Assembly (NCBI GenBank): GCA_002154345.1
Contig: MUNB01000021.1
Span: 31,029 to 95,028, forward strand
DNA: 64,000 bases
Reading direction: 5' to 3'
From: Streptomyces griseus
GTDB taxonomy: Bacteria; Actinomycetota; Actinomycetes; Streptomycetales; Streptomycetaceae
The notes beneath the pieces were generated by a model, which searched no databases, was not told the DNA's origin, and saw nothing but the letters and a program-made list of their open reading frames with translations. The translations under genes and the position numbers were made by a program. Shown one piece after another: positions 1 through 64,000 of this stretch (position 1 is the first letter of the stretch; every line of letters begins with the position of its first letter).

Positions 1-536
1 GGCGCCAGATGGGGGTCGCGGTTCAGCAGCTCCAGATAGCGCGTCAGCTGCTCCACGCCGTCGATGTCGCCGCGCCGCTTCAGCTCGACGGCGACCGTCT
101 GCCCGTTCGCGTCCCGGCACAGGATGTCCACCGGCCCGATCGCGGTGGGGTATTCACGGCGGATCAGGGTGTGGCCCTCGCCGAGGATCTCGATCCGGTC
201 CGCGAGCAGCTCCTGGAGGTGCGCTTCCACGCCGTCCTTGATGAGCCCCGGGTCGACGCCCAGCTCGTACGACGAGTCGTGGAGGACTTCCTCCATCGTG
301 ATGATCAGTTTTTCGCCCGCCTTGTTCACCACGGTCCAGACGCCTTCGTCACCGTCGGCGCCCTCCTTCAGGGTGCACGGCGGGGACATCCAGTTGAGGG
401 GTTTGTACGCCCGGTCGTCGGCGTGGATGGAGACGCTTCCGTCCGCCTTGACCAGGATCAGACGGGGGGCGGAGGGCAGGTGGGCTGTGAGCCGGCCCGC
501 GTAGTCCACGGAGCAACGGGCGATGACGAGACGCAT
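1..536 (-). CDS. nucS: Endonuclease NucS (EndoMS), C-terminus cut by window edge
   Basis: Mismatch-specific endonuclease of actinobacterial non-canonical mismatch repair. It cuts both strands at mismatched bases and is recruited by the sliding clamp. The visible 178 residues start MRLVIARCS and contain the N-terminal dimerisation/DNA-binding region. They then enter the RecB-like nuclease domain, where GPVD (about Asp137) and VELK (Glu151, Lys153) form the D-ExK catalytic core. The remaining residues lie left of position 1. The ATG at 534-536 is chosen because it gives the usual family N-terminus. The gene is divergent from the small gene at 809. Positions 537-808 presumably hold both promoters, but I see no motif there I would defend. 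Confidence 0.95.
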
Positions 537-808
537 GGTCGGCAACGCTACTCGACGACGGGGGCCCGGCGCGATTTCCCCATGAGTCGCCTCCTGTCAC
601 TCGGTGCGCGTCGCGTCGCGGCGGAGCGGGCTTGCCCCTCTTTGCGCCCCTTCGTTATTGGCCGGTTGTGTTCCCAATCTCCTGGTGCGGCCCCGACTGC
701 GCGCTTAACGTGGAAGCAGGAGGTCGCCGCCCGTGCACGCTGCGTCGTCGCCCCCCTTCCCTGCCCGTAAGGCCCCGGCCACTCTCCGGGGTCGCGAGAG
801 GAGAACCC

Positions 809-1201
809 ATGTCGCTCGACGTCTCACCGGCGCTGTTGGAACAGGCCGAGCGAGGCGAGGTCGACGAAGCCGACTTCGTCGACTGCGTCCGGACCTCCCT
901 GCCCTTCGCATGGGAGATGATCAGCTCGCTGGTGGCTCAGCTGAAGGTCGACGGCGGAGAGTTCGCCGACAACCAGACGCCGCCGCCGGACGAGCAGGCA
1001 CGTGGTCAGCTGCTGCGCGCGCTCGCGAGTGATGCGATACGCGGCGCGCTGCAGCGGCACTTCGGAGTGCGTCTCGCATTCCAGAACTGCCACCGCGTCG
1101 CGGTGTTCCCGCTGGACGCCTCGGTCGACGACCGACTGGCCAAGTTCACCTCGGTGAGGGGCCAGTTGCTCAACCAGTCGCCCGAACTACGGGACTGCTG
1201 A
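809..1201 (+). CDS. Small conserved Streptomyces protein of unknown function
   Basis: A 130-aa soluble protein with no signal peptide or membrane segment. An SCO5389-like gene sits beside nucS in other streptomycetes, as far as I recall. The N-terminal half is acidic and the C-terminal half is mixed alpha/beta. No catalytic motif is evident. The ATG at 809 is chosen because GAGAGGAG lies at a good Shine-Dalgarno distance (797-803). Reading further upstream in frame would only add low-complexity residues. The gene points away from nucS and converges on the LLM oxidoreductase gene. Function is not inferred. Confidence 0.8.
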   Translation: MSLDVSPALLEQAERGEVDEADFVDCVRTSLPFAWEMISSLVAQLKVDGGEFADNQTPPPDEQARGQLLRALASDAIRGALQRHFGVRLAFQNCHRVAVFPLDASVDDRLAKFTSVRGQLLNQSPELRDC

Positions 1202-1291
1202 ACGCTTCTGCTGCCGTCCCGGGCCGCGGGAGGTGCAACTGGCTCCGGGGCGGCAGCTCCCGTACCACCGCACCACATGTCCCACCGATGC

Positions 1292-1323
1292 CACCGAGGA
1301 ACACCCGGTCACCGAGGAACACC
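1292..1323. repeat. Two 14-bp direct repeats in a convergent intergenic gap
   Basis: CACCGAGGAACACC occurs at 1292-1305 and again at 1310-1323, an 18-bp period. It lies between the 3' ends of the converging genes at 1201 and 1336. It may be a simple duplication, and no function is evident. Confidence 0.6.
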
Positions 1324-1335
1324 GGCATGCCCGGG

Positions 1336-2385
1336 TCAGGTGAGCAGCGGCAGCACATCGGCGCCCAGCCGCCGCACGTTCTCCTCGGTCGCCGCGAGAT
1401 CGCCCGTCCCCTCCACCAGCAGGGCGAAGCGCGTGATCCCGGTCCGCTCGGCGGTGGCCGCGAGCCGGTCGGCGGCCAGCTGCGGCGGGCCCACCGGATG
1501 CAGTCCGCACAGCAGTTCCGTGTACGCGACCGGATCCCGCATCACGCGGTGCCTGCCGTCGACCGTGACATGGGCGTCGAGCCCCTGGCGCAGCCAGCCG
1601 GGCATCGCCTTCACCAGCATCTCCGTGGCGTCCCGGGCGCCGTCCGCGATCTGGGCCACCCCGGCGGACACATGTGCGGCCCCCTCCACCACCTCGGGCG
1701 GATGGCCGGCCTCCCGGGCCGCCGTACGCCACAGGGCGACCATCTCCGCCTTCTCCTCGTCCCCGCAGTGCATGCCGAGCAGCATCGGGAGCGCCTGCTG
1801 GGCCGCCAGCCGCACGCTCTTCGGCGAGGTGCACGCCACGACGACCTCGGGCCCCGAAGCGCCCGGAACCGCGTCGGCCGGCCCCTCCAGCAGCTCGTCC
1901 GCGCGCGGCACCACCGCCACCTCGCGGAAGCCGAACCGCTCGCCGCGCCCCGCGACGCGCGCCTCCCGCAGCCAGGCGAGCACCAGGCCGAGCGCCTCGG
2001 GGAAGCCGTTCTCGTACGCGTCGAGACCGCCGCCGAAGACCTCCAGGTCCACCCACGGACCGCCCCGGCCCACCCCGAGCGAGAAGCGTCCACCGCTGGT
2101 CAGATGCAGCAGCGCGGCCTGCTCGGCGAGCGCGACCGGGTGGTGGTTGGGCAGCACGCTGACCGCGGTGCCGACCCGGATTCTGCGGGTGCGGCCCAGC
2201 AGCAGCGCGGCCAGCGTCGTCGCCGACGGGCAGACTCCGTACGGCACGAAGTGGTGCTCGGCCAGCCAGACCGAGTCGAGCCCGCTCTCCTCCGCGGCCT
2301 CGGTGGACCGGACGGCCCGGTGCAGGGCCTCACCCGGTCCCTGTCCCGGGAACTGGGCTGCCAGAACGAACGTTCCGATGCGCAT
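1336..2385 (-). CDS. LLM-class flavin-dependent oxidoreductase
   Basis: Bacterial luciferase-like (beta/alpha)8-barrel monooxygenase or F420/FMN-dependent oxidoreductase, 349 aa. The N-terminus MRIGTFVLAAQFPG, the segment WLAEHHF (about residues 41-47) and the GVGRGGP segment are typical of the family. The substrate cannot be deduced. The ATG at 2385 is preceded by a strong AGGAGG, so the start is well supported. The gene stands alone, divergent from the zinc-ribbon gene across a gap of about 210 bp. Confidence 0.9.
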   Translation of the reverse strand: MRIGTFVLAAQFPGQGPGEALHRAVRSTEAAEESGLDSVWLAEHHFVPYGVCPSATTLAALLLGRTRRIRVGTAVSVLPNHHPVALAEQAALLHLTSGGRFSLGVGRGGPWVDLEVFGGGLDAYENGFPEALGLVLAWLREARVAGRGERFGFREVAVVPRADELLEGPADAVPGASGPEVVVACTSPKSVRLAAQQALPMLLGMHCGDEEKAEMVALWRTAAREAGHPPEVVEGAAHVSAGVAQIADGARDATEMLVKAMPGWLRQGLDAHVTVDGRHRVMRDPVAYTELLCGLHPVGPPQLAADRLAATAERTGITRFALLVEGTGDLAATEENVRRLGADVLPLLT

Positions 2386-2597
2386 CGCCTATTGCCTCCT
2401 TGCGGCCGACGCGTTCTCCCCCACTGGCAACAACGTCTGACACGTGCCAAAGGCACGGTCCACGGAGAAGTTGTTGCGATTTTCCGCTAACTCATTCCAC
2501 TGCCGGATCGGACCGCCCCGGGCACCCGACGACCACCCCCGACGCCAGGCTCTAGGCTGGGACGCACCGTGCCCGATCCGCCCCCGTGAGGTGTCCC

Positions 2598-2927
2598 GTG
2601 TCCCCGCGCCGTAACCGCCCCCGTGGCGGCGAGAGTCCCGACGAACGCCCCGGCACGGCGCCCGGCAGATACGGCGGGGGAGGGGGCACCGAGAGCTGGC
2701 AGGGCGAGGAGTGGTCGGTGCGCCCGGTCAGCGGCGCGAGCGCCCAGAGCAAGCGGTACCGCTGCCCCGGCTGCGACCAGGAGATCCCCTCCGGCGTCCC
2801 GCATCTGGTCGCCTGGCCCGAGTACGGCGGAATCGACGACCGCAGGCACTGGCACAAGGCGTGCTGGAACGCGAAGGACCGCCGCACCACCCGGGTGCAG
2901 CGGTCCCGTAACGCCCCGCGCCACTGA
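2598..2927 (+). CDS. Small zinc-ribbon protein
   Basis: About 109 aa. A basic, Gly/Pro-rich N-terminus precedes a CxxC pair (CPGCDQ) and then HWHKACW, a likely Cys2/His-Cys zinc site. The C-terminus is basic (DRRTTRVQRSRNAPRH), which suggests nucleic-acid contact. Similar streptomycete proteins are often labelled ATP/GTP-binding, but I see no Walker motif. GTG at 2598 is preferred to GTG at 2586 because GAGGTG at 2588-2593 then acts as the ribosome binding site. It ends 8 bp from the converging ABC permease gene. Confidence 0.75.
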   Translation: MSPRRNRPRGGESPDERPGTAPGRYGGGGGTESWQGEEWSVRPVSGASAQSKRYRCPGCDQEIPSGVPHLVAWPEYGGIDDRRHWHKACWNAKDRRTTRVQRSRNAPRH

Positions 2928-2935
2928 GGCCCCTC

Positions 2936-3787
2936 TCAGACGTCGCGCCGGTTCAGTATCGCGAGCGCCCCGGCCAGCGCCACGGCGGCCAGGCCCGCCA
3001 TCAGCACCGGCGACCCCCAGGCGGACGGGCCGGAATCGGTCATCGTCGCGCCGTACAGCGCGCTGAGCTGGTTGGGGATCGAGTACTCGACCAGGAAGCG
3101 CTGAAGGCCCCGCAGAGCGTCGGCGAACATGAACAGCGCGAGGACCAGCGGCAGCAGCACCACGCCGATCATGATGGTGATCGCGCCCGCCGAGTGCCGC
3201 ACGATCGCGCCGACCCCGAGCGACAGCAGGCCGAGAGCCGCGATGTAGAACCCGACGCCGAGCGTGGCGTACATCCACTGGCCGGCCGACGCGGCGACGG
3301 TGCCGCTCAGGATCATGGTCTGGAACACCGCCACGACCGTGGCGGTCACCGTCGTGATGACGAAGGTCAGCAGGAAGAAGACGACCGCCTTCGCCGCGAG
3401 CACCCGGCCCCGGCTCGGACAGGCCGTCAGCGTCGTACGGATCATGCCGGTGCTGTACTCGGAGCCGATGGTCAGCACCCCGAGCGTGATCACGCAGATC
3501 GAGCCCAGCAGCACCCCGAAGAAGCCGAGCCCCAGCGCGGGCTCGCCCGACAGGCCGGCGTCGTTCACCGCGAGCAGCAGCGCGGTGCCGAACCCGATCG
3601 TCAGCATCAGCGCGACCATCACGCCGAGCGTCCAGACCGTGGCGCGTACGGAACGGATCTTGGTCCACTCCGAGGCGACCGCGTCGCCGAGGGTAGCGGG
3701 CCGGATCGGGATCGGCGACTCGTAGGAGACCGGCGGGCCGGCTTCCGGCGCCTGCTCGTCAGCCTGCGGGGTGGCCGGCGTCGTCAT
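2936..3787 (-). CDS. ABC transporter permease (ABC-2 type)
   Basis: 283-aa integral membrane subunit with six predicted hydrophobic segments after a roughly 45-residue cytoplasmic leader rich in Pro and Glu. The ASEWTKIRSVRATVWTLG start of the membrane domain and the GSEYSTGMIRTTL segment are shared with the permease at 5069-5857. This marks the ABC-2 exporter class that pairs with a separate ATPase. Its ATG at 3787 overlaps the upstream ATPase stop as ATGA, so the two are translationally coupled. Substrate unknown; the class often handles peptides or lipids. Confidence 0.9.
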   Translation of the reverse strand: MTTPATPQADEQAPEAGPPVSYESPIPIRPATLGDAVASEWTKIRSVRATVWTLGVMVALMLTIGFGTALLLAVNDAGLSGEPALGLGFFGVLLGSICVITLGVLTIGSEYSTGMIRTTLTACPSRGRVLAAKAVVFFLLTFVITTVTATVVAVFQTMILSGTVAASAGQWMYATLGVGFYIAALGLLSLGVGAIVRHSAGAITIMIGVVLLPLVLALFMFADALRGLQRFLVEYSIPNQLSALYGATMTDSGPSAWGSPVLMAGLAAVALAGALAILNRRDV

Positions 3788-4929
3788 CTGAGGTCCTTGC
3801 TGGTCTGCTCCCCGGCCGGGACGGCGGAGGAGGGCTCGGCGGCGGGTACGGGAGCGGGCCCGGCGTCCCGGTCCCGGTGGACGGGCGGCGGCGGGGCGTA
3901 CCAGCCCTCCTGCGGCACCTCCACCGGCTCCGGGGGCGCCAGGTCCTCGCCGCCGAGGACCTGGCCGTACGCGTCCAGGGGCGGCGGCTCCACGAGGCCC
4001 GCCTTGGCGTCGTCCGTCGAGCGGTAGTCCACCAGGCCCTGCGTCAGCCGCATGTACGCCTCCTCCAGCGAGGCCTGGTGCGGCGACAGCTCCCAGAGCC
4101 GTACGTCGCACGCGTGGGCCAGATCGCTGATCCGCGGCAGCGGCAGCCCGGTGACCCGCAGCGCCCCGCCCGGCTCCGACAGCACCCGGCCGCCCGCCTC
4201 GATGAGCGTGGCCGTCAGCTTCTTCCGCTCCACGGCGTCGTCGTCCGGCACCCGGACCCGGGCGAAGTCGGCGGAGTTGGCGGAGATGAAGTCCGTGACG
4301 CTCATGTCGGAGAGCAGCCGGCCGCGCCCGATCACGATCAGATGGTCGGCGGTCAGGGCCATCTCGCTCATCAGATGGGACGAGACGAAGACCGTGCGCC
4401 CCTCGGCGGCCAGCGACTTCATCAGATTGCGGACCCAGTGGATGCCCTCCGGGTCGAGGCCGTTGACCGGCTCGTCGAACAGCAGCACCTGCGGATCGCC
4501 GAGCAGCGCCGCCGCGATCCCGAGCCGCTGCCCCATCCCGAGCGAGAAGCCGCTGGAGCGCCGCTTGGCGACGTCCTGGAGGCCGACCACACCCAGCACC
4601 TCGTCCACCCGGGCCGCCGGGATGCCGGCCAGCTGGGCCAGGGACAGCAGATGGTTACGGGCGGTGCGCCCGCCGTGCACACCCTTGGCGTCCAGCAGCG
4701 CGCCCACCTGGCGCGGGGCGTTCGGCAGGCTGCGGTAGGGGTGGCCGGCGATCGTGACGTGACCCGCGGTGGGGCGGTCCAGGCCGAGGATCATGCGCAT
4801 GGTCGTGGACTTGCCCGACCCGTTGGGACCGAGGAAGCCGGTGACGGCGCCCGGCCGCACCTGGAAGGAAAGGTCGTCCACGGCCGTCTTCGCGCCGTAG
4901 CGCTTGGTCAGGCCGACTGCCTCGATCAT
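3784..4929 (-). CDS. ABC transporter ATP-binding protein
   Basis: 381 aa. Walker A is GPNGSGKST, the signature is the variant SLGMGQR, Walker B is LLFDEP and the switch region is SSHLMSE. The nucleotide-binding domain occupies about residues 1-215. An ancillary domain of about 90 residues follows, then a Pro/Glu-rich tail of about 80 residues not present in its paralogue at 5854. The start MIEAVGLTKRYG is preceded by GGAG. It forms an operon with the overlapping permease downstream. The long C-terminal tail is the main difference from the second copy. Confidence 0.92.
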   Translation of the reverse strand: MIEAVGLTKRYGAKTAVDDLSFQVRPGAVTGFLGPNGSGKSTTMRMILGLDRPTAGHVTIAGHPYRSLPNAPRQVGALLDAKGVHGGRTARNHLLSLAQLAGIPAARVDEVLGVVGLQDVAKRRSSGFSLGMGQRLGIAAALLGDPQVLLFDEPVNGLDPEGIHWVRNLMKSLAAEGRTVFVSSHLMSEMALTADHLIVIGRGRLLSDMSVTDFISANSADFARVRVPDDDAVERKKLTATLIEAGGRVLSEPGGALRVTGLPLPRISDLAHACDVRLWELSPHQASLEEAYMRLTQGLVDYRSTDDAKAGLVEPPPLDAYGQVLGGEDLAPPEPVEVPQEGWYAPPPPVHRDRDAGPAPVPAAEPSSAVPAGEQTSKDLR

Positions 4930-5068
4930 TCTCCAGCCCCATCGACTCACTCTGTCGTTCGGGGCTCGGGCCGCCCGGCCGCACACCCCCGTAAGAGTTA
5001 GGAGGATAACCAGGCGTCGACGGTTCCGGCCAAGTTGCGCACAGCGTGCGAGCGCGCGGTTACGGGCC

Positions 5069-5857
5069 CTACGCGTCCCGCTTCTTCAGGACCAGATAGC
5101 CGCCGAGCACCGCCGCCAGGACCCAGAGCACCATGATCCCGAGCCCTCCCCACGGACCGTACGGGGCGGGATCGGTGTTCATCGCGTCCGGGACGACCTG
5201 CATGATCTTCGAACCGGCCTGGTCCGGGAAGTACCGGGCGACGCTCTTGGCGCCGGGCACCGCCGCGAGGATCTGCGAGACCAGGAAGAAGAACGGCATC
5301 AGGATGCCGAGCGACAGCATGGAGCTGCGCAGCATCGCCGCCACGCCCATGGAGAAGATCGCGATCAGCCCCATGTAGAGCCCGCCGCCGACCACCGCGC
5401 GCAGAACGTTCTCCGCGCCGATGTCGGTGCCCCGGTGGCCCAGCATCGCCTGGCTCAGGAAGAACGAGACGAAGCTGGTGAGCAGCCCCACGACCAGGGC
5501 CAGCACACCGGCCACCGTGATCTTGCTGAGGAGGAAGGTCGCGCGCTGGGGCACTGCCGCCAGTGAGGTGCGGATCATGCCGGAGCTGTACTCCGTACCG
5601 ACCACCAGCACCCCGAACACGACCATCGCGAGCTGGCCGAGAATCGTCCCGGAGAAGCTGACGAAGGTCGGGTCGAACGTGGCCTGCTCGGCCTCGGAGA
5701 GATCGTCGAACGTGGCGTTCAGCAGGGCGCTCAGCGCCGCGCCCATCACCACCGTCACGGCGAACGCGGCGATGAGCGTCCAGATCGTCGAGGAGACCGA
5801 CCGGATCTTGGTCCACTCCGAGGTGAGAACCGCGGGTACCGATGCCATCGTCGTCAC
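5069..5857 (-). CDS. ABC transporter permease (ABC-2 type), second copy
   Basis: 262-aa membrane subunit with about six hydrophobic segments. It shares SEWTKIRSV near the N-terminus and GTEYSSGMIRTSL with the permease at 2936, so the two pairs look like an old tandem duplication. GTG at 5857 overlaps the upstream ATPase stop (GTGA) and has GAGGG just upstream. An in-frame ATG at 5848 is the alternative start. It lacks the long cytoplasmic leader of the other permease. Substrate unknown. Confidence 0.88.
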   Translation of the reverse strand: MTTMASVPAVLTSEWTKIRSVSSTIWTLIAAFAVTVVMGAALSALLNATFDDLSEAEQATFDPTFVSFSGTILGQLAMVVFGVLVVGTEYSSGMIRTSLAAVPQRATFLLSKITVAGVLALVVGLLTSFVSFFLSQAMLGHRGTDIGAENVLRAVVGGGLYMGLIAIFSMGVAAMLRSSMLSLGILMPFFFLVSQILAAVPGAKSVARYFPDQAGSKIMQVVPDAMNTDPAPYGPWGGLGIMVLWVLAAVLGGYLVLKKRDA

Positions 5858-6849
5858 TCGCCCTCGTTGTCGGTGCTGCCCGGCTTGTTCCAGCCCTCGC
5901 CCCAGCCCGCGCCCACCGCGGGCGGTTCGGCCGCCGGATCCCGTTCCGAATGAGCGTGGTACTCCACCGAACCGGCGGTCATCTGCATGAACGCCTCCTC
6001 CAGCGAGGCCCGCTGGGAACTCAGCTCGTGCAGCACCACCTGGTGCCGGGCCGCCAGTTCGCCCAGTTCCTCGGTGCTCGCGCCGTCGATCTCCAGGACG
6101 CCGCCCGACGTCTCGACCGGGGTGAAGCCCTCCTGGTGCAGCACGTCGCGCAGCCGCTCCTGCTGCGGGGAGCGCAGCCGGGTGTAGCTGCGCGAGTTCT
6201 CGTGGATGAAGTCCGCCATCGAGGTGTCGGCGAGCAGCTTGCCCTGGCCGATCACGATCAAGTGGTCGGCGGTCAGCGCCATTTCGCTCATCAGGTGCGA
6301 GGAGACGAAGATGGTCCGGCCCTCCGACGCGAGCGCCTTCATCAGATTGCGGATCCAGTGGATGCCCTCCGGGTCCAGTCCGTTGACCGGCTCGTCGAAC
6401 ATCAGGATCTCGGGATCGCCCAGCAGCGCCGAGGCGATGCCGAGCCGCTGGCCCATGCCGAGCGAGAACCCCTTGGACTTCTTCTTCGCCACCGCGGTCA
6501 GCCCGACCATGTCGAGCACCTCGTCGACCCGGCCGCTCGGGATGCGGTTGCTCTGCGCCAGGCACAGCAGGTTGTTGTACGCGCTGCGGCCGCCGTGCAT
6601 CGCCTTGGCGTCGAGGAGCGCCCCGATGTACTTCAGCGGCTCCTGGAGTTCGCGGTAGTGCTTGCCGTCGATGCGCACCGTGCCGCTGGTCGCGTGGTCG
6701 AGATCGAGCATCATCCGCATCGTGGTGGACTTGCCCGCCCCGTTGGGACCGAGAAAGCCGGTCACGATGCCCGGCCTGACCTGAAACGACAGATGATCGA
6801 CGGCGACCTTGCTGCCGAACCGTTTGGTGAGTCCCTCGAGCTCGATCAT
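5854..6849 (-). CDS. ABC transporter ATP-binding protein, second copy
   Basis: 331 aa. Walker A is GPNGAGKST, the signature is SLGMGQR, Walker B is LMFDEP, and SSHLMSEMALTADHLIVIG is almost identical to the first copy. After the ATPase domain comes a shorter tail than in the paralogue. ATG at 6849 gives MIELEGLTKRFG, matching the paralogue's start. A GTG six bases upstream (6855) is possible, and neither has a good ribosome binding site. The operon with the following permease has a 4-bp overlap. It lies just downstream of filP on the same strand. Confidence 0.9.
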   Translation of the reverse strand: MIELEGLTKRFGSKVAVDHLSFQVRPGIVTGFLGPNGAGKSTTMRMMLDLDHATSGTVRIDGKHYRELQEPLKYIGALLDAKAMHGGRSAYNNLLCLAQSNRIPSGRVDEVLDMVGLTAVAKKKSKGFSLGMGQRLGIASALLGDPEILMFDEPVNGLDPEGIHWIRNLMKALASEGRTIFVSSHLMSEMALTADHLIVIGQGKLLADTSMADFIHENSRSYTRLRSPQQERLRDVLHQEGFTPVETSGGVLEIDGASTEELGELAARHQVVLHELSSQRASLEEAFMQMTAGSVEYHAHSERDPAAEPPAVGAGWGEGWNKPGSTDNEGE

Positions 6850-6937
6850 GCGCACACGCTAGAACGCCCGAGCGCCCGGCGCCACCACAAGGGCGGAACC
6901 GGGCGCACACGGGGGTACGGCTGGGTACTGCGGGGCG

Positions 6938-7876
6938 TCAGCGGGTCTGCTGGGCCGGGACGCCGCGGGTGGCGGGCTCGTCCTCCACCGGGGTGCCGGC
7001 GGCGGCCACGGCGGCGCCGGTCAGCGTCGCCAGCATCTCGCGGACGTTGGTCAGCTGCGCGTTGATCGAGTCGCGGCGGTTGGTGAGCGCCGCCAGCTCG
7101 CGCTCGGATTCGCTGCGGATCCGGTCGGCCTTGGCGTTGGCGTCGGCGACGATGTCCTCGGCCTGGCGCTGGGCGGTCTCCACCGTCTGGCGGGCCCGGC
7201 GCTCGGCGTCCGTGCGCAGCTTCTCGGCCTCCAGGCGGAGCTGCTCGGCGCGGTGCTCGATCTCGGCGAGACGCTTCTCGGCCTTGGCCTGACGGGACGC
7301 GAGGTCGCGCTCCGACTGCTCGCGGCGCTTGGCGAGGTTCGTCTCGAAGTCGGCCGCGGCCTGGGCGGCCTTGGCGCGGGTCTCCTCGAAGAGGGCGTCG
7401 GCCTCCTCGCGCTTCTGCTGGGCGTCCTTCTGGGCGTCCGAGCGCAGCGTGTTCGCCTCGCCCTGAGCCTTCTCGACGATCCGGACGCCCTCGTCCTCGG
7501 CCTTCGCCTTGCGCTCGGCGGCGAACGACTCGGCGTCGTTGCGCACCTGCTGGGCCGCCGACTCGGCGAGCTCACGGTGCTGCTCGGCCGCGCGACGGGC
7601 CTCCTCGCGCAGGTCCTTCGCCTCCTCCTCGGCGAGGCGGAGAATCTTCTCGACACGGGCGCCGAGACCGGCGTACGACGGCTCCGCGTCGTTTACCTGG
7701 GCCTGGGCGTTCTGCGTTTCGAGGTGCAGCTCCTCGATGCGCTTTTCCAGAGAGGTGATTCGGGCCAGAGCACTATCACGGTCGGCGACGAGCTTGGTAA
7801 TGCGGTCGTCCACCTGACCGCGGTCGTAGCCACGGCGCACGAGCTCGAAGCCGAAGGGGGAGGAAGGGTCACTCAT
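6938..7876 (-). CDS. filP: FilP, intermediate-filament-like cytoskeletal protein
   Basis: 312-aa coiled-coil protein. In Streptomyces, FilP forms a cytoskeletal network near the hyphal tip, gives mechanical rigidity and interacts with DivIVA and Scy. After a short N-terminal segment (SPFGFELVRRGYDRGQVDD, a DivIVA-like motif) nearly the whole length is Ala/Glu/Arg-rich heptad and hendecad coiled coil. A short tail ends in a Pro/Ala-rich segment. Length and position next to scy match the known gene. ATG at 7876 has AGGAAC upstream. Confidence 0.95.
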   Translation of the reverse strand: MSDPSSPFGFELVRRGYDRGQVDDRITKLVADRDSALARITSLEKRIEELHLETQNAQAQVNDAEPSYAGLGARVEKILRLAEEEAKDLREEARRAAEQHRELAESAAQQVRNDAESFAAERKAKAEDEGVRIVEKAQGEANTLRSDAQKDAQQKREEADALFEETRAKAAQAAADFETNLAKRREQSERDLASRQAKAEKRLAEIEHRAEQLRLEAEKLRTDAERRARQTVETAQRQAEDIVADANAKADRIRSESERELAALTNRRDSINAQLTNVREMLATLTGAAVAAAGTPVEDEPATRGVPAQQTR

Positions 7877-8060
7877 GGGGTTCCTGTCGAATGAGACCGG
7901 TGAGGTGATAGAGGGAATCCTAGGGGCCATAGCGGCGTGTCAGCGTGCAGATGCCGGTTTGATCTGGAGAATGACACCCCTTTTGAGTGGCTGACCCCCG
8001 GAGTGCTTGCCACTCGAAGGGTTGAATGTCCATGGCGAACCACGGCGCACCGCGGATCGG

Positions 8061-11000
8061 CTACCGCTCGGACGACTTGCCCCCCGATCGGGTCCCCGCC
8101 GCCGCCGGGGCCTTGGCGCCCCCCGCGGAACCGCCGGCCGGTTTCCCGCCCCCGGTCGGAGTCTCGAAAGACTCCAACGCTTCGAGCACGTCCTGGACAC
8201 GGGAGATCTCCGCATTGATGTCCTCGCGCCTGCGCACCAGGACGTCCAGCTCGCGTTTGCCCTCGTCGACCGTGGCCTTCGCCTCGGCCTCGGCGTCGGC
8301 GCGCAGCTTCTCCGCCTCGCGGATCAGCTCGGCCTTCTTGGTCTCGGCCTCCTTCAGCAGCGACTCGGCCCGCTTCACCGCGGCGATACGGACCTTGCTC
8401 GCCTCCGAATTGGCCTCCGCCATCAGCTCCTTGGCCTTCGCCTCGGCCTCGTCGCGCTGCTCGGTCGCCGCCTTCATCAGGTTGTCGACGCGCTCGCCGG
8501 CGGTCTTCATCTGCTCGGACGTCTCCCGGCGGGCCCGCTCGTGCAGCTCCTCGATCTCGCTCTCCAGCCGGGTCCGCAGCTCCTCGGCCCGCTCCCGGAT
8601 CTGGGTCGCGTCGCGCCGGGCGCCGACCAGCAGTTCGTCCGCGTCGGCCCGGGCGCGCTCCACCAGGGTGTTGCCCTCGACGGTCGCCTCCGAGGTGATC
8701 CGCTGGGCCTCCTTGCGGGCCGCGCCGACCATCGTGTCGGACTGCGTCTCGGCCTCGGTGGCCGTACGCAGCGCCTCTTCCCGCGCCTTGTTGATGAGCT
8801 GGTCCGCCTGCTCGGCCGCGTCCGCCCGGCGTTTCGCCGCCGCCTCGCGCGCCTCGTCCAGCACCCGGTCCGCCTCCTGGCGGGCCTGGGCGCGCAGCTC
8901 CTCCGCCGCCGACTCCGCCTCCGCGCGCAGCCGTGCCGCCTCCTCGTGGGTGCGGGCCGCGTGCTCCTGCGCGGAGCCCAGCCGTTCGGCCGCCTCACTG
9001 CGCAGCCGCTCGGACTCGGCCGCCGCCTCGGCCAGCATCCGGTCCGCCTTCTCGGTGGACTCGGCCCGGCGGCGGTTGGCCTCCGTGGTGGCCTCGACGA
9101 CGAGCTGCTCGGAGGCCTGGGCCGCCTCGTTGCGGATGCGCTCGCTCTCGGTGGTCGACTCGCCGATCAGCAGATCCGACTGGGCCGCCGCCTCCGAACG
9201 GATCCGGTTGGCGTCCTGCCGGGCCTCGGCACGGGCGCGCGAGGCGTCCTGCTCCGCCGACGCCAGGGCGTCGGACGCCTCGGTGCGCATCCGCTGGCTG
9301 TACTCGGAGGTGTCCGCGCGCAGCCGCTCGGACTCGGTGATCGCCTCGGAGACCGTCCGCTCGGCCAGCGCCTTGGCGGCCTCGGCCTCCTCGTGCGCCT
9401 CGCGCCGGAGCCGGTCCGCCTCCGCGTTCGCCTCCTGACGCAGGCGTACCGCGTCCTCGGAGGCCCGCTCCCGCTCCGCGTGCGCGTCGGCGCGGACCCG
9501 GTCCGCCTCCTCCTGCGCCTCGGTACGGGTGCGCTCCGCGACATGCTCCGCCGTCGAACGCAGCCCGGCGATCTCCTCCTCGGCCTGCTCCTGCAGACCC
9601 GAGACGGAGTCCCGTACCTGCTGGGCGGTCTGCTCGGCCGCCGAGACCAGCTCGGTCGCCCGGGCGTCCGCCTCCTCGACCAGCCGGTCCGCCTCGGCCT
9701 GGGCCTCCTCGACCCGCTTGCGGGCGGAGGCGAGCAGCTCCTCGCTCTGCTCGCGGGCCCGCTCGCGCTCCTGCTCCGCCTCGGTACGGGCCCCGTCGAG
9801 GATCTCCTCGGCCTCCCGGCGGCGGCGGGTGGCCTCCTCCTGGGCGGCGGCCAGCGCCTCGGCGGCCTCGGCCCCGACCCGCTCGGCGGCGGCCGCGGCC
9901 TCGGCGCGCACCCGGTCGGCGCTCTCCTGCGCCTCGGACTTGAGCCGCTCGGCCTCCGCGGCCGCCTCGCTCCGCAGCCGTACGGCGACGTTCTCGCCCT
10001 CGGCCCGCGACTGCGAGGCGTCGGCGGCGGCCTCGTCGCGCAGCCGCTCGGCCTCCGCCTCGGCCTGCTCGGTCAGCGCCCGCAGCCGCTCGGCGGCCTC
10101 GGCGCGCTGCCGCTCCGACTCCTCGTTCGTCTCGCGGCGGATCCGCTCGGCCTCGGTGCGGGCCTCGCCGAGCGCCTCCTCGGCGGCGGCGAGCTTCGCC
10201 TCGGCCTCGGTGTGCAGCCGGGTCAGCTCGTCGGCGGCCTCGGCCTGCCGGGCGGCGACACCGCGCTCGGTCTCCTCGCGCAGCTCGGCCGCGGCGCGCT
10301 CGGCCGCCTCCGTGACGGCCGCCGCCTGCTCCTCGGCCTCGGCCCGCAGCTCGTCGGCCTCGGTCCGGGTGCGCTCCAGCGTCTCCTCGGCCTGCTTGCG
10401 CAGGGTCGCGGCGCGCTCGGCGGCCTCGGCGCGGATCCGCTCGCTCTCGCCGTTCGCCTTGGTGCGCAGCTCGTCCGCGTCGGAGCGGGCCTTGGTCAGC
10501 AGCTCCTCGGCGGTGCGGGCGCCCTCCTCCAGCTGCTGGACCGCCTCGCGGCGGGCCTCGCCCCGGATCCGCTCGCCCTCGGCGACCGCCTCGGAGCGCA
10601 GCTGCTCGGCCTCGCCGCGCAGCCGGCGGGCCTCCTCCTGGAGCTCGACCGTCTTGGCCCGGTACTCCTTGGTGTCGTCCTTGGCCGCGCCCTTGAGCTC
10701 GTCGGCCTGCTCGGCGGCCTCGCCGCGCAGCCGGTCCGCCTCGGCCGCCGCCTCGCGGCGGATCCGCTCGGCCTCCTCGCTCGCCGCCTTCGTGGTCGAC
10801 TTCGCGTCCTCGGAGGCCTTGGTGAGCACCTCCTCGGCGCTGCGGGCCGCCTTCGCCAGCTGGGCGGCGGCGTCCTCGGCGGCGACCGTACGGGCTTTCT
10901 CGCCGGCCTCGGCGACCAGCCGCTCCGCCTCGGCCCGGGCGTCGGCGAGGGCCTGTTCGGCCTCCTCCTTGAGCGCCTCGGTGCTCTGGGTGGCCTCGCC

Positions 11001-11954
11001 GACCAGCCGGGCGATCTCCGACTTGGCCGTACGGGTGCGCTGTTCGTTCTGCGACTCGGCGGCGGCCAACTGCTTGGCGGCGGCCTCCTTCGCCTCGGCG
11101 AGGACCTTCTCGGCCTCCAGGCGGGACTCGCGCAGCCGGGTCTCGGCCTCCGAGAGGCGCTGCTCGGCGGTGCGGTTCAGCTCGGCGGTCTGCTGGCGGG
11201 CCTGGTCGGTCTCCGCGGTGGTGCTTGAGCGCAGCTGCTCCGCGTGGCTGGTGGCCTCCTGCGCCTGGGCGGAGGCGGCCCCGAGCAGACGCTCGGCGTC
11301 CTTGCGGGCGCGCAGCAGGATCGCTTCGGCTTCGGCCCGGGCGGTCTCGGTCTCCGAGCCGGTCCGCCGACGGGTCTCCTCGGCCAGCCGGGCGGCCTCG
11401 TCGCGGGCGGCGGCCAGCGCCTGCTCGGCCTCGGCGCGGGACTCCTCCAGCAGCCGGCGGGCCTGCGACTCGGTGCGGGCGCGCAGCTGTTCGGCCCAGG
11501 CGACGTTCTCGTTGACGTGCGACTCGACGGTCTGGCGACGCTCCGCCAGCTCCTGGTCGAGCCGCTGCCTGCGCTGGACGGCCTCGGTGTGCAACTCGGC
11601 CTGGAGACGCGCCTGGTGCTCGGCGTGCTCCTGCAGGATCCGCTGCGTCTGGGCCCGGGCCTCGCGCAGCTCGCGCTCGGCGTCGGTGCGCATCTGCTCG
11701 GCCTGGACCTGCGCGTTCCGCAGCATCTGCTCGGCCTGGTAGCCGATGTCCGCGCTGTCGTAGGCGGGACGGGTCGCGAGATTGCGCCGGGCCTCGTGCA
11801 GCTTGGCACGCAAGACCTCGACCTGGTAACCGAGGTCCTCGGCGTGCTGGACGGCCTTCTCCCGGTCGGTCTTCAGCCGGTCCATCTCGGCTTCGAACCG
11901 CGAGAGATGGTCGTCTTCAGCTCGGTGGCTCTCCTGGCGTTCGTAGCCCCGCAC
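8061..11954 (-). CDS. scy: Scy, large coiled-coil polarity scaffold
   Basis: 1297-aa protein that organises the tip-organising centre, recruits DivIVA and FilP, and controls hyphal branching and polarised growth. The N-terminus begins VRGYERQES and contains LSRFEAEMDRLKTDREKA. The remaining roughly 1200 residues are a near-continuous Ala/Glu/Arg coiled coil built on an 11-residue-based periodicity, ending in a Gly/Ala/Pro tail. GTG at 11954 is the first start after an in-frame stop. GGGGAAGGA lies about 12 bases upstream, a slightly long spacing. The repetitive sequence opens long meaningless frames on the other strand. Confidence 0.95.
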   Translation of the reverse strand: MRGYERQESHRAEDDHLSRFEAEMDRLKTDREKAVQHAEDLGYQVEVLRAKLHEARRNLATRPAYDSADIGYQAEQMLRNAQVQAEQMRTDAERELREARAQTQRILQEHAEHQARLQAELHTEAVQRRQRLDQELAERRQTVESHVNENVAWAEQLRARTESQARRLLEESRAEAEQALAAARDEAARLAEETRRRTGSETETARAEAEAILLRARKDAERLLGAASAQAQEATSHAEQLRSSTTAETDQARQQTAELNRTAEQRLSEAETRLRESRLEAEKVLAEAKEAAAKQLAAAESQNEQRTRTAKSEIARLVGEATQSTEALKEEAEQALADARAEAERLVAEAGEKARTVAAEDAAAQLAKAARSAEEVLTKASEDAKSTTKAASEEAERIRREAAAEADRLRGEAAEQADELKGAAKDDTKEYRAKTVELQEEARRLRGEAEQLRSEAVAEGERIRGEARREAVQQLEEGARTAEELLTKARSDADELRTKANGESERIRAEAAERAATLRKQAEETLERTRTEADELRAEAEEQAAAVTEAAERAAAELREETERGVAARQAEAADELTRLHTEAEAKLAAAEEALGEARTEAERIRRETNEESERQRAEAAERLRALTEQAEAEAERLRDEAAADASQSRAEGENVAVRLRSEAAAEAERLKSEAQESADRVRAEAAAAAERVGAEAAEALAAAQEEATRRRREAEEILDGARTEAEQERERAREQSEELLASARKRVEEAQAEADRLVEEADARATELVSAAEQTAQQVRDSVSGLQEQAEEEIAGLRSTAEHVAERTRTEAQEEADRVRADAHAERERASEDAVRLRQEANAEADRLRREAHEEAEAAKALAERTVSEAITESERLRADTSEYSQRMRTEASDALASAEQDASRARAEARQDANRIRSEAAAQSDLLIGESTTESERIRNEAAQASEQLVVEATTEANRRRAESTEKADRMLAEAAAESERLRSEAAERLGSAQEHAARTHEEAARLRAEAESAAEELRAQARQEADRVLDEAREAAAKRRADAAEQADQLINKAREEALRTATEAETQSDTMVGAARKEAQRITSEATVEGNTLVERARADADELLVGARRDATQIRERAEELRTRLESEIEELHERARRETSEQMKTAGERVDNLMKAATEQRDEAEAKAKELMAEANSEASKVRIAAVKRAESLLKEAETKKAELIREAEKLRADAEAEAKATVDEGKRELDVLVRRREDINAEISRVQDVLEALESFETPTGGGKPAGGSAGGAKAPAAAGTRSGGKSSER

Positions 11955-12153
11955 TGCGCGGTCCCATCCTTCCCCGAGCTCTCACACTCTTCGAGCAGGG
12001 GAGACCCCAACCCTGGTCGCAACTCTGCACACGGGGGCCCGCCGACGAGCGGTCCCCCGGGGAATGGTGACAGACAAACGACGAGGACGCGGTACGGCCC
12101 CGACCCGGCCCCGGCCCGGAACCGCCCACTCTACCGGGCCGGGTATGCGGGGG

Positions 12154-12582
12154 TCAGTGGTCCGCCCTGCTCGTGACCAGTTCGGTGAGGACGCCGTGGC
12201 AGTCCTTGGGGTGCAGGAAGGTGATCCGGGACCCCATGGACCCCGTCCTGGGCTCGTCGTACAGCACCCGGACGCCCTTCTCGCGGATGTCCGCGGCGTC
12301 CCCGTCCACATCCTCCGTACCGAAGGCGATGTGGTGCACGCCCTCCCCGTTCTTCGCCAGCCACTTGCCCACGGCCGAGTCCTCCCGGGTCGGCTCCAGC
12401 AGCTGGAGGTACGAAGCACCGCCGTCCGAGGTCTCGTTGATCTTGAGCATCGCCTCCCGGACGCCCTGCTCCTCGTTGATCTCGGAGTGGAACACCTCGA
12501 AACCGTACGTGGCACGGTAGAACTCAACCGTCTTGTCCAGGTCGAAACAGGCGATCCCGATGTGGTCGATTCGCGTCAGCAT
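12154..12582 (-). CDS. mce: Methylmalonyl-CoA epimerase
   Basis: 142-aa vicinal-oxygen-chelate enzyme. It interconverts (2S)- and (2R)-methylmalonyl-CoA, linking propionyl-CoA carboxylase to the B12-dependent mutase. Two beta-alpha-beta-beta-beta modules are visible, with metal-ligand candidates in IDHIGIA (His), LLEPT (Glu region), GVHHIAFG (His) and the C-terminal GVLTELV (Glu). ATG at 12582 gives the standard MLTRIDHIG start. An upstream ATG at 12618 would add 12 unconserved residues. It is divergent from the thiolase gene across 145 bp and close to meaB, which serves the same pathway. Confidence 0.93.
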   Translation of the reverse strand: MLTRIDHIGIACFDLDKTVEFYRATYGFEVFHSEINEEQGVREAMLKINETSDGGASYLQLLEPTREDSAVGKWLAKNGEGVHHIAFGTEDVDGDAADIREKGVRVLYDEPRTGSMGSRITFLHPKDCHGVLTELVTSRADH

Positions 12583-12727
12583 GGATTCAGCATGGATCGA
12601 GCGCCCTGCTCCCGCCATGGTTACGCAACGTGCGCGCCGTCACACCGGTAGCCGGATGACGGGCGCGGGAGGGCTCAGTACATTCAGGTAAACCCTCGTT
12701 CACATCCGATCCCAAGGGGCCGTGCCC

Positions 12728-13933
12728 ATGCCAGCAACGACCGGTACCACCACCTCAGTGATCGTCGCGGGCGCCCGGACGCCCATGGGCCGTCTCCTCG
12801 GCTCCCTGAAGAGCTTCTCCGCCGCCGAGCTCGGCGGCGTCGCGATCAAGGCCGCCCTGGACCGGGCCGGCATCGGCGGCGACCAGGTCCAGTACGTGAT
12901 CATGGGCCAGGTGCTCACGGCCGGCGCGGGCCAGATTCCCGCCCGGCAGGCCGCGATCAAGGCCGGCATCCCGATGAACGTCCCCGCGCTCACCGTCAAC
13001 AAGGTGTGTCTCTCCGGCCTCGACGCCATCGCGCTGGCCGACCAGCTCATCCGCGCCGGGGAGTTCGACGTGGTGGTCGCGGGCGGCCAGGAGTCGATGA
13101 CCAACGCCCCGCACCTGCTGCCGAAGTCCCGCGAGGGCTACAAGTACGGCGCGATCGAGATGCTGGACTCGATGGCGTACGACGGTCTCACCGACGCGTA
13201 CGAGAACATCCCGATGGGAGAGTCCACCGAGAAGCACAACGGGCGTCTCGGGCTCGACCGCGCCGCCCAGGACGAGATCGGCGCGCTGTCCCACCAGCGG
13301 GCCGCCGCCGCCCAGAAGAACGGCCTCTTCGAGGCGGAGATCACCCCGGTCGAGATCCCGCAGCGCAAGGGCGACCCGGTCCTGTTCGCCAAGGACGAGG
13401 GCATCCGCGCCGAGACGACCGTGGAGACCCTCGGCAAGCTGCGCCCCGCCTTCGCCAAGGACGGCACGATCACCGCCGGCACCTCCTCGCAGATCTCCGA
13501 CGGCGCCGCCGCCGTCGTCGTGATGAGCAAGGCCAGGGCCGAGGAACTGGGCCTCGACTGGATCGCCGAGATCGGCGCCCACGGAAACGTCGCCGGCCCC
13601 GACAACTCCCTCCAGTCGCAGCCGTCCAACGCCATCAAGCACGCCCTGAAGAAGGGCGGCCTGACCGTCGACGACCTCGACCTGATCGAGATCAACGAGG
13701 CGTTCGCCGCCGTCGCCGTCCAGTCCATGAAGGACCTGGGCGTCACCTCGGACAAGGTCAACGTCAACGGCGGCGCCATCGCGCTCGGCCACCCCATCGG
13801 GATGTCCGGCGCCCGGGTCGTCCTGCACCTGGCGCTGGAGCTGAAGCGGCGCGGCGGCGGCACGGGCGCCGCGGCGCTGTGCGGTGGCGGCGGCCAGGGC
13901 GACGCGCTGATCATCCGCGTTCCGGGCAAGTAA
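12728..13933 (+). CDS. Acetyl-CoA acetyltransferase (thiolase)
   Basis: 401-aa cytoplasmic thiolase that interconverts two acetyl-CoA with acetoacetyl-CoA. Active-site features are Cys94 in NKVCLSG, NEAFA, the His in [10 protein letters not shown], and the second Cys in [10 protein letters not shown] near the C-terminus. ATG at 12728 is preferred over GTG at 12722 because AAGGGG (12714-12719) is then well spaced. It is probably cotranscribed with meaB 59 bp downstream. The pairing with the epimerase and MeaB links it to short-chain acyl-CoA supply for metabolism and polyketide precursors. Confidence 0.94.
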
Positions 13934-13954
13934 CACCCGTAACGGTCACGAGGG

Positions 13955-13978
13955 CGAGAGATCGAGAGATCGAGAGAT
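13955..13978 (+). repeat. Three perfect 8-bp tandem repeats before meaB
   Basis: CGAGAGAT occurs three times head to tail, ending just before the ribosome binding site of meaB. Purine-rich tandem repeats here could slip or act as extra ribosome-loading sequence. That role is inference. Confidence 0.7.
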
Positions 13979-13992
13979 ACGGAGCGGTGAAC

Positions 13993-14955
13993 GTGGACGT
14001 GGACGTCCCCACGCTGGTCGAACAGGCGCGAGCAGGCAGGCCGCGTGCGGTGGCCCGGCTGATCTCGCTGGTGGAGGGGGCGTCCCCGCAGCTGCGGGAG
14101 GTGATGGCCGCGCTGGCGCCGCTGGCCGGCCACGCCTACGTCGTCGGGCTCACGGGCTCGCCCGGCGTCGGCAAGTCCACCTCCACCTCGGCCCTGGTCA
14201 CCGCCTACCGCCGGGCGGGCAAGCGGGTCGGCGTCCTCGCCGTCGACCCGTCCTCGCCGTTCTCCGGCGGCGCGCTGCTGGGCGACCGGATCCGGATGGC
14301 GGACCATGTCTCCGACCCGGGCGTCTACATCCGCTCCATGGCGACCCGGGGCCACCTCGGCGGCCTCGCCTGGTCCGCCCCGCAGGCCATCCGGGTGCTG
14401 GACGCGGCGGGCTGCGACGTGGTCCTCGTCGAGACGGTCGGCGTCGGCCAGTCCGAGGTGGAGATCGCGTCCCAGGCCGACACCTCCGTGGTGCTGCTCG
14501 CCCCGGGCATGGGCGACGGCATCCAGGCGGCCAAGGCCGGAATCCTGGAGATCGGCGACGTCTACGTGGTCAACAAGGCGGACCGCGACGGCGCGGACGC
14601 CACGGCCCGCGAGCTGAACCACATGCTGGGCCTGGGCGAGTCCCGGGGCCCCGGCGACTGGCGCCCCCCGATCGTGAAGACGGTCGCGGCCCGGGGCCAG
14701 GGCACCGACGAGGTCGTCGAGGCGCTGGAGAAGCACCGGGCCTGGATGGAGGAGCACGGCGTCCTCGCCGAGCGCCGCACCGCCCGCGCCGCCCACGAGG
14801 TCGAGACGATCGCCGTCACCGCACTCCGCGAGAAGATCGCCGACCTGCGCGGCGACCGCCGCCTGCAGGCCCTGGCCGAACGCATCGTGGCCGGGAGCCT
14901 GGACCCGTACGCGGCGGCGGACGAGCTGGTGGCGGGGCTGACGGGGAGCGCCTGA
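13993..14955 (+). CDS. meaB: MeaB/ArgK-family GTPase, chaperone of methylmalonyl-CoA mutase
   Basis: 320-aa G3E-family GTPase that gates cofactor loading of B12-dependent acyl-CoA mutases and protects them. It has Walker A GSPGVGKST, the DPSSPFSGGALLGDRIRM segment typical of the family, Walker B-like VETVGVGQSE, and NKADRDGAD for guanine recognition. A C-terminal helical dimerisation arm follows. GTG at 13993 puts GGAG (13981-13984) at normal spacing. GTG at 13987 is an alternative adding two residues. It follows the thiolase gene, and the epimerase is close by. Confidence 0.93.
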   Translation: MDVDVPTLVEQARAGRPRAVARLISLVEGASPQLREVMAALAPLAGHAYVVGLTGSPGVGKSTSTSALVTAYRRAGKRVGVLAVDPSSPFSGGALLGDRIRMADHVSDPGVYIRSMATRGHLGGLAWSAPQAIRVLDAAGCDVVLVETVGVGQSEVEIASQADTSVVLLAPGMGDGIQAAKAGILEIGDVYVVNKADRDGADATARELNHMLGLGESRGPGDWRPPIVKTVAARGQGTDEVVEALEKHRAWMEEHGVLAERRTARAAHEVETIAVTALREKIADLRGDRRLQALAERIVAGSLDPYAAADELVAGLTGSA

Positions 14956-15030
14956 GCTCCTCAGCACGTGTTGACGGCCCCGGTGCGGCGTGGGCGCCGC
15001 CCCCGTCCTCAGGGCAGAGGCGGTGCCCGG

Positions 15031-15068
15031 GGCCGTGCCCGGCCGTCGTGAGGTGGCCGGGCACGGCC
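15031..15068. terminator. Strong hairpin between convergent genes
   Basis: A perfect 14-bp inverted repeat (GGCCGTGCCCGGCC and its complement) encloses a 10-nt loop. It sits between the stops of meaB and the minus-strand gene ending at 15076. There is no T-run, as is usual in streptomycetes. It could end transcription from both sides. Confidence 0.7.
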
Positions 15069-15075
15069 GAGAGTG

Positions 15076-15495
15076 CTAGTCGACCAGACTCAACGGTCCG
15101 GGCGCATCGATTCCCGCCGCTCCGACCGCCGCACGGCAGAATCCCTCGGGCGGGCGGTAGCGGTGCGCGGTGATGTAGTGGATGACCAGGTTCGGAGCGG
15201 CGTAGATGGTTCCGTCCTCCCCCGTCACCCGGATCTCCGCCGAGCCGAGCCATACCCGGGTGTCCCCGTTCGGCCCGCCGGAGACGGAGACCCGGTCCGT
15301 GTCGCAGAACTCGCACCTGTGAAAGCCGCGCATCTGGTTCTCGTAGGCGGAGCTGAGGATCACCAACGCCTGCACCACCCGTTCGTCCACGACGCCGGTG
15401 GCGTATCCGTGTTGGGGATGCAGCCATCCGACGTTGAGCATGGCGCGGGGTGACTCGTCGTAGGAGTACGGTGACAGATCGGGGTAGTGGCTCAT
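15076..15495 (-). CDS. Probable immunity protein to the Rhs toxin
   Basis: 139-aa soluble protein starting MSHYPDLSPYSYDES, with no signal peptide. It has a CEFC pair (about residues 65-68) and a segment reading LGSAEIRV, then YAAP and HYITAHRYRPPEGF. This pattern fits a family I associate with DUF7919, but I cannot confirm the number. The gene lies 10 bp downstream of the Rhs gene on the same strand, the standard place for the cognate immunity gene. GAGGGA precedes the ATG at 15495. The immunity role is inferred from position alone. Confidence 0.7.
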   Translation of the reverse strand: MSHYPDLSPYSYDESPRAMLNVGWLHPQHGYATGVVDERVVQALVILSSAYENQMRGFHRCEFCDTDRVSVSGGPNGDTRVWLGSAEIRVTGEDGTIYAAPNLVIHYITAHRYRPPEGFCRAAVGAAGIDAPGPLSLVD

Positions 15496-15505
15496 GTGCT
15501 GTCCC

Positions 15506-18500
15506 TCAGCGTCGCGGGTCGCAGTGTTTCCGGCAGATCGCCAGATGGACCGGGCCCATATGGGGTTTGAGGATCTCACTGAGCAAGGTCTCCTTGCTCA
15601 CCGTGATGGAGCCGCTCAGCATTCTCAGGTCGGACCCGGGCGCCACGGTGTAGTCCGGGAGCGACTTGCCCGGGCCGACGATCTCCGTGGGTTTGATCTT
15701 CTTCCCCTGCTCTATCGCGAGACCGACGGACTGGCGAAGGCCAACGCCATCCGCCACGTAGAAGTATCCCCAGGTGCCACTGGGCATGTCGGTGTCCCCG
15801 GTGCCGCGGACGTACCAACCGTGGCCGGCGACGACGGCCTGCCCGTCGGGGCGTCCGCCGGGGAGCCGTTCCGCGGCGGGGCCCACACCCTTGCCGTGTG
15901 TGGGTATGTCGTGCCCGCGCAGTTCGGGAGTCACGGCGGTCCGCCGCCATCCCGTGAGTCCCCCGATCCCGGTCACGGCGATCTGCTGAGTCAGTTCCTC
16001 CGCGGCCTCCCCGTACAGGTCCGCGAGCGCGTCGCAGCCCTGCTGGCGGAGCATGTACTCCGCGCGGTAGAGGCGGTAGGCCGGGCGAACGGGGAGGTAC
16101 TTGTCGACGAAGGCGCCAGCGCCGCCGTTTTGGCCGGTGAAGGCGCCATGGAGGTCTCCGACGAATTCGAAGGGCAACTTGAGCCCTTGCACGAAGCCGT
16201 TGCCGAAGATCTTCAGCCCCTCGCCGAGGCTGTCGACATGGCCGTTGCCGTCGTCGCCCGGCACAGGGGTCAGCCCGCTCGGGTCGGTGAGAACGGTGGG
16301 CTGGTTGTCGGCGTACGCGTAGCCGGAGACGTACGGGGTGGTCAGACTCCTCGTGGCCGGATCGGGACGGTCGAAGCGGCCGGTGGACGGGGTGTACTGG
16401 CGGGCGTGGAGGTCGAGGTCGCCGGTGCTCGCCTCGTAGCGGGCACCGGTGTAGGACGGGGTGCTCGCCGGGGCCCCGCCGACGGTGGTCCCCAGGACGC
16501 GGGTGCCGTACGGGTCGTAGGCCCAGCGCTGATGCATGGCCCCGTTGGCGCTGGTGACGCCGACCGGCGAGCCCTGGGAGTCGTGGTGGTAGTAGAAGAC
16601 CGCGCCCGCACCGTTCCTTGTGGAGGCGGGCTGGCCCAGGGGGTCGTACCGGTAGGACTGTTTGGCCGTCCAGGCGCTGTCGTACTCGGTCGCCAGGACC
16701 GGCAACGGACCGTTGGGGTCCCACTGGGTGCGGTTGGTGACCGTGCCGCCCTTGGACACGGCGACCTGGTTCCCGGTCGCGTCGTGGTCGTAGGCGTAGC
16801 CGGAACCCGCGATGCTGGCGGCGGACATTCGTCCGGCCAGGTCGTAGGTGTAGGTGTTCGCACCCGCCTTGGCCCGGTTGCCCTCCGCGTCGTACGTGTG
16901 CGGGGTCGTCGTGGCGCCCGTCGTGGTCGAGGTGAGCTGGTCGGCCGCATCGTACGCGTACGAGGTCGACGTGGTGCCGAGCGTGGAGGTCAGGCGGTTT
17001 CCGACCTCGTCGTATGTGTAGGACGTAGTGCGGCTCGCCGCACAGCCCGCGATCCAGGGCTGCGGGTAGCAGCCGGAGGCAAGGCGCCCCGCCACGTCGT
17101 ACGTCAGGTCCCAGCCGCCTGTGCCGACTCCGGCCCGGGTGACGTCCGTGCGGGTGGGCAGGCCCGCCGCCGACAGGGTCTGCGCGGTCCGGGTGATCGT
17201 TGTGCCCGCCTTGATGGTGGTGACCGCCGTCAGGCGGCCGGCCCGGTCGTACGTGCGGTTCTCGGTCTCGGTGTTGGGCAGCGCCGATCCGGTGAGGCGG
17301 CCCGCCTGGTCCCAGCTGTACGTGGTGGTCGTGCCGTCGGCCTTCATGGTGGCCGTGCGGCCGTCGGGGTCGTAGGTGTACGCGATGGTGTTGCCGTCGG
17401 AGTACTTACGGGTGAGTATCTGCCCGGCGGCGTCGTAGGTGTAGGCGAAGCCACGGGTCTTGGTGAGGTTGCCGACCGCGTCGTAGCCGAAGTCCTCGGA
17501 GATCGTCGCGTTGGCCCGTGCGGTCATCCGCCCGGCGTCGTCGTATCCGAAGGTGACGTCCGGTGTCGTGTCCGAGTAGTCGATCTTCGTGGGCAGACCG
17601 CGCTGGTCGAAGGTGTAGCCGGTCGAGCCGCGCGGGGTGGTCTTCCCGGTCAGGTGCGAGTCGGCGTCGTACGCGTAACGCGTCACCCGCTCCAGTGGGT
17701 CGGTGACCGTGGTGAGGCGGCGGGCGTCGTCGTAGCCGTAGACGGTCACGTGGTCGTTGGCGTCGGTCCGGCTGGTGAGGTTGCCGACCGTGTCGTAGGC
17801 GTAGGCCGTGACCGCTCCGCCGGGTGCGGTGACGGTGGTGAGCCGGTCGAGGTCGTCGTAGCCGTACGAGGTCCGGCGCCCGTCGGCGTCGCTGCGTCCG
17901 GTGACGTTGCCGACCGCGTCGAACGTCGTGCTGCCCTTACCGCCGAGCGGATCCTCGACGGTGGTCGGGTTGCCCGCCGGGTCGTAGCCGTAGGAAGTGG
18001 CGTATTGGGTGGGAGTGGCCCCGGCGGCGTTGCCGCGCGGGTCAATGGCGGTGGCCCGGCGGCCGTCGTCGTCGTAGGTCCAGCTCTCCTTGTTGCCCAG
18101 GGGCGAGGTGCGGCTGAGCAGGTTGCCGTCGTCGTCGTAGGCGTACGTGGTGGTCTTCGTCAGTTGGTCGGTGGTGCTGGACAGCCGGTTGTTCTCGTCA
18201 TACGCGGAGGTGACCGCCTTGCCGAGTGCGTCGGTGACCCTGGTGACGTTGTCGTTGGCGTCGTAGGCGTACCCGGTGGTGTGCTTCAGTGGGTCGGTGA
18301 CCACCAGCGCCCGGTTGACCGCGTCGTAGGTGGTCGTGGTGGTCTTGCCGGCGGGGTCGGTGACCCGGGTGCGGTTGCCCGCCGCGTCGTAGCCGTAACT
18401 CGTCGTGTAGGCGGCCGGATCGGCCCCGGGGGCGTTTCCGCGTGGCGCGACGGCCGTGAGCAATCGGCCCACCTTGTCGTAGGTGTAGGTGGCCTTGTTG

Positions 18501-20851
18501 CCGAGGGCGTCGGTCTCCGAGGCGAGGCGTCCGCCGGTGTCGTAGGTCCGGGTGACGGACTTGCCCGTCGCGTCGGTCGTCCGGGTCAGGTTCCCGGCGT
18601 CGTCGTAGACGTAGGCGGTGGTGTGGCCCGCCGGGTCCTTCGCCGAAGTCAACTGCTCGGCGCCGTTGTACTCGTAGCGTGTGGTGCGGCCCAGCGGGTC
18701 GGTCGCCGAGCTGAGCAGCCCGCGCCCGTCGTAGGCGTACGCCGTGGTGTAAGCGGCCGGGGTGGCGCCTGTGACGTTGCCGCGCGGGTCCGTCCGGGAC
18801 ACAACCCGCCCGGCCGCGTCGTACGTGAACGTCGTCCTGTTGCCCAGAGGGGTGGTGACCGAGGTTCGGTTGCCCGCCGCGTCGTAGCCGTAGGCCGTGG
18901 TCTTCCCGCGCGGGGTGGTGACGGTCGCGAGGGCGCCGAGTGCGGTGTGGGTGTAGTGGGTGACGCCGCCCATCGGGTCCGTCGTGGACTTCAGCTGGTT
19001 CGACGCGTTGTACGCGTACGCCGTCCGGTTGCGGCGGCCGTCGGTATGGCCGGTGACGTTGCCCGCGCTGTCGTAGGTCCAGCTCTCCTCGTATCCGAGG
19101 GCCGACGGGGCCTTCCGGGTGAGCATCCGGCCGGCGCTGTCGTACGTCATTGTCGTGGTGTTGCCGCGCTGGTCGGTGATGGCGACGGGCCGCAGCTCGC
19201 GGTCGTAGTCGTAGGTGACGCTCTTGCCGTAGGGATCGATGGAAGACATCAGGACGTTACCGGAGTAGACGTCCGTCCAGACGCCCCCGTCGGGGGCCGT
19301 GGTGTGCGACTCGCGGCTGCCGTCCCGGGTGAAGGTGGTGATCTTGCCCCTCTGGTCGGTCTGGGACGTGATCCGGCCGGAGGCGTCGTAGACGTTGCGG
19401 ACCGTCCCGCCTGCAGGGTCGGTGTACGAGGACAGCCGCTTCCCGGAGTCGTACGCGTACGAGGAGACCTTGCCCGCCGGGTCCGTCACCGAGGTCAGCA
19501 GACCGCCGGTGTAGTCGTACGTCACGGTTGTCGCGTCCGGCAGGGCCACCTTGGCCAGCAGGCCGTCGGTGCCGACGGTGAACGTGGTGGTGCGGCCGGC
19601 GGCGTCCTTGACGGAGGCGAGCCTGCCGGAGGCGTAGGTCAAGGTCAGTCCTTCTCCGGCCCGGTCGACCAGCGAGGTGAGCTGTCCGGTGCCCGAGAAG
19701 GTGTGCCGGGTGTGGTCGGGGGCGGTGAGGGTGAAGTCACTGGTGCCCCGGGCCAGTTTGACCGCTGATCCGGCCGGAGCGGTGTACGTCCCGTCGCTCT
19801 TCTGCGTGAAGACGAACGACGCCCCGTCGTCCGCGCGGTAGGTCACCTTCCCCGTCGCGACCGTCAGCTTCGAGTCGAACGGCGTCGCCCAGCCGCGCCC
19901 CAGCAGGCCGGCGGCCGCCGAGTCGGAGCGGTAGGTGCGCTCCAGGATCAGCGGTACACCGGGGCCGACCAGCGAGGCATCGGTGAGCTGCTCGAAGAAC
20001 ATCCCGGTCGCGGTGTTGACGGGGTCGGCGCGGTGGGCCTGCGCGTAGCAGGTGCAGATGCCGGCCTGCGCCCCGGGGATGTCGGGGGTGTAGAACGCCT
20101 CCACCAGTGGAGAGGTGGTGCCGCTCGGGCTCGACGTTCCGTCCGCGCCGGTGAGGAAGACCCAGGTGTAGTACTTCGTGCCGTCCTTCAGATGACCGCT
20201 CAGGTCGCTTCCGCTCCACCAGAAGCACTGGTCGGCCGGGTAGGAGTTGCCGGCCCACCACCCGTAGCACCAGACCCCGTTGTCCACGTAACGGCCCACC
20301 GGATCGTCGGTGGACCGCTTGATCTCCTGCTGGTGGACGAAGTTGCCCGCCTCGTCGACGACGTAGAACCACATGCCGGAGTACGAGGACGCCGTCGCCG
20401 TGGGCAGCTTGAGCTGACCGCCGATCGATAGCTTGCCCGGGTAGGCGATGGCCCGCGAGGTGATCCAGGTCGGGTTCCCCGTCGCCTGTGCGCCGGGTGG
20501 TGCGGCAGCTCTGTCCTCGGGTGCGGCGGACGCAGGGCCGCGCTCGGCGGGCTTCGACGGCCGGGCGTGCGGCGGGCCGGCCGGCTTCTCGATCGAGGGG
20601 GCATCGGCATAGGCCCTCAGGGGTGACAGCTCGTCCCGCTCCCGCTCCACCTGCCGGCGTCGCTCCGCGAGCGTCATCGCCTCGGGTGGCTTCGGGAGGT
20701 CGGCGGCGGTTCTCGCCGCGGGCGGTGTGACGGCCGAGGAGGCGGAGGGCGGTCGGTCCCGTGGGGAGGCCCAGGAGGGGGCGGTGCCCGAAACGGCCAG
20801 CAGCGCCAGAGTGAGGACGGTTGTGACAAGTCTTCGCGCTTGTGTGCGCAT
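15506..20851 (-). CDS. Secreted Rhs/YD-repeat polymorphic toxin
   Basis: 1781 aa. A signal peptide (about residues 1-28) and a Pro/Ala-rich linker lead to a DUF6531-type segment (DPVNTATGMFFEQ, LERTYRSD). More than 30 YD repeats follow, forming the beta-cage shell. The Rhs core then ends in PTVLTDPSGL (about 1518-1527), the conserved PxxxxDPxGL self-cleavage motif. The variable 254-residue tip carries a membrane-like stretch (IFGNGFVQGLKLPFEF) and a final domain of about 110 residues with VVAGHGWYV, GPGKSLPDYTV and VHLAICRKHC. That domain resembles the putative-adhesin Stv family, and its activity is unknown. AGGTGA precedes the ATG. Confidence 0.92.
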   Translation of the reverse strand: MRTQARRLVTTVLTLALLAVSGTAPSWASPRDRPPSASSAVTPPAARTAADLPKPPEAMTLAERRRQVERERDELSPLRAYADAPSIEKPAGPPHARPSKPAERGPASAAPEDRAAAPPGAQATGNPTWITSRAIAYPGKLSIGGQLKLPTATASSYSGMWFYVVDEAGNFVHQQEIKRSTDDPVGRYVDNGVWCYGWWAGNSYPADQCFWWSGSDLSGHLKDGTKYYTWVFLTGADGTSSPSGTTSPLVEAFYTPDIPGAQAGICTCYAQAHRADPVNTATGMFFEQLTDASLVGPGVPLILERTYRSDSAAAGLLGRGWATPFDSKLTVATGKVTYRADDGASFVFTQKSDGTYTAPAGSAVKLARGTSDFTLTAPDHTRHTFSGTGQLTSLVDRAGEGLTLTYASGRLASVKDAAGRTTTFTVGTDGLLAKVALPDATTVTYDYTGGLLTSVTDPAGKVSSYAYDSGKRLSSYTDPAGGTVRNVYDASGRITSQTDQRGKITTFTRDGSRESHTTAPDGGVWTDVYSGNVLMSSIDPYGKSVTYDYDRELRPVAITDQRGNTTTMTYDSAGRMLTRKAPSALGYEESWTYDSAGNVTGHTDGRRNRTAYAYNASNQLKSTTDPMGGVTHYTHTALGALATVTTPRGKTTAYGYDAAGNRTSVTTPLGNRTTFTYDAAGRVVSRTDPRGNVTGATPAAYTTAYAYDGRGLLSSATDPLGRTTRYEYNGAEQLTSAKDPAGHTTAYVYDDAGNLTRTTDATGKSVTRTYDTGGRLASETDALGNKATYTYDKVGRLLTAVAPRGNAPGADPAAYTTSYGYDAAGNRTRVTDPAGKTTTTTYDAVNRALVVTDPLKHTTGYAYDANDNVTRVTDALGKAVTSAYDENNRLSSTTDQLTKTTTYAYDDDGNLLSRTSPLGNKESWTYDDDGRRATAIDPRGNAAGATPTQYATSYGYDPAGNPTTVEDPLGGKGSTTFDAVGNVTGRSDADGRRTSYGYDDLDRLTTVTAPGGAVTAYAYDTVGNLTSRTDANDHVTVYGYDDARRLTTVTDPLERVTRYAYDADSHLTGKTTPRGSTGYTFDQRGLPTKIDYSDTTPDVTFGYDDAGRMTARANATISEDFGYDAVGNLTKTRGFAYTYDAAGQILTRKYSDGNTIAYTYDPDGRTATMKADGTTTTYSWDQAGRLTGSALPNTETENRTYDRAGRLTAVTTIKAGTTITRTAQTLSAAGLPTRTDVTRAGVGTGGWDLTYDVAGRLASGCYPQPWIAGCAASRTTSYTYDEVGNRLTSTLGTTSTSYAYDAADQLTSTTTGATTTPHTYDAEGNRAKAGANTYTYDLAGRMSAASIAGSGYAYDHDATGNQVAVSKGGTVTNRTQWDPNGPLPVLATEYDSAWTAKQSYRYDPLGQPASTRNGAGAVFYYHHDSQGSPVGVTSANGAMHQRWAYDPYGTRVLGTTVGGAPASTPSYTGARYEASTGDLDLHARQYTPSTGRFDRPDPATRSLTTPYVSGYAYADNQPTVLTDPSGLTPVPGDDGNGHVDSLGEGLKIFGNGFVQGLKLPFEFVGDLHGAFTGQNGGAGAFVDKYLPVRPAYRLYRAEYMLRQQGCDALADLYGEAAEELTQQIAVTGIGGLTGWRRTAVTPELRGHDIPTHGKGVGPAAERLPGGRPDGQAVVAGHGWYVRGTGDTDMPSGTWGYFYVADGVGLRQSVGLAIEQGKKIKPTEIVGPGKSLPDYTVAPGSDLRMLSGSITVSKETLLSEILKPHMGPVHLAICRKHCDPRR

Positions 20852-21131
20852 GGTGCATCACCTGTGTGTAGATCATGAATATGTTCGAGGTGATGCTTGG
20901 TCCGAGAGCGGATCGGACTAACGCGGAACGCGGGCTACGGCTTGATCGCGACGGTGGGCCGGTCGGGCTCGGGCACAGGTGCGCTGGTGGCGCGAGAAGA
21001 GGGGTCATGCCTGATTCGTGATTGGCGTGAACACGCTCTCGGGTGAGGAACGCCGTGCGTGAACCCTCCCGGACGGGCCGGGAAACGGTGCGCAACGGTC
21101 GGGCGTCGGCGCCGCGCTCACGGGCGCTGGG

Positions 21132-21878
21132 TCAGTCGTCGTCGCCGTCCCGGTCGTCGCCGCGGTCGTCACGGTCGTCGTTCCGGTCGTCCGCGCGGTC
21201 GTCCCGGTCGTCGCCGTCGTCGTCGCGGTCCACGGTGACCTTGCCGGTCTTCGCGTCGACGCGCAGTTCGTGCTGCCTGCCGTCCTTGCCCGTGATGTCG
21301 ACGTCCCAGCGCAGGACGTCGCCCCGGCCGCCGTTGTCGTCGTCATCGTCATCGTCGTCCAGGTCGATCGAGGTGATCGTGCCGGGCGCGGTCTTCAGGG
21401 CGGCGGCCGCCGCCTGGTTCAGGGTCACGGCGGCGGACCGGGGCGCGTGGCTGTCGCGGTCGTCGTTGTCGTCGTCGCGGGTCTTCAGGACCTTGCCGGT
21501 GGTGGCGTCCACCGTCACGTCGTGCCAGGTGCCGCCGGAGCCGCGGACGTCCAGCTCCCAGACCGCCCGGCCGTCGTGGTCGTCGTCGTCATCGTCCAGC
21601 TCGGCCTCGGTGACCGTGCCGGGGACGCTCTTCAGGGCGGCGGCGACGGCCTGGTCGAGGGTGATCCGGGTGCTCTTCGCGGCGGCCGGGGCCCGGTCGC
21701 CGGAAGCGGCTTCCGTGCGGTCGCCGGACGTGTTGTCGTCGGCGAGGCTCACGGTGCCCGCGCTCCTGGTGGACGTGCGCTCGCCGTCGCCGCTGTCCGC
21801 GAGAGCGACGGTGGCGGCGGTGGTGCCGCCGATGAGAACGGCCGCGGTGATCGCTGCGATGGTGACGTTGCGCTTCAT
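21132..21878 (-). CDS. Secreted Asp-rich protein with two PepSY domains
   Basis: 248 aa. An N-terminal signal peptide (to about residue 27) is followed by two PepSY domains at about 71-133 and 151-217. They are internal duplicates, each with LxQAxAAALKxxPG and VTVDATTGKV-type motifs and a run of 6-8 Asp at the same place. The C-terminus is a DDR-repeat tail of about 30 residues. PepSY proteins act outside the membrane and often modulate peptidases or sense envelope state. The Asp runs suggest divalent-cation binding (inference). GGAGGAA precedes the ATG. It is divergent from the two-component system. Confidence 0.88.
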   Translation of the reverse strand: MKRNVTIAAITAAVLIGGTTAATVALADSGDGERTSTRSAGTVSLADDNTSGDRTEAASGDRAPAAAKSTRITLDQAVAAALKSVPGTVTEAELDDDDDDHDGRAVWELDVRGSGGTWHDVTVDATTGKVLKTRDDDNDDRDSHAPRSAAVTLNQAAAAALKTAPGTITSIDLDDDDDDDDNGGRGDVLRWDVDITGKDGRQHELRVDAKTGKVTVDRDDDGDDRDDRADDRNDDRDDRGDDRDGDDD

Positions 21879-21946
21879 GAGGTTCCTCCCCGAGAGCTGC
21901 TGTGCTGTTCGACGGGTTCCACACTGCCGGGGCGATGCTGAACGCA

Positions 21947-21978
21947 ACCTGAAGCCACCTGAAGCCTTCTTCAGGTGG
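21947..21978. promoter_or_regulatory. Probable operator: 10-bp tandem repeats plus palindrome
   Basis: ACCTGAAGCC is repeated head to tail at 21947-21956 and 21957-21966. The second copy is the left arm of a perfect 10-bp inverted repeat (21955-21964 with 21969-21978, 4-nt loop). Tandem repeats of about one helical turn are typical binding sites for OmpR/PhoB regulators. This one lies in the 119-bp gap between the PepSY gene and the response regulator, so autoregulation of both is likely (inference). Confidence 0.6.
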
Positions 21979-21997
21979 AGTTTGCGAGGCTGTGCGC

Positions 21998-22660
21998 ATG
22001 CGCCTGTTGATCGTGGAGGACGAGAAGCGCCTCGCGGTGTCCCTGGCCAGGGGACTCACCGCCGAGGGCTTTGCCGTGGATGTCGTGCACGACGGGCTCG
22101 AAGGGCTGCACCGGGCGAGCGAGGGCGGTTACGACCTGGTGATCCTCGACATCATGCTGCCCGGCATGAACGGCTACCGGGTCTGCTCGAACCTGCGCGC
22201 CGCCGGACACGAGGTGCCGATCCTCATGCTGACCGCCAAGGACGGCGAGTACGACGAGGCCGAGGGCCTGGACACCGGCGCCGACGACTATCTGACCAAG
22301 CCCTTCAGCTACGTCGTCCTCGTCGCCCGGGTGCGCGCCCTGCTGCGCCGGCGCGGGGCCGGAAGCGCCGCGCCCGTCCTGACCGTCGGCTCCCTGCGCA
22401 TCGACACCGCCGCCCGCCGGGTCCACCGCGGCGAGGACGAATACGCCCTCACCGCCAAGGAGTTCGCCGTGCTGGAGCAACTCGCCCTGCGCGCCGGGCA
22501 GGTGGTCAGCAAGGCGGAGATCCTGGAGCACGTCTGGGACTTCGCCTACGACGGCGACCCGAACATCGTCGAGGTCTACATCTCCACCCTGCGCCGCAAG
22601 TTGGGCGCCGCCGTCATCCGTACGGTGCGCGGCGCAGGCTACCGGCTGGAGGCGGCATGA
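21998..22660 (+). CDS. OmpR/PhoB-family response regulator
   Basis: 220 aa. The receiver domain (1-115) has the acidic pocket VEDE, phosphoacceptor Asp51 in LDIMLPG, the Thr in MLTAKD and the Lys in TKPF. The winged-helix DNA-binding domain (about 125-218) ends VRGAGYRLEAA. ATG at 21998 is chosen over GTG at 21992 for spacing from GCGAGG. The stop overlaps the kinase start as ATGA. It probably binds the repeats just upstream and controls the divergent PepSY gene. Confidence 0.93.
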   Translation: MRLLIVEDEKRLAVSLARGLTAEGFAVDVVHDGLEGLHRASEGGYDLVILDIMLPGMNGYRVCSNLRAAGHEVPILMLTAKDGEYDEAEGLDTGADDYLTKPFSYVVLVARVRALLRRRGAGSAAPVLTVGSLRIDTAARRVHRGEDEYALTAKEFAVLEQLALRAGQVVSKAEILEHVWDFAYDGDPNIVEVYISTLRRKLGAAVIRTVRGAGYRLEAA

Positions 22661-24117
22661 GGTCCGTCCGGGCCAGGGCCGCCATCGGCGCCACCCTGGT
22701 CGTCGCCGTCGCCCTGGTCGCGGCCGGACTCGCCGTCCTCCTCGTCCTGCGGGCCAACCTGATCGACCAGGCGGACCTCCAGGCCGAGGTGGCGGCCCGC
22801 GAGGCGGCCGGACAGCTCGCCACGGGCACGCCGTACGAGGACGTGGAGCTGGACGACGAGGAGGACCACCCGGTCCAGGTGACCGACGAGGAGGACCGGG
22901 TCGTCATCGTCTCCAAGGACCTGAAGGCCGTCACCGGCACCGGCGCGAGCGGCGTCACCCCGGCGCCCTCGGCCTCGGCGGGGGCCACCCCGTCACCGGG
23001 CGACGATGACGACGGGGACGACGACGCCGACGACGACGGGGACGAGGACCGCGGCCGGCCGGGCCGGGGCGAGGTCTCCTCCGACGACCCGGACTTCTCC
23101 GACGGCACGGCCACCGTGGGCCGCACCACCGCCGACTACCGCTTCGCCGCCGTCGAGGCGACCACCCCCGACGGTGTCACCCTCACCGTGTACGCGGGCG
23201 CGCCGCTCGCCGCCGAGCAGGAGGCGGTGAACACCGTGCGCGGGGCCATGCTCACCGGGCTGCCGCTGCTCCTGGTCGTCGTCGCCGGGGTGACCTGGCT
23301 GGTGACCCGCCGGGCCCTGCGGCCGGTCGAGGGCATCCGCCGCGAGATGGCGGCGATCACCGCGTCCGAGGACCTGGCCCGCCGGGTGCCGGAGCCCGGT
23401 TCGCGGGACGAGATCGCGGCGCTGGCCCGGACGACGAACGAGACGCTGACGGTCCTGGAGGCGTCGGTGGAGCGGCAGCGGAGGTTCGTCGCGGACGCCT
23501 CGCACGAGCTGCGTTCCCCGATCGCCTCGCTGCGCACCCAGCTGGAGGTGGCCGAGGCCCACCCGGAGCTGCTGGACCTGCCGGGCGCGGTCGCCGACAC
23601 CGTACGGCTCCAGGTGCTGGCGGCGGACCTGCTGCTGCTCGCCCGGCTGGACGCGGGGGAGAAGCCCGGGAGCGCGACGGTGGAGCTGGGCGCACTGGTC
23701 CGGGAGGAGGTGTCGCAGCGGGCCGGGGACCGGATCGCGGTGCGGGTGGAGGTGCCGGAGGGCGGCGCGTTCGAGGTGAACGGGTCGCGCGGGCAGCTGT
23801 CCCGGGTGATCGGCAATCTGCTGGACAACGCCCAGCGGCACGCCGAGGGGAGTGTCGCGGTGTCGGTGGCGGCCGACGGGCACGGTGTGCGGGTGGAGGT
23901 CCGGGACGACGGGGCCGGTGTGCCCGAGGAGGAGCGGGAGCGGATCTTCGAGCGGTTCGTCCGGCTCGACGACGCCCGCAGCCGGGACGACGGCGGGGCC
24001 GGTCTGGGCCTCGCCATCGCCCGGGACGTCGCCTCGCGCCACGGCGGCACGCTGACGGTGCACCGGGCGGCCGAGGGCGGTGCGGCCTTCCGGCTGTGGC
24101 TGCCCCGCCCGTCCTGA
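22657..24117 (+). CDS. Sensor histidine kinase with Asp-rich sensor domain
   Basis: 486 aa. TM1 is about 9-32, the extracytoplasmic domain 33-197, TM2 198-217, then HAMP and HisKA with His283 in DASHELRSP. The HATPase domain has the N-box NLLDNAQRHA, DDGAGVPEEE and GGAGLGLAI. The sensor loop contains an almost purely acidic run at about 116-131 and other acidic clusters. This matches the Asp runs of the divergently encoded PepSY protein. A cation or cationic-peptide signal is plausible but inferred. It is coupled to the response regulator by a 4-bp overlap. Confidence 0.92.
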   Translation: MRSVRARAAIGATLVVAVALVAAGLAVLLVLRANLIDQADLQAEVAAREAAGQLATGTPYEDVELDDEEDHPVQVTDEEDRVVIVSKDLKAVTGTGASGVTPAPSASAGATPSPGDDDDGDDDADDDGDEDRGRPGRGEVSSDDPDFSDGTATVGRTTADYRFAAVEATTPDGVTLTVYAGAPLAAEQEAVNTVRGAMLTGLPLLLVVVAGVTWLVTRRALRPVEGIRREMAAITASEDLARRVPEPGSRDEIAALARTTNETLTVLEASVERQRRFVADASHELRSPIASLRTQLEVAEAHPELLDLPGAVADTVRLQVLAADLLLLARLDAGEKPGSATVELGALVREEVSQRAGDRIAVRVEVPEGGAFEVNGSRGQLSRVIGNLLDNAQRHAEGSVAVSVAADGHGVRVEVRDDGAGVPEEERERIFERFVRLDDARSRDDGGAGLGLAIARDVASRHGGTLTVHRAAEGGAAFRLWLPRPS

Positions 24118-24130
24118 TCCGCCCCGGCGG

Positions 24131-24607
24131 CTACGGCTTGCCGCGCTTGCCGCGCAGGTGTTCCGCGATCGGGGTCAGTGCCGCGTGCAGCTCGGCCAGC
24201 GCCTCGGGGGACAGCAGGTCCATGAAGTGCTGCCGCACCGAGCCGACGTGGTGCGGGGCGACCTTCCGCATGGTCTCCGCGCCGTGCTCGGTGAGGACCG
24301 CGAACAGTCCGCGCCGGTCCGACTCGCAGTGCGTACGCCGCACGAGACCGGCGGTCTCCATGCGGGTGATCTGGTGCGAGAGCCGGCTCTTGGACTGCAG
24401 GGTGGCGGCGGCGAGGTCGCTCATCCGCATCCGCTGGTCGTCCGACTCGGAGAGGTTGACCAGGATCTCGTAGTCGTTCATGGTCAGGCCGAACGGCTGG
24501 AGGTCTTTCTCCAGCTGGTGCATCAGCAGCCTGCTGACGTCCAGGTGGGTGCGCCAGGCGCACTGCTCCGTGTCGCTCAGCCAGCGGGTGGCCGTCTCGG
24601 TCTCCAT
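24131..24607 (-). CDS. MarR-family transcriptional regulator
   Basis: 158-aa winged-helix dimeric repressor. The wHTH has MRMSDLAAATLQSKSRLSHQITRMETAGLV as recognition region and a wing with RRTHCESDRRGLFAVLTEHG. Ligand unknown. ATG at 24607 is the only sensible start. It converges on the sensor kinase gene (13 bp between stops) and lies upstream of the AIM24 genes on the same strand, but 104 bp intervene after its own start, so it is probably a separate unit. Confidence 0.9.
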   Translation of the reverse strand: METETATRWLSDTEQCAWRTHLDVSRLLMHQLEKDLQPFGLTMNDYEILVNLSESDDQRMRMSDLAAATLQSKSRLSHQITRMETAGLVRRTHCESDRRGLFAVLTEHGAETMRKVAPHHVGSVRQHFMDLLSPEALAELHAALTPIAEHLRGKRGKP

Positions 24608-24711
24608 ATATGGATTCTACCTAAGAAGTTGAAAGCCGGACGAAATCGGGGAGATCTGGGGAGTGTGACCATCGGCGCACACGTTCGACGTCACACTCCG
24701 CAGACTACCGC

Positions 24712-25473
24712 TCACAACCCGAAGCGACGCTGGAGGTCCCCCAGCTGGCCGGGCATGCGCGGGCCGGATCCGGGGTGGCCGCCGCCCGGAACGCCCGGCT
24801 CGTTGGGCACCGCACCCGTCGTCCGCTCCGCCATCAGCGCCTCGCTCGACTGCATCAGCACCGTGCCCGCCCCGACGAACTCGAACTGGTGCTCCTCGCC
24901 CGACGTCCCGCCGATCCCCGTGAGCGACCGGATCCCGCCCATCACGCCCGTCATGTAGCCGTGGTCGTAGTGGTGGCACGGCGAGGGGCAGTCGGCCCAG
25001 CCCACCAGCGCCTGCGGATCCACCCGCAGCGGCGGCTCCATGAAGACCACCGGCCCGTTCGACGCGGCCACGAACTTCCCCGTACCGATCAGCGTCACGA
25101 ACCCCGGCACGATCGACTGCTTCAGCGCCAGCGACGGCTGGTACGCCAGCAGGTTCCCGGACCGGATGGTGAGGTTGCCGTCGTCCAGGTCGAAGGAGTT
25201 CACATCGAACGCCCGGTCCGCCAGCAGCATCTTCCCGCTGCCCTCGGCCACCACCCAGTCGCTCGCGTGCAGCGGCGAATGGAAGCTGGAACGCACCAGC
25301 CGCTCGAACCGGCCGTGCCCGATGCCGTCGAAGTTGATCTGCCCGTAGTAGGCGATCATCTTGCCCTTCTGCAGGAACCACTGGCTCCCCTTGAGCTCCA
25401 CGCAGAAGGTGTAGGAGTTGACGTTGTCGTCCGACGGCAGCGTCATCGGATCGAAGACCACGGGCGTGCTCAC
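24712..25473 (-). CDS. AIM24-family protein (third of three)
   Basis: 253-aa beta-rich protein of the AIM24/TerB-like family (beta-helix or jelly-roll fold). It has the usual QWFLQKGKMIAYYG, GHGRFERLV, and a C-terminal GEEHQFEFVGAGTVLMQSSE. A Gly/Pro-rich tail of about 40 residues ends DLQRRFGL. It also has a CPSPCHHYDHGY insertion that could bind metal, absent from the two neighbours. GTG at 25473 overlaps the previous stop (GTGA). Molecular function is unknown for the bacterial family. Confidence 0.85.
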   Translation of the reverse strand: MSTPVVFDPMTLPSDDNVNSYTFCVELKGSQWFLQKGKMIAYYGQINFDGIGHGRFERLVRSSFHSPLHASDWVVAEGSGKMLLADRAFDVNSFDLDDGNLTIRSGNLLAYQPSLALKQSIVPGFVTLIGTGKFVAASNGPVVFMEPPLRVDPQALVGWADCPSPCHHYDHGYMTGVMGGIRSLTGIGGTSGEEHQFEFVGAGTVLMQSSEALMAERTTGAVPNEPGVPGGGHPGSGPRMPGQLGDLQRRFGL

Positions 25474-26120
25474 AGCTTCTCCTCCGACGCCTGGACGTAC
25501 ACCGCACCACTGCCGCTCAGCTCCAGCTGGAACGCCTCGCCGGAGCCCCGTCCCACCATGTCCCGCCAGCCGACCGCCGTGGACAGCTTGTTCCGGACCT
25601 CCCCGTGGTGGGCCACATAGGCCTGCGGGTCCACATGGACGTCCCGGCCCGGGGTGATCGGCAGTTCGATCACCCCGCCGTGCGCCATCACCGCGACCGC
25701 GCCGTGCCCCTTGAGGGTGGTGGTGAACAGGCCCTGGCCGGTCACCTGGCCGCGCACCATGCCCATCACCCCGCCCTGGGAGCCCATGAACATCGTGCCC
25801 TGCTGGAGCGTCCCGTCGAAGGCGAGGAGCCGGTCGGCCTCCACGTACAGGGTGTCGCCGGAGAGGTTGATCACCTGGATGTGGTGGCCGCCGTGGCCGA
25901 ACATCACCGTGCCCGAGCCCTCGACCGTCATCAGCGGTGTCGCCTCGCCCGCCACCCGGCGGCCGATCATCGACGCGAAGCCGCCCTGGCCGCCCTGGAT
26001 GTTCGGGGTGAACGACACCTCGCCCCGGTACGCCAGCATCGCGCCGCGCTGGCTGAACAGCTTCTGGCCCGGGGCGAGCGTGGCCTCGACCATCTTGGAG
26101 TTGATCTCCCGGAACGGCAT
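25470..26120 (-). CDS. AIM24-family protein (second of three)
   Basis: 216 aa, cytoplasmic, all-beta by appearance. Motifs are QKLFSQRGAMLAYRG, GLFTTTLKGHGAVAVMAHGG, DPQAYVAHHG and GSGEAFQLELSGSGAVYVQASE. These align closely with the gene upstream. Start ATG at 26120 overlaps the preceding stop by one base (TGATG). The three genes are thus a tightly coupled operon, and the products may form a hetero-oligomer (inference). Confidence 0.86.
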   Translation of the reverse strand: MPFREINSKMVEATLAPGQKLFSQRGAMLAYRGEVSFTPNIQGGQGGFASMIGRRVAGEATPLMTVEGSGTVMFGHGGHHIQVINLSGDTLYVEADRLLAFDGTLQQGTMFMGSQGGVMGMVRGQVTGQGLFTTTLKGHGAVAVMAHGGVIELPITPGRDVHVDPQAYVAHHGEVRNKLSTAVGWRDMVGRGSGEAFQLELSGSGAVYVQASEEKL

Positions 26121-26752
26121 CAGACATCGCCTCCGACGGTGTTGCGCTCGCTCGGCTGTACGTAGACCAGTCCATCGCCCTCGAAGCGGATCTGGAACGC
26201 CTCGCCGGAGCCCTCGCCCATCAGCGTCCGGAAGTTCACGCCCGACTGGAAGCTCTGCTGGAGCCGCCCCTGGTGGGCGATGTACGCGCCGGGGTCCACC
26301 GTCAGCGGATACTGCGGCGACACCCGCAGCAGCACCGCCGTGCCGTCCGACATGATCGCCGCCTGCCCGGTGCCCTCCACCGTGGTGGTGAACAGGCCGT
26401 TGCCGCTCGCCCCGCCGCGCAGCCCGGTGAAGGTGGTGCCCGTGCGCAGTCCGGCGTCGGTGGCCAGCAGATTGCTCGCCTCCACGTACAGCTTGTCGCC
26501 GTGCAACGCGACCAGGTTGATCTCGCTCGCCCGGTCGGCGAAGTAGCAGGTGCCCTGCCCGGACACCTCCATCACGGTCATCTGTTCGCCGGTCAGCCGA
26601 CGGGTCACCATGCCGCGGAGCCCCTCACCGCCGGCGGTCATCTTCTTGAAGGTCATCCGGCCGTCGTACGCGACCATCGAGCCGTTCTTCGCCTTGACGG
26701 AATCGCCGGCCAGATCGACGGCGAGCGTCTTGCTGCCTTGGAGTCGGAACAT
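26120..26752 (-). CDS. AIM24-family protein (first of three)
   Basis: 210 aa. Motifs are KNGSMVAYDGRMTFKK, GLFTTTVEGTGQAAIMSDG, DPGAYIAHQG and GSGEAFQIRFEGDGLVYVQPSE. It is the closest relative of the following gene, so a tandem duplication is likely. ATG at 26752 (MFRLQGSK) is chosen. GTG at 26758 would add two residues. Neither has a recognisable ribosome binding site, so the operon may begin leaderless. Function unknown. Confidence 0.84.
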   Translation of the reverse strand: MFRLQGSKTLAVDLAGDSVKAKNGSMVAYDGRMTFKKMTAGGEGLRGMVTRRLTGEQMTVMEVSGQGTCYFADRASEINLVALHGDKLYVEASNLLATDAGLRTGTTFTGLRGGASGNGLFTTTVEGTGQAAIMSDGTAVLLRVSPQYPLTVDPGAYIAHQGRLQQSFQSGVNFRTLMGEGSGEAFQIRFEGDGLVYVQPSERNTVGGDV

Positions 26753-26985
26753 CGCCACGCGACGACGTTAGCCCTCCACGCCGCACCCCGGCCAGATGCT
26801 CCGGAACCGTTACGCCCCTGATGCTCCCCTGATGCACACCCGGACCGGCCCTGATATGCGGCGATACGCCCGCCCGCGGCCGGGGCGGAACCCGGCGGCG
26901 GGGGCGTACCGGCGCGATGCCACAATGGGGGCGGCTTGTGCCCGGGTTCACAAGCCCTCGCGACCCTCCCACCGAAGGTGCCCCT

Positions 26986-27336
26986 GTGGACATCAAGACC
27001 GCTTCCGCCCTGCACCGGCTGCGCCTCATCTCGATTCCCGAGGCGCTGTCCTTCCCCGCCCTGATCCTCTTCGGCTCGGTCCTCAGCCGGGTCTCGGACA
27101 TCAACTTCCTGATGATGCCGCTCGGCATGATCCACGGCGCCCTCTTCGTGATCTACGCCGTGTTCCTGCTGGACGTCTGGATGAAGGCGAAGTGGCCGCT
27201 GGGACGCGTCGCCCTCTTCTTCCTGCTGTCCCTGATCCCCTTCGGCGGGCTCTACGGCGACAAGCGCCTGAAGAGTTACGAGGCCGACGGCGTCATCGCC
27301 GCCCGCGCCCGCCGCGAGGGCACGGTCAGCGCATGA
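26986..27336 (+). CDS. DUF3817 integral membrane protein
   Basis: 116 aa with three hydrophobic segments (about 20-40, 45-65, 75-95) and a charged C-terminus. Conserved elements are [29 protein letters not shown] and [12 protein letters not shown], typical of this actinobacterial family. GTG at 26986 has GAAGGTG upstream. It is coupled by ATGA overlap to the thiamine-binding-family gene. Role unknown; the constant pairing suggests the soluble partner acts at this membrane protein. Confidence 0.87.
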
Positions 27337-27626
27337 TCGTCGCGTTCTCGGTCTCCCCGCTCGGTGTCGGCGAGGACGTCGGGGAGTACGTCGCCGACGC
27401 CGTGCGCGTCGTCCGCGCATCCGGGCTCCCCAACCGCACCGACGCCATGTTCACCTCCGTCGAGGGGGAGTGGGACGAGGTCATGGATGTCGTCAAGCGC
27501 GCCGTGGCCGCCGTCGAGGCCCGCGCGGGCCGCGTCTCCCTGGTACTGAAGGCCGACATCCGGCCCGGTGTCACCGACGGTCTGACCTCCAAGGTCGAGA
27601 CCGTGGAGCGCCATCTCGCCTCCTGA
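27333..27626 (+). CDS. MTH1187-family thiamine-binding protein
   Basis: 97-aa ferredoxin-like-fold protein of the YkoF/MTH1187 group. It starts [24 protein letters not shown] and has VIKAD-like [10 protein letters not shown] near the C-terminus. Family members bind thiamine or related ligands between subunits of a tetramer. The start overlaps the DUF3817 stop (ATGA). A clear terminator follows 34 bp after the stop. Confidence 0.85.
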
Positions 27627-27660
27627 CGCACCGTCGCGCGGGCCCGGCCCGCGTTCACCC

Positions 27661-27696
27661 GAAAAGCCCCCGGCACCACACGGCCGGGGGCTTTTC
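27661..27696 (+). terminator. Rho-independent terminator
   Basis: A perfect 13-bp inverted repeat (GAAAAGCCCCCGG and complement) with a 10-nt loop. The right arm ends in CTTTTC. It ends the DUF3817/MTH1187 unit and isolates the glycosyltransferase gene that starts at 27799. Confidence 0.9.
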
Positions 27697-27798
27697 CGGT
27701 CCCGGACCGAAAACCGCTCACTCGGACCTGCCAAGTCGACACGCCGTTAGCTGTCCCCTTCTGTGGGGATATCAACCCGTTCGACAGTGGGAGGCACG

Positions 27799-30174
27799 GT
27801 GCGGTCGGAGGGCTACGACTACGACACCTACAGCCGGCTCGCGGGTCCGCTCACTGAGCCGGATCCGACGGGGTACCGGGTGCGGTACAAGAGCCTGCTC
27901 TCGACGGAGAAGCACCGAATAAGAGCCGTCCTGCTGATGACGCTCGCCCCGGTGCTCACGGGCATCCTGCTGCTCTACCTGGTCTGGCCCACGCACTGGA
28001 CCGAGCGGGAGAACGGCGAGCGCTGGCTGGTCGTCGCCGACACCGTGATGCTGGTGTCGATCGCTCTCATCGAGCTGTTCATGCTGGTCAACGTGGTCTC
28101 CATCGCGCACGCCACGCTCGTCGCGCGCGACCCCGTGCCGGTGACGGCCGAGCCCGGCACCCGGGTCGCCTTCCTGACCACGTACGTCCCCGGAAAAGAA
28201 CCGCTCTCCATGGTCCGCGCCACCCTCAAGGGCGCCGTGCAGCTGAACCACCCCGGTCCGCTGGACGTCTGGCTGCTCGACGAGGGCGACGACCCCGGGG
28301 CCCGGATGCTCTGCGCCGAACTGGGCGTCCACCACTTCACCCGGCGCGGGGTGCCCGAGTGGAACCGCGACAAGGGCGTCCACAAGGCGAAGACCAAGCA
28401 CGGCAACTACAACGCCTGGATCGCCCTGCACGGCGGCGACTACGACTTCTTCGCCTCCGTCGACACCGACCACGTACCGATGCCCAACTTCCTGGAACGG
28501 ATGATGGGCTACTTCCGCGACCCGGACGTCGCCTTCGTCGTCGGGCCGCAGGTCTACGGGAACTACGACTCGGCCGTCACCAAGGCCGCCGAGTCGCAGC
28601 AGTTCCTCTTCCACGCCCTCATCCAGCGCGCGGGCAACCGCTACGGCGCCCCGATGTTCGTCGGCACCAACAACGTCGTGCGCATCGCCGCACTGCGGCA
28701 GGTCGGCGGTCTGTACGACTCGATCACCGAGGACATGGCCACCGGCTTCGAGATCCACCGCCGCCGCAACCCGCGCACCGGGCACTACTGGCGCTCCGTC
28801 TACACCCCCGACGTGCTCGCCGTCGGCGAGGGCCCCGCCTCCTGGACGGACTTCTTCACCCAGCAGCTGCGCTGGTCCCGGGGCACGTACGAGACGCTGT
28901 TCAGGCAGTACGGCAAGGCGCTGTTCCGGGTGCCGCCCGGCCGGCTCCTCAGCTACACGCTGATGCTCGTCTACTACCCGATGACCGCGGTCAACTGGCT
29001 GCTCGGCGTCCTGAGCTGTGTGCTGTTCCTCTGGTTCGGGGCGTCCGGCACCCAGGTCGCCGCCTCCATCTGGCTGATGCTCTACAGCGACGCCGCCGCC
29101 CTCCAGATCGGGCTCTACCTCTGGAACCGCCGGCACAACGTCTCCCCGCACGAGCCCGAGGGCTCCGGCGGACTCGCCGGCATGGCCATGTCCGCGCTCT
29201 CCGCGCCGATCTACCTGAAGTCGCTCGGCTCGGCCGTGCTGCGCACCGACGGCCGGTTCGCCTTTCTGAGCGGCACCGCCGGCACCCATGTCCTCGACTC
29301 CGGCGCCTGGACCGTGGACCACGGCGATCACGTCCACTACTACCGGGCGGCGATCCGCGGCATCGGCCCGCTGACGACGACGGAGGCCGGTCGCATCCAC
29401 AGCGATCGGACCGTCACCGCGGTCTCGTCCCAGGACGGTGCCCGGCTGTTCGACCGCACGAAGCTGGAGGACGGCGCCGTTCCCCGCGGCAGCACGCTGG
29501 ACGGCACGGGCGCCGGAGCGGTGGTCCCGTATCAGGAGCATCTGCTGGTGGCCGGAACGGGCCCCGACAAGGGCGCCATCGAGGTGCGCGACCGCGAGGG
29601 CACACGTGTCACCGTGCTCGAGGAGCCGTGCGACCGGGCGCGCGGCGAGGCGGTCACCCGCCGGGGCGTGGTCTTCGGATGCGCCGACGGCGCGCTGCTC
29701 GTCAGCGAGGACAAGGGCACGTTCGAAGCCGAGAAGATCCCGTACGACGCGAAGCCGCCGGAGCCGGAACGGGCCGTCGACTTCCGCCACCGGCCGGGCA
29801 GCACCACGCTCGCGGCCCTCTCCGGCGACGACGCCGTCTGGGTCCTCGACGTCACCGACCGCACCTGGACACGTATCGAAACGGGCCCGGTCGTCGCCGC
29901 CAACACCGCCGGGGAGGGTTCGCCCCTGCTCGCACTCGGCAAGGACGGCGTCCTCACCGCCTACGACCTCACGACCAAGAAGGCCACCGCCCGTAAGCGC
30001 CTCCTCGCGAAGGCCGGGGTGTCCGCGGTGATCGAGGTCGACAGCGCTCGCGCGTACGTCAACGACGCCGCGGCGCGCAAGGTCCACGAGATCGACTACG
30101 CCGACCGCCTCCGGGTCGCCAGGACCTTCCCGGTCGGCATAGCCCCGACGTTCATGGTGGAGACGGGCCGATGA
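27799..30174 (+). CDS. Chimera: truncated GT2 cellulose-synthase-like enzyme fused to AztD-like propeller
   Basis: 791 aa. Residues 1-487 match streptomycete GT2 synthases: two N-terminal membrane segments (about 43-63, 78-108), then LDEGDD (Asp161), DTDH (222-225), TEDMATGFE (310-318) and QQLRW (355-359), the D,D,D,QxxRW catalytic set. Membrane segments follow at about 383-413 and 420-442. After LRTDGRF (about 487) the usual last membrane segments and cytoplasmic tail are missing. The sequence instead continues into GTHVLDSGAW, VDHGDH and an AztD-like beta-propeller that lacks its own signal peptide and first blade. GTG at 27799 has GGAGG upstream. The stop overlaps aztC (ATGA). It could be a natural fusion or an assembly join; the reading frame is intact. 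Confidence 0.8.
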   Translation: MRSEGYDYDTYSRLAGPLTEPDPTGYRVRYKSLLSTEKHRIRAVLLMTLAPVLTGILLLYLVWPTHWTERENGERWLVVADTVMLVSIALIELFMLVNVVSIAHATLVARDPVPVTAEPGTRVAFLTTYVPGKEPLSMVRATLKGAVQLNHPGPLDVWLLDEGDDPGARMLCAELGVHHFTRRGVPEWNRDKGVHKAKTKHGNYNAWIALHGGDYDFFASVDTDHVPMPNFLERMMGYFRDPDVAFVVGPQVYGNYDSAVTKAAESQQFLFHALIQRAGNRYGAPMFVGTNNVVRIAALRQVGGLYDSITEDMATGFEIHRRRNPRTGHYWRSVYTPDVLAVGEGPASWTDFFTQQLRWSRGTYETLFRQYGKALFRVPPGRLLSYTLMLVYYPMTAVNWLLGVLSCVLFLWFGASGTQVAASIWLMLYSDAAALQIGLYLWNRRHNVSPHEPEGSGGLAGMAMSALSAPIYLKSLGSAVLRTDGRFAFLSGTAGTHVLDSGAWTVDHGDHVHYYRAAIRGIGPLTTTEAGRIHSDRTVTAVSSQDGARLFDRTKLEDGAVPRGSTLDGTGAGAVVPYQEHLLVAGTGPDKGAIEVRDREGTRVTVLEEPCDRARGEAVTRRGVVFGCADGALLVSEDKGTFEAEKIPYDAKPPEPERAVDFRHRPGSTTLAALSGDDAVWVLDVTDRTWTRIETGPVVAANTAGEGSPLLALGKDGVLTAYDLTTKKATARKRLLAKAGVSAVIEVDSARAYVNDAAARKVHEIDYADRLRVARTFPVGIAPTFMVETGR

Positions 30175-31124
30175 ACTCGACCACCGCCGCTCCTCGCGGA
30201 CATCGCGCACCCGCCCGTCTCGTCCTCGCCGCCCTGGCCGGTGTGCTGCTCCTGGGAGCGGGCGGGTGTACGGAGAACGACACGGGACGCGCCTCCGTGG
30301 TCGTCACCACGAACATCCTCGGGGACATCACCCGGAACGTCGTCGGCGACGAGGCCGAGGTGACCGTGCTGATGCAGGCCGACGCCGACCCGCACTCCTT
30401 CGGCGTCTCGGCTCCGCAGGCGGCGGCCGTGGAGCGGGCCGATCTGGTCGTCCACAACGGACTCGGCCTGGAGGAGAACGTCCTGCGGCATGTGCGGGCC
30501 GCCGAGGACTCCGGCGTCTCCACCCTGGCGGTCGGGGAGGCCGTCGACCCGATCACCTACTCGGCCGGCGAATCCGCCCGCGAACCCGATCCGCACTTCT
30601 GGACCGATCCCGAACGCGTACGCAGCGCGGTGAAGGTGATCGCGCAGCACGTCGTCGAGCACGTGGACGGGGTCGACCGGTCCGTGGTCGAGAAGAACGC
30701 GTCCGCCTACGGGGCCCGGATCGCCGAACTCACCGGCTGGATGGACGAGCAGTTCGGCCGCATACCGCCCCAGCAAAGGCAGTTGGTGACCAATCACCAT
30801 GTCTTCGGCTACCTGGCCCAGCGCTTCGGGTTCCGGATCGTGGGCGCGGTGATCCCGAGCGGGACCACGCTCGCGTCGCCGAGCGCCTCCGACCTGACGT
30901 CCCTCGCCACCGCGATCAGGACATCCGGGGTCCGGGCGATCTTCGTGGACTCCTCCCAACCCGACCGTCTCGCGCAGGTGTTGAAGCGCGAGAGCGGTGT
31001 CGACGTCGATGTCGTGCCGCTGTTCTCCGAATCGCTCACCGCGAAGGGGAAGGGTGCGGCCACCTACCTGCAGATGATGCGCGCCAACACCGAGTCCATC
31101 ACCACGGGACTGACCACCGAATGA
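30171..31124 (+). CDS. aztC: Zinc ABC transporter substrate-binding lipoprotein AztC
   Basis: 317-aa cluster A-I periplasmic-type metal receptor. A hydrophobic leader ends LLLGAGGC, an imperfect lipobox that makes the mature protein a likely lipoprotein. Zinc-ligand candidates follow the AztC pattern: His in DPHSF, His in DPHFWTD, His in NHHVFGYLA and Asp in FVDSSQPDR. It would hand zinc to an AztB permease powered by AztA, neither of which is in the window. It starts inside the stop of the chimeric gene, so its translation is coupled to it. aztD follows after 40 bp. Confidence 0.88.
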   Translation: MNSTTAAPRGHRAPARLVLAALAGVLLLGAGGCTENDTGRASVVVTTNILGDITRNVVGDEAEVTVLMQADADPHSFGVSAPQAAAVERADLVVHNGLGLEENVLRHVRAAEDSGVSTLAVGEAVDPITYSAGESAREPDPHFWTDPERVRSAVKVIAQHVVEHVDGVDRSVVEKNASAYGARIAELTGWMDEQFGRIPPQQRQLVTNHHVFGYLAQRFGFRIVGAVIPSGTTLASPSASDLTSLATAIRTSGVRAIFVDSSQPDRLAQVLKRESGVDVDVVPLFSESLTAKGKGAATYLQMMRANTESITTGLTTE

Positions 31125-31164
31125 ACGCCTCGCCGCGCACCCCGCGCGACGACCGGAGAAGGAA

Positions 31165-32367
31165 ATGCATCTGATGAAGCACGCAGCACGCCCGAGGACG
31201 ACGGCCGCCGTCGCCGCCCTGATCGTGGCATCCCTGACCCTCACCGCCTGCGGCAACGACGCCGGGGACTCCGCGGCCGAGTCGACGGAGAAGAAGCCGG
31301 GTTCACCGGCCGCCCGGATCCAGGACCCGATCGTCACCACGTACGACGGAGGCCTGTACGTCCTGGACGGAGCGACACTGAAGCTCGCGAAGGACATACC
31401 GCTGGCCGGGTTCAACCGCGTCAATCCCGCAGGCAGCGAGCGCCATGTGATGGTCTCCACGGCCACCGGATTCCAGGTGCTCGACGCGGTGGGCGGAAAG
31501 CTCACCGACGTCGAGTTCGAGGGCAGCAAGCCAGGCCACGTCGTCCGCCACGCGGGCCGGACCGTTCTCTTCTCCGACGGCACCGGTGTCGTCACGGTCC
31601 TCGATCCGAAGGACCTCGGCGACACGAAGCCGAAGACCGAGACCTACACCTCCGCGGCCCCGCACCACGGTGTCGCGATCCAGCTCGCCGACGGCACCCT
31701 GGTGACCACCCTTGGCACGGAGGAGAAGCGCGTCGGCATCACCGTACTCGGCAAGGACCGCAAGGAGATCACCCGCAGCGAGGAGTGCCCCGGCGTCCAC
31801 GGGGAGGCCACCGCCCAGGGCGAGGCCGTCGTCATCGGCTGCGAGGACGGCGTTCTGATCTACAAGGACGGCGCCGTCAAGAAGGTGAAGAGCCCGACGG
31901 ACTACGGCCGGATCGGCAACCAGGCCGGTTCCGACGAGTCGCCCGTCGTCCTCGGCGACTACAAGAAGGACAAGGACGCCGAGCTGGAGCGCCCCGAGCA
32001 GGTGTCCCTCATCGACACCCGGACCGGCACGATGCGGCTGGTCGACATCGGCACGAGCTACACCTTCCGCTCCCTGGCGCGCGGCCCGCACGGGGAGGCT
32101 CTCGTCCTGGGCACCGACGGCAGCATCCACGTGATCGACCCCGACACGGGCAAGGTCACCAGGAAGATCGCCGTCCTCGACCCGTGGCAGGAGCCGCTGG
32201 ACTGGCAGCAGCCCCGCCCGGCGCTGTTCGTACGGGACCACACGGCGTACGTCTCCGACCCCTCGGGCAAGAAGCTGCTGGCCGTCGACATCGAGTCGGG
32301 CGAGCGACTGGCCTCCGCCGACCTGCCGAAGGCTCCGGACGAGCTGAGCGGCGTCAAGCAGCACTGA
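31165..32367 (+). CDS. aztD: Zinc metallochaperone AztD
   Basis: 400 aa. Signal peptide with an ideal lipobox (TLTAC) and then a beta-propeller with repeated blades such as VLDGATLKLAKDIPLAGF, GHVVRHAGRTVLFSDGTG, ECPGVHGEA and IGCEDGVLIYKDG. AztD proteins store zinc outside the membrane and transfer it to AztC. The ATG at 31165 has GGAGAAGG upstream. It is a full-length relative of the propeller fused to the glycosyltransferase two genes earlier. The unit is closed by a large hairpin. Confidence 0.87.
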   Translation: MHLMKHAARPRTTAAVAALIVASLTLTACGNDAGDSAAESTEKKPGSPAARIQDPIVTTYDGGLYVLDGATLKLAKDIPLAGFNRVNPAGSERHVMVSTATGFQVLDAVGGKLTDVEFEGSKPGHVVRHAGRTVLFSDGTGVVTVLDPKDLGDTKPKTETYTSAAPHHGVAIQLADGTLVTTLGTEEKRVGITVLGKDRKEITRSEECPGVHGEATAQGEAVVIGCEDGVLIYKDGAVKKVKSPTDYGRIGNQAGSDESPVVLGDYKKDKDAELERPEQVSLIDTRTGTMRLVDIGTSYTFRSLARGPHGEALVLGTDGSIHVIDPDTGKVTRKIAVLDPWQEPLDWQQPRPALFVRDHTAYVSDPSGKKLLAVDIESGERLASADLPKAPDELSGVKQH

Positions 32368-32370
32368 CGC

Positions 32371-32427
32371 CGAGGAGCGGGCGGGGAGCGCGGGTCCCGC
32401 GGGGTCGCGCTCCCCGCCCGCTCCTCG
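32371..32427. terminator. 22-bp perfect hairpin after aztD
   Basis: The arms at 32371-32392 and 32406-32427 are exact inverted complements, separated by 13 nt. The hairpin starts 4 bp after the aztD stop. It is very stable and has no T-run, a typical streptomycete terminator. Confidence 0.8.
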
Positions 32428-32462
32428 TGGGCGGCCCGGTCCGGCGCGCCCGGAGGCAGCAG

Positions 32463-32513
32463 CACCACGGCGGACTTAAACTGCGAGAAAAGCAGGATAT
32501 GTCCGCCTTGGTG
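32463..32513. promoter_or_regulatory. Nested inverted repeat upstream of the His-rich gene
   Basis: Outer arms 32463-32475 and 32501-32513 match at 12 of 13 positions. Inside lies a second short stem, CTGC (32481-32484) with GCAG (32492-32495), flanked by AT-rich TTAAA and GATAT. It lies 44 bp before the start at 32558. It could be a regulator site or a leader RNA structure. I do not recognise a Zur-box consensus in it. Confidence 0.5.
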
Positions 32514-32557
32514 CCTGCGCGGAACAGTCCCGCGCCCCCCGCGAAGGAGTCTGCGAG

Positions 32558-32860
32558 ATGTCCACGACCACGGCGCACCAGCCTCACCCCGCGCACCCGC
32601 ACACACACGCCCCGGGATGCGGCCACGTGGCGATCCCGCACGGCGACCACATCGACTACGCGCACGACGGGCACCTGCACCGGGTGCACGAGGACCATGC
32701 GGACGAGTGCGCGACCACGTCGCACACGGTGCACGACGGACACGAGCACCGGCACGGAACGGACTGCGGTCACGTCGCCGTACCGCACGAGGACCACGTC
32801 GACTACGTCCACGACGGACATCGGCACGCCCAGCACGGCGACCACTGGGACGACCACTGA
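32558..32860 (+). CDS. His-rich repeat protein, probable zinc binder
   Basis: 100 aa of which 27 are His. Two 24-residue repeats (21-44 and 70-93) share the pattern CGHVAxPHxDHxDYxHDGHxH. There is no signal peptide and no membrane segment. Related streptomycete proteins are sometimes labelled zinc-transporter permease, which this sequence does not support. Its position straight after aztC-aztD suggests a cytoplasmic zinc buffer or chaperone (inference). A nested inverted repeat sits upstream. Confidence 0.85.
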   Translation: MSTTTAHQPHPAHPHTHAPGCGHVAIPHGDHIDYAHDGHLHRVHEDHADECATTSHTVHDGHEHRHGTDCGHVAVPHEDHVDYVHDGHRHAQHGDHWDDH

Positions 32861-32906
32861 ACGACCTCCGCCGGAGGGCCGTCGGGCGACATCGAAGGCG
32901 GGGGCG

Positions 32907-34559
32907 GTGAATCAGGAACGTCTTCTCCGGCACTACACGGCGCTGATGAGCGCCGTGCCGCAGTCGGTCTGGGTGCTGTCCGCCGACGGGGTCATCACGC
33001 TTCTGTCGCACAGCGGCATGAAGGAGCAGCTGTGGCACCCGGACGGCGAGGCGTCGTGGATGGACGCCGTACATCCGAAGGACCGGGACTGGTTCCGGCG
33101 GGCCTGGCGCAGGACCACCGAGGAGAGGTCTCCGCTCGACACGATCGTACGGGTGCGGCTCAAGGACGCCCCCGACCGTTTCCGCCACATCAAGATCATC
33201 GCCGTGCCCGTCCTGGACGAGGCGGGTGACACCGAATGGGTCGGCACGGCCGCCGACGCCGAGGAGCACTGGCGCAATCGGATGCGGGAGAAGCTGCTGG
33301 CCCGCATGGCGGCGGTACCGGCCGCGCACGACCTGTCCGAGGCTTTCCTGACGACCGCGGCCGCCGTCGTCCCCGAACTCGCCGACGCCGTCGCCGTCTT
33401 CCATGTGCAGGGTGAGCCCGGGCCCGGTCACGGGCTCGCCGACGGCATGGCGTCCGCGGCATCGACGGAGAGCGTGGGGCTGGCGCCCGGGCTGCCGTCG
33501 CTGTACCCGCTGGACCGGGACATCCTGTGGGGCGGGGCCCCACGTCAGGTCATCGAGAGCCAGGAGGCCCGCCTGCTGACCTTCCCGGCCGGGGAGCCTC
33601 CCGAGGACGGCCTCTCGAAGGCGTCCGTACGGTGGCTGCGCAAAGCCGGTGCGACCAGCGTCGCGCTGCTTCCCGTCGTGGTGGACGGCCGGGCCGTCGC
33701 CCTGGCCACCACGACGACCTGTCGGGGGAACCCGCCGCCGGACGAGGCCGATCTGAACCTGTTGCAGGACGTCTTCCAGCAGATGAGCGGCCCGCTGCGC
33801 CGAACCATGGAGCTGCAGAGAATCCGCGACAAGGCGCTCGCCCTGCAGCAGTCCTTCCTCTCTCCCCCGTCGGCCGTCGACGGCATCTCGATCACCGCGC
33901 TCTACCATCCGGCCGACTCGGCCGCGGAGGTCGGCGGGGACTGGTACGACGCGGTCAGGCTCTCGGAGGACGCGCTCGCCCTGTCCATCGGCGACATCGC
34001 GGGCCATGACCTGGACGCGGCCGCCGCGATGGGCCGTGTCAACAGCCTGTTGCGAGGGCTCGCCTACGACAGCGGGCCGGCCGCCAGCCCGGCGGTCACC
34101 CTGAGCCGGCTCGACCACATCGTGCAGGCGCTCGACGGGCCGTCGATGGTCACGGCGGTGCACGCGGTCATCCGCCGGCTGGCCCCTCACCTCTGGCGTG
34201 TCACCCTGTCCAACGCCGGTCACCCGCCGCCCCTGCTGATCCCTCGTGACGCGCCGCCGCGCTACCTGCACGACCTCGCGGCCCCGGACCCTCCGCTGTG
34301 CGTCACCGACGGCCTGCCGCGTACCGATCTCCACACGGTCATCCGGGAGGGCGACACCCTGGTCCTCTACACCGACGGGCTGGTGGAAACACCGGGTACG
34401 GACATCGGCGACAACCTCCGGCGTCTGCGCCGGCGCACCGAAGCCCTGGTGCGGGCGGGGGTGCCCCTGGCGACACTGATCCGAAGACTCCTGCCGGCCG
34501 CCCAGAACCGGCGGGACGACATCGCCGTCATCGCCCTGCAAGCCCGTTCGGGCCAGTAG
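32907..34559 (+). CDS. PAS/GAF-SpoIIE serine phosphatase
   Basis: 550 aa. A PAS domain (about 10-115, containing QSVWVLSADGVITLLSHSG and WMDAVHPKDRDWF) is followed by a GAF-like region (about 130-290). The C-terminal PP2C/SpoIIE domain (about 320-545) has EVGGDWYDA, IGDIAGHDLDAA, LSNAGHPPPLL and VLYTDGLVE. Such proteins dephosphorylate anti-sigma-factor antagonists of the BldG/SpoIIAA type in response to a signal. GTG at 32907 has GAAGG upstream. There is no partner anti-sigma gene next to it, although bldG is 14 kb away. Confidence 0.9.
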   Translation: MNQERLLRHYTALMSAVPQSVWVLSADGVITLLSHSGMKEQLWHPDGEASWMDAVHPKDRDWFRRAWRRTTEERSPLDTIVRVRLKDAPDRFRHIKIIAVPVLDEAGDTEWVGTAADAEEHWRNRMREKLLARMAAVPAAHDLSEAFLTTAAAVVPELADAVAVFHVQGEPGPGHGLADGMASAASTESVGLAPGLPSLYPLDRDILWGGAPRQVIESQEARLLTFPAGEPPEDGLSKASVRWLRKAGATSVALLPVVVDGRAVALATTTTCRGNPPPDEADLNLLQDVFQQMSGPLRRTMELQRIRDKALALQQSFLSPPSAVDGISITALYHPADSAAEVGGDWYDAVRLSEDALALSIGDIAGHDLDAAAAMGRVNSLLRGLAYDSGPAASPAVTLSRLDHIVQALDGPSMVTAVHAVIRRLAPHLWRVTLSNAGHPPPLLIPRDAPPRYLHDLAAPDPPLCVTDGLPRTDLHTVIREGDTLVLYTDGLVETPGTDIGDNLRRLRRRTEALVRAGVPLATLIRRLLPAAQNRRDDIAVIALQARSGQ

Positions 34560-34697
34560 CCCGGCGACGGAAAGAGGTGCGGTCCGGAAGCGTCACCCCG
34601 GCCCCGGCGGCCGGTCGTGGCCCCGGCCGCCCCGCTCACGTACCCGACACCGCCCGATACCGTCGAACCAGCCGCACCTGACCGAAAGAGGCCCCGC

Positions 34698-35507
34698 ATG
34701 AGCAACCCCCAAGACCCGCAGAGCCGACTCGCCACCTCCCGCGCCCACTCCGCCCGGGTCTACGACTACATCCTGGGCGGGAAGGACCACTACCCCGTCG
34801 ACGCCGAAGCCGGCGACGCGATGAGCCGCCACTGGCCCGCCCTGCCGGTCCACATGATGGAGAACCGCCGGTTCATGCACCGCGCCGCCCGTTTCCTCGC
34901 CGAGGAGTGCGGCATCCGCCAGTTCCTCGACATCGGTACGGGGCTGCCGACCCCTCCCAACCTGCACCAGATCGTGCAGGAGGTGGCGCCGGAGTCGCAT
35001 GTGGTCTACGTGGACAACGACCCCATCGTGCTCGCGCACGCGCGGGCCCTGCTGCAGAGCTCGGCCGAGGGCGCCACCGCGTACGTGGACTCCGACATGC
35101 ACGATCCCGACGCCATCCTCGGCAGCCAGGAGTTCCAGGAGCTGATCGACCTGGACCGGCCCGTCGGCCTGATGGTGATCGGCATCATGCACTTCATCCT
35201 GCCGCCCGACGACCGGCGCCTGATCAGCAGGCTGCTGGATCCGCTGCCGTCCGGCAGCTATCTGGCCATGACCATCGGCACCGCGGACTTCGCACCGGAG
35301 GAGGTCAACCGGGTGGCGGAGGAATACCGTCAGCAAGGTATGCCTTTCGTCCTGCGTGATCTGCCGACAGCCACCTCGTTCTTCGACGGGCTGGAGTTGC
35401 AGGACCCGGGAGTCACCCAGGTGCACACCTGGCGCCCCGGTCCGGAGCAGAGCGGCGTCGACGGCCGGGACATCGCCATGTACGGCGCCGTGGCCAGGAA
35501 GCCCTGA
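34698..35507 (+). CDS. S-adenosyl-L-methionine methyltransferase (DUF574/PF04672 type)
   Basis: 269 aa. Conserved elements are SRAHSARVYDYILGGKDHY, FLDIGTGLPT (SAM motif I), VVYVDNDPIVLAHA and VGLMVIGIMHFI. This family is greatly expanded in Streptomyces and its members often accompany signalling genes. Substrates are mostly unknown. ATG at 34698 has GAAAGAGG six bases upstream. It follows the SpoIIE phosphatase gene in the same direction after 138 bp that contain a 9-bp GC hairpin (34606-34614 with 34623-34631), so it is probably separately transcribed. Confidence 0.9.
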   Translation: MSNPQDPQSRLATSRAHSARVYDYILGGKDHYPVDAEAGDAMSRHWPALPVHMMENRRFMHRAARFLAEECGIRQFLDIGTGLPTPPNLHQIVQEVAPESHVVYVDNDPIVLAHARALLQSSAEGATAYVDSDMHDPDAILGSQEFQELIDLDRPVGLMVIGIMHFILPPDDRRLISRLLDPLPSGSYLAMTIGTADFAPEEVNRVAEEYRQQGMPFVLRDLPTATSFFDGLELQDPGVTQVHTWRPGPEQSGVDGRDIAMYGAVARKP

Positions 35508-35594
35508 CGGCCGGCGTCATCGGTCCCGGGGTGCGGCCGCCCGACCGACGGGGCCCGGGGCTCCGGCCTCCTCCGGTGGGGAAGACTGAGCCCC

Positions 35595-36857
35595 ATGAAC
35601 GACATGGTTTTCACCCGCCGGAGCGGCTGGATCCCGAACGTGGTCCGCGACGGCGGTGAACTGAGGCTGATGCTGGGCGCCGGGGCCGACGCCAACCATG
35701 AGCCCCGCACCTTCACGTTCCCGATGCGGGAGGCCCATCTCGCGGTGATCCGCGAGGATCTGGGCAGACACCTGCTGTTGTGGAGCGCGGTTCTTCCGCT
35801 GTGCGACGCCGCCGGCACCCGCGGCCCACTGGACGAGGGCGCCGCCGTCGCACTGCTGGACCCGATCCTCCTCTCCTCGCCCGCCGACGTCGACGCGCTC
35901 TTCCGGCGCATCCCGTGGGACAGGGGCCGGCTCATCGCGCACGGGGCCGACATCGGTCTGCTGGAGAGCGGTGAGGTCTGCGCGGCGATGCGTACGGCGA
36001 CGGAGACGGCCGACGCGAAACGGGCCCAGGAGTACCACGCGGACCGCCGTCGCGCCGAGCGCGGAGCCGTACTCGGCCCGCTCGACGCCGCGATTCTGCG
36101 GTACACGGGCCAGTATCTGCACGGGGCGACGATTCCGAGGCGGTTGCCCGACGCCGTCGCTCCCGCGCTGCTCCCCGAGGTCATGCGGGTGATCGCCACC
36201 GCGGAGCAGGCGTCCGCCGGGATGCGGATCAGCCGCGATCCGCGACGGGGAAAGCGTGCCACGGACAAGGGCGACTGGAATCGGATGGCGGCGGCGGTCG
36301 AGGCGGACGTGCGCCGTGCGCACCCCGCGCTCGCCGATGACGCGGTGCGCACCCTGAGCTTCCTGATGTGCTCGGAGGCCGCCCATCGCTCCAGGGACAC
36401 ACCCGTGGAGGATGAGGAAGAGGCTGCCGGGGGCGGCGCCGATGCCGGCGGACGGGCGAGGAAGACGGCTCTGTCGTTCACCGACGACAAGGGCGCCGAG
36501 AGGAAGTGGCTCTCGGGCGGCCCCCGCACCGCCACCGCGGAGTTCTGGGAGTTCGTCGGCGAGCGCTCCGCCTCGGACAACGAGGTGTTCACCATCGAGG
36601 ACGAGGCGATGGGCGAAGGGATCCAGCTCCACTTCTACGCGGACTCCATCGCCCGGGTCACGACGGTGCGTGCGGGTGTGGGCGGGGCGGATCCGGAGTA
36701 CCGGGTCGAGTACAGCCTGGTCGACGGGATCCGCGGATACCGGAAGCTGGTCGGCGCGTTCGTCCGGGGTGGCTGCGCCGCGCTCGGACCGCACGGCCGC
36801 TGGATGTCGGACGTCGCCGAGTTCGAGCGCGCGCGCCGCCGCAGGAGCGGGGCCTGA
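35595..36857 (+). CDS. Conserved Streptomyces protein of unknown function
   Basis: 420-aa cytoplasmic protein beginning MNDMVFTRRSGWIPNVVRDGG. The first 270 residues are helical and acidic. A low-complexity Glu/Gly linker lies at about 272-292. The last 120 residues look beta-rich (HFYADSIARVTTV, YRVEYSLVDGIRGY). It resembles a streptomycete family I recall as DUF6357, which I cannot verify here. No catalytic motif or membrane segment. The start is supported by length conservation; no strong ribosome binding site precedes it. Confidence 0.75.
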   Translation: MNDMVFTRRSGWIPNVVRDGGELRLMLGAGADANHEPRTFTFPMREAHLAVIREDLGRHLLLWSAVLPLCDAAGTRGPLDEGAAVALLDPILLSSPADVDALFRRIPWDRGRLIAHGADIGLLESGEVCAAMRTATETADAKRAQEYHADRRRAERGAVLGPLDAAILRYTGQYLHGATIPRRLPDAVAPALLPEVMRVIATAEQASAGMRISRDPRRGKRATDKGDWNRMAAAVEADVRRAHPALADDAVRTLSFLMCSEAAHRSRDTPVEDEEEAAGGGADAGGRARKTALSFTDDKGAERKWLSGGPRTATAEFWEFVGERSASDNEVFTIEDEAMGEGIQLHFYADSIARVTTVRAGVGGADPEYRVEYSLVDGIRGYRKLVGAFVRGGCAALGPHGRWMSDVAEFERARRRRSGA

Positions 36858-36925
36858 CGTCTGCGCGGCACAGGGGAGACACGAGCACCCCTTAGCGGGG
36901 CGCCCCGAAAAGATGGAGCCTGAAC

Positions 36926-36937
36926 GCAAGCGCTTTC
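36926..36937. promoter_or_regulatory. LacI-family operator, distal copy
   Basis: GCAAGCGCTTTC, centred on AAGCGCTT, fits a LacI/GalR-type operator. It is the exact reverse complement of the 12-mer at 37007-37018. The two are separated by 69 bp, which would suit DNA looping upstream of the secreted sugar-related protein. Confidence 0.6.
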
Positions 36938-37006
36938 CCCACACCACCGGTCTTCTCGGACAGGAGTTGAGCGAACTCCACCCCATGGATTTTCCAACGA
37001 TAGACA

Positions 37007-37018
37007 GAAAGCGCTTGC
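37007..37018. promoter_or_regulatory. LacI-family operator, proximal copy
   Basis: GAAAGCGCTTGC is the inverted twin of the site at 36926. It lies 100 bp before the start of the large secreted protein. No LacI-family regulator is encoded in the window, so the repressor must be elsewhere. Confidence 0.62.
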
Positions 37019-37118
37019 CGACCCGTTGCCTTTTCCGTGGGGCCTGCCCTTCACTGTGAACGGCAGCCCGTCAGCCACTGGACCGCCGGCTGCCTTCGGC
37101 CCTCAAGGAGGAAGGCCC

Positions 37119-40088
37119 ATGCGGCGTTTGGCCGTACTCGTCTCAGCCCTGTTCCTCGTCTCCCTCACCCAGGGTCAGGCCGCGGCCCAGCCCCCCGACA
37201 TACCGCCCCAGGAACCGGGCGTGACCATGCGGGTGTTCGACGTACAGATGGCGTTGGAAGACTTCTGCACGCTCAAGCCGGGGCAGACGCCCAACGTCGA
37301 CGAGTTGAAGCCGACGATCGACTGGACCACCGCCGAGGACTTCGGGCTGAGCGGCAAGTTCGTCACCGAGGTCACCGCGTACCTGAACGTCGAGTCGGCC
37401 GGGACGTACGACTTCCGCATCACCAGCGACGACGGCTCGCGGCTGATCATCGACGGCACGCAGATCATCGACAACGGAGGCAAGCACGGCGCCCAGCCCA
37501 AGGAAGGCTCGGCCGAACTGACCGAGGGCCACCACGCGTTGCGCATCGACCACTGGGACGGCGAGTACGACCAGCGCCTCCTGCTGGAGTGGCGACCGCC
37601 CGGGTCGGACGCGTACACCGTCGTGCCCACCTCGGTGCTGAGCACCGACGCCGACGTCACCCGGGTCACCTCGCCGGGCCGCAAGCTGTGCGAGGGCATC
37701 GACGAGTCACCGGGCGACGGCCTGCCGCTGGCCGGCGTGCACCCCGACTACACGCTGACCGATCTGCGCCCCGACGGTTTCGAACCGCAGGTCACCGGCA
37801 TGGACTGGCTGCCGGACGGCCGACTGGCCGTCAGCACCTGGGGCGGCAGCAGGGAGAGCGAGCTCGGGCAGGTGTATCTGCTCGACAACGTCACCGGGAA
37901 CACCGACCCGTCGAAGGTGACCAAGAAGCTGGTCGCCGAGGACCTGCTGGAGCCGATGGGCCTCAAGTACGTCGACGGCACCCTCTACGTCTCCGAGAAG
38001 GACGGTCTGACCGCGCTGGTCGACAAGGACGGCGACGAGGTCACCGACGAGTACCGCCAGATCGCGACCTGGCCGTTCGGCGGCAACTACCACGAGTTCG
38101 CGTTCGGGCTGCTGTACGAGAAGGGGCACTTCTACGTCAGCACGGGCATCGCCATGGTGCCGGGCGGCGCGACCCAGGACCCGCAGAACGTGCCCAACCG
38201 CGGCTCCACCCTCAAGATCAACAAGAAGACCGGCAAGGTGTCGTACGTGGCCGGGGGGCTGCGCACACCGAACGGCCTCGGCTGGGGCCCGGACGGCGAG
38301 ATCTTCGCCACCGACAACCAGGGCGCCTACGTGCCGACGTCGAAGCTGGTGCGCATCAAGCAGGGCGCCTTCTACAACCACCACACCAACCCGGACGGCG
38401 TCTACGACGACCAGCCGGTGACCGAGCCCGTCCTCTGGCTGCCGCACGGCGAGATCTCCAACTCGCCGAGCAACCCGATCCTGCTGCCCGAAGGGCCCTT
38501 CGCCGGGCAGATGGTGTTCGGTGACGTGACCTACGGCGGCCTTCAGCGGGCGTACCTGGAGAAGGTCGGCGGCGAGTACCAGGGCGCGGTGTTCCGGATG
38601 ACGCAGGGCCTTGAGGCCGGGGTCAACCGGATCAGCCTCGGCCCGGACGGGGCGATCTACGCCGGCGGCATCGGTGACTCCGGGAACTGGGGCCAGGAGG
38701 GCAAGCTCAAGTTCGGCCTCCAGAAGCTCGCGCTCACCGGCGACGACGCCTTCGACATGCGTGCCATGCGGGCGGTCGACGGCGGTTTCGCGATCGAGTA
38801 CACCCAGCCGGTCTCCGAGGAGACCGCCGAGGACCTGGCGGCCAAGTACGAGGCCCAGCAGTGGCGTTATGTGGCGACCCCGAGGTACGGCGGCCCGAAG
38901 GTCGACGAGGAGACCCTCGACATCACCTCCGCGACGCTCTCCGAGGACCGCAGGACGGTGACGCTGAAGATGGACGGCCTGCGCCCCGGCCGGGTGGTGC
39001 ACGTGCAGTCCCCGCGCCCGTTCGCGGCGGAGTCCGGAGCGGAGCTGTGGAGCACCGAGGCCTGGTACAGCCTCAACACGCTGCCCGACGGGTCGAAGCC
39101 GCCGCCGGTGTACGAGGCGGAGTCCGCCTCGCTGTCCGGCGGCACCAAGTTCAACGACAACCACTCCGGCTACTCCGGCACCGGCTTCATCGACAACAAC
39201 TGGGAGCCGGGCTCCCGCACCACCTTCGCGGTGCGCGCCGACAAGAAGGGGAAGTACGACCTCGCCCTGCGGTACGCGAACGGGCAGAACTCCGACCCGG
39301 AGCCGAAGCCCCGGTCGATGACCCTGTACGTCAACGGCGAGCGCCACAAGCAGATCTGGCTGAACTCCACCGTCACCTGGAACACGTGGGCGACCCACAT
39401 CGAATCGGTGCCCCTGCGCAAGGGCGCGAACACGATCACGTACGCCTATGAGCCCGAGGACGACGGTCATGTGAACCTCGACAACCTCACCGTCACCCCG
39501 ACGAAGCGCACCACGCTCTTCGACGGCACGAACCTCGACGCCTGGGAGTCGAACGCCGGCGGTCCGGCGACGTGGCCGGTGGCGGACGGCTCCGTGGAGT
39601 CCCTCGGCGGAGACATCCGTACGAAGGAGAAGTACGGCGACTTCCGGATGCACGCCGAGTGGTACCAGCCCCACTACCCGCCGGAGGTCACCGGACAGGC
39701 CCGGGGCAACAGCGGGATCTACATCCAGGAGCGGTACGAACTCCAGATCCTGGAGTCGTTCGGGGTCGACGTACCCGCCACCAACGACGCCGGATCGATC
39801 TACCTGCGCAAGGCCCCCGACGTCAACGCCGCGACACCGTCCGGCACCTGGCAGCGCTACGACATCGAGTTCCGGGCGGCGCGCTTCGACAGCGACGGAA
39901 AGAAGGTGGAGGACGCGCGGGTGACTCTCCGGTGGAACGGCAAGCTGGTGCACAGAGACGTCGCCATCGCCGGACCGACCGGGGCGGGCCGCCCGGAGGG
40001 ACCCGCCCCGGGCCACATCAAGTTGCAGGACCACGGGGACCCCGGTGAGAACCCGAGGTTCCGCAACATCTGGATCGAACGGCTCTGA
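37119..40088 (+). CDS. Large secreted multidomain carbohydrate-related protein (PA14, propeller, CBM, DUF1080)
   Basis: 989 aa. A signal peptide (to about 24, VSLTQGQAAAQ) leads to a PA14-like domain (about 35-190; TSDDGSRLIIDGTQIIDN) and a sugar-dehydrogenase-like six-bladed propeller (about 220-570; TGMDWLPDGRLAVSTWGG, GLRTPNGLGWGPDGEIF). A beta-linker, a CBM6/35 domain (about 665-800; YEAESASLSGG) and a DUF1080/PF06439 jelly roll (about 805-989; FDGTNLDAWES, ARGNSGIYIQERYE) follow. DUF1080 domains cleave or bind 3-keto-disaccharides and glucans. The start has an excellent AAGGAGGAAGG. The paired LacI-type operators predict sugar induction. Confidence 0.88.
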   Translation: MRRLAVLVSALFLVSLTQGQAAAQPPDIPPQEPGVTMRVFDVQMALEDFCTLKPGQTPNVDELKPTIDWTTAEDFGLSGKFVTEVTAYLNVESAGTYDFRITSDDGSRLIIDGTQIIDNGGKHGAQPKEGSAELTEGHHALRIDHWDGEYDQRLLLEWRPPGSDAYTVVPTSVLSTDADVTRVTSPGRKLCEGIDESPGDGLPLAGVHPDYTLTDLRPDGFEPQVTGMDWLPDGRLAVSTWGGSRESELGQVYLLDNVTGNTDPSKVTKKLVAEDLLEPMGLKYVDGTLYVSEKDGLTALVDKDGDEVTDEYRQIATWPFGGNYHEFAFGLLYEKGHFYVSTGIAMVPGGATQDPQNVPNRGSTLKINKKTGKVSYVAGGLRTPNGLGWGPDGEIFATDNQGAYVPTSKLVRIKQGAFYNHHTNPDGVYDDQPVTEPVLWLPHGEISNSPSNPILLPEGPFAGQMVFGDVTYGGLQRAYLEKVGGEYQGAVFRMTQGLEAGVNRISLGPDGAIYAGGIGDSGNWGQEGKLKFGLQKLALTGDDAFDMRAMRAVDGGFAIEYTQPVSEETAEDLAAKYEAQQWRYVATPRYGGPKVDEETLDITSATLSEDRRTVTLKMDGLRPGRVVHVQSPRPFAAESGAELWSTEAWYSLNTLPDGSKPPPVYEAESASLSGGTKFNDNHSGYSGTGFIDNNWEPGSRTTFAVRADKKGKYDLALRYANGQNSDPEPKPRSMTLYVNGERHKQIWLNSTVTWNTWATHIESVPLRKGANTITYAYEPEDDGHVNLDNLTVTPTKRTTLFDGTNLDAWESNAGGPATWPVADGSVESLGGDIRTKEKYGDFRMHAEWYQPHYPPEVTGQARGNSGIYIQERYELQILESFGVDVPATNDAGSIYLRKAPDVNAATPSGTWQRYDIEFRAARFDSDGKKVEDARVTLRWNGKLVHRDVAIAGPTGAGRPEGPAPGHIKLQDHGDPGENPRFRNIWIERL

Positions 40089-40112
40089 CACCCCGCGTTC
40101 CCACGGTGCGCC

Positions 40113-41939
40113 CTACGTGGTCGGATCCCAGGCAGCTGAGCACAGGGATTCGGCCACGGCGGCCGTGTAGCGGGCGGCGGCCAGCCAGTAGGCGGCGAAG
40201 CCGTCGGTGTCGGCCGGGAGCAGGCGGCCGAAGAGATCGCGGTCACGCTGGGCCGCCGAGGCGCACAGGGCGGTGAGGAGTGCGGCGGCCGTGGGAAGGC
40301 CGGCGCGGCGGATCCGCACGGCCTCGGCGGTGACATCGCCCAGCATGCCCAGGGCGGCGCGGCCCGCCGGAACCGTCTGTTCGACCCGGCGCTCCAGGAG
40401 GTACAGGGGCGACTGCGCGACGGAACCGGCGGGCCGCGGCGGGGCGAAGCGCGCGGGGGCGGCCGGGTCCGGGAGGTCGGCGCGGCGCAACCGGTCGAGG
40501 CCGAGGTCGACGGTGCCCTCGCCGGTGGGGTGCGAGCACGCGAGGAGGGTGAGCCGGGGGTGGGGTGCGGGAGCCAGGCGGCCGATGATCCTCAGCCGGG
40601 CGCCCGGCGCCGCGGCCAGCAGCGCCAGGTTGTCGCGGTGCGCCAGCGCGGGGTCGTCGTCGGCGACGGCGAGCCGGACGCGGACGCCTCCCTCGCACAG
40701 CGCGAGCAGACAGGTGCCGCCCGCCTCCCGTACCGCGCCGAGGAGTTCGACGTCCAGGAAGAGCAGGTCGCTGCCGCCGCCGTCCGGGTCCGCGTAGCGG
40801 GAGGTGGACCGCAGGGCGCGGGCGACCTGTTCGGACGGCGGTGTCTCCCAGAGGGCGGCGAGCGGCGGTTCCGTCCACGCCGCACCCCGGGCGGTGACGG
40901 CCTTGACGCCCTTTCCCGCGCCCAGTCGGCCGTCCGGCGAGACCGTCGCCCCCGACACGGCCAGGCCCGCCCGGCCCAGCTCCCGGTGGGTGAGCGCGCT
41001 GTCCCCCAGGCGCACCGCCCGGTCGGCCACGCCGAGGGCGCGCCCCGCGCCGCCGGGCGCCACATCGCCGACCGTGAAGAGCCGGCCGTCGGCTCCGGCG
41101 ACCCAGGTGCGGACGCCGCCGTGGCCCGAGTCGGTGACCACGGGTTCGGTGAACAGGCCGTACAGCCGAAGCGAGCCGTCCGGAGTGTACGGGCGGCGCG
41201 CGCGGCCCCGGACGGCGGCCAGCTCCGCTCCGGACGCCGTCCCCACGCGGCGGGCGGTGCCCAGGAGTTCGGCCAGGGCGGTGACGAGGTCGGCGGTGCG
41301 GTAGGACGGGTCCCCGGCGCGGGCCGCGCGCAGCAGCGTGACGACCGCCAGTGCGGCGCCCGCAGCACGTGGCAGGTGACGGAGCCGCGCGGTGTGCGCG
41401 GCGCGGAGGAGGACCGACTGGGTGACCGCCCCGGCCCCGTCGACCCCGGCCTCCAGCACGGCCGCGCCCGCCGCCCAGAGGGCATCGGCGGCGGCACGCT
41501 GGGCCGGGTTCGCCGTCTCCGGCGGGGAGGGGGTGCCGGGGTCCGCCGCCGAGGCCGGCCGCGGGGCTTCGGGGACTTCGAGGGCTTCGCAGGGCTCGGG
41601 AGCTTCGAGGGCTTCGGAGGTGGGCTGTTCGGCGGGCTCCGGTGCCGGGTCGGCCGTGGGGGCGGCGCAGGCGGCGGCCGCGCGGTGAACGCAGGCGGGG
41701 GCGAGGAGGCAGCCGCAGCTGATGTCCTGCGCCTTCGCCACCACGCCGCCCGGGGCGTGCAGGCGCAGCGCGGTCTCGTCGTCCACCTCGATCGTCGTGG
41801 TGTCCCCGTCGCGGTGGGTCGGGCGGGCGGCGAGCTTGGTGACCGCCGCGTCCAGCCGCTTGCGCAGCCGGGGCGAGAGGTCCTCCACGAGCGTGGCCGT
41901 GACCTCCGGCGCCACGGGCGGCAACCGGTCGTCGTTCAT
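40113..41939 (-). CDS. SWIM zinc-finger protein
   Basis: 608 aa. The SWIM motif C-x-C-(n)-C-x-H is formed by Cys75, Cys77, Cys83 and His85. A Pro/Glu/Ala-rich linker (about 95-165) precedes a large helical C-terminal region of unknown fold. In other streptomycetes SWIM genes of this type sit with an AAA ATPase and a VWA protein. Here only the VWA gene is present, coupled by an ATGA overlap. Function unknown; DNA or protein binding is suggested by the zinc finger. Confidence 0.85.
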   Translation of the reverse strand: MNDDRLPPVAPEVTATLVEDLSPRLRKRLDAAVTKLAARPTHRDGDTTTIEVDDETALRLHAPGGVVAKAQDISCGCLLAPACVHRAAAACAAPTADPAPEPAEQPTSEALEAPEPCEALEVPEAPRPASAADPGTPSPPETANPAQRAAADALWAAGAAVLEAGVDGAGAVTQSVLLRAAHTARLRHLPRAAGAALAVVTLLRAARAGDPSYRTADLVTALAELLGTARRVGTASGAELAAVRGRARRPYTPDGSLRLYGLFTEPVVTDSGHGGVRTWVAGADGRLFTVGDVAPGGAGRALGVADRAVRLGDSALTHRELGRAGLAVSGATVSPDGRLGAGKGVKAVTARGAAWTEPPLAALWETPPSEQVARALRSTSRYADPDGGGSDLLFLDVELLGAVREAGGTCLLALCEGGVRVRLAVADDDPALAHRDNLALLAAAPGARLRIIGRLAPAPHPRLTLLACSHPTGEGTVDLGLDRLRRADLPDPAAPARFAPPRPAGSVAQSPLYLLERRVEQTVPAGRAALGMLGDVTAEAVRIRRAGLPTAAALLTALCASAAQRDRDLFGRLLPADTDGFAAYWLAAARYTAAVAESLCSAAWDPTT

Positions 41940-43021
41940 GCGGTCTTCTCCCCTATCCAGCGGGCCAGTTCGAGTGGGCTGAGGGCCGCCACGGGCATCC
42001 CGGCGGCCACGAGCTGTCCGGCGACGCCCGTCGAGTAGCGGGGCCGGCCGGCGTCGTCGAGGCTCGCGCACCCGAGGACATGGCAACCGGTGTTCACCAG
42101 AGCCCGGACCTCGGCCAGCAGTCCGGCGAGCGGCGCTCCCTCCTCGAAGTCGCTGATGACGACGACGAGAGTGCGGGAGGGCACCTCGATCAGCCCGCGG
42201 GCGTGCCGGAGCCCGGCGGCGATGTGCGTGCCGCCGCCCACGCTCACCTCCAGCAGGAGGGAGAGGGGGTCGCGCACATGCCCGGTGAGGTCGACGACCT
42301 CCGTGGAGAACGCCAGGAAATGGGTGCTCAGGGTCGGCACCCCGGCGAGCACGGAGGCGGTCAACGCGGACCAGATCGTGGAGGCCTCCATGGATCCGGA
42401 GACGTCGGTGACCAGGATCAGGCGCCAGTCGGCCGACCTGCGGGCGCGACTGCGGAAGACGGGCTTCTCGGGGATCACCCGGATCGTGCCGTCGGTGGTC
42501 CGGCGGGCGGTGGCCAGATTGGCGCGCAGGGTGCGCGGCAGATCGAGCCGGCCTCCGGGGCGGCGGGTCGGCCGGGCCGTCGTCGCGCCGGTCAGCGCGG
42601 GCCGCAGCCGGGTGGCGAGTTGTCGGGTCAGTTCGTCGACGAGACGGCGCACCAGCGGGCGGAGCGCCGCGAGGCGGGCCTCGGGAAGGCCGCCGGCGTA
42701 CTGCAGGATCGTCCGGAGCAGTTCCACCGAAGGGGTCGCGGCGGCGGGGTCGAGTTCGGCCAGGACGTCCTGCCGCCCGGTCACGGCCGCTGCGGCCAGG
42801 ACCTCTTCACGGACGCCGGGGCCGAACAGGGCGGCCAGTTCCTCGGACCACTCGCGGACACCGGGGAACGCCGGCTCCCGGCCGCCGCCCGCTCCGGAGC
42901 CGTCCTGCCCGGGGAGGCCGCCGCGGGAGCCCTCGCCGTGTCCCGCGCCGTAGAGCTCGTCCAGCGCGGTCGCCAGCCGGGCGGCACCGGACGGCAGCCG
43001 CTCGGCGCTCCGGCCGAGCAC
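41936..43021 (-). CDS. VWA-domain protein with doubtful N-terminus
   Basis: 361 aa from GTG 43021. The C-terminal von Willebrand A domain has the MIDAS motif DVSGSMEAS, followed by GGGTHIAAGL and VVISDFEEGAPL. The open frame continues upstream of 43021 for 44 codons to an in-frame TAA (43154-43156). It encodes RWRLVLGR-like conserved residues and an Ala-Pro repeat, but contains no ATG, GTG or TTG. Either GTG 43021 is used and some conserved residues are lost, CTG at 43114 is used, or the 5' end was removed by rearrangement. The MoxR-type ATPase that normally accompanies this family is absent. Confidence 0.8.
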   Translation of the reverse strand: MLGRSAERLPSGAARLATALDELYGAGHGEGSRGGLPGQDGSGAGGGREPAFPGVREWSEELAALFGPGVREEVLAAAAVTGRQDVLAELDPAAATPSVELLRTILQYAGGLPEARLAALRPLVRRLVDELTRQLATRLRPALTGATTARPTRRPGGRLDLPRTLRANLATARRTTDGTIRVIPEKPVFRSRARRSADWRLILVTDVSGSMEASTIWSALTASVLAGVPTLSTHFLAFSTEVVDLTGHVRDPLSLLLEVSVGGGTHIAAGLRHARGLIEVPSRTLVVVISDFEEGAPLAGLLAEVRALVNTGCHVLGCASLDDAGRPRYSTGVAGQLVAAGMPVAALSPLELARWIGEKTA

Positions 43022-43070
43022 GAGCCGCCAGCGGTCGGCGGGCGCGAGAGTCCGGGCAGGAGCCGGGGCC

Positions 43071-43110
43071 GGAGCTGGAGCTGGAGCTGGAGCTGGGGCT
43101 GGGGCTGGAG
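43071..43110. repeat. GGAGCT hexamer repeat at VWA 5' end
   Basis: Roughly six tandem copies of GGAGCT or GGGGCT. In the VWA frame they encode alternating Ala-Pro. They lie exactly where the VWA gene lacks a start codon and just before the TadE-like gene, a possible recombination site. Confidence 0.7.
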
Positions 43111-43189
43111 GCAGGGCGCGGGCAAGGGCAAGGGCGTTGGTGTGGGCCGGGCCTTAGGCAGGGGCGTGGGCCGAGGCAGGAGCCGAGGC

Positions 43190-43573
43190 GTGGAGTGGAT
43201 CGTGGGCCGGGCCTTGGTGCGGGGTGCGGATCGGGGAGTTGCCACGGTGTGGGTGGCTGTCACCGCGGCCGTTCTGTGCACCGTATTCGCCGTGGTGCTC
43301 GCGCTGGGGCAGGCCGTGGCTGCTCGCCACCGGGCAGGCGGAGCCGCGGATCTGGCGGCCCTCGCGGCAGCGGACCGGGCGCTGGAAGGGGCGTCGGCGG
43401 CGTGCGAGGCGGCGCGGCGGGTGGCCCTGGCGCAGGGCGCCGTGCTCGCTCGCTGCGCGGTGCACGGGGAGATCGCCGATGTGACCGCCCGTTCGAGGTT
43501 CGGGCCCTACGAACCAGCCGTCAGATCTCGGGCAGGGCCCCCGGACCGTTCCCCGCGTCACGGTGGCCGGTGA
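43190..43573 (+). CDS. Rv3654c-family TadE-like pilus-assembly protein
   Basis: 127 aa. A short basic leader (RGADRGVATVW) is followed by one hydrophobic segment (VAVTAAVLCTVFAVVLALGQAVAA) and ARHRAGGAADLAALAAADRAL, the hallmark of the Rv3654c/TadE-like group. It is normally the last gene of a Tad/Flp pilus operon (tadA, B, C, flp, tadE). None of those genes is present; upstream is the divergent VWA gene. GTG at 43190 has AGGAG seven bases upstream. It is an orphan, probably separated from its operon by rearrangement (inference). Confidence 0.78.
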   Translation: MEWIVGRALVRGADRGVATVWVAVTAAVLCTVFAVVLALGQAVAARHRAGGAADLAALAAADRALEGASAACEAARRVALAQGAVLARCAVHGEIADVTARSRFGPYEPAVRSRAGPPDRSPRHGGR

Positions 43574-43663
43574 GTCCGACGAGGCCGCCCGCACCGTCCG
43601 GACAAGGTGCTTCGCGGTGGGCGCCTGCGTCGGCCCGGGGCCTCGGTGGCATCAACGGCGAAC

Positions 43664-44213
43664 GTGAAGACGCTACGGACCTCGGCCGCGACGGCCATGC
43701 TGCTGGCAGCGCTGGCGGGATGCTCGACCTCGCCCCCGCCCGTGGACGGTGCCGGTGGGCCCGCGCCACTGAAGTCGTACGCCCGGGCGGACCGGGTGGA
43801 GATGCCGGAGATGGCCGGGGAACGCGTCGACGGCGAAGGGCGGTTCGCTGCGGGGCAAGGTCGTCGTGGTCAACGCGTGGGCGTCGTGGTGCGGCCCGTG
43901 CCGCGCGGAGGCTCCCGGGCTCTCCCTGGTGCACAAGGAACTGCGGGGCAAGGGCCTGCGGGTGGTGGGGGTCAACGCGGATGTGTCGGGCGGCAAGGCT
44001 CGTGCCTTCGAGAAGGACGCGGAGCTCCTGTATCCGAGCCTGCACGACCCGCAGGGCCGACAACTCCTCCGGATTCCGAAGGGCGTGGTGAACACCGTCG
44101 GATACCCGTTCACGATCATCGTCGACCCGGAGGGGCGGATCGCTGCGGCACGGCTCGGAGCTATCGACGAGACGGAGCTGAAGCGGCTGGTCGTGCCGCT
44201 GTTGCCTGCCTGA
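43664..44213 (+). pseudogene. TlpA/ResA-like thioredoxin lipoprotein, frameshifted
   Basis: Two adjacent frames together make one protein. The first part (from GTG 43664) encodes a leader ending LLAALAGC, a perfect lipobox, and then DRVEMPEMAGERVDGEG. The second part continues GSLRGKVVVVNAWASWCGPC with the CxxC active site and a full TlpA fold ending LKRLVVPLLPA. The switch needs removal of one base in the G run at 43838-43840. Intact, it would be a membrane-anchored thiol-disulfide reductase of about 183 aa. It is either a true pseudogene or a sequencing error in a G run. Confidence 0.75.
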
Positions 44214-44222
44214 CAGCGACTC

Positions 44223-46694
44223 CTAACGCTTCGTCCCTTCCGGCTCCGGGGGTGCGGCCCTGAGGAGTTCGGTGAGCAGCCGTACGGCTCCGCGTTTGTG
44301 CAGGGGCTCGTTGCCGTTGCCGCACTTGGGGGACTGGATGCAGGAGGGGCAGCCCGCCTCGCACTCGCAGGACGCGATGGCCTCCCGGGTCGCCGTCAGC
44401 CACGTACGGGCGGTGTGAAAGGCCCGCTCGGCGAATCCGGCGCCTCCTGGGTGGCCGTCGTACACGAAGACCGTCGGCAGCAGGGTGTCCGGGTGCAGCG
44501 GTACGGACACGCCGCCGATGTCCCAGCGATCACAGGTGGCGAAGAGGGGGAGGAGTCCGATCGAGGCGTGTTCGGCGGCGTGGAGCGCGCCGCCGAGGAT
44601 CTCCGGGTTGATCCGGGCAGCGTCGAGCTGGTCCTCGGTGACCGTCCACCAGACGGCTCGGGTGCGCAGGGTGCGGGGCGGCAGGTCGAGCTTCGTCTCG
44701 CCCAGGACCTCCCCGGTGATCAGTTTCCGGCGGAGGAAGGACACGACCTGGTTGGTGACCTCGACGGAGCCGTAGCAGAGCCGTCCCTGGCCCCAGGGGA
44801 TCTCGGTGTCGGTCTCCAGGACGGTGATGGCCGTGGTGTCGCGGGCGACCGTCGAGTACGGCGGTTCGGCCTGCTCGACCAGGGCCACGGAGTCCTCCAG
44901 GTCCAGTTTCCGGACCAGGTGGGTGCGGCCCTGGTGGAGATGGACGGCGCCCTCGTGGACGGCCGTGTGGGCGGCGGCCGCGTCGACGGTGCCCAGCAGG
45001 CGACCGGTGCCCTCCTCGACGATCTGGACGGGACGGCCGCCCCCGCCCCGGATGTCGGCGAGGTCGGCGGCCCGTTCGCGCCGGGTCCAGTGCCAGCCCG
45101 AGGCTCGCCTGCGCAGCAGTTTCGCCGCCTCCAGCTGCGGCAGCAGCTCGGGCACGGCAGGCCCGAAGAGTGCGATGTCGGGCTCGGTGAGGGGCAGCTC
45201 GGCGGCCGCGGCGCAGAGATGGGGGGTCAGGACGTAGGGGTTGTCCGGGTCCAGCACGGTCGACTCGACGGGTTGTCGGAACAGCGCCTCGGGGTGGTGC
45301 ACCAGATAGGTGTCCAGCGGATCGTCCCGGGCCACGAGAACGGCCAGGGCGCCCTGCCCCGAGCGGCCGGCGCGGCCCGCCTGCTGCCAGAGGGACGCCC
45401 GGGTGCCCGGGTAGCCGCAGATGACGACCGAGTCGAGGCCGGAGACGTCGATGCCGAGTTCCAGGGCGGTGGTGGCCGCCAGACCGAGCAGCTCGCCGGA
45501 GTGCAGCGCCCGCTCCAGGGCCCGGCGTTCCTCGGGAAGGTAGCCCCCGCGATAGGCGGCGACCCGCTTCGGCAGCGAGCGGTCGACCTCCGCGAGGCGT
45601 TCCTTGGCGATCACCGAGATCAGCTCCGCGCCGCGCCGGGAGCGTACGAAGGCGACCGAGCGGACGCCCTGCAGCGTCAGATCGGTGAGCAGGTCGGCGG
45701 TCTCGGCCGTCGCGGTCCGGCGTACGGGGGCGCCCTTCTCGCCGTGCAGATCGGTCAACGGGGGCTCCCACAGGGCGAAGACCAGCTCGCCGCGCGGGGA
45801 GGCGTCGTCGGACACCTCCCGGACCGGCAGGCCCGTCAGACGCCCGGCTGCGACCGCGGGATCCGCGGCGGTGGCCGAGGCCAGCAGGAACACCGGATCG
45901 GCCCCGTAGCGGGCGCACAGGCGGCGCAGACGGCGTAGCACCTGGGCGACATGGGAGCCGAAGACGCCGCGGTAGGTGTGGCACTCGTCGATCACGACGA
46001 ACCGCAGGGCGCGCAGGAAGGACGCCCAACGGGGATGGGAGGGCAGTATTCCGCGGTGCAGCATGTCGGGGTTGGTCAGGACGTAGTTCGCGTACTGCCG
46101 AACCCATTCGCGTTCCTCGACCGGGGTGTCGCCGTCGTAGACCGCGGGCCTGACGGCGTTGCCGAGCGGAGCCGCCAGCGCCTTCACCGAGCGCCGCTGG
46201 TCGGCTGCCAGGGCCTTGGTGGGGGCGAGGTAGAGGGCGGTGGCCCCGCGGCCGTTCGGGGCCTCGGAGCCGTCCAGCAGGGTGCTGAGGACCGGCGCGA
46301 GGTACGCGAGCGACTTTCCGGAGGCCGTGCCGGTGGCGATCACGACGGACTCGCCGTCCAGCGCGTGCTCGGCGGCGGCCGCCTGATGCGCCCACGGATG
46401 GTCGATCCCGGCTTTTTCGATCGCCGAGATCACTTCTGGCCGGATGCGATCCGGCCAGATGGCATGGGTTCCCGATCGCGGGGGCAAGTGCTCCGTATGA
46501 GTGATGCGCGCGGCCCGGCCCGCCCCTGTGGCGAGCCGGTCGAGGATCATGGCGGGAGAGGGGCGCGAGCCCCTGCTCTCGGGTGGTCGTCCGGGACGGT
46601 GATTCTTGGCCATCGGCACCGAGTGTGTCACTGGCGTGACGGACAATGGTCCCAAGGCGTCGTGCATGGCTGCTGGTAAGTGATTGAATGCCAT
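44223..46694 (-). CDS. DEAD/DEAH helicase with DUF1998 (MrfA-like)
   Basis: 823 aa. RecA-like domain 1 has Walker A TGTASGKS and the DECH box (IDECHTYRG). Domain 2 has YRGGYLPEERRALE, ATTALELGIDVSG and QQAGRAGRSG. The C-terminal DUF1998 domain ends with a four-Cys cluster (CECEAGCPSC, then PKCGNG) that binds zinc. MrfA-type helicases act in repair of DNA damage such as mitomycin lesions. The start ATG 46694 gives MAFNHLPAAMHDALGP, as in other streptomycetes, and is divergent from bldG only 79 bp away. Confidence 0.92.
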   Translation of the reverse strand: MAFNHLPAAMHDALGPLSVTPVTHSVPMAKNHRPGRPPESRGSRPSPAMILDRLATGAGRAARITHTEHLPPRSGTHAIWPDRIRPEVISAIEKAGIDHPWAHQAAAAEHALDGESVVIATGTASGKSLAYLAPVLSTLLDGSEAPNGRGATALYLAPTKALAADQRRSVKALAAPLGNAVRPAVYDGDTPVEEREWVRQYANYVLTNPDMLHRGILPSHPRWASFLRALRFVVIDECHTYRGVFGSHVAQVLRRLRRLCARYGADPVFLLASATAADPAVAAGRLTGLPVREVSDDASPRGELVFALWEPPLTDLHGEKGAPVRRTATAETADLLTDLTLQGVRSVAFVRSRRGAELISVIAKERLAEVDRSLPKRVAAYRGGYLPEERRALERALHSGELLGLAATTALELGIDVSGLDSVVICGYPGTRASLWQQAGRAGRSGQGALAVLVARDDPLDTYLVHHPEALFRQPVESTVLDPDNPYVLTPHLCAAAAELPLTEPDIALFGPAVPELLPQLEAAKLLRRRASGWHWTRRERAADLADIRGGGGRPVQIVEEGTGRLLGTVDAAAAHTAVHEGAVHLHQGRTHLVRKLDLEDSVALVEQAEPPYSTVARDTTAITVLETDTEIPWGQGRLCYGSVEVTNQVVSFLRRKLITGEVLGETKLDLPPRTLRTRAVWWTVTEDQLDAARINPEILGGALHAAEHASIGLLPLFATCDRWDIGGVSVPLHPDTLLPTVFVYDGHPGGAGFAERAFHTARTWLTATREAIASCECEAGCPSCIQSPKCGNGNEPLHKRGAVRLLTELLRAAPPEPEGTKR

Positions 46695-46773
46695 CGCGGC
46701 TGGCGATCCGTCCCCTGGCCTCCGTCGGGGAGACCGAGGGGCGACCGCTCGATAGCAAGGTGCTGGAGGATCC

Positions 46774-47127
46774 GTGGACCTGTCCCTGTCGACTCGCAAT
46801 GTGTCCGGCCCTGGTGGCGACCGTACGGTCGTCGAGGTCGGTGGCGAGATTGATGTGTATACCGCGCCCAAGCTGCGCGAGCAGTTGGTCGAGTTGGTGA
46901 ATGACGGCAGCTACCACCTGGTTGTCGACATGGAAGGCGTCGACTTCCTCGACTCCACCGGCCTCGGCGTGCTCGTGGGCGGCTTGAAGCGTGTCCGGGC
47001 CCATGAGGGCTCGTTGCGCCTGGTCTGCAACCAGGAGCGCATTCTCAAGATCTTCCGGATCACAGGTCTGACCAAGGTGTTCCCGATTCACACCACGGTC
47101 GACGAGGCTGTCGCCGCCACCGACTGA
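46774..47127 (+). CDS. bldG: BldG, anti-sigma factor antagonist
   Basis: 117-aa STAS-domain protein. It is required for aerial hyphae and antibiotic production and binds anti-sigma factors when unphosphorylated. FLDSTGLG carries the phosphorylated serine, Ser61 here. The region [14 protein letters not shown] is about four residues longer than the S. coelicolor protein as I recall it, where the serine is Ser57. GTG at 46774 has GGAGGA upstream. The ATPase partner follows, and the SpoIIE phosphatase at 32907 is of the type that could dephosphorylate it. Confidence 0.95.
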
Positions 47128-47326
47128 GGTCGGAGCGGGCCGGCCCCCGGGCCGGTCGGCAGGCAGTGAACAGGCCGGCAGCGGCAGCGCATGGGCCGTG
47201 ACGGGCAGGCGGTCGACCTCAGGGTCGGCTGTCGGCTTTGTCGGCTTCCGGAGGAGAAGAGCAGGGGTGCCGGGCGACACGCCCGGGGCCCCTGAGGCGT
47301 ACGCCCGAACGTTCGAGGGGGATGGC

Positions 47327-47797
47327 ATGGCCACCGTTGAACTCCGCTTCAGCGCCCAGCCTGAACATGTCAGGACGGCCCGCCTGGTGGCGGCCGCCGT
47401 GGCGCGCCGGGCCGGCGTGGACGAGGCGGTGCTCGACGAGGTCAGGCTCGCCGTCGGCGAGGCGTGCAGCCGCGCGGTCGGGCTGCACCGCAGTCACGGC
47501 ATCACCGCGCCGGTCAGCGTGGCGTTGACCGAGGAGGAGAAGGCGTTCTCCATCGAGGTCGGGGACAGCGTGCCCGGCCCCGGCGCCGATTCCGCCGAGC
47601 CAGGGGCGCACAACGCCGCCGGTGGCTCTGGAGCCGGGATGGACCGGTCCGACTCCGAGTCGGACGGTGAGGGCGAGGACGAGATGGGCCTCGCAGTCAT
47701 CAGCGGTCTCGTCGACGATGTGGAGGTCCGTTCCGGTGCGGGCGGCGGAGTGATCCGCATGAGCTGGCCGACGGCCCTCGCAGCGGTACGCCCCTGA
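47327..47797 (+). CDS. Anti-sigma factor / HATPase partner of BldG
   Basis: 156 aa. It is the gene always found after bldG (SCO3548-like). Its fold is the SpoIIAB-type HATPase_c_2: FSAQPEHVRTARLVAAAV, a DEVRLAVGEACSRAV N-box and a C-terminal GVIRMSW. An acidic, Ser/Gly-rich insertion (about 88-118) occupies the ATP-lid region. GAGGGG precedes the ATG at 47327. The product is expected to bind BldG and a sigma factor; 199 bp separate the two genes. Confidence 0.9.
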   Translation: MATVELRFSAQPEHVRTARLVAAAVARRAGVDEAVLDEVRLAVGEACSRAVGLHRSHGITAPVSVALTEEEKAFSIEVGDSVPGPGADSAEPGAHNAAGGSGAGMDRSDSESDGEGEDEMGLAVISGLVDDVEVRSGAGGGVIRMSWPTALAAVRP

Positions 47798-48274
47798 GCC
47801 CCGTGCCTGGAGGCCGTGAGCCCTGCGCCCGGGGCGCTGAGGCCCGTGCCCGGAGGCTATGAGACCCGCCCGATGTTCTGAGAACCCGTGACCGGCGGTC
47901 GCGGGCTGGGCTGGAGTGCCCTGGCCATGTGCCCAGGCTGCTGTCCTGGGGCCAGGCCCGGCAGGCGCTGGGCCCGCGCTTGTGAGGCCGGGGCTGAGTT
48001 CGTCCTCGCGCATTGAGGCTGCGTCCGTCCTCGCGCGCCGATGTCGTGACCCGCGCCCGTGATTCCCGGGCCTTGAGGGCCGTGCCCGTAAGCCCCCGGG
48101 GCCACGCTGCGGCCCGTCGCTGCGATCCCCGAGCCGCGATCCTGTGCCTGCGAGCCCGAGCCCGAGCCCGAGCCCGCGACTACGGCTGAGGCCGGCCCGG
48201 CGGCCCTGCGGCTCCGGGGCCCTGTGGATCGTGGGGCCCGAGGTGTGCGGGGGATGTGATGTTTCGTTTTGCCG

Positions 48275-48298
48275 GGTCCTGTTGAGCAGGGCCTTTTT
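48275..48298 (+). terminator. Rho-independent terminator downstream of bldG region
   Basis: GGTCCTG pairs with CAGGGCC (one G-U pair) around a 5-nt loop and is followed directly by TTTTT, unusual for this GC-rich genome. It probably ends transcripts from the bldG operon before hppA. Confidence 0.6.
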
Positions 48299-48431
48299 CG
48301 CTTGAGGTCTGCGCGGTAATCCGTCTGCCCTATTACTGCATTCGAGCAGCATCTCTCCGCTGATCTTTCGGCGTTGGGGGGAGAGCGATCAATTCTCTTC
48401 CCGCCCACTGTTTTGATCAGGTTCCGCTCCC

Positions 48432-48437
48432 TACAAT
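48432..48437 (+). promoter_or_regulatory. Possible -10 box of hppA
   Basis: TACAAT lies 39 bp before the hppA start in an otherwise GC-rich stretch. No convincing -35 box is spaced upstream, so the call rests on the -10 hexamer only. Confidence 0.4.
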
Positions 48438-48475
48438 CCGTCCACGACTTGAGCGCTGAGCGTCAAGGAGGACGT

Positions 48476-50905
48476 ATGGCGGAGTTCTTCACCACCCCAA
48501 TGGCAGCACTGACGCAAGAATCCGCATTTTCCGACCGGCCCGCCTCCCTCGCGGCGGCGGTACTCACGGACGGCAACCGGCTGATCGTCATCGTGGTGGC
48601 GGTCGTCGCCGTCGCCGCGCTGATCGTCGCCCAGCTGCTCGTACGCCAGGTTCTGGCGGCCGGCGAGGGCACCGAACGTATGAAGGAGATCGCCGCGGCG
48701 GTCCAGGAGGGTGCGAACGCCTACCTGGCCCGACAACTGCGCACGGTCGGTGTTTTCTCCGTCGTCGTGTTCTTCCTGTTGTTCCTGTTGCCGGCCGACA
48801 ACTGGTCGCAGCGCGCTGGGCGTTCCCTCTTCTTCCTGGTGGGCGCGCTTTTCTCGGCGGCGACCGGATACATCGGCATGCGGCTCGCCGTACGGAGCAA
48901 TGTGCGGGTGGCCGCGGCCGCGCGTGAGGCGACCCCGGCGGAGGGCGAACCGGAAAAGGATCTCACCGCCGTCTCGCACAAAGCGATGAAGATCGCTTTC
49001 CGTACCGGTGGCGTGGTCGGGATGATCACGGTGGGGCTCGGTCTGCTCGGGGCCTCCTGCGTGGTGCTCGTCTATGCCGCCGACGCGCCCAAGGTGCTGG
49101 AGGGGTTCGGCCTCGGCGCGGCGCTGATCGCCATGTTCATGAGGGTCGGCGGCGGGATCTTCACCAAGGCCGCCGATGTGGGCGCCGACCTGGTGGGCAA
49201 GGTGGAACAGGGCATTCCGGAGGACGATCCGCGCAACGCCGCCACCATCGCCGACAACGTGGGCGACAACGTCGGCGACTGCGCGGGCATGGCCGCCGAC
49301 CTCTTCGAGTCGTACGCCGTGACGCTCGTCGCCGCGCTCATCCTCGGCACGGCGGCGTTCGGCGACTCCGGTCTGGCCTTCCCGCTGATGGTTCCGGCGA
49401 TCGGTGTCGTCACCGCGATGATCGGCATCTTCGCGGTCGCCCCGCGCCGCGCCGACCGCAGTGGGATGACCGCGATCAACCGGGGCTTCTTCATCTCCGC
49501 GGTGATCTCGCTCGCCCTGGTGGCCGTGGCAGCCTTCTCCTATCTGCCGTCCTCGTACGCCGATCTTGACGGGGTCAGCGACGGGGCGATCGCCGAGCAC
49601 GGTGGCGATCCGCGGATCTTCGCCCTGGTCGCAGTGGCCATCGGCATCGTCCTGGCCGCGCTCATCCAGCAGCTCACCGGCTATTTCACCGAGACCAACC
49701 GCCGTCCGGTCCGGGACATCGGGAAGTCCTCGCTCACCGGTCCGGCCACCGTGGTGCTCGCGGGCATCTCCATCGGCCTGGAGTCGGCGGTCTACACCGC
49801 GCTGCTGATCGGCCTCGGCGTCTACGGGGCGTTCCTGCTGGGCGGTACGTCGATCATGCTGGCGCTCTTCGCGGTCGCGCTCGCGGGGACGGGGCTCCTC
49901 ACCACGGTGGGCGTCATCGTGGCCATGGACACCTTCGGGCCGGTCTCGGACAACGCCCAGGGCATCGCCGAGATGTCCGGAGACGTCACGGGGGCCGGCG
50001 CCCAGGTGCTCACCGACCTGGACGCGGTCGGCAACACCACCAAGGCCATCACCAAGGGCATCGCCATCGCGACCGCCGTTCTCGCGGCGGCCGCGCTCTT
50101 CGGCTCCTACCGTGACGCCATCGCGACGGCCGTCGCGGATGTTGGAGCCGGGGCGGGCGAGCTGGGGCTGAGCCTGGACATCTCGCAGCCCAACAACCTC
50201 GTCGGCCTGATCCTGGGCGCCGCGGTCGTCTTCCTGTTCTCCGGGCTCGCCATCAACGCGGTGTCCCGGTCCGCCGGATCCGTGGTCTACGAGGTCAGGC
50301 GGCAGTTCCGCGAGCGCCCCGGGATCATGGACTACTCGGAGAAGCCGGAGTACGGGCGCGTCGTCGACATCTGCACCCGCGACGCCCTGCGTGAACTGGC
50401 CACACCGGGCCTGCTCGCGGTGCTGGCGCCGATCGCGGTCGGCTTCACCCTCGGCGTCGGCGCGCTCGGCTCGTACCTCGCCGGCGCGATCGGCACCGGA
50501 ACGCTGATGGCGGTGTTCCTCGCCAACTCCGGCGGCGCCTGGGACAACGCCAAGAAGCTCGTCGAGGACGGCCACCACGGCGGCAAGGGCAGCGAGGCCC
50601 ATGCCGCGACCGTCATCGGCGACACGGTCGGCGACCCGTTCAAGGACACGGCGGGCCCGGCGATCAACCCGCTCCTCAAGGTGATGAACCTGGTCGCCCT
50701 GCTCATCGCTCCGGCGATCGTGCAGTTCAGCTACGGCGCGGACGCGAATCCCTGGGTGCGGGCGCTGGTTGCCGTCGTCGCCATCGGGATCGTCGTCGTC
50801 GCGGTGTACGTCTCCAAGCGGCGGGGCATCGCCGTCGGCGACGACGACGCCTCGGCGGGCGGCGGGCCCTCGATCCCCGCACCGGACCCCGCGGCGGCCC
50901 CGTGA
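48476..50905 (+). CDS. hppA: Membrane-bound proton-pumping pyrophosphatase
   Basis: 809-aa H+-translocating inorganic pyrophosphatase with about 16 membrane segments. It couples PPi hydrolysis to proton export. The active-site motifs are GGGIFTKAADVGADLVGKVE, then DNVGDNVGDCAGM and, near the C-terminus, GGAWDNAKKLVEDG with DTVGDPFKDTAGPA. GNTTKAITKG has Lys at the position that makes the enzyme K+-independent. AAGGAGGA sits ideally before the ATG. Confidence 0.96.
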   Translation: MAEFFTTPMAALTQESAFSDRPASLAAAVLTDGNRLIVIVVAVVAVAALIVAQLLVRQVLAAGEGTERMKEIAAAVQEGANAYLARQLRTVGVFSVVVFFLLFLLPADNWSQRAGRSLFFLVGALFSAATGYIGMRLAVRSNVRVAAAAREATPAEGEPEKDLTAVSHKAMKIAFRTGGVVGMITVGLGLLGASCVVLVYAADAPKVLEGFGLGAALIAMFMRVGGGIFTKAADVGADLVGKVEQGIPEDDPRNAATIADNVGDNVGDCAGMAADLFESYAVTLVAALILGTAAFGDSGLAFPLMVPAIGVVTAMIGIFAVAPRRADRSGMTAINRGFFISAVISLALVAVAAFSYLPSSYADLDGVSDGAIAEHGGDPRIFALVAVAIGIVLAALIQQLTGYFTETNRRPVRDIGKSSLTGPATVVLAGISIGLESAVYTALLIGLGVYGAFLLGGTSIMLALFAVALAGTGLLTTVGVIVAMDTFGPVSDNAQGIAEMSGDVTGAGAQVLTDLDAVGNTTKAITKGIAIATAVLAAAALFGSYRDAIATAVADVGAGAGELGLSLDISQPNNLVGLILGAAVVFLFSGLAINAVSRSAGSVVYEVRRQFRERPGIMDYSEKPEYGRVVDICTRDALRELATPGLLAVLAPIAVGFTLGVGALGSYLAGAIGTGTLMAVFLANSGGAWDNAKKLVEDGHHGGKGSEAHAATVIGDTVGDPFKDTAGPAINPLLKVMNLVALLIAPAIVQFSYGADANPWVRALVAVVAIGIVVVAVYVSKRRGIAVGDDDASAGGGPSIPAPDPAAAP

Positions 50906-50923
50906 TCCGTACGTACGGTCCCT

Positions 50924-51013
50924 GACGAGCGACGAGCGACGAGCGACGAGCGACGAGCGACGAGCCACGAGCGTCGCGTCACGTGCTTCGCGTCACGTGC
51001 TTCGCGGCACGTG
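50924..51013. repeat. Two adjacent tandem repeat arrays after hppA
   Basis: Six perfect copies of the 7-mer GACGAGC (50924-50965) are followed by one copy with a single change (50966-50972). Then come two perfect copies of the 14-mer GCGTCACGTGCTTC (50976-51003) and a partial third. Each 14-mer contains the palindrome CACGTG. The 368-bp gap up to the next gene holds no other feature I recognise. Confidence 0.85.
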
Positions 51014-51273
51014 TGATGGGTGATCAGTGAGTGGGTGGGCGGTGCGTGCTGACGTGCCGTCCGCCCGCGCCCCTGTGCACCGGGGCGATGATCAGGAGCA
51101 GCCTTTCGGGTGAGTTACCGCTCGTGCGTCCGATTCTCCGCGTGAGTGGCATCTCCCTCATTTCCCTTGGTGCAAATGGCTTCAAAAGCGTGCACACCGG
51201 ATGACCGGCACCCGGCTGTCGCCCCCTCGGCGTGTAAGTTCCGGGGCCGAGAGCCTTGGAAGGGACCAATCCG

Positions 51274-51945
51274 GTGAACAAGAAGCTTGCAGCCGCACTG
51301 TCCGGCGGTGCGGTACTCGTACTGACGCTGTCGGGTTGCAGCGACGACAGCGACAACAAGGTCAACGACTGGGCCAAGAAGGTCTGCGACCAGGTTCAGC
51401 CGCAACTGCAGAAGATCGCCAACGCCAACGCCTCCATCCAGCAGCAGACCGCGGACAACAGCAAGCCCGCCGACGTCCAGAAGACCGACTCGGCCGCCTT
51501 CCAGCAGATCTCCCAGGCGTACAAGTCGCTGGGCGCCGCGGTGGACTCGGCGGGGCCGCCGCCGGTCGACGACGGCGAGACCACGCAGAAGGAAGCGGTG
51601 AAGGAACTCAACGCCTCCTCCAAGGCGTATGCCGACCTCAAGACCGACGTCGACGCGCTCGACACCAAGGACCAGGCGAAGTTCGCCGACGGACTGAAGG
51701 GCATCGCCGACGATCTGAACAAGATCAGCACCAGCGGTGACCAGGCGCTGAAGAAGCTCCAGTCCGGCGAGGTCGGCGTCGCGATGTCGAAGCAGAAGGG
51801 CTGCCAGAAGCCCACCGCTTCGACCGGCCCCTCCGGCTCCGGGGCGGCCGACGCCGACGCCTCCCCGGAGGCCTCGGCCCCCGAGAAGGCCGAGAAGACC
51901 GAGAAGGACTCCGAGAAGAAGGACTCCGAGGAGAAGAAGGCCTGA
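51274..51945 (+). CDS. Secreted lipoprotein with charged C-terminal tail
   Basis: 223 aa. The signal peptide has lipobox TLSGC (Cys at about 22). The mature protein is helical (KKVCDQVQPQLQKIANANASIQQQT; VDALDTKDQAKFADGL) and ends in a Lys/Glu tail (EKAEKTEKDSEKKDSEEKKA). A second Cys pair (VCDQ; KGCQK) could form a disulfide. GTG at 51274 has GGAAGGGA upstream. It holds the same place between hppA and the methyltransferase as in S. coelicolor. Function unknown. Confidence 0.85.
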   Translation: MNKKLAAALSGGAVLVLTLSGCSDDSDNKVNDWAKKVCDQVQPQLQKIANANASIQQQTADNSKPADVQKTDSAAFQQISQAYKSLGAAVDSAGPPPVDDGETTQKEAVKELNASSKAYADLKTDVDALDTKDQAKFADGLKGIADDLNKISTSGDQALKKLQSGEVGVAMSKQKGCQKPTASTGPSGSGAADADASPEASAPEKAEKTEKDSEKKDSEEKKA

Positions 51946-52023
51946 GCGCCGTTCTCCCGGCCCGGGCACCCGCTGGGTGTCCGGGCCGCTGCCGTTGTCG
52001 GTGGGACCGGACACAATGGGTGG

Positions 52024-53565
52024 GTGAGTAAGAGCAGCCTTCCCGCACCCGACCACGCCGCCGGCCTCCGTGAGGCCCTGCTCGCCGCGGACTTCACCGC
52101 GGACGGGCTCCTCGACCGCCTCGGCGCGCCCGCCTACGCCGCCCTCGCCCGCAGCGAGACCGTCCCCGCGCTGCGGGCCACCCGGGGCGACACCCCGCTC
52201 GACACGCTGGTGCGGCTGTTCCTTCTGCAGCGGCCCGTCGCCGAGGAGCGGGCCCGTGCCGCCCTGCCGCTGGACGAGTGCGTCGCGGACGGCTGGGTGA
52301 CCCGGGCGGCGGACGACGGCACGGTCCGCGCGAGCGTCGACGTACGGCCGTACGGCGGTCCGGACGGCGAGGACTGGTTCATCGTGTCCGACCTCGGCTG
52401 CGCGGTCGGTGGTGCGGGCGGGATCGGCTCGCGCGAGGAGGGCGTCGTCCTCGGCGTCGGCGGGGCCTCCACCACCCTCGCCGGCATCACCGTCCGTACG
52501 CCGGTCGCCTCGGCCCTCGACCTAGGTACGGGCTCCGGCATCCAGGCGCTGCACGCCGCCCAGCACGCGACCCGGGTCACCGCCACCGACCTCAACCCCC
52601 GCGCCCTGGAGTTCACCCGGCTCACCCTCGCCCTGTCCGGCGCCGCCCCCGCCGATCTGCGCGAGGGCTCGCTCTTCGAGCCGGTGGGCTCCGACACGTT
52701 CGACCTGATCGTCTCCAACCCGCCCTTCGTCATCTCGCCCGGCGCCCGCCTCACCTACCGCGACGGTGGCATGGGCGGCGACGACCTGTGCCGCACGCTG
52801 GTGCAGCAGGCGGGCGACCATCTGAACGACGGCGGATACGCCCAGTTCCTCGCCAACTGGCAGCACGTGGAGGGCGAGGAGTGGCAGGACCGGCTGCGCT
52901 CCTGGGTGCCGTACGGCTGCGACGCCTGGATCGTCCAGCGCGAGGTGCAGGACGTCACGCAGTACGCCGAGCTGTGGCTGCGGGACAGCGGCGACCACCG
53001 CAGCGATCCGGCGGAGTACGACGAGCGGTACGAGGCGTGGCTCGACGAGTTCGAGGCGCTGGGCGCCACGGCTGTCGGGTTCGGCTGGATCACCCTGCGC
53101 AAGTCCGCCGCTGCGGCGGCCGGGAACCCCTCGATCGTCGTCGAGGAGTGGCCGCACGCGGTGCAGCAGCCGCTCGGGCAGGCCGTTCAGGACCACTTCG
53201 CCCGCCAGGACTACCTCCGTGACCAGGACGACGCGGCGCTGCTCGCCGGGCACTTCTCCCTCGCCGCCGAGGTCGTGCAGGAGCAGGTCGGCCTGCCCGG
53301 AGCGGAGGACCCCGAGCATGTGGTGCTGCGTCAGCATCGGGGCATGATGCGGGCGACCAAGGTCGACGCGGTGGCCGCCGGGTTCGCGGGGGTGTCCGAC
53401 GGCTCGCTGCCCGCCGGGCGGATCCTGGACGCCATCGCGCAGTTGATGGCTGAGGATCCGGTGCTGCTGCGCGACCGCACCCCGCAGGCGATCCGGCTGC
53501 TGGTCGAGGAGGGCTTCCTGGAGCCGGTGCCCGGCGTCGGACAGCAGGGTGTGCGGGGCGCGTAG
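52024..53565 (+). CDS. Class I SAM-dependent methyltransferase (HemK-like NPPF motif)
   Basis: 513 aa. The N-terminal helical domain (1-150) is followed by a Rossmann methyltransferase core with ALDLGTGSGIQALHAA, VTATDLNPRALEFT and the catalytic SNPPFVISPG, as in N5-glutamine and N6-adenine methylases. An acidic C-terminal domain of about 190 residues follows. GTG at 52024 gives MSKSSLPAPD. The substrate may be a protein glutamine or an rRNA base; the motif alone does not decide. Confidence 0.88.
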   Translation: MSKSSLPAPDHAAGLREALLAADFTADGLLDRLGAPAYAALARSETVPALRATRGDTPLDTLVRLFLLQRPVAEERARAALPLDECVADGWVTRAADDGTVRASVDVRPYGGPDGEDWFIVSDLGCAVGGAGGIGSREEGVVLGVGGASTTLAGITVRTPVASALDLGTGSGIQALHAAQHATRVTATDLNPRALEFTRLTLALSGAAPADLREGSLFEPVGSDTFDLIVSNPPFVISPGARLTYRDGGMGGDDLCRTLVQQAGDHLNDGGYAQFLANWQHVEGEEWQDRLRSWVPYGCDAWIVQREVQDVTQYAELWLRDSGDHRSDPAEYDERYEAWLDEFEALGATAVGFGWITLRKSAAAAAGNPSIVVEEWPHAVQQPLGQAVQDHFARQDYLRDQDDAALLAGHFSLAAEVVQEQVGLPGAEDPEHVVLRQHRGMMRATKVDAVAAGFAGVSDGSLPAGRILDAIAQLMAEDPVLLRDRTPQAIRLLVEEGFLEPVPGVGQQGVRGA

Positions 53566-53571
53566 GCCCTG

Positions 53572-53752
53572 CCCGTACGGCTGCCTTCCCGTACAGGCCG
53601 GAGCCGCCGCCCGTGCGGCTGCTTTCCGGCACGCGCCGGGCCCGCCCGTACGACCGCCTTTCCGTACGCGCCGGGCCCGCCCGTGCGGCTGCCTTTCCGT
53701 ACAGGCCGGAGCCGCCGCCCGTGCGGCTGCCTTCCGGTACGCGCCGGGGTCG
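53572..53752. repeat. Five tandem imperfect repeats of two types (A-B-B-A-B)
   Basis: Units begin CCCGTACGG or CCCGTGCGG (one begins CCCGTACGA). Type A (38 bp; 53572-53609 and 53680-53717) ends AGGCCGGAGCCGCCG. Type B (35 bp; 53610-53644, 53645-53679, 53718-53752) ends CGCGCCGGG plus a few bases. The array starts 6 bp after the methyltransferase stop. No reading frame of interest crosses it. The rest of the gap to 54031 shows nothing I can name. Confidence 0.85.
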
Positions 53753-54031
53753 GTCACCGTTCGGGCGGCGGTGACGTTGTCACCAGTGGGTTCGTGCCCG
53801 GTGCTCTCCCCGACGCGCCCGGACCGCGCATTCCGGTCCGGACCGGACCGTAAGCGGCCGATGGAGTTCCGCCGAGCGGCGGGAGAGTGCTGTTCACCCC
53901 GGGTTCGTGTGGACGATGCCCCGGGGTGACAACCTCCCCGTGCCGGACCGCCGAGGTCCGGATCCGACGGGCCGGCCGGCCCGTCCCGGGCGGTTCGCCC
54001 GACGGGTCACACGACGGTCCAGGAGTACGAC

Positions 54032-54229
54032 ATGGAGAGCGTCTCAGCAGTCTTCGCCGGTACGGCCCTGACCCTGTTCGGCGCCGCCCTCCTGATCTGG
54101 ACAGGGGCGCGAGCCCTGCATCGCGCGCCGGTGGCGCACGGTGTGAGCCCCGTCGCCTCCACCGCACTCACGACGCTCTTCGGCGTAGTTTTCCTCGGCC
54201 TCGGCGTGTGGTGCTTCACGCTCGTCTGA
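54032..54229 (+). CDS. Small two-pass membrane protein
   Basis: 65 aa with two hydrophobic segments (about 5-25 and 44-64) joined by a short basic loop (GARALHRAPVAHG). ATG at 54032 has AGGAG seven bases upstream, which is why I accept so short a gene. It stands between the repeat array and topA and points the same way as topA. Function unknown. Confidence 0.78.
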   Translation: MESVSAVFAGTALTLFGAALLIWTGARALHRAPVAHGVSPVASTALTTLFGVVFLGLGVWCFTLV

Positions 54230-54401
54230 TCCTCGCCTCCGGCCGGGCGAAGCCCGGGACGACAGGTCTTCCGAAGGTCACCGCGACCGCTTCCGAAAAG
54301 CCGCAGGCCGAAGCCCCGCACGGCGCGGACCCGGCGGTCCGGGCGGCAGGAATGGCGGAAGTCGGGTTACCGTTCGAGTGGCCGTTGCGGGCTTTTGCCG
54401 T

Positions 54402-54407
54402 TTGACA
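54402..54407 (+). promoter_or_regulatory. Possible -35 box upstream of topA
   Basis: A perfect TTGACA lies 104 bp before the topA start. The best -10 candidates in the following GC-rich stretch (TACCGT, TCACAC) are poorly spaced, so the promoter is tentative. Confidence 0.35.
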
Positions 54408-54510
54408 CGGGGGCGGGTTGTACCGTCACACTCCGCAGCGACAGCACCGCGGGCAGCGTCATGACGCTGCCCGGATGCCCACCGAGTGTCGACCGGAGAG
54501 AAGAGCGAAG

Positions 54511-57402
54511 TTGTCCCCGACCAGCGAGACCGCACAGGGCGGCCGCCGACTCGTCATCGTCGAGTCGCCTGCCAAGGCGAAGACGATCAAGGGCTATCTC
54601 GGCCCCGGATACGTGGTCGAGGCGAGCGTCGGGCACATCCGCGACCTCCCGAACGGCGCGGCCGAGGTCCCGGACGAGTACACCGGCGAGGTCCGCCGCC
54701 TCGGGGTGGACGTCGAACACGACTTCCAGCCCATCTATGTCGTCAACGCCGACAAGAAGGCCCAGGTCAGGAAGCTCAAGCAGCTGCTGGCCGAGTCCGA
54801 CGAACTCTTCCTCGCCACCGATGAGGACCGCGAGGGCGAAGCCATCGCGTGGCACCTCCAGGAAGTCCTGCGGCCCAAGGTCCCGGTCCACCGGATGGTC
54901 TTCCACGAGATCACCAAGGACGCGATCCGGGCCGCCGTCGCCAACCCGCGCGAGCTCAACCAGCGCATGGTCGACGCCCAGGAGACCCGCCGGATCCTCG
55001 ACCGCCTTTACGGCTACGAGGTCTCGCCGGTCCTGTGGAAGAAGGTCATGCCGAAGCTCTCGGCGGGCCGCGTCCAGTCCGTCGCCACCCGCCTCGTCGT
55101 CGAGCGGGAGCGCGAGCGCATCGCCTTCCGCTCCGCCGAGTACTGGGACCTGACCGGAAAGTTCGCCACCGGCCGCACCGGTGACGCCTCCGACCCCTCG
55201 AACCTCACCGCCCGCCTCAGCGCGGTCGACGGCCGCCGCATCGCCCAGGGCCGCGACTTCGGCCCCGACGGGCAGCTGAAGGCCGGTTCCGCCCAGACCC
55301 TGCACCTGGACGAGACGAACGCCCGCGCGCTCGCCGCCGCGCTCGCCGACTCCTCCTTCGCGGTCCGGTCCGTCGAGTCGAAGCCGTACCGCCGCTCCCC
55401 GTACGCCCCCTTCCGGACCACGACCCTCCAGCAGGAGGCGAGCCGCAAGCTGGGCTTCGGGGCCAAGGCGACCATGCAGGTGGCGCAGAAGCTGTACGAG
55501 AACGGCTTCATCACCTATATGCGTACGGACTCCACGACCCTCTCGGACACCGCGGTCTCCGCGGCCCGTGCCCAGGTCACGCAGTTGTACGGGGCGAGCT
55601 ACCTCCCCGACAAGCCGCGTACGTACGCCGGCAAGGTCAAGAACGCGCAGGAGGCGCACGAGGCGATCCGCCCCTCCGGCGACCGCTTCCGTACCCCCGC
55701 CGAGACCGGACTCACCGGCGACCAGTTCCGGCTCTACGAGCTGATCTGGAAGCGGACCGTCGCCTCCCAGATGAAGGACGCGACCGGTAACTCGGTCACC
55801 GTCAAGATCGGCGGCCGCGCGAGCGACGGCCGCGACGCCGAGTTCTCCGCCTCCGGCAAGACGATCACCTTCCACGGCTTCATGAAGGCGTACGTCGAGG
55901 GCGCCGACGACCCGAACGCCGAGCTGGACGACCGCGAGCGCCGGCTGCCGCAGGTGGCCGAGGGCGACGCGCTGTCCGCCGACGAGATCACGGTCGACGG
56001 GCACGCCACCAAGCCCCCGGCCCGCTACACCGAGGCCTCGCTGGTCAAGGAGCTGGAAGAGCGCGAGATCGGCCGCCCCTCCACGTACGCCTCGATCATC
56101 GGGACCATCCTGGACCGCGGTTACGTCTTCAAGAAGGGCACGGCACTTGTCCCGTCCTTCCTGTCCTTCGCCGTGGTCAACCTGCTGGAGAAGCACTTCG
56201 GCCGGCTGGTCGACTACGACTTCACCGCCCGCATGGAGGACGACCTCGACCGCATCTCGCGGGGCGAGGCCCAGTCCGTGCCGTGGCTCAAGCGCTTCTA
56301 CTTCGGCGCCGACTCCGATGACGACACCGCAGGAGCCGGATCGGCCTCCGACGCGGGCAACGGCGACGGCGACCACCTCGGCGGTCTGAAGGCACTGGTC
56401 ACCGACCTCGGCGCGATCGACGCCCGGGAGATCTCCTCCTTCCCGGTCGGCAACGACATCAAGCTCCGCGTCGGCCGCTACGGCCCGTACATCGAGCGGG
56501 GCGAGAAGGACGCCGAGGGCCACCAGCGCGCCGATGTGCCCGAGGACCTCGCGCCCGACGAGCTGACCGTCGAGCTGGCCGAGGAGCTGCTGGCCAAGCC
56601 CAGCGGCGACTTCGAGCTGGGCGCGGACCCGGTGACCGGCAACCAGATCATCGCCAAGGACGGCCGCTACGGCCCGTACGTCACCGAGGTGCTGCCCGAG
56701 GGGACGCCGAAGACCGGCAAGAACGCGGTGAAGCCGCGGACCGCCTCGCTCTTCAAGACCATGTCCCTGGACACGGTCACCCTCGCCGACGCCCTCAAGC
56801 TGATGTCGCTGCCGCGCGTCGTCGGCGAGGACGCCGAGGGCGTCGAGATCACCGCGCAGAACGGCCGCTACGGCCCGTATCTGAAGAAGGGCACCGACTC
56901 CCGGTCGCTGACCTCCGAGGACCAGCTCTTCGACATCACCCTCGAAGAGGCCCTCGCGATCTACGCCCAGCCCAAGCAGCGCGGCCGGGCCGCGGCCAAG
57001 CCGCCGCTGAAGGAGCTGGGCACCGACCCGGTCAGCGGTGCGCCGGTCGTGGTGAAGGACGGCCGCTTCGGCGCGTACGTCACCGACGGCGAGACCAACG
57101 CGACGCTGCGGACCGGCGACAGCGTCGAGGAGATCACGCCGGAGCGCGGCTACGAGCTGCTCGCCGAGAAGCGCGCCAAGGGGCCCGCCAAGAAGAAGAC
57201 GGCCAAGAAGGCCCCCGCGAAGAAGGCGACGGCCAAGAAGACGGCCGCCAAGAAGACGACGGCCACCAAGACCACGGCCGCCAAGAAGACCGCGGCGAAG
57301 AAGACGACGACGGCCAAGAAGGCGACGGCCACGAAGACGGCCGCCAAGAAGACGACGGCTACGAAGAAGACGGCCTCGGCCTCCGCCCCGTCGGACGACT
57401 GA
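54511..57402 (+). CDS. topA: DNA topoisomerase I with Lys-rich tail
   Basis: 963-aa type IA topoisomerase that relaxes negative supercoils. The TOPRIM domain has VIVESPAKAKTI and DEDREGEAIAWH. The active tyrosine lies in ENGFITYMRTDS. C-terminal repeats contain NGRYGPYLKKG-type units. The tail (about 889-963) is a Lys/Ala/Thr-rich run (repeated AAKKTT units) typical of Streptomyces TopA, which raises processivity. TTG at 54511 gives MSPTSETAQGG, the conserved start, with GGAGAGAAGAG upstream. Confidence 0.95.
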   Translation: MSPTSETAQGGRRLVIVESPAKAKTIKGYLGPGYVVEASVGHIRDLPNGAAEVPDEYTGEVRRLGVDVEHDFQPIYVVNADKKAQVRKLKQLLAESDELFLATDEDREGEAIAWHLQEVLRPKVPVHRMVFHEITKDAIRAAVANPRELNQRMVDAQETRRILDRLYGYEVSPVLWKKVMPKLSAGRVQSVATRLVVERERERIAFRSAEYWDLTGKFATGRTGDASDPSNLTARLSAVDGRRIAQGRDFGPDGQLKAGSAQTLHLDETNARALAAALADSSFAVRSVESKPYRRSPYAPFRTTTLQQEASRKLGFGAKATMQVAQKLYENGFITYMRTDSTTLSDTAVSAARAQVTQLYGASYLPDKPRTYAGKVKNAQEAHEAIRPSGDRFRTPAETGLTGDQFRLYELIWKRTVASQMKDATGNSVTVKIGGRASDGRDAEFSASGKTITFHGFMKAYVEGADDPNAELDDRERRLPQVAEGDALSADEITVDGHATKPPARYTEASLVKELEEREIGRPSTYASIIGTILDRGYVFKKGTALVPSFLSFAVVNLLEKHFGRLVDYDFTARMEDDLDRISRGEAQSVPWLKRFYFGADSDDDTAGAGSASDAGNGDGDHLGGLKALVTDLGAIDAREISSFPVGNDIKLRVGRYGPYIERGEKDAEGHQRADVPEDLAPDELTVELAEELLAKPSGDFELGADPVTGNQIIAKDGRYGPYVTEVLPEGTPKTGKNAVKPRTASLFKTMSLDTVTLADALKLMSLPRVVGEDAEGVEITAQNGRYGPYLKKGTDSRSLTSEDQLFDITLEEALAIYAQPKQRGRAAAKPPLKELGTDPVSGAPVVVKDGRFGAYVTDGETNATLRTGDSVEEITPERGYELLAEKRAKGPAKKKTAKKAPAKKATAKKTAAKKTTATKTTAAKKTAAKKTTTAKKATATKTAAKKTTATKKTASASAPSDD

Positions 57403-57450
57403 CGCCGCTCCGAGCAGGACGACCGACGGCCGCACCGAGCGGACAGCACC

Positions 57451-57491
57451 CCGCCCGGCGCCCGGATCCGCGTGATCCGGGCGCCGGGCGG
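57451..57491 (+). terminator. 18-bp perfect hairpin after topA
   Basis: Arms 57451-57468 and 57474-57491 are exact inverted complements around a 5-nt loop (CGCGT). It lies 49 bp after the topA stop, with no T-run. It is the likely topA terminator. Confidence 0.8.
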
Positions 57492-57591
57492 CGGTGCGTC
57501 AAGGGTCCGCGGGCGCCATGGCCGAAACTGTCTGCGTCCATATGTTCGGACGGGCCGACAGTCACCGCACCGCTGCCGATAGGCTGGGCGG

Positions 57592-60500
57592 ATGACGCGA
57601 GCCGAGCAGCCAACGGTCGTGAGCCCCACCTCCGACACACTTGCCGCAGACTCACGCGAGCGCGCCGTACGGGCCCTGTTGCGCATTCCCCCGCTGAAGC
57701 GGTTGTGGAGTGCCCAGCTCGTCGGCGGTATCGGCGATGCACTCGCCCTTCTCGTGCTGGTGCTGCTGTCGCTGCAAGCGGCGGTCCTTGAGGGCTCATT
57801 CGGCACCGGATACCGCGGGGCGGCCTTCGCCGTCGCCGCCGTCTTCGGTGCCCGGATCCTTTCCACCCTGTTCTTCGGAGCCGTACTCCTGGGGCCCCTG
57901 ACGTCCCTCACGGGGCCCGGCGGAAAGCTGGACCGGCGATGGCTGATGATCGGGGTGGACGGGCTGCGCCTGGCGCTGCTGGTCGTCGCCCCGCTGTGGA
58001 TCGACTGGACGCCCGACAAGGCGCTCATGATGATCCTCATCACCGTCTTCGTGACCGGCGCCGGTGAGCGCCTGTGGGCTGTGGCCAAGGACAGTGCCGC
58101 CCCGGCGCTGCTGCCCGCTCCGCCCCTCGAAGGCGCGGCCGTACGCCCCCTGCCCGACCACCACGACGCCCTGCGCCGTCTGTCGCTCCGCACCAACTTC
58201 CTCGCCGTGCCCGCCGCCGCGGTGGTCCTGCTGGCCGCCACACTGGTCGGCAACCTCCTCGGATCGGGCCTGGAGTGGTTCTCCTTCCACCAGGCGGCCC
58301 TGGGGTCCTACGTCGCGGCCGGACTCTTCTCCGCCTCCATCTCCACCCTGTACTTCCTTCAGTTCCCGGCCACCCAGACGCCCCGGCCGCGCTCCCCGCT
58401 GGAAGGCCTGCGCCGCCCCGCCACCGGCAACGGCCCGGACAAGGGCCGCACCGGCGCGGTGCCGCTGCTCGTCGCGGTCTGCGCGGCCGTCGCCGGAGTC
58501 GTCGCCGCGGCCGCGGCCGTCTCCGTCCTGCACGCCTACGACCTCGGCGGCGGGCCGGCCACCTTCGCGCTGCTGATCCTCGGACTGACCGGCGGCACCG
58601 CCCTCGGCATCCGTACGGCACGCCACGTACTGCCCACCCTGTCGCGCCGCCGCCTGCTGGCGCTGGCCACCGCCGTCACGGGCCTCGCGCTCCTCGCGCT
58701 CGGTCTGGTGCCGGACACCGCGACCGGGATCGCCATCGCGCTGCTCGCCGGTTACACCGCCGGGGTCGCCGCCAACACCGGGCACACCCTGATCGACCAG
58801 GAGACCGAGGCGTTCCGGCAGGCCCGGACCACCGAGCACCTCCAGGCCGTCGTCCGGGTGCTCGTGGCGCTCGGCGCGGTCGCCGGTCCGCTGCTGGCCG
58901 CCGCGATCGGCCGGCACCGCCTGGTCGCCGGTGACTTCGTCTTCGCCCACGGCGGGGCCGCCTACACCCTGATGCTGCTCGGCGCGCTGCTGCTGCCCGT
59001 GGCCGCCGTCGTCCTCGCCAAGACGGACGACCGGGCGGGTGTGCCGCTGCGCCGGGACCTGCGCGAGGCGCTGCGCGGCGACGAACCGGCCGTCGCGCCC
59101 GCGGCCACCGGCTTCTTCCTCGCCCTGGAGGGCGGCGACGGAGCGGGCAAGTCCACCCAGGTCGAGGCGCTCGCCGAATGGATCCGGGCCAAGGGCCACG
59201 AGGTCGTCGTGACCCGCGAGCCCGGGGCCACCCCGATCGGCAAGCGGCTGCGGTCGATCCTGCTGGACGTGTCCTCCGCCGGTCTCTCCAACCGGGCCGA
59301 GGCCCTGCTGTACGCCGCCGACCGCGCCGAGCACGTCGACTCCGTCGTCCGCCCGGCGCTGGAGCGCGGCGCGATCGTCATCTCCGACCGTTACATCGAC
59401 TCGTCCGTCGCCTACCAGGGCGCGGGCCGCGACCTGGCCCCGACCGAGATCGCCCGGATCTCGCGGTGGGCGACGAGTGGCCTCGTACCGCATCTGACGG
59501 TGCTGCTGGACGTCGACCCGGCGACCGCGCGGGAGCGGTTCACGGAGGCGCCGGACCGGCTGGAGTCGGAGCCGGCGGAGTTCCACGAGCGGGTGCGGTC
59601 CGGGTTCCTGACCCTGGCCGCCGCCGACCCGACGCGCTATCTGGTGGTGGACGCCGGCCAGGAGCCGGAGTCGATCACCACGGTCGTACGGCACCGGCTC
59701 GACCAGCTCCTTCCGCTCTCCGAGGCCGAGATCGAGGCCATCGAGGAGGCCCGCCGCAAGGCCGAGGAGGAAGCCCGGCGCAAGGCGGAGGAAGAGGCCG
59801 CCCGCAAGGCCGAGGAGGAGCGCCTGGAGAAGGAACGCCAGGAACAGCTCGCCCGGCTGCGCGCCGAGGAGGAGGAGCGCAAGCAGCGCGAGCTGGAGGA
59901 GGCCCGCCGCCGCGAGGCCGAACGCCAGGCGGAGGAGGCCCGGCAGCGTGCCGAGGAGGCCCGCCGCCGCGCCGAGGAGGACCGGCTCCGGCTGGAGGCC
60001 GAGGAGCGGGTCCGCGAGGCCGAGCAGGAACGTCTGCGCAAGCAGGCCGAGGAGGAGGCCCGGCAGCGCAAGGAGGCCGAGGCCCAGCGGCTGGAGAAGC
60101 AGCGCAAGGCCGAGGAGGCCCTGCTGCGCGCGGAGGAGGCCCGCCGCCGGGCGGAGGCCGAGGCCGCCGCCCGTACGGAGGCGGCGCGGGCCGAGGCCGA
60201 GCGGGTATCGCGTACGTCCGGTACGGAGACGTCCTCGCGCTCCGAAGGCGCGTCGGGTCCGACGGTGCCGGAGAACGAGCTCACGGTGCCCACCCCGATC
60301 GTGAACCCGAACGAGATCACGCAGCCGGTCCCGGCGGCGCGCCCGGAGGACGACCGTTCCTCCGGATCCGGTACGGGCACGGGCACGGGCTCTCGTTCCG
60401 GCTACGGCTCCGGGGCTGTGACCGGTGGTGCTTCCGGGGACGACGAGACGGCGATGCTGCCGCGCTTCACGGACCAGCGGCCGGCCGACCCCCGGCAGGC

Positions 60501-60822
60501 CCGGGACGCGGACGAGACGGCCGTGCTGCCGCCCGTGCCCGCCGACCAGCCCTCCGACCGGGTGCCCCAGGGCTTCTTCCGGGACGAGAGCCAGGGGGCC
60601 GCGCCCGCGGAGAGCGAGAACGAGCGCACCCGCGAGCTGCCGCAGGTCGAGGACCCGAACGCCGGGGCGACGCCCGACCGGAAGCAGAGCCGCCGCAAGC
60701 GACCCCGCCCGGACTGGGCGGAGGAGACCCCGCTGGACGATCTGCCGACCCTGGCGGACGAACTGCTCGGCGGCCAGGACGACGAGGGCCCCGGGGGCCG
60801 GGGGCGTCGCCCGCGCGGCTGA
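57592..60822 (+). CDS. tmk: MFS-like membrane domain fused to thymidylate kinase and coiled coil
   Basis: 1076 aa in three parts. Residues 1-490 contain about ten hydrophobic segments of MFS type. Residues 505-715 are dTMP kinase: P-loop EGGDGAGKST, REPGATPIG and DRYIDSSVAYQG. It makes dTDP from dTMP for DNA synthesis. Residues 718-875 are a charged Glu/Arg/Lys coiled coil, and the rest is an acidic, probably disordered tail with a basic RKQSRRKRPRP patch. The start ATG 57592 has only a weak ribosome binding site. This fusion is usual in Streptomyces; the membrane part's role is unknown. Confidence 0.93.
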   Translation: MTRAEQPTVVSPTSDTLAADSRERAVRALLRIPPLKRLWSAQLVGGIGDALALLVLVLLSLQAAVLEGSFGTGYRGAAFAVAAVFGARILSTLFFGAVLLGPLTSLTGPGGKLDRRWLMIGVDGLRLALLVVAPLWIDWTPDKALMMILITVFVTGAGERLWAVAKDSAAPALLPAPPLEGAAVRPLPDHHDALRRLSLRTNFLAVPAAAVVLLAATLVGNLLGSGLEWFSFHQAALGSYVAAGLFSASISTLYFLQFPATQTPRPRSPLEGLRRPATGNGPDKGRTGAVPLLVAVCAAVAGVVAAAAAVSVLHAYDLGGGPATFALLILGLTGGTALGIRTARHVLPTLSRRRLLALATAVTGLALLALGLVPDTATGIAIALLAGYTAGVAANTGHTLIDQETEAFRQARTTEHLQAVVRVLVALGAVAGPLLAAAIGRHRLVAGDFVFAHGGAAYTLMLLGALLLPVAAVVLAKTDDRAGVPLRRDLREALRGDEPAVAPAATGFFLALEGGDGAGKSTQVEALAEWIRAKGHEVVVTREPGATPIGKRLRSILLDVSSAGLSNRAEALLYAADRAEHVDSVVRPALERGAIVISDRYIDSSVAYQGAGRDLAPTEIARISRWATSGLVPHLTVLLDVDPATARERFTEAPDRLESEPAEFHERVRSGFLTLAAADPTRYLVVDAGQEPESITTVVRHRLDQLLPLSEAEIEAIEEARRKAEEEARRKAEEEAARKAEEERLEKERQEQLARLRAEEEERKQRELEEARRREAERQAEEARQRAEEARRRAEEDRLRLEAEERVREAEQERLRKQAEEEARQRKEAEAQRLEKQRKAEEALLRAEEARRRAEAEAAARTEAARAEAERVSRTSGTETSSRSEGASGPTVPENELTVPTPIVNPNEITQPVPAARPEDDRSSGSGTGTGTGSRSGYGSGAVTGGASGDDETAMLPRFTDQRPADPRQARDADETAVLPPVPADQPSDRVPQGFFRDESQGAAPAESENERTRELPQVEDPNAGATPDRKQSRRKRPRPDWAEETPLDDLPTLADELLGGQDDEGPGGRGRRPRG

Positions 60823-60852
60823 CGTACCCGCCCCACCGCCGACGGTGAGGTC

Positions 60853-60888
60853 CCGGCCCGTCCGCCCCTCCGGGGGCGGGCGGGCCGG
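60853..60888 (+). terminator. Hairpin after tmk
   Basis: A 16-bp stem (60853-60868 with 60873-60888, one G-U pair) with loop TCCG lies 30 bp after the tmk stop. It is a probable terminator between tmk and the holB gene. Confidence 0.7.
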
Positions 60889-60989
60889 ACTGTCAGTGGC
60901 GTCCTCCACAATGGAGAGCGACCAATGGAGAGCGACGACGCACCGCGGTTCGCGGGCCGTGCACGACACCACCGGAAGGGCGGTGACCC

Positions 60990-62195
60990 ATGACCGTATG
61001 GGACGACCTGGTCGGACAGGACCGAGTGCAGGAACAGCTCGCCGCTGCCGCCCGGGACGCCGATGCGCTGGTCACCTCCGTGTCCGACGGCAAGCCGCTG
61101 GACCAGGGCTCGAAGATGACGCACGCCTGGCTGTTCACCGGACCGCCCGGTTCCGGCCGGTCCACGGCGGCGCGGGCCTTCGCCGCCGCGCTCCAGTGCA
61201 CCAGCCCGGACCGGGCGCTGGGCGGCGCACCCGGCTGCGGTTTCTGCGACGGCTGCCACACGAGCCTGATCGGTACGCACGCCGACGTCCAGGTCATCCG
61301 CACGGACCTGCTCTCCATCGGTGTGAAGGAGACCCGTGACCTGGTCCGGCGCGCCCAGCTCTCCCCGGCGGTCGGGCGGTGGCAGGTCATCGTCATGGAG
61401 GACGCCGACCGCCTCACCGAAGGCGCGGGCAATGTGCTGCTGAAGGCCGTCGAGGAGCCCGCGCCGCGCACGGTCTGGATGCTGTGCGCACCCTCGCTCG
61501 AAGACGTCCTGCCCACGATCCGTTCCCGCTGCCGGCACCTGACCCTGAGCACCCCGCCGGTGGAGGCCGTGGCCGACGTCCTGATCCGCCGCGACGGCAT
61601 CGACCCCGAGCGGGCGCACGCGGCGGCGCGGGCCACCCAGGGGCACATCGGCCGGGCCCGCCGCCTGGCCACGGACGAGCGGGCGCGGGCGCGGCGGGCG
61701 GCGGTGCTGAAGGTTCCGCTGCGGGTCGCCGATGTGGGCGGCTGTCTCAAGGCGGCCCAGGAGCTGATCGACACGGCCACCGACGACGCCAAGCAGATGG
61801 CGGAGGAGGTCGACGCCAAGGAGACCGAGGACCTCAAGGCGGCGCTCGGCGGGGTCGCCGGGGGCCGGATGCCGCGCGGTACGGCGGGGGCGATGAAGGA
61901 GCTGGAGGACAAGCAGAAGCGCCGCAAGACGCGTACGCAGCGCGACAGCCTGGACCTGGCGCTGACCGAGCTGACCGGGTTCTACCGCGATGTGCTGGCA
62001 CTCCAGCTCGGTTCGAAGCTGGCCATCGCCAATGCCGACGTGCAGGACTCCCTCGACCGGATCGCGGAGTCCTCGACGCCCGCGCAGACCCTGCGCAGGA
62101 TCGAGTCGGTGTTCGCCTGCCGGGAGGCGATGGACCGCAATGTGGCGCCGCTGCTCGCGGTGGAGGCGATGACGATGGCGCTGCGGGCGGGCTGA
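60990..62195 (+). CDS. holB: DNA polymerase III subunit delta-prime
   Basis: 401-aa AAA+ clamp-loader subunit. The N-terminal domain has GPPGSGRST (51-59, Lys replaced by Arg as often in delta-prime), the zinc module Cys70, Cys83, Cys86, Cys89 (CGFCDGC), and the sensor SRC in TIRSRCRHL. The C-terminal collar domain has a charged linker (KELEDKQKRRKTRTQRD). It loads the sliding clamp with gamma/tau and delta. The ATG at 60990 gives MTVWDDLVGQ, the family start. Confidence 0.95.
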   Translation: MTVWDDLVGQDRVQEQLAAAARDADALVTSVSDGKPLDQGSKMTHAWLFTGPPGSGRSTAARAFAAALQCTSPDRALGGAPGCGFCDGCHTSLIGTHADVQVIRTDLLSIGVKETRDLVRRAQLSPAVGRWQVIVMEDADRLTEGAGNVLLKAVEEPAPRTVWMLCAPSLEDVLPTIRSRCRHLTLSTPPVEAVADVLIRRDGIDPERAHAAARATQGHIGRARRLATDERARARRAAVLKVPLRVADVGGCLKAAQELIDTATDDAKQMAEEVDAKETEDLKAALGGVAGGRMPRGTAGAMKELEDKQKRRKTRTQRDSLDLALTELTGFYRDVLALQLGSKLAIANADVQDSLDRIAESSTPAQTLRRIESVFACREAMDRNVAPLLAVEAMTMALRAG

Positions 62196-62285
62196 GGACT
62201 CCGGCACGGCTGCCCCTGTTCAGTCCTGTTCACCCGAATGAGCAGGGAATCGGACGACTCGTCACCCGCCGGATACGCTCCCAGA

Positions 62286-63815
62286 ATGACTACCAGGCGG
62301 CTGCTCCGCACCTTCGCCATCGGGATCGGCACTGCCGGCCTGCTCATCTCCGGCTGCAGCGGCAGCGGCTCCTCGCCGAACGCCTCGGCCACCGGCACCG
62401 CCGCTCCCGAGGGATTGTCGTCGTACTACGCGCAGAAGCTGAGCTGGCGCGACTGCGGGGTGGAGGGCTTCGAGTGCACGACGATGAAGGCGCCGAAGGA
62501 CTACGACAAGCCGGATGACGGCGACATCGACCTCGCCGTCTCCCGCAAGAAGGCCACCGGACCGGGCAAGCGGATCGGTTCCCTCCTGGTGAATCCGGGC
62601 GGCCCGGGCGGCTCCGCGATCGGCTATCTCCAGGGATACGCGGCACTCGGCTATCCGGCCCAGGTGCGGGCCCGTTACGACATGGTGGCCATCGACCCGC
62701 GCGGCGTGGCCCGCAGCGAGCCCGTCGAGTGCCTCACGGGCCCGGAGATGGACGCCTACACCCAGGTCGACCAGACACCGGACGACGACGCGGAGGTCCA
62801 GAAGCTCTCCGCCGCCTTCGAGAAGTTCGCGGCGGGCTGCGAGAAGCGGAGCGGCGAGATCCTCCCGTACGTCTCCACCGTCGACACGGCCCGCGACATG
62901 GACGTCCTGCGGGCCCTGCTCGGCGACGAGAAGCTGCACTACGTCGGAGCGTCGTACGGGACCTTCCTGGGCGCCACGTACGCGGACCTCTTCCCGGAGC
63001 GGGCCGGCCGCCTCGTCCTGGACGGGGCGATGGACCCGTCCCTGAAGGCCATCGACATGAACCGCGACCAGACGGCCGGCTTCGAGGGGGCCTTCCAGTC
63101 CTTCGCCGCCGACTGCGTGAAGCAGCCGGACTGCCCGCTCGGCACCACGTCCACCGCCGACGCGGCGACCGCCCTCAAGCAGCTCTTCACGGACCTGGAC
63201 GCGAAGCCGATCCCGACCGGCGACGACCGTGAGCTGGGCGAGTCCCTGGCCACCACCGGGGTGATCGCCGCCATGTACGACGAGGCGGCCTGGCCGCAGC
63301 TCCGCGAGGCGCTGGCGGGCGCGCAGCGCAGCGACGGCTCCGGCCTCCTCTCACTGGCCGACAGCTACTACGAGCGCGAGCCGGACGGGAAGTACGCGAA
63401 CCTGATGTTCGCCAACGCCGCCGTGAACTGCCTCGACCTGCCGCCCGCCTTCGACGGCCCCGACGCGGTCGAGAAGGCGGTCCCGGACTTCGAGAAGGCC
63501 TCCCCGGTCTTCGGCCGCGGCTTCGCCTGGGCCTCCCTGAACTGCGCCTACTGGCCGACGAAGGCCACCGGCACCCCGCACCGCACCGAGGCGAAGGGCG
63601 CCGCCCCGATCGTCGTCGTCGGCACCACCCGCGACCCGGCCACCCCGTACAGGTGGTCCGAGTCCCTCGCCGAGCAGCTCTCCTCCGGCACCCTGCTCAC
63701 GTACGACGGCGACGGCCACACCGCGTACGGCCGGGGCAGCGACTGCATCGACACGGCGATCAACACGTATCTCCTGGAGGGCACCCCGCCCACCCACGGC
63801 AAGAAGTGCAGCTGA
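62286..63815 (+). CDS. Tripeptidyl-aminopeptidase-like lipoprotein (S33 alpha/beta hydrolase)
   Basis: 509 aa. Lipoprotein signal peptide (LLISGC, Cys24). The alpha/beta-hydrolase fold has the oxyanion region NPGGPGGS, nucleophile Ser223 in GASYGT and a C-terminal TAP-like domain with VVVGTTRDPATPY and the His in DGDGHTAYG. Such enzymes release tripeptides from secreted proteins outside the cell, as in the S. lividans Tap family. ATG at 62286 is chosen because it gives a complete signal peptide. A terminator follows. Confidence 0.92.
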   Translation: MTTRRLLRTFAIGIGTAGLLISGCSGSGSSPNASATGTAAPEGLSSYYAQKLSWRDCGVEGFECTTMKAPKDYDKPDDGDIDLAVSRKKATGPGKRIGSLLVNPGGPGGSAIGYLQGYAALGYPAQVRARYDMVAIDPRGVARSEPVECLTGPEMDAYTQVDQTPDDDAEVQKLSAAFEKFAAGCEKRSGEILPYVSTVDTARDMDVLRALLGDEKLHYVGASYGTFLGATYADLFPERAGRLVLDGAMDPSLKAIDMNRDQTAGFEGAFQSFAADCVKQPDCPLGTTSTADAATALKQLFTDLDAKPIPTGDDRELGESLATTGVIAAMYDEAAWPQLREALAGAQRSDGSGLLSLADSYYEREPDGKYANLMFANAAVNCLDLPPAFDGPDAVEKAVPDFEKASPVFGRGFAWASLNCAYWPTKATGTPHRTEAKGAAPIVVVGTTRDPATPYRWSESLAEQLSSGTLLTYDGDGHTAYGRGSDCIDTAINTYLLEGTPPTHGKKCS

Positions 63816-63839
63816 CCCACTCTGACCAGGACAAACGCC

Positions 63840-63871
63840 TCCGGGGGTGCCGTGTGCGGAGCACCCCCGGA
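63840..63871 (+). terminator. Hairpin between peptidase and tRNA genes
   Basis: An 11-bp perfect stem (63840-63850 with 63861-63871) and a 10-nt loop, 25 bp after the peptidase stop. It separates the peptidase transcript from the tRNA promoter. Confidence 0.8.
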
Positions 63872-63883
63872 AACTGTGTAGAC

Positions 63884-63911
63884 TTGGCTCCGCTGCTGAT
63901 CGCACCATAGT
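63884..63911 (+). promoter_or_regulatory. Probable tRNA promoter
   Basis: TTGGCT (63884-63889) and CATAGT (63906-63911) are separated by 16 bp, a reasonable match to a housekeeping promoter. The -10 box is 12 bp upstream of the tRNA. Confidence 0.6.
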
Positions 63912-63923
63912 GCGACAGGGCGC

Positions 63924-63997
63924 GCCGCCTTAGCTCAGTTGGCCAGAGCAACGCACTCGTAATGCGTAGGTCTCGGGTTCGAATCCCGAAGGCGGCT
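63924..63997 (+). tRNA. tRNA-Thr (anticodon CGT)
   Basis: A complete cloverleaf can be drawn. The 7-bp acceptor stem (GCCGCCT with AGGCGGC) is closed and the discriminator base is T. The D-arm region contains AGCTCAGTTGGCCAGAGC. The anticodon stem is ACGCA/TGCGT with loop CTCGTAA and anticodon CGT at 63958-63960. The T arm has GGTTCGAATCC. No CCA is encoded. It reads ACG codons, common in this genome. Confidence 0.95.
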
Positions 63998-64000
63998 CAG

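Follow-up and report, generated by a model that had tools for sequence, protein, structure and literature searches.

The window analyzed here comprises 64,000 bases of a Streptomyces griseus draft genome (bases 31029–95028 of the 95,520-base contig C124; the draft holds 7.82 Mb in 846 contigs) and raises the question of whether a single open frame, leading from a glycosyltransferase family 2 (GT2) glucan-synthase core into a protein resembling the zinc metallochaperone AztD, is a gene at all. The frame runs on the plus strand from 27799 to 30174, its 3′ end overlapping the start of aztC at 30171, and is open across the join for 791 codons—803 if translation starts at a GTG further upstream, at 27763—as the preliminary description of this DNA had read it. 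That description left two options: a deletion that made a new chimeric enzyme or a join made in assembly. The second is favored here, and the frame is probably an artefact of a chimeric contig and not a real gene; of the first, the functional chimera is not supported, as parts needed by the synthase are gone. If annotated unchanged, it would be recorded in databases as a novel domain architecture. The features discussed in the following are collected in Table 1.

Table 1. Features around the two joins in the window (positions are window bases; a dot stands for no strand)
Feature	Position	Strand	Basis
CslA-like GT2 cellulose-synthase gene, 5′ part (residues 1–487)	27799–29259	+	Profile matches and homology to relatives
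22-base word CTGCGCACCGACGGCCGGTTCG holding the join	29239–29260	+	Word comparison of the parent genes
AztD-like lipoprotein gene, 3′ part (304 aa plus stop)	29260–30174	+	Profile match and named copies
aztC, zinc ABC transporter substrate-binding protein, intact	30171–31124	+	NF040870, 394.5 bits (cut-off 350)
aztD, zinc metallochaperone, intact	31165–32367	+	NF038015, 502.6 bits (cut-off 400)
Block with pieces from several chromosome places in relatives, none next to the synthase; fragment probably misplaced	29261–43063	.	Matches in relatives
Second join, a low-complexity region containing (GGAGCT)n; cut minus-strand gene on one side, Tad-domain core gene on the other	43059–43222	.	
Core DNA, about 1.3 Mb from the synthase locus in G066	43223–64000	.	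Alignment to G066

Both halves of the frame are recognizable by profile. Pfam GT2/cellulose-synthase models match residues 137–422 above cut-off, and two NCBIfam models match below theirs: CelA on residues 48–393 (105.3 bits; cut-off 699.1) and AztD on residues 484–770 (model positions 36–336; 43.7 bits; cut-off 400). The synthase half features DTD (222), TED (310), and QQLRW (355), corresponding to the DxD, TED, and QxxRW motifs of GT2 enzymes, and the AztD-like half keeps an HGDH motif. The identities of the two domains and the position of the join had been given correctly to within one residue. The N-terminal half resembles CslA of Streptomyces lividans, which is described as forming a complex with GlxA (PMC11022532): the motifs of the GT2 core are the same, and in relatives the gene is followed by one with a GlxA domain. 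The fusion differs by lacking the FxVTxK gating loop, which the same source lists as putative for CslA (PMC11022532), the last membrane segments, the tail, and GlxA. The true cslA may be either this locus or a paralogue on contig C66, and the term CslA-like is used for the locus in the window.

DNA homology to the synthases of relatives ends at window base 29260 in nine of ten loci and at 29259 in the tenth, that is, after F487. In all eight close relatives examined, the synthase extends beyond residue 487 (the match reaches query residue 602 in six of them, 562 in G005, and 578 in G178). A GlxA match lies behind it in each; this consists of two matched pieces in G005 and is named as a GlxA domain by Pfam in G066. 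The intact synthase frame of G066 has 602 residues from the corresponding start, which is 115 more beyond residue 487; its FVVTPK motif, located at residue 487, aligns with RFAVTAK in BcsA (4hg6 and 5ej1). The fusion keeps F487 of this gating loop and has lost the rest. As judged by crude hydropathy, it has no membrane segment after the join, compared with 506–524 and 535–553 in the intact gene, and the window carries no GlxA match at E 1e-20. The locus lacks the synthase tail and the downstream GlxA gene, in line with the tail and the kelch/galactose-oxidase gene described before as missing. The earlier wording of a complete glycosyltransferase core applies to the DTD, TED, and QQLRW motifs; functionally, the core is incomplete by the absence of the FxVTxK motif.

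These losses bear on the possibility of a functional chimera, in which a membrane glucan synthase would carry a zinc-binding propeller for sensing or supplying metal. The open frame, with the catalytic motifs and the HGDH motif in place, speaks for such an enzyme; with the gating loop and both predicted membrane segments behind it lost, and the N-terminal strands of the propeller and the partner GlxA missing, it is highly improbable. The gating loop of BcsA is cytoplasmic, and the propeller of the fusion would therefore start on the cytoplasmic side. Hydropathy agrees with this for the fusion, with four segments ahead of the join; in the intact relative, however, the same method gives three overlapping windows at 390–438, which makes the agreement weak support. 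AztD homologues, in contrast, are described as periplasmic or extracellular lipoproteins (PMC6689063).

Among the matches listed, relatives provide no second instance of the fusion. A search with the whole fusion matches 370 of 392 genus genomes; among the matches listed, residues 1–791 are covered by the own genome only, and the others end at 488–541. Likewise, a 1-kb query over the join is spanned by the own genome only among the matches listed from 395 relatives—a set that overlaps with the 392—the remaining matches being one-sided, such as that of G029, which lies on the AztD-like side only. None of 18 plasmid records covers 80% of this junction query, and a match to the synthase half occurs in none of the best 80 of 236 loci of the AztD-like gene. 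A conserved GT2–AztD fusion family was discarded on these grounds, and with it the wide conservation that the preliminary description had named as speaking against novelty. In the literature searched, AztD and glycosyltransferase occur together in one paper, on a metal-binding proteome of Orientia, the description of which mentions no such fusion.

The AztD-like half is, by its sequence, a divergent AztD paralogue: it stays below the AztD cut-off, which the separate aztD downstream reaches (Table 1). With AztD of Paracoccus denitrificans and Citrobacter koseri (PMC6689063), it has in common the match to the AztD model, the HGDH motif, and the position beside aztC and aztD; it differs by its low score and by lacking the lipoprotein signal and the N-terminal strands. 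Zinc site 2 of AztD is described as being built on the N- and C-terminal strands together with a hairpin of blade 2 (PMC6689063). A match to this half is present in seven of 14 genomes (the own genome and six of 13 close ones); the best matches in these six are 56–59% identical. The closest named copies belong to Streptomyces mutomycini, Streptomyces sp. HB132, and Streptomyces clavifer and are 70–72% identical. Pfam gives no match to the S. mutomycini copy at E 0.01, and a PDB sequence search with this copy yields only weak YncE and glucose dehydrogenase matches. The stretch WTVDHGDHxHxY is invariant in 38 aligned copies, which suggests metal binding.

Intact copies of this gene, denoted aztD′ in the following, occupy a constant place. 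In the best 80 of 236 loci, aztC lies at most 300 bases downstream in 79, an aztD match follows downstream in 78, and a lipobox-like motif—searched with a loose pattern—is found upstream in the same frame in 77; aztD′–aztC–aztD is thus a conserved zinc operon with a lipoprotein-like gene at its head. The copy in the window has lost this head. In the fusion, the export or lipoprotein signal is missing and synthase sequence stands in its place, so that the earlier reading of an AztD-like half without signal and start is correct: both the lipobox-like motif and the N-terminal strands of the intact copies are absent. As an observation on the operon itself, it carries two AztD-type proteins, namely the lipoprotein-like paralogue at the head and AztD (29260–32367; loci L081–L160). 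Shortly behind aztD lies a very histidine-rich frame of 100 aa (32558–32857) that matches neither Pfam nor NCBIfam models at E 0.1 and possibly encodes a zinc-storage or zinc-buffer protein.

The join itself lies on a word that both parent genes can carry. CTGCGCACCGACGGCCGGTTCG is present in the synthase gene of four of six relatives (G066, G347, G203, and G115, whereas G126 and G287 lack an exact copy) and in aztD′ of two of 15 loci, those of S. mutomycini, with 22 bases in common with G066, and S. clavifer, with 23. In the other 13 aztD′ loci, the longest word in common with G066 near the join has at most 16 bases, and in two of them there is none of at least 8. The 22-mer is the longest same-strand word common to the G066 synthase gene and S. 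mutomycini aztD′, the longest on the opposite strand being 10 bases, and the own genome carries it once within two mismatches. Because it encodes LRTDGRF in the same frame in both parent genes, the frame stays open across the join; an open frame is weak evidence of a fusion when the parents share a short in-frame word. At this word, the 5′ part of an ordinary cslA-like gene would have been attached to the 3′ part of an aztD-like gene unrelated to it. In the true genome, glxA would most likely follow an undamaged cslA-like gene, and the aztD′–aztC–aztD operon would be complete at a separate place.

Chimeric contigs at short shared words occur in draft assemblies, and real deletions, too, arise between direct repeats as short as this. 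The same word is hence open to a second reading: a real rearrangement may have landed the zinc operon behind the synthase, and a deletion between the 22-base copies would then have taken the synthase tail, glxA, and the start of aztD′. In addition to the word carried by both parents, this reading draws on the absence of both reciprocal pieces from the assembly, on the intact aztD directly downstream, and on a paralogous CslA/GlxA pair on contig C66 (66% and 55% protein identity for synthase and GlxA, respectively; 71–78% DNA identity). Its product would be a non-functional remnant, tolerated given the paralogues on C66 and the intact AztD. Set against the evidence of the following paragraphs, a real deletion is unlikely.

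The surroundings of the join argue for displaced DNA. Upstream of it, C124 tracks G066 from 5.98 to 6.031 Mb with few interruptions. The block behind it consists of pieces with counterparts at different places of the relatives' chromosomes: the zinc operon (68–81% DNA identity; about 0.315 Mb in G347); a SpoIIE/PP2C-domain gene and a methyltransferase gene (79–86%; 7.82 Mb in G066); a DUF6357 gene (85–87%; 8.21 Mb in G066, 6.96 Mb in G005, and 3.03 Mb in G347); a PA14/CBM35/3-keto-disaccharide-hydrolase gene (92–94%; 2.07 Mb in G005); and a minus-strand gene at the block end (89–93%; 0.716 Mb in G347 and 7.72 Mb in G066). Several of these counterparts, not all, lie near chromosome ends. From 43.22 kb on, C124 tracks G066 again, now from 4.719 Mb, so that in G066 coordinates it leaps from about 6.031 Mb to this position. 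Since the orientation is unchanged and the jump goes backward, no single inversion yields this order, and a simple inversion around the origin was rejected on the same grounds. A contaminant contig was rejected as well: the pieces at 37.0–40.1 kb and 40.1–43.06 kb are 89–94% identical to close relatives, which places the block within the species group.

The far end of the block is a second irregular join. Of the minus-strand gene, residues 965–1330 of the 1330-residue open frame of G203 (counted stop to stop) remain, i.e., the last 366, with 97% identity, and the cut sits at a (GGAGCT)n tract (43059–43110). The Tad-domain core gene beyond stands without its upstream neighbors; in G066, a DUF4244 frame precedes it, within the stretch that matches contig C340. 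The start of the Tad-domain gene is of low complexity and variable in three relatives, and the frame in the window runs back into the block, so that the gene may be whole. Two truncated genes at this place can therefore not be claimed, the minus-strand gene alone being clearly cut. The second join is a probable false join. For the remaining pieces of the block, the matches in relatives correspond roughly to complete frames, and the block itself may be real. For a real deletion, this arrangement means that several changes are needed: a transposed block, a 1.3 Mb jump from core to core, and a second break within a gene at low-complexity DNA. Two false joins, in contrast, would account for C124, one at the 22-mer and one at the low-complexity end of the block.

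False joins were looked for in contig C124. Upstream of the synthase, about 6.1 kb (14990–21130) are missing from close relatives at an otherwise conserved place; the stretch contains a plus-strand frame of 1424 aa without a Pfam match at E 1e-5. A third false join was considered for this insertion at 15–21 kb and dismissed, as one edge lies just past a frame end and the longest repeat from edge to edge has 10 bases.

DNA found next to both join sites in relatives is present in the assembly at free contig ends. C557 carries the DNA that, in relatives, lies behind the synthase beyond the missing ∼4.66 kb, and it ends there at base 23045. It matches downstream of the synthase–glxA locus in seven of eight relatives; in G178, where no match is found, the contig extends only ∼0.9 kb past that point. 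The last 120 bases of C557 (L080) contain a 31-base fold-back, an inverted copy of nearby sequence that is missing in G066 as judged by eye and looks like a library or read artefact. C340, in turn, corresponds to the DNA preceding the Tad-domain gene in relatives, with its first base ∼630 bp before the second join. It adjoins the Tad segment in three of three relatives, tracks G347 over the first 10.4 of its 12.8 kb—the edge of the G347 stretch compared—and tracks G066 for 2.5 kb only. Both core adjacencies are thus free contig ends here. C124 measures 95.5 kb, compared with a mean of ∼9.2 kb for the 846 contigs. The order kept by relatives on either side and the free ends speak against a real deletion. 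Together with the 22-base shared word and the second odd join of the same block, the free ends lead us to favor the assembly option, with the joining having happened, we infer, in the library or the assembler and not in the cell. Gene order in relatives, shared words, and free contig ends make an artefact likely even without reads.

Selection on the synthase half points in the same direction. Its dN/dS is 0.045–0.10 against six relatives (a seventh, G287, yielded no comparison), compared with 0.05–0.13 in nine pairs of intact copies. The half shows no relaxed selection, and since it behaves like intact copies, any real deletion would be recent. If the join is real, the most likely outcome would be two damaged genes and no new enzyme, the product being predicted to be inactive in both roles. 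That a GT2 core with a cytosolic zinc-binding propeller is made and active behind a real join, for instance, as a zinc-responsive non-processive glucosyltransferase, is extremely improbable.

Some observations stand against the chimeric contig. There is no run of N at the join, a clear cut at the second join is seen in the minus-strand gene alone, and C340 leaves the G066 order after 2.5 kb. In addition, the case agrees with known chimeric draft contigs in the join on a short shared word, the second join at low-complexity DNA, and the free contig ends, but differs in that the lost pieces are not recovered elsewhere in the assembly. The search of the rest of the genome that had been proposed for them returned the paralogous pair on C66 and none of the lost pieces: for the synthase tail and glxA, the own assembly gives chiefly this paralogue and not the originals, with some contigs read as N, and for the N-terminus of aztD′, queried with that of S. 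mutomycini, it gives nothing convincing (best E 0.29). A true deletion removes these pieces too. A fragmented draft may leave pieces unassembled, and some contigs read as N; their absence is therefore weak evidence.

Contig ends of the draft overlap more often than internal positions. Sixty-six ends were tested against a pool of 0.46 Mb, of which 10 read as N; 12 of the 56 readable ends share at least 15 end bases with another place, compared with none of 48 readable internal controls (three further controls read as N), where the longest overlap has 14 bases. In four ends, the overlap is exactly 21 bases, and these include two inverted repeats and one second copy in the same contig. An assembler k-mer size was sought in these overlaps and given up, as contigs tend to end at repeats and no k follows. 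At its right end (L187), contig C9 runs out in sequence resembling a transposase-library adaptor with errors; this end is another sign of imperfect read trimming.
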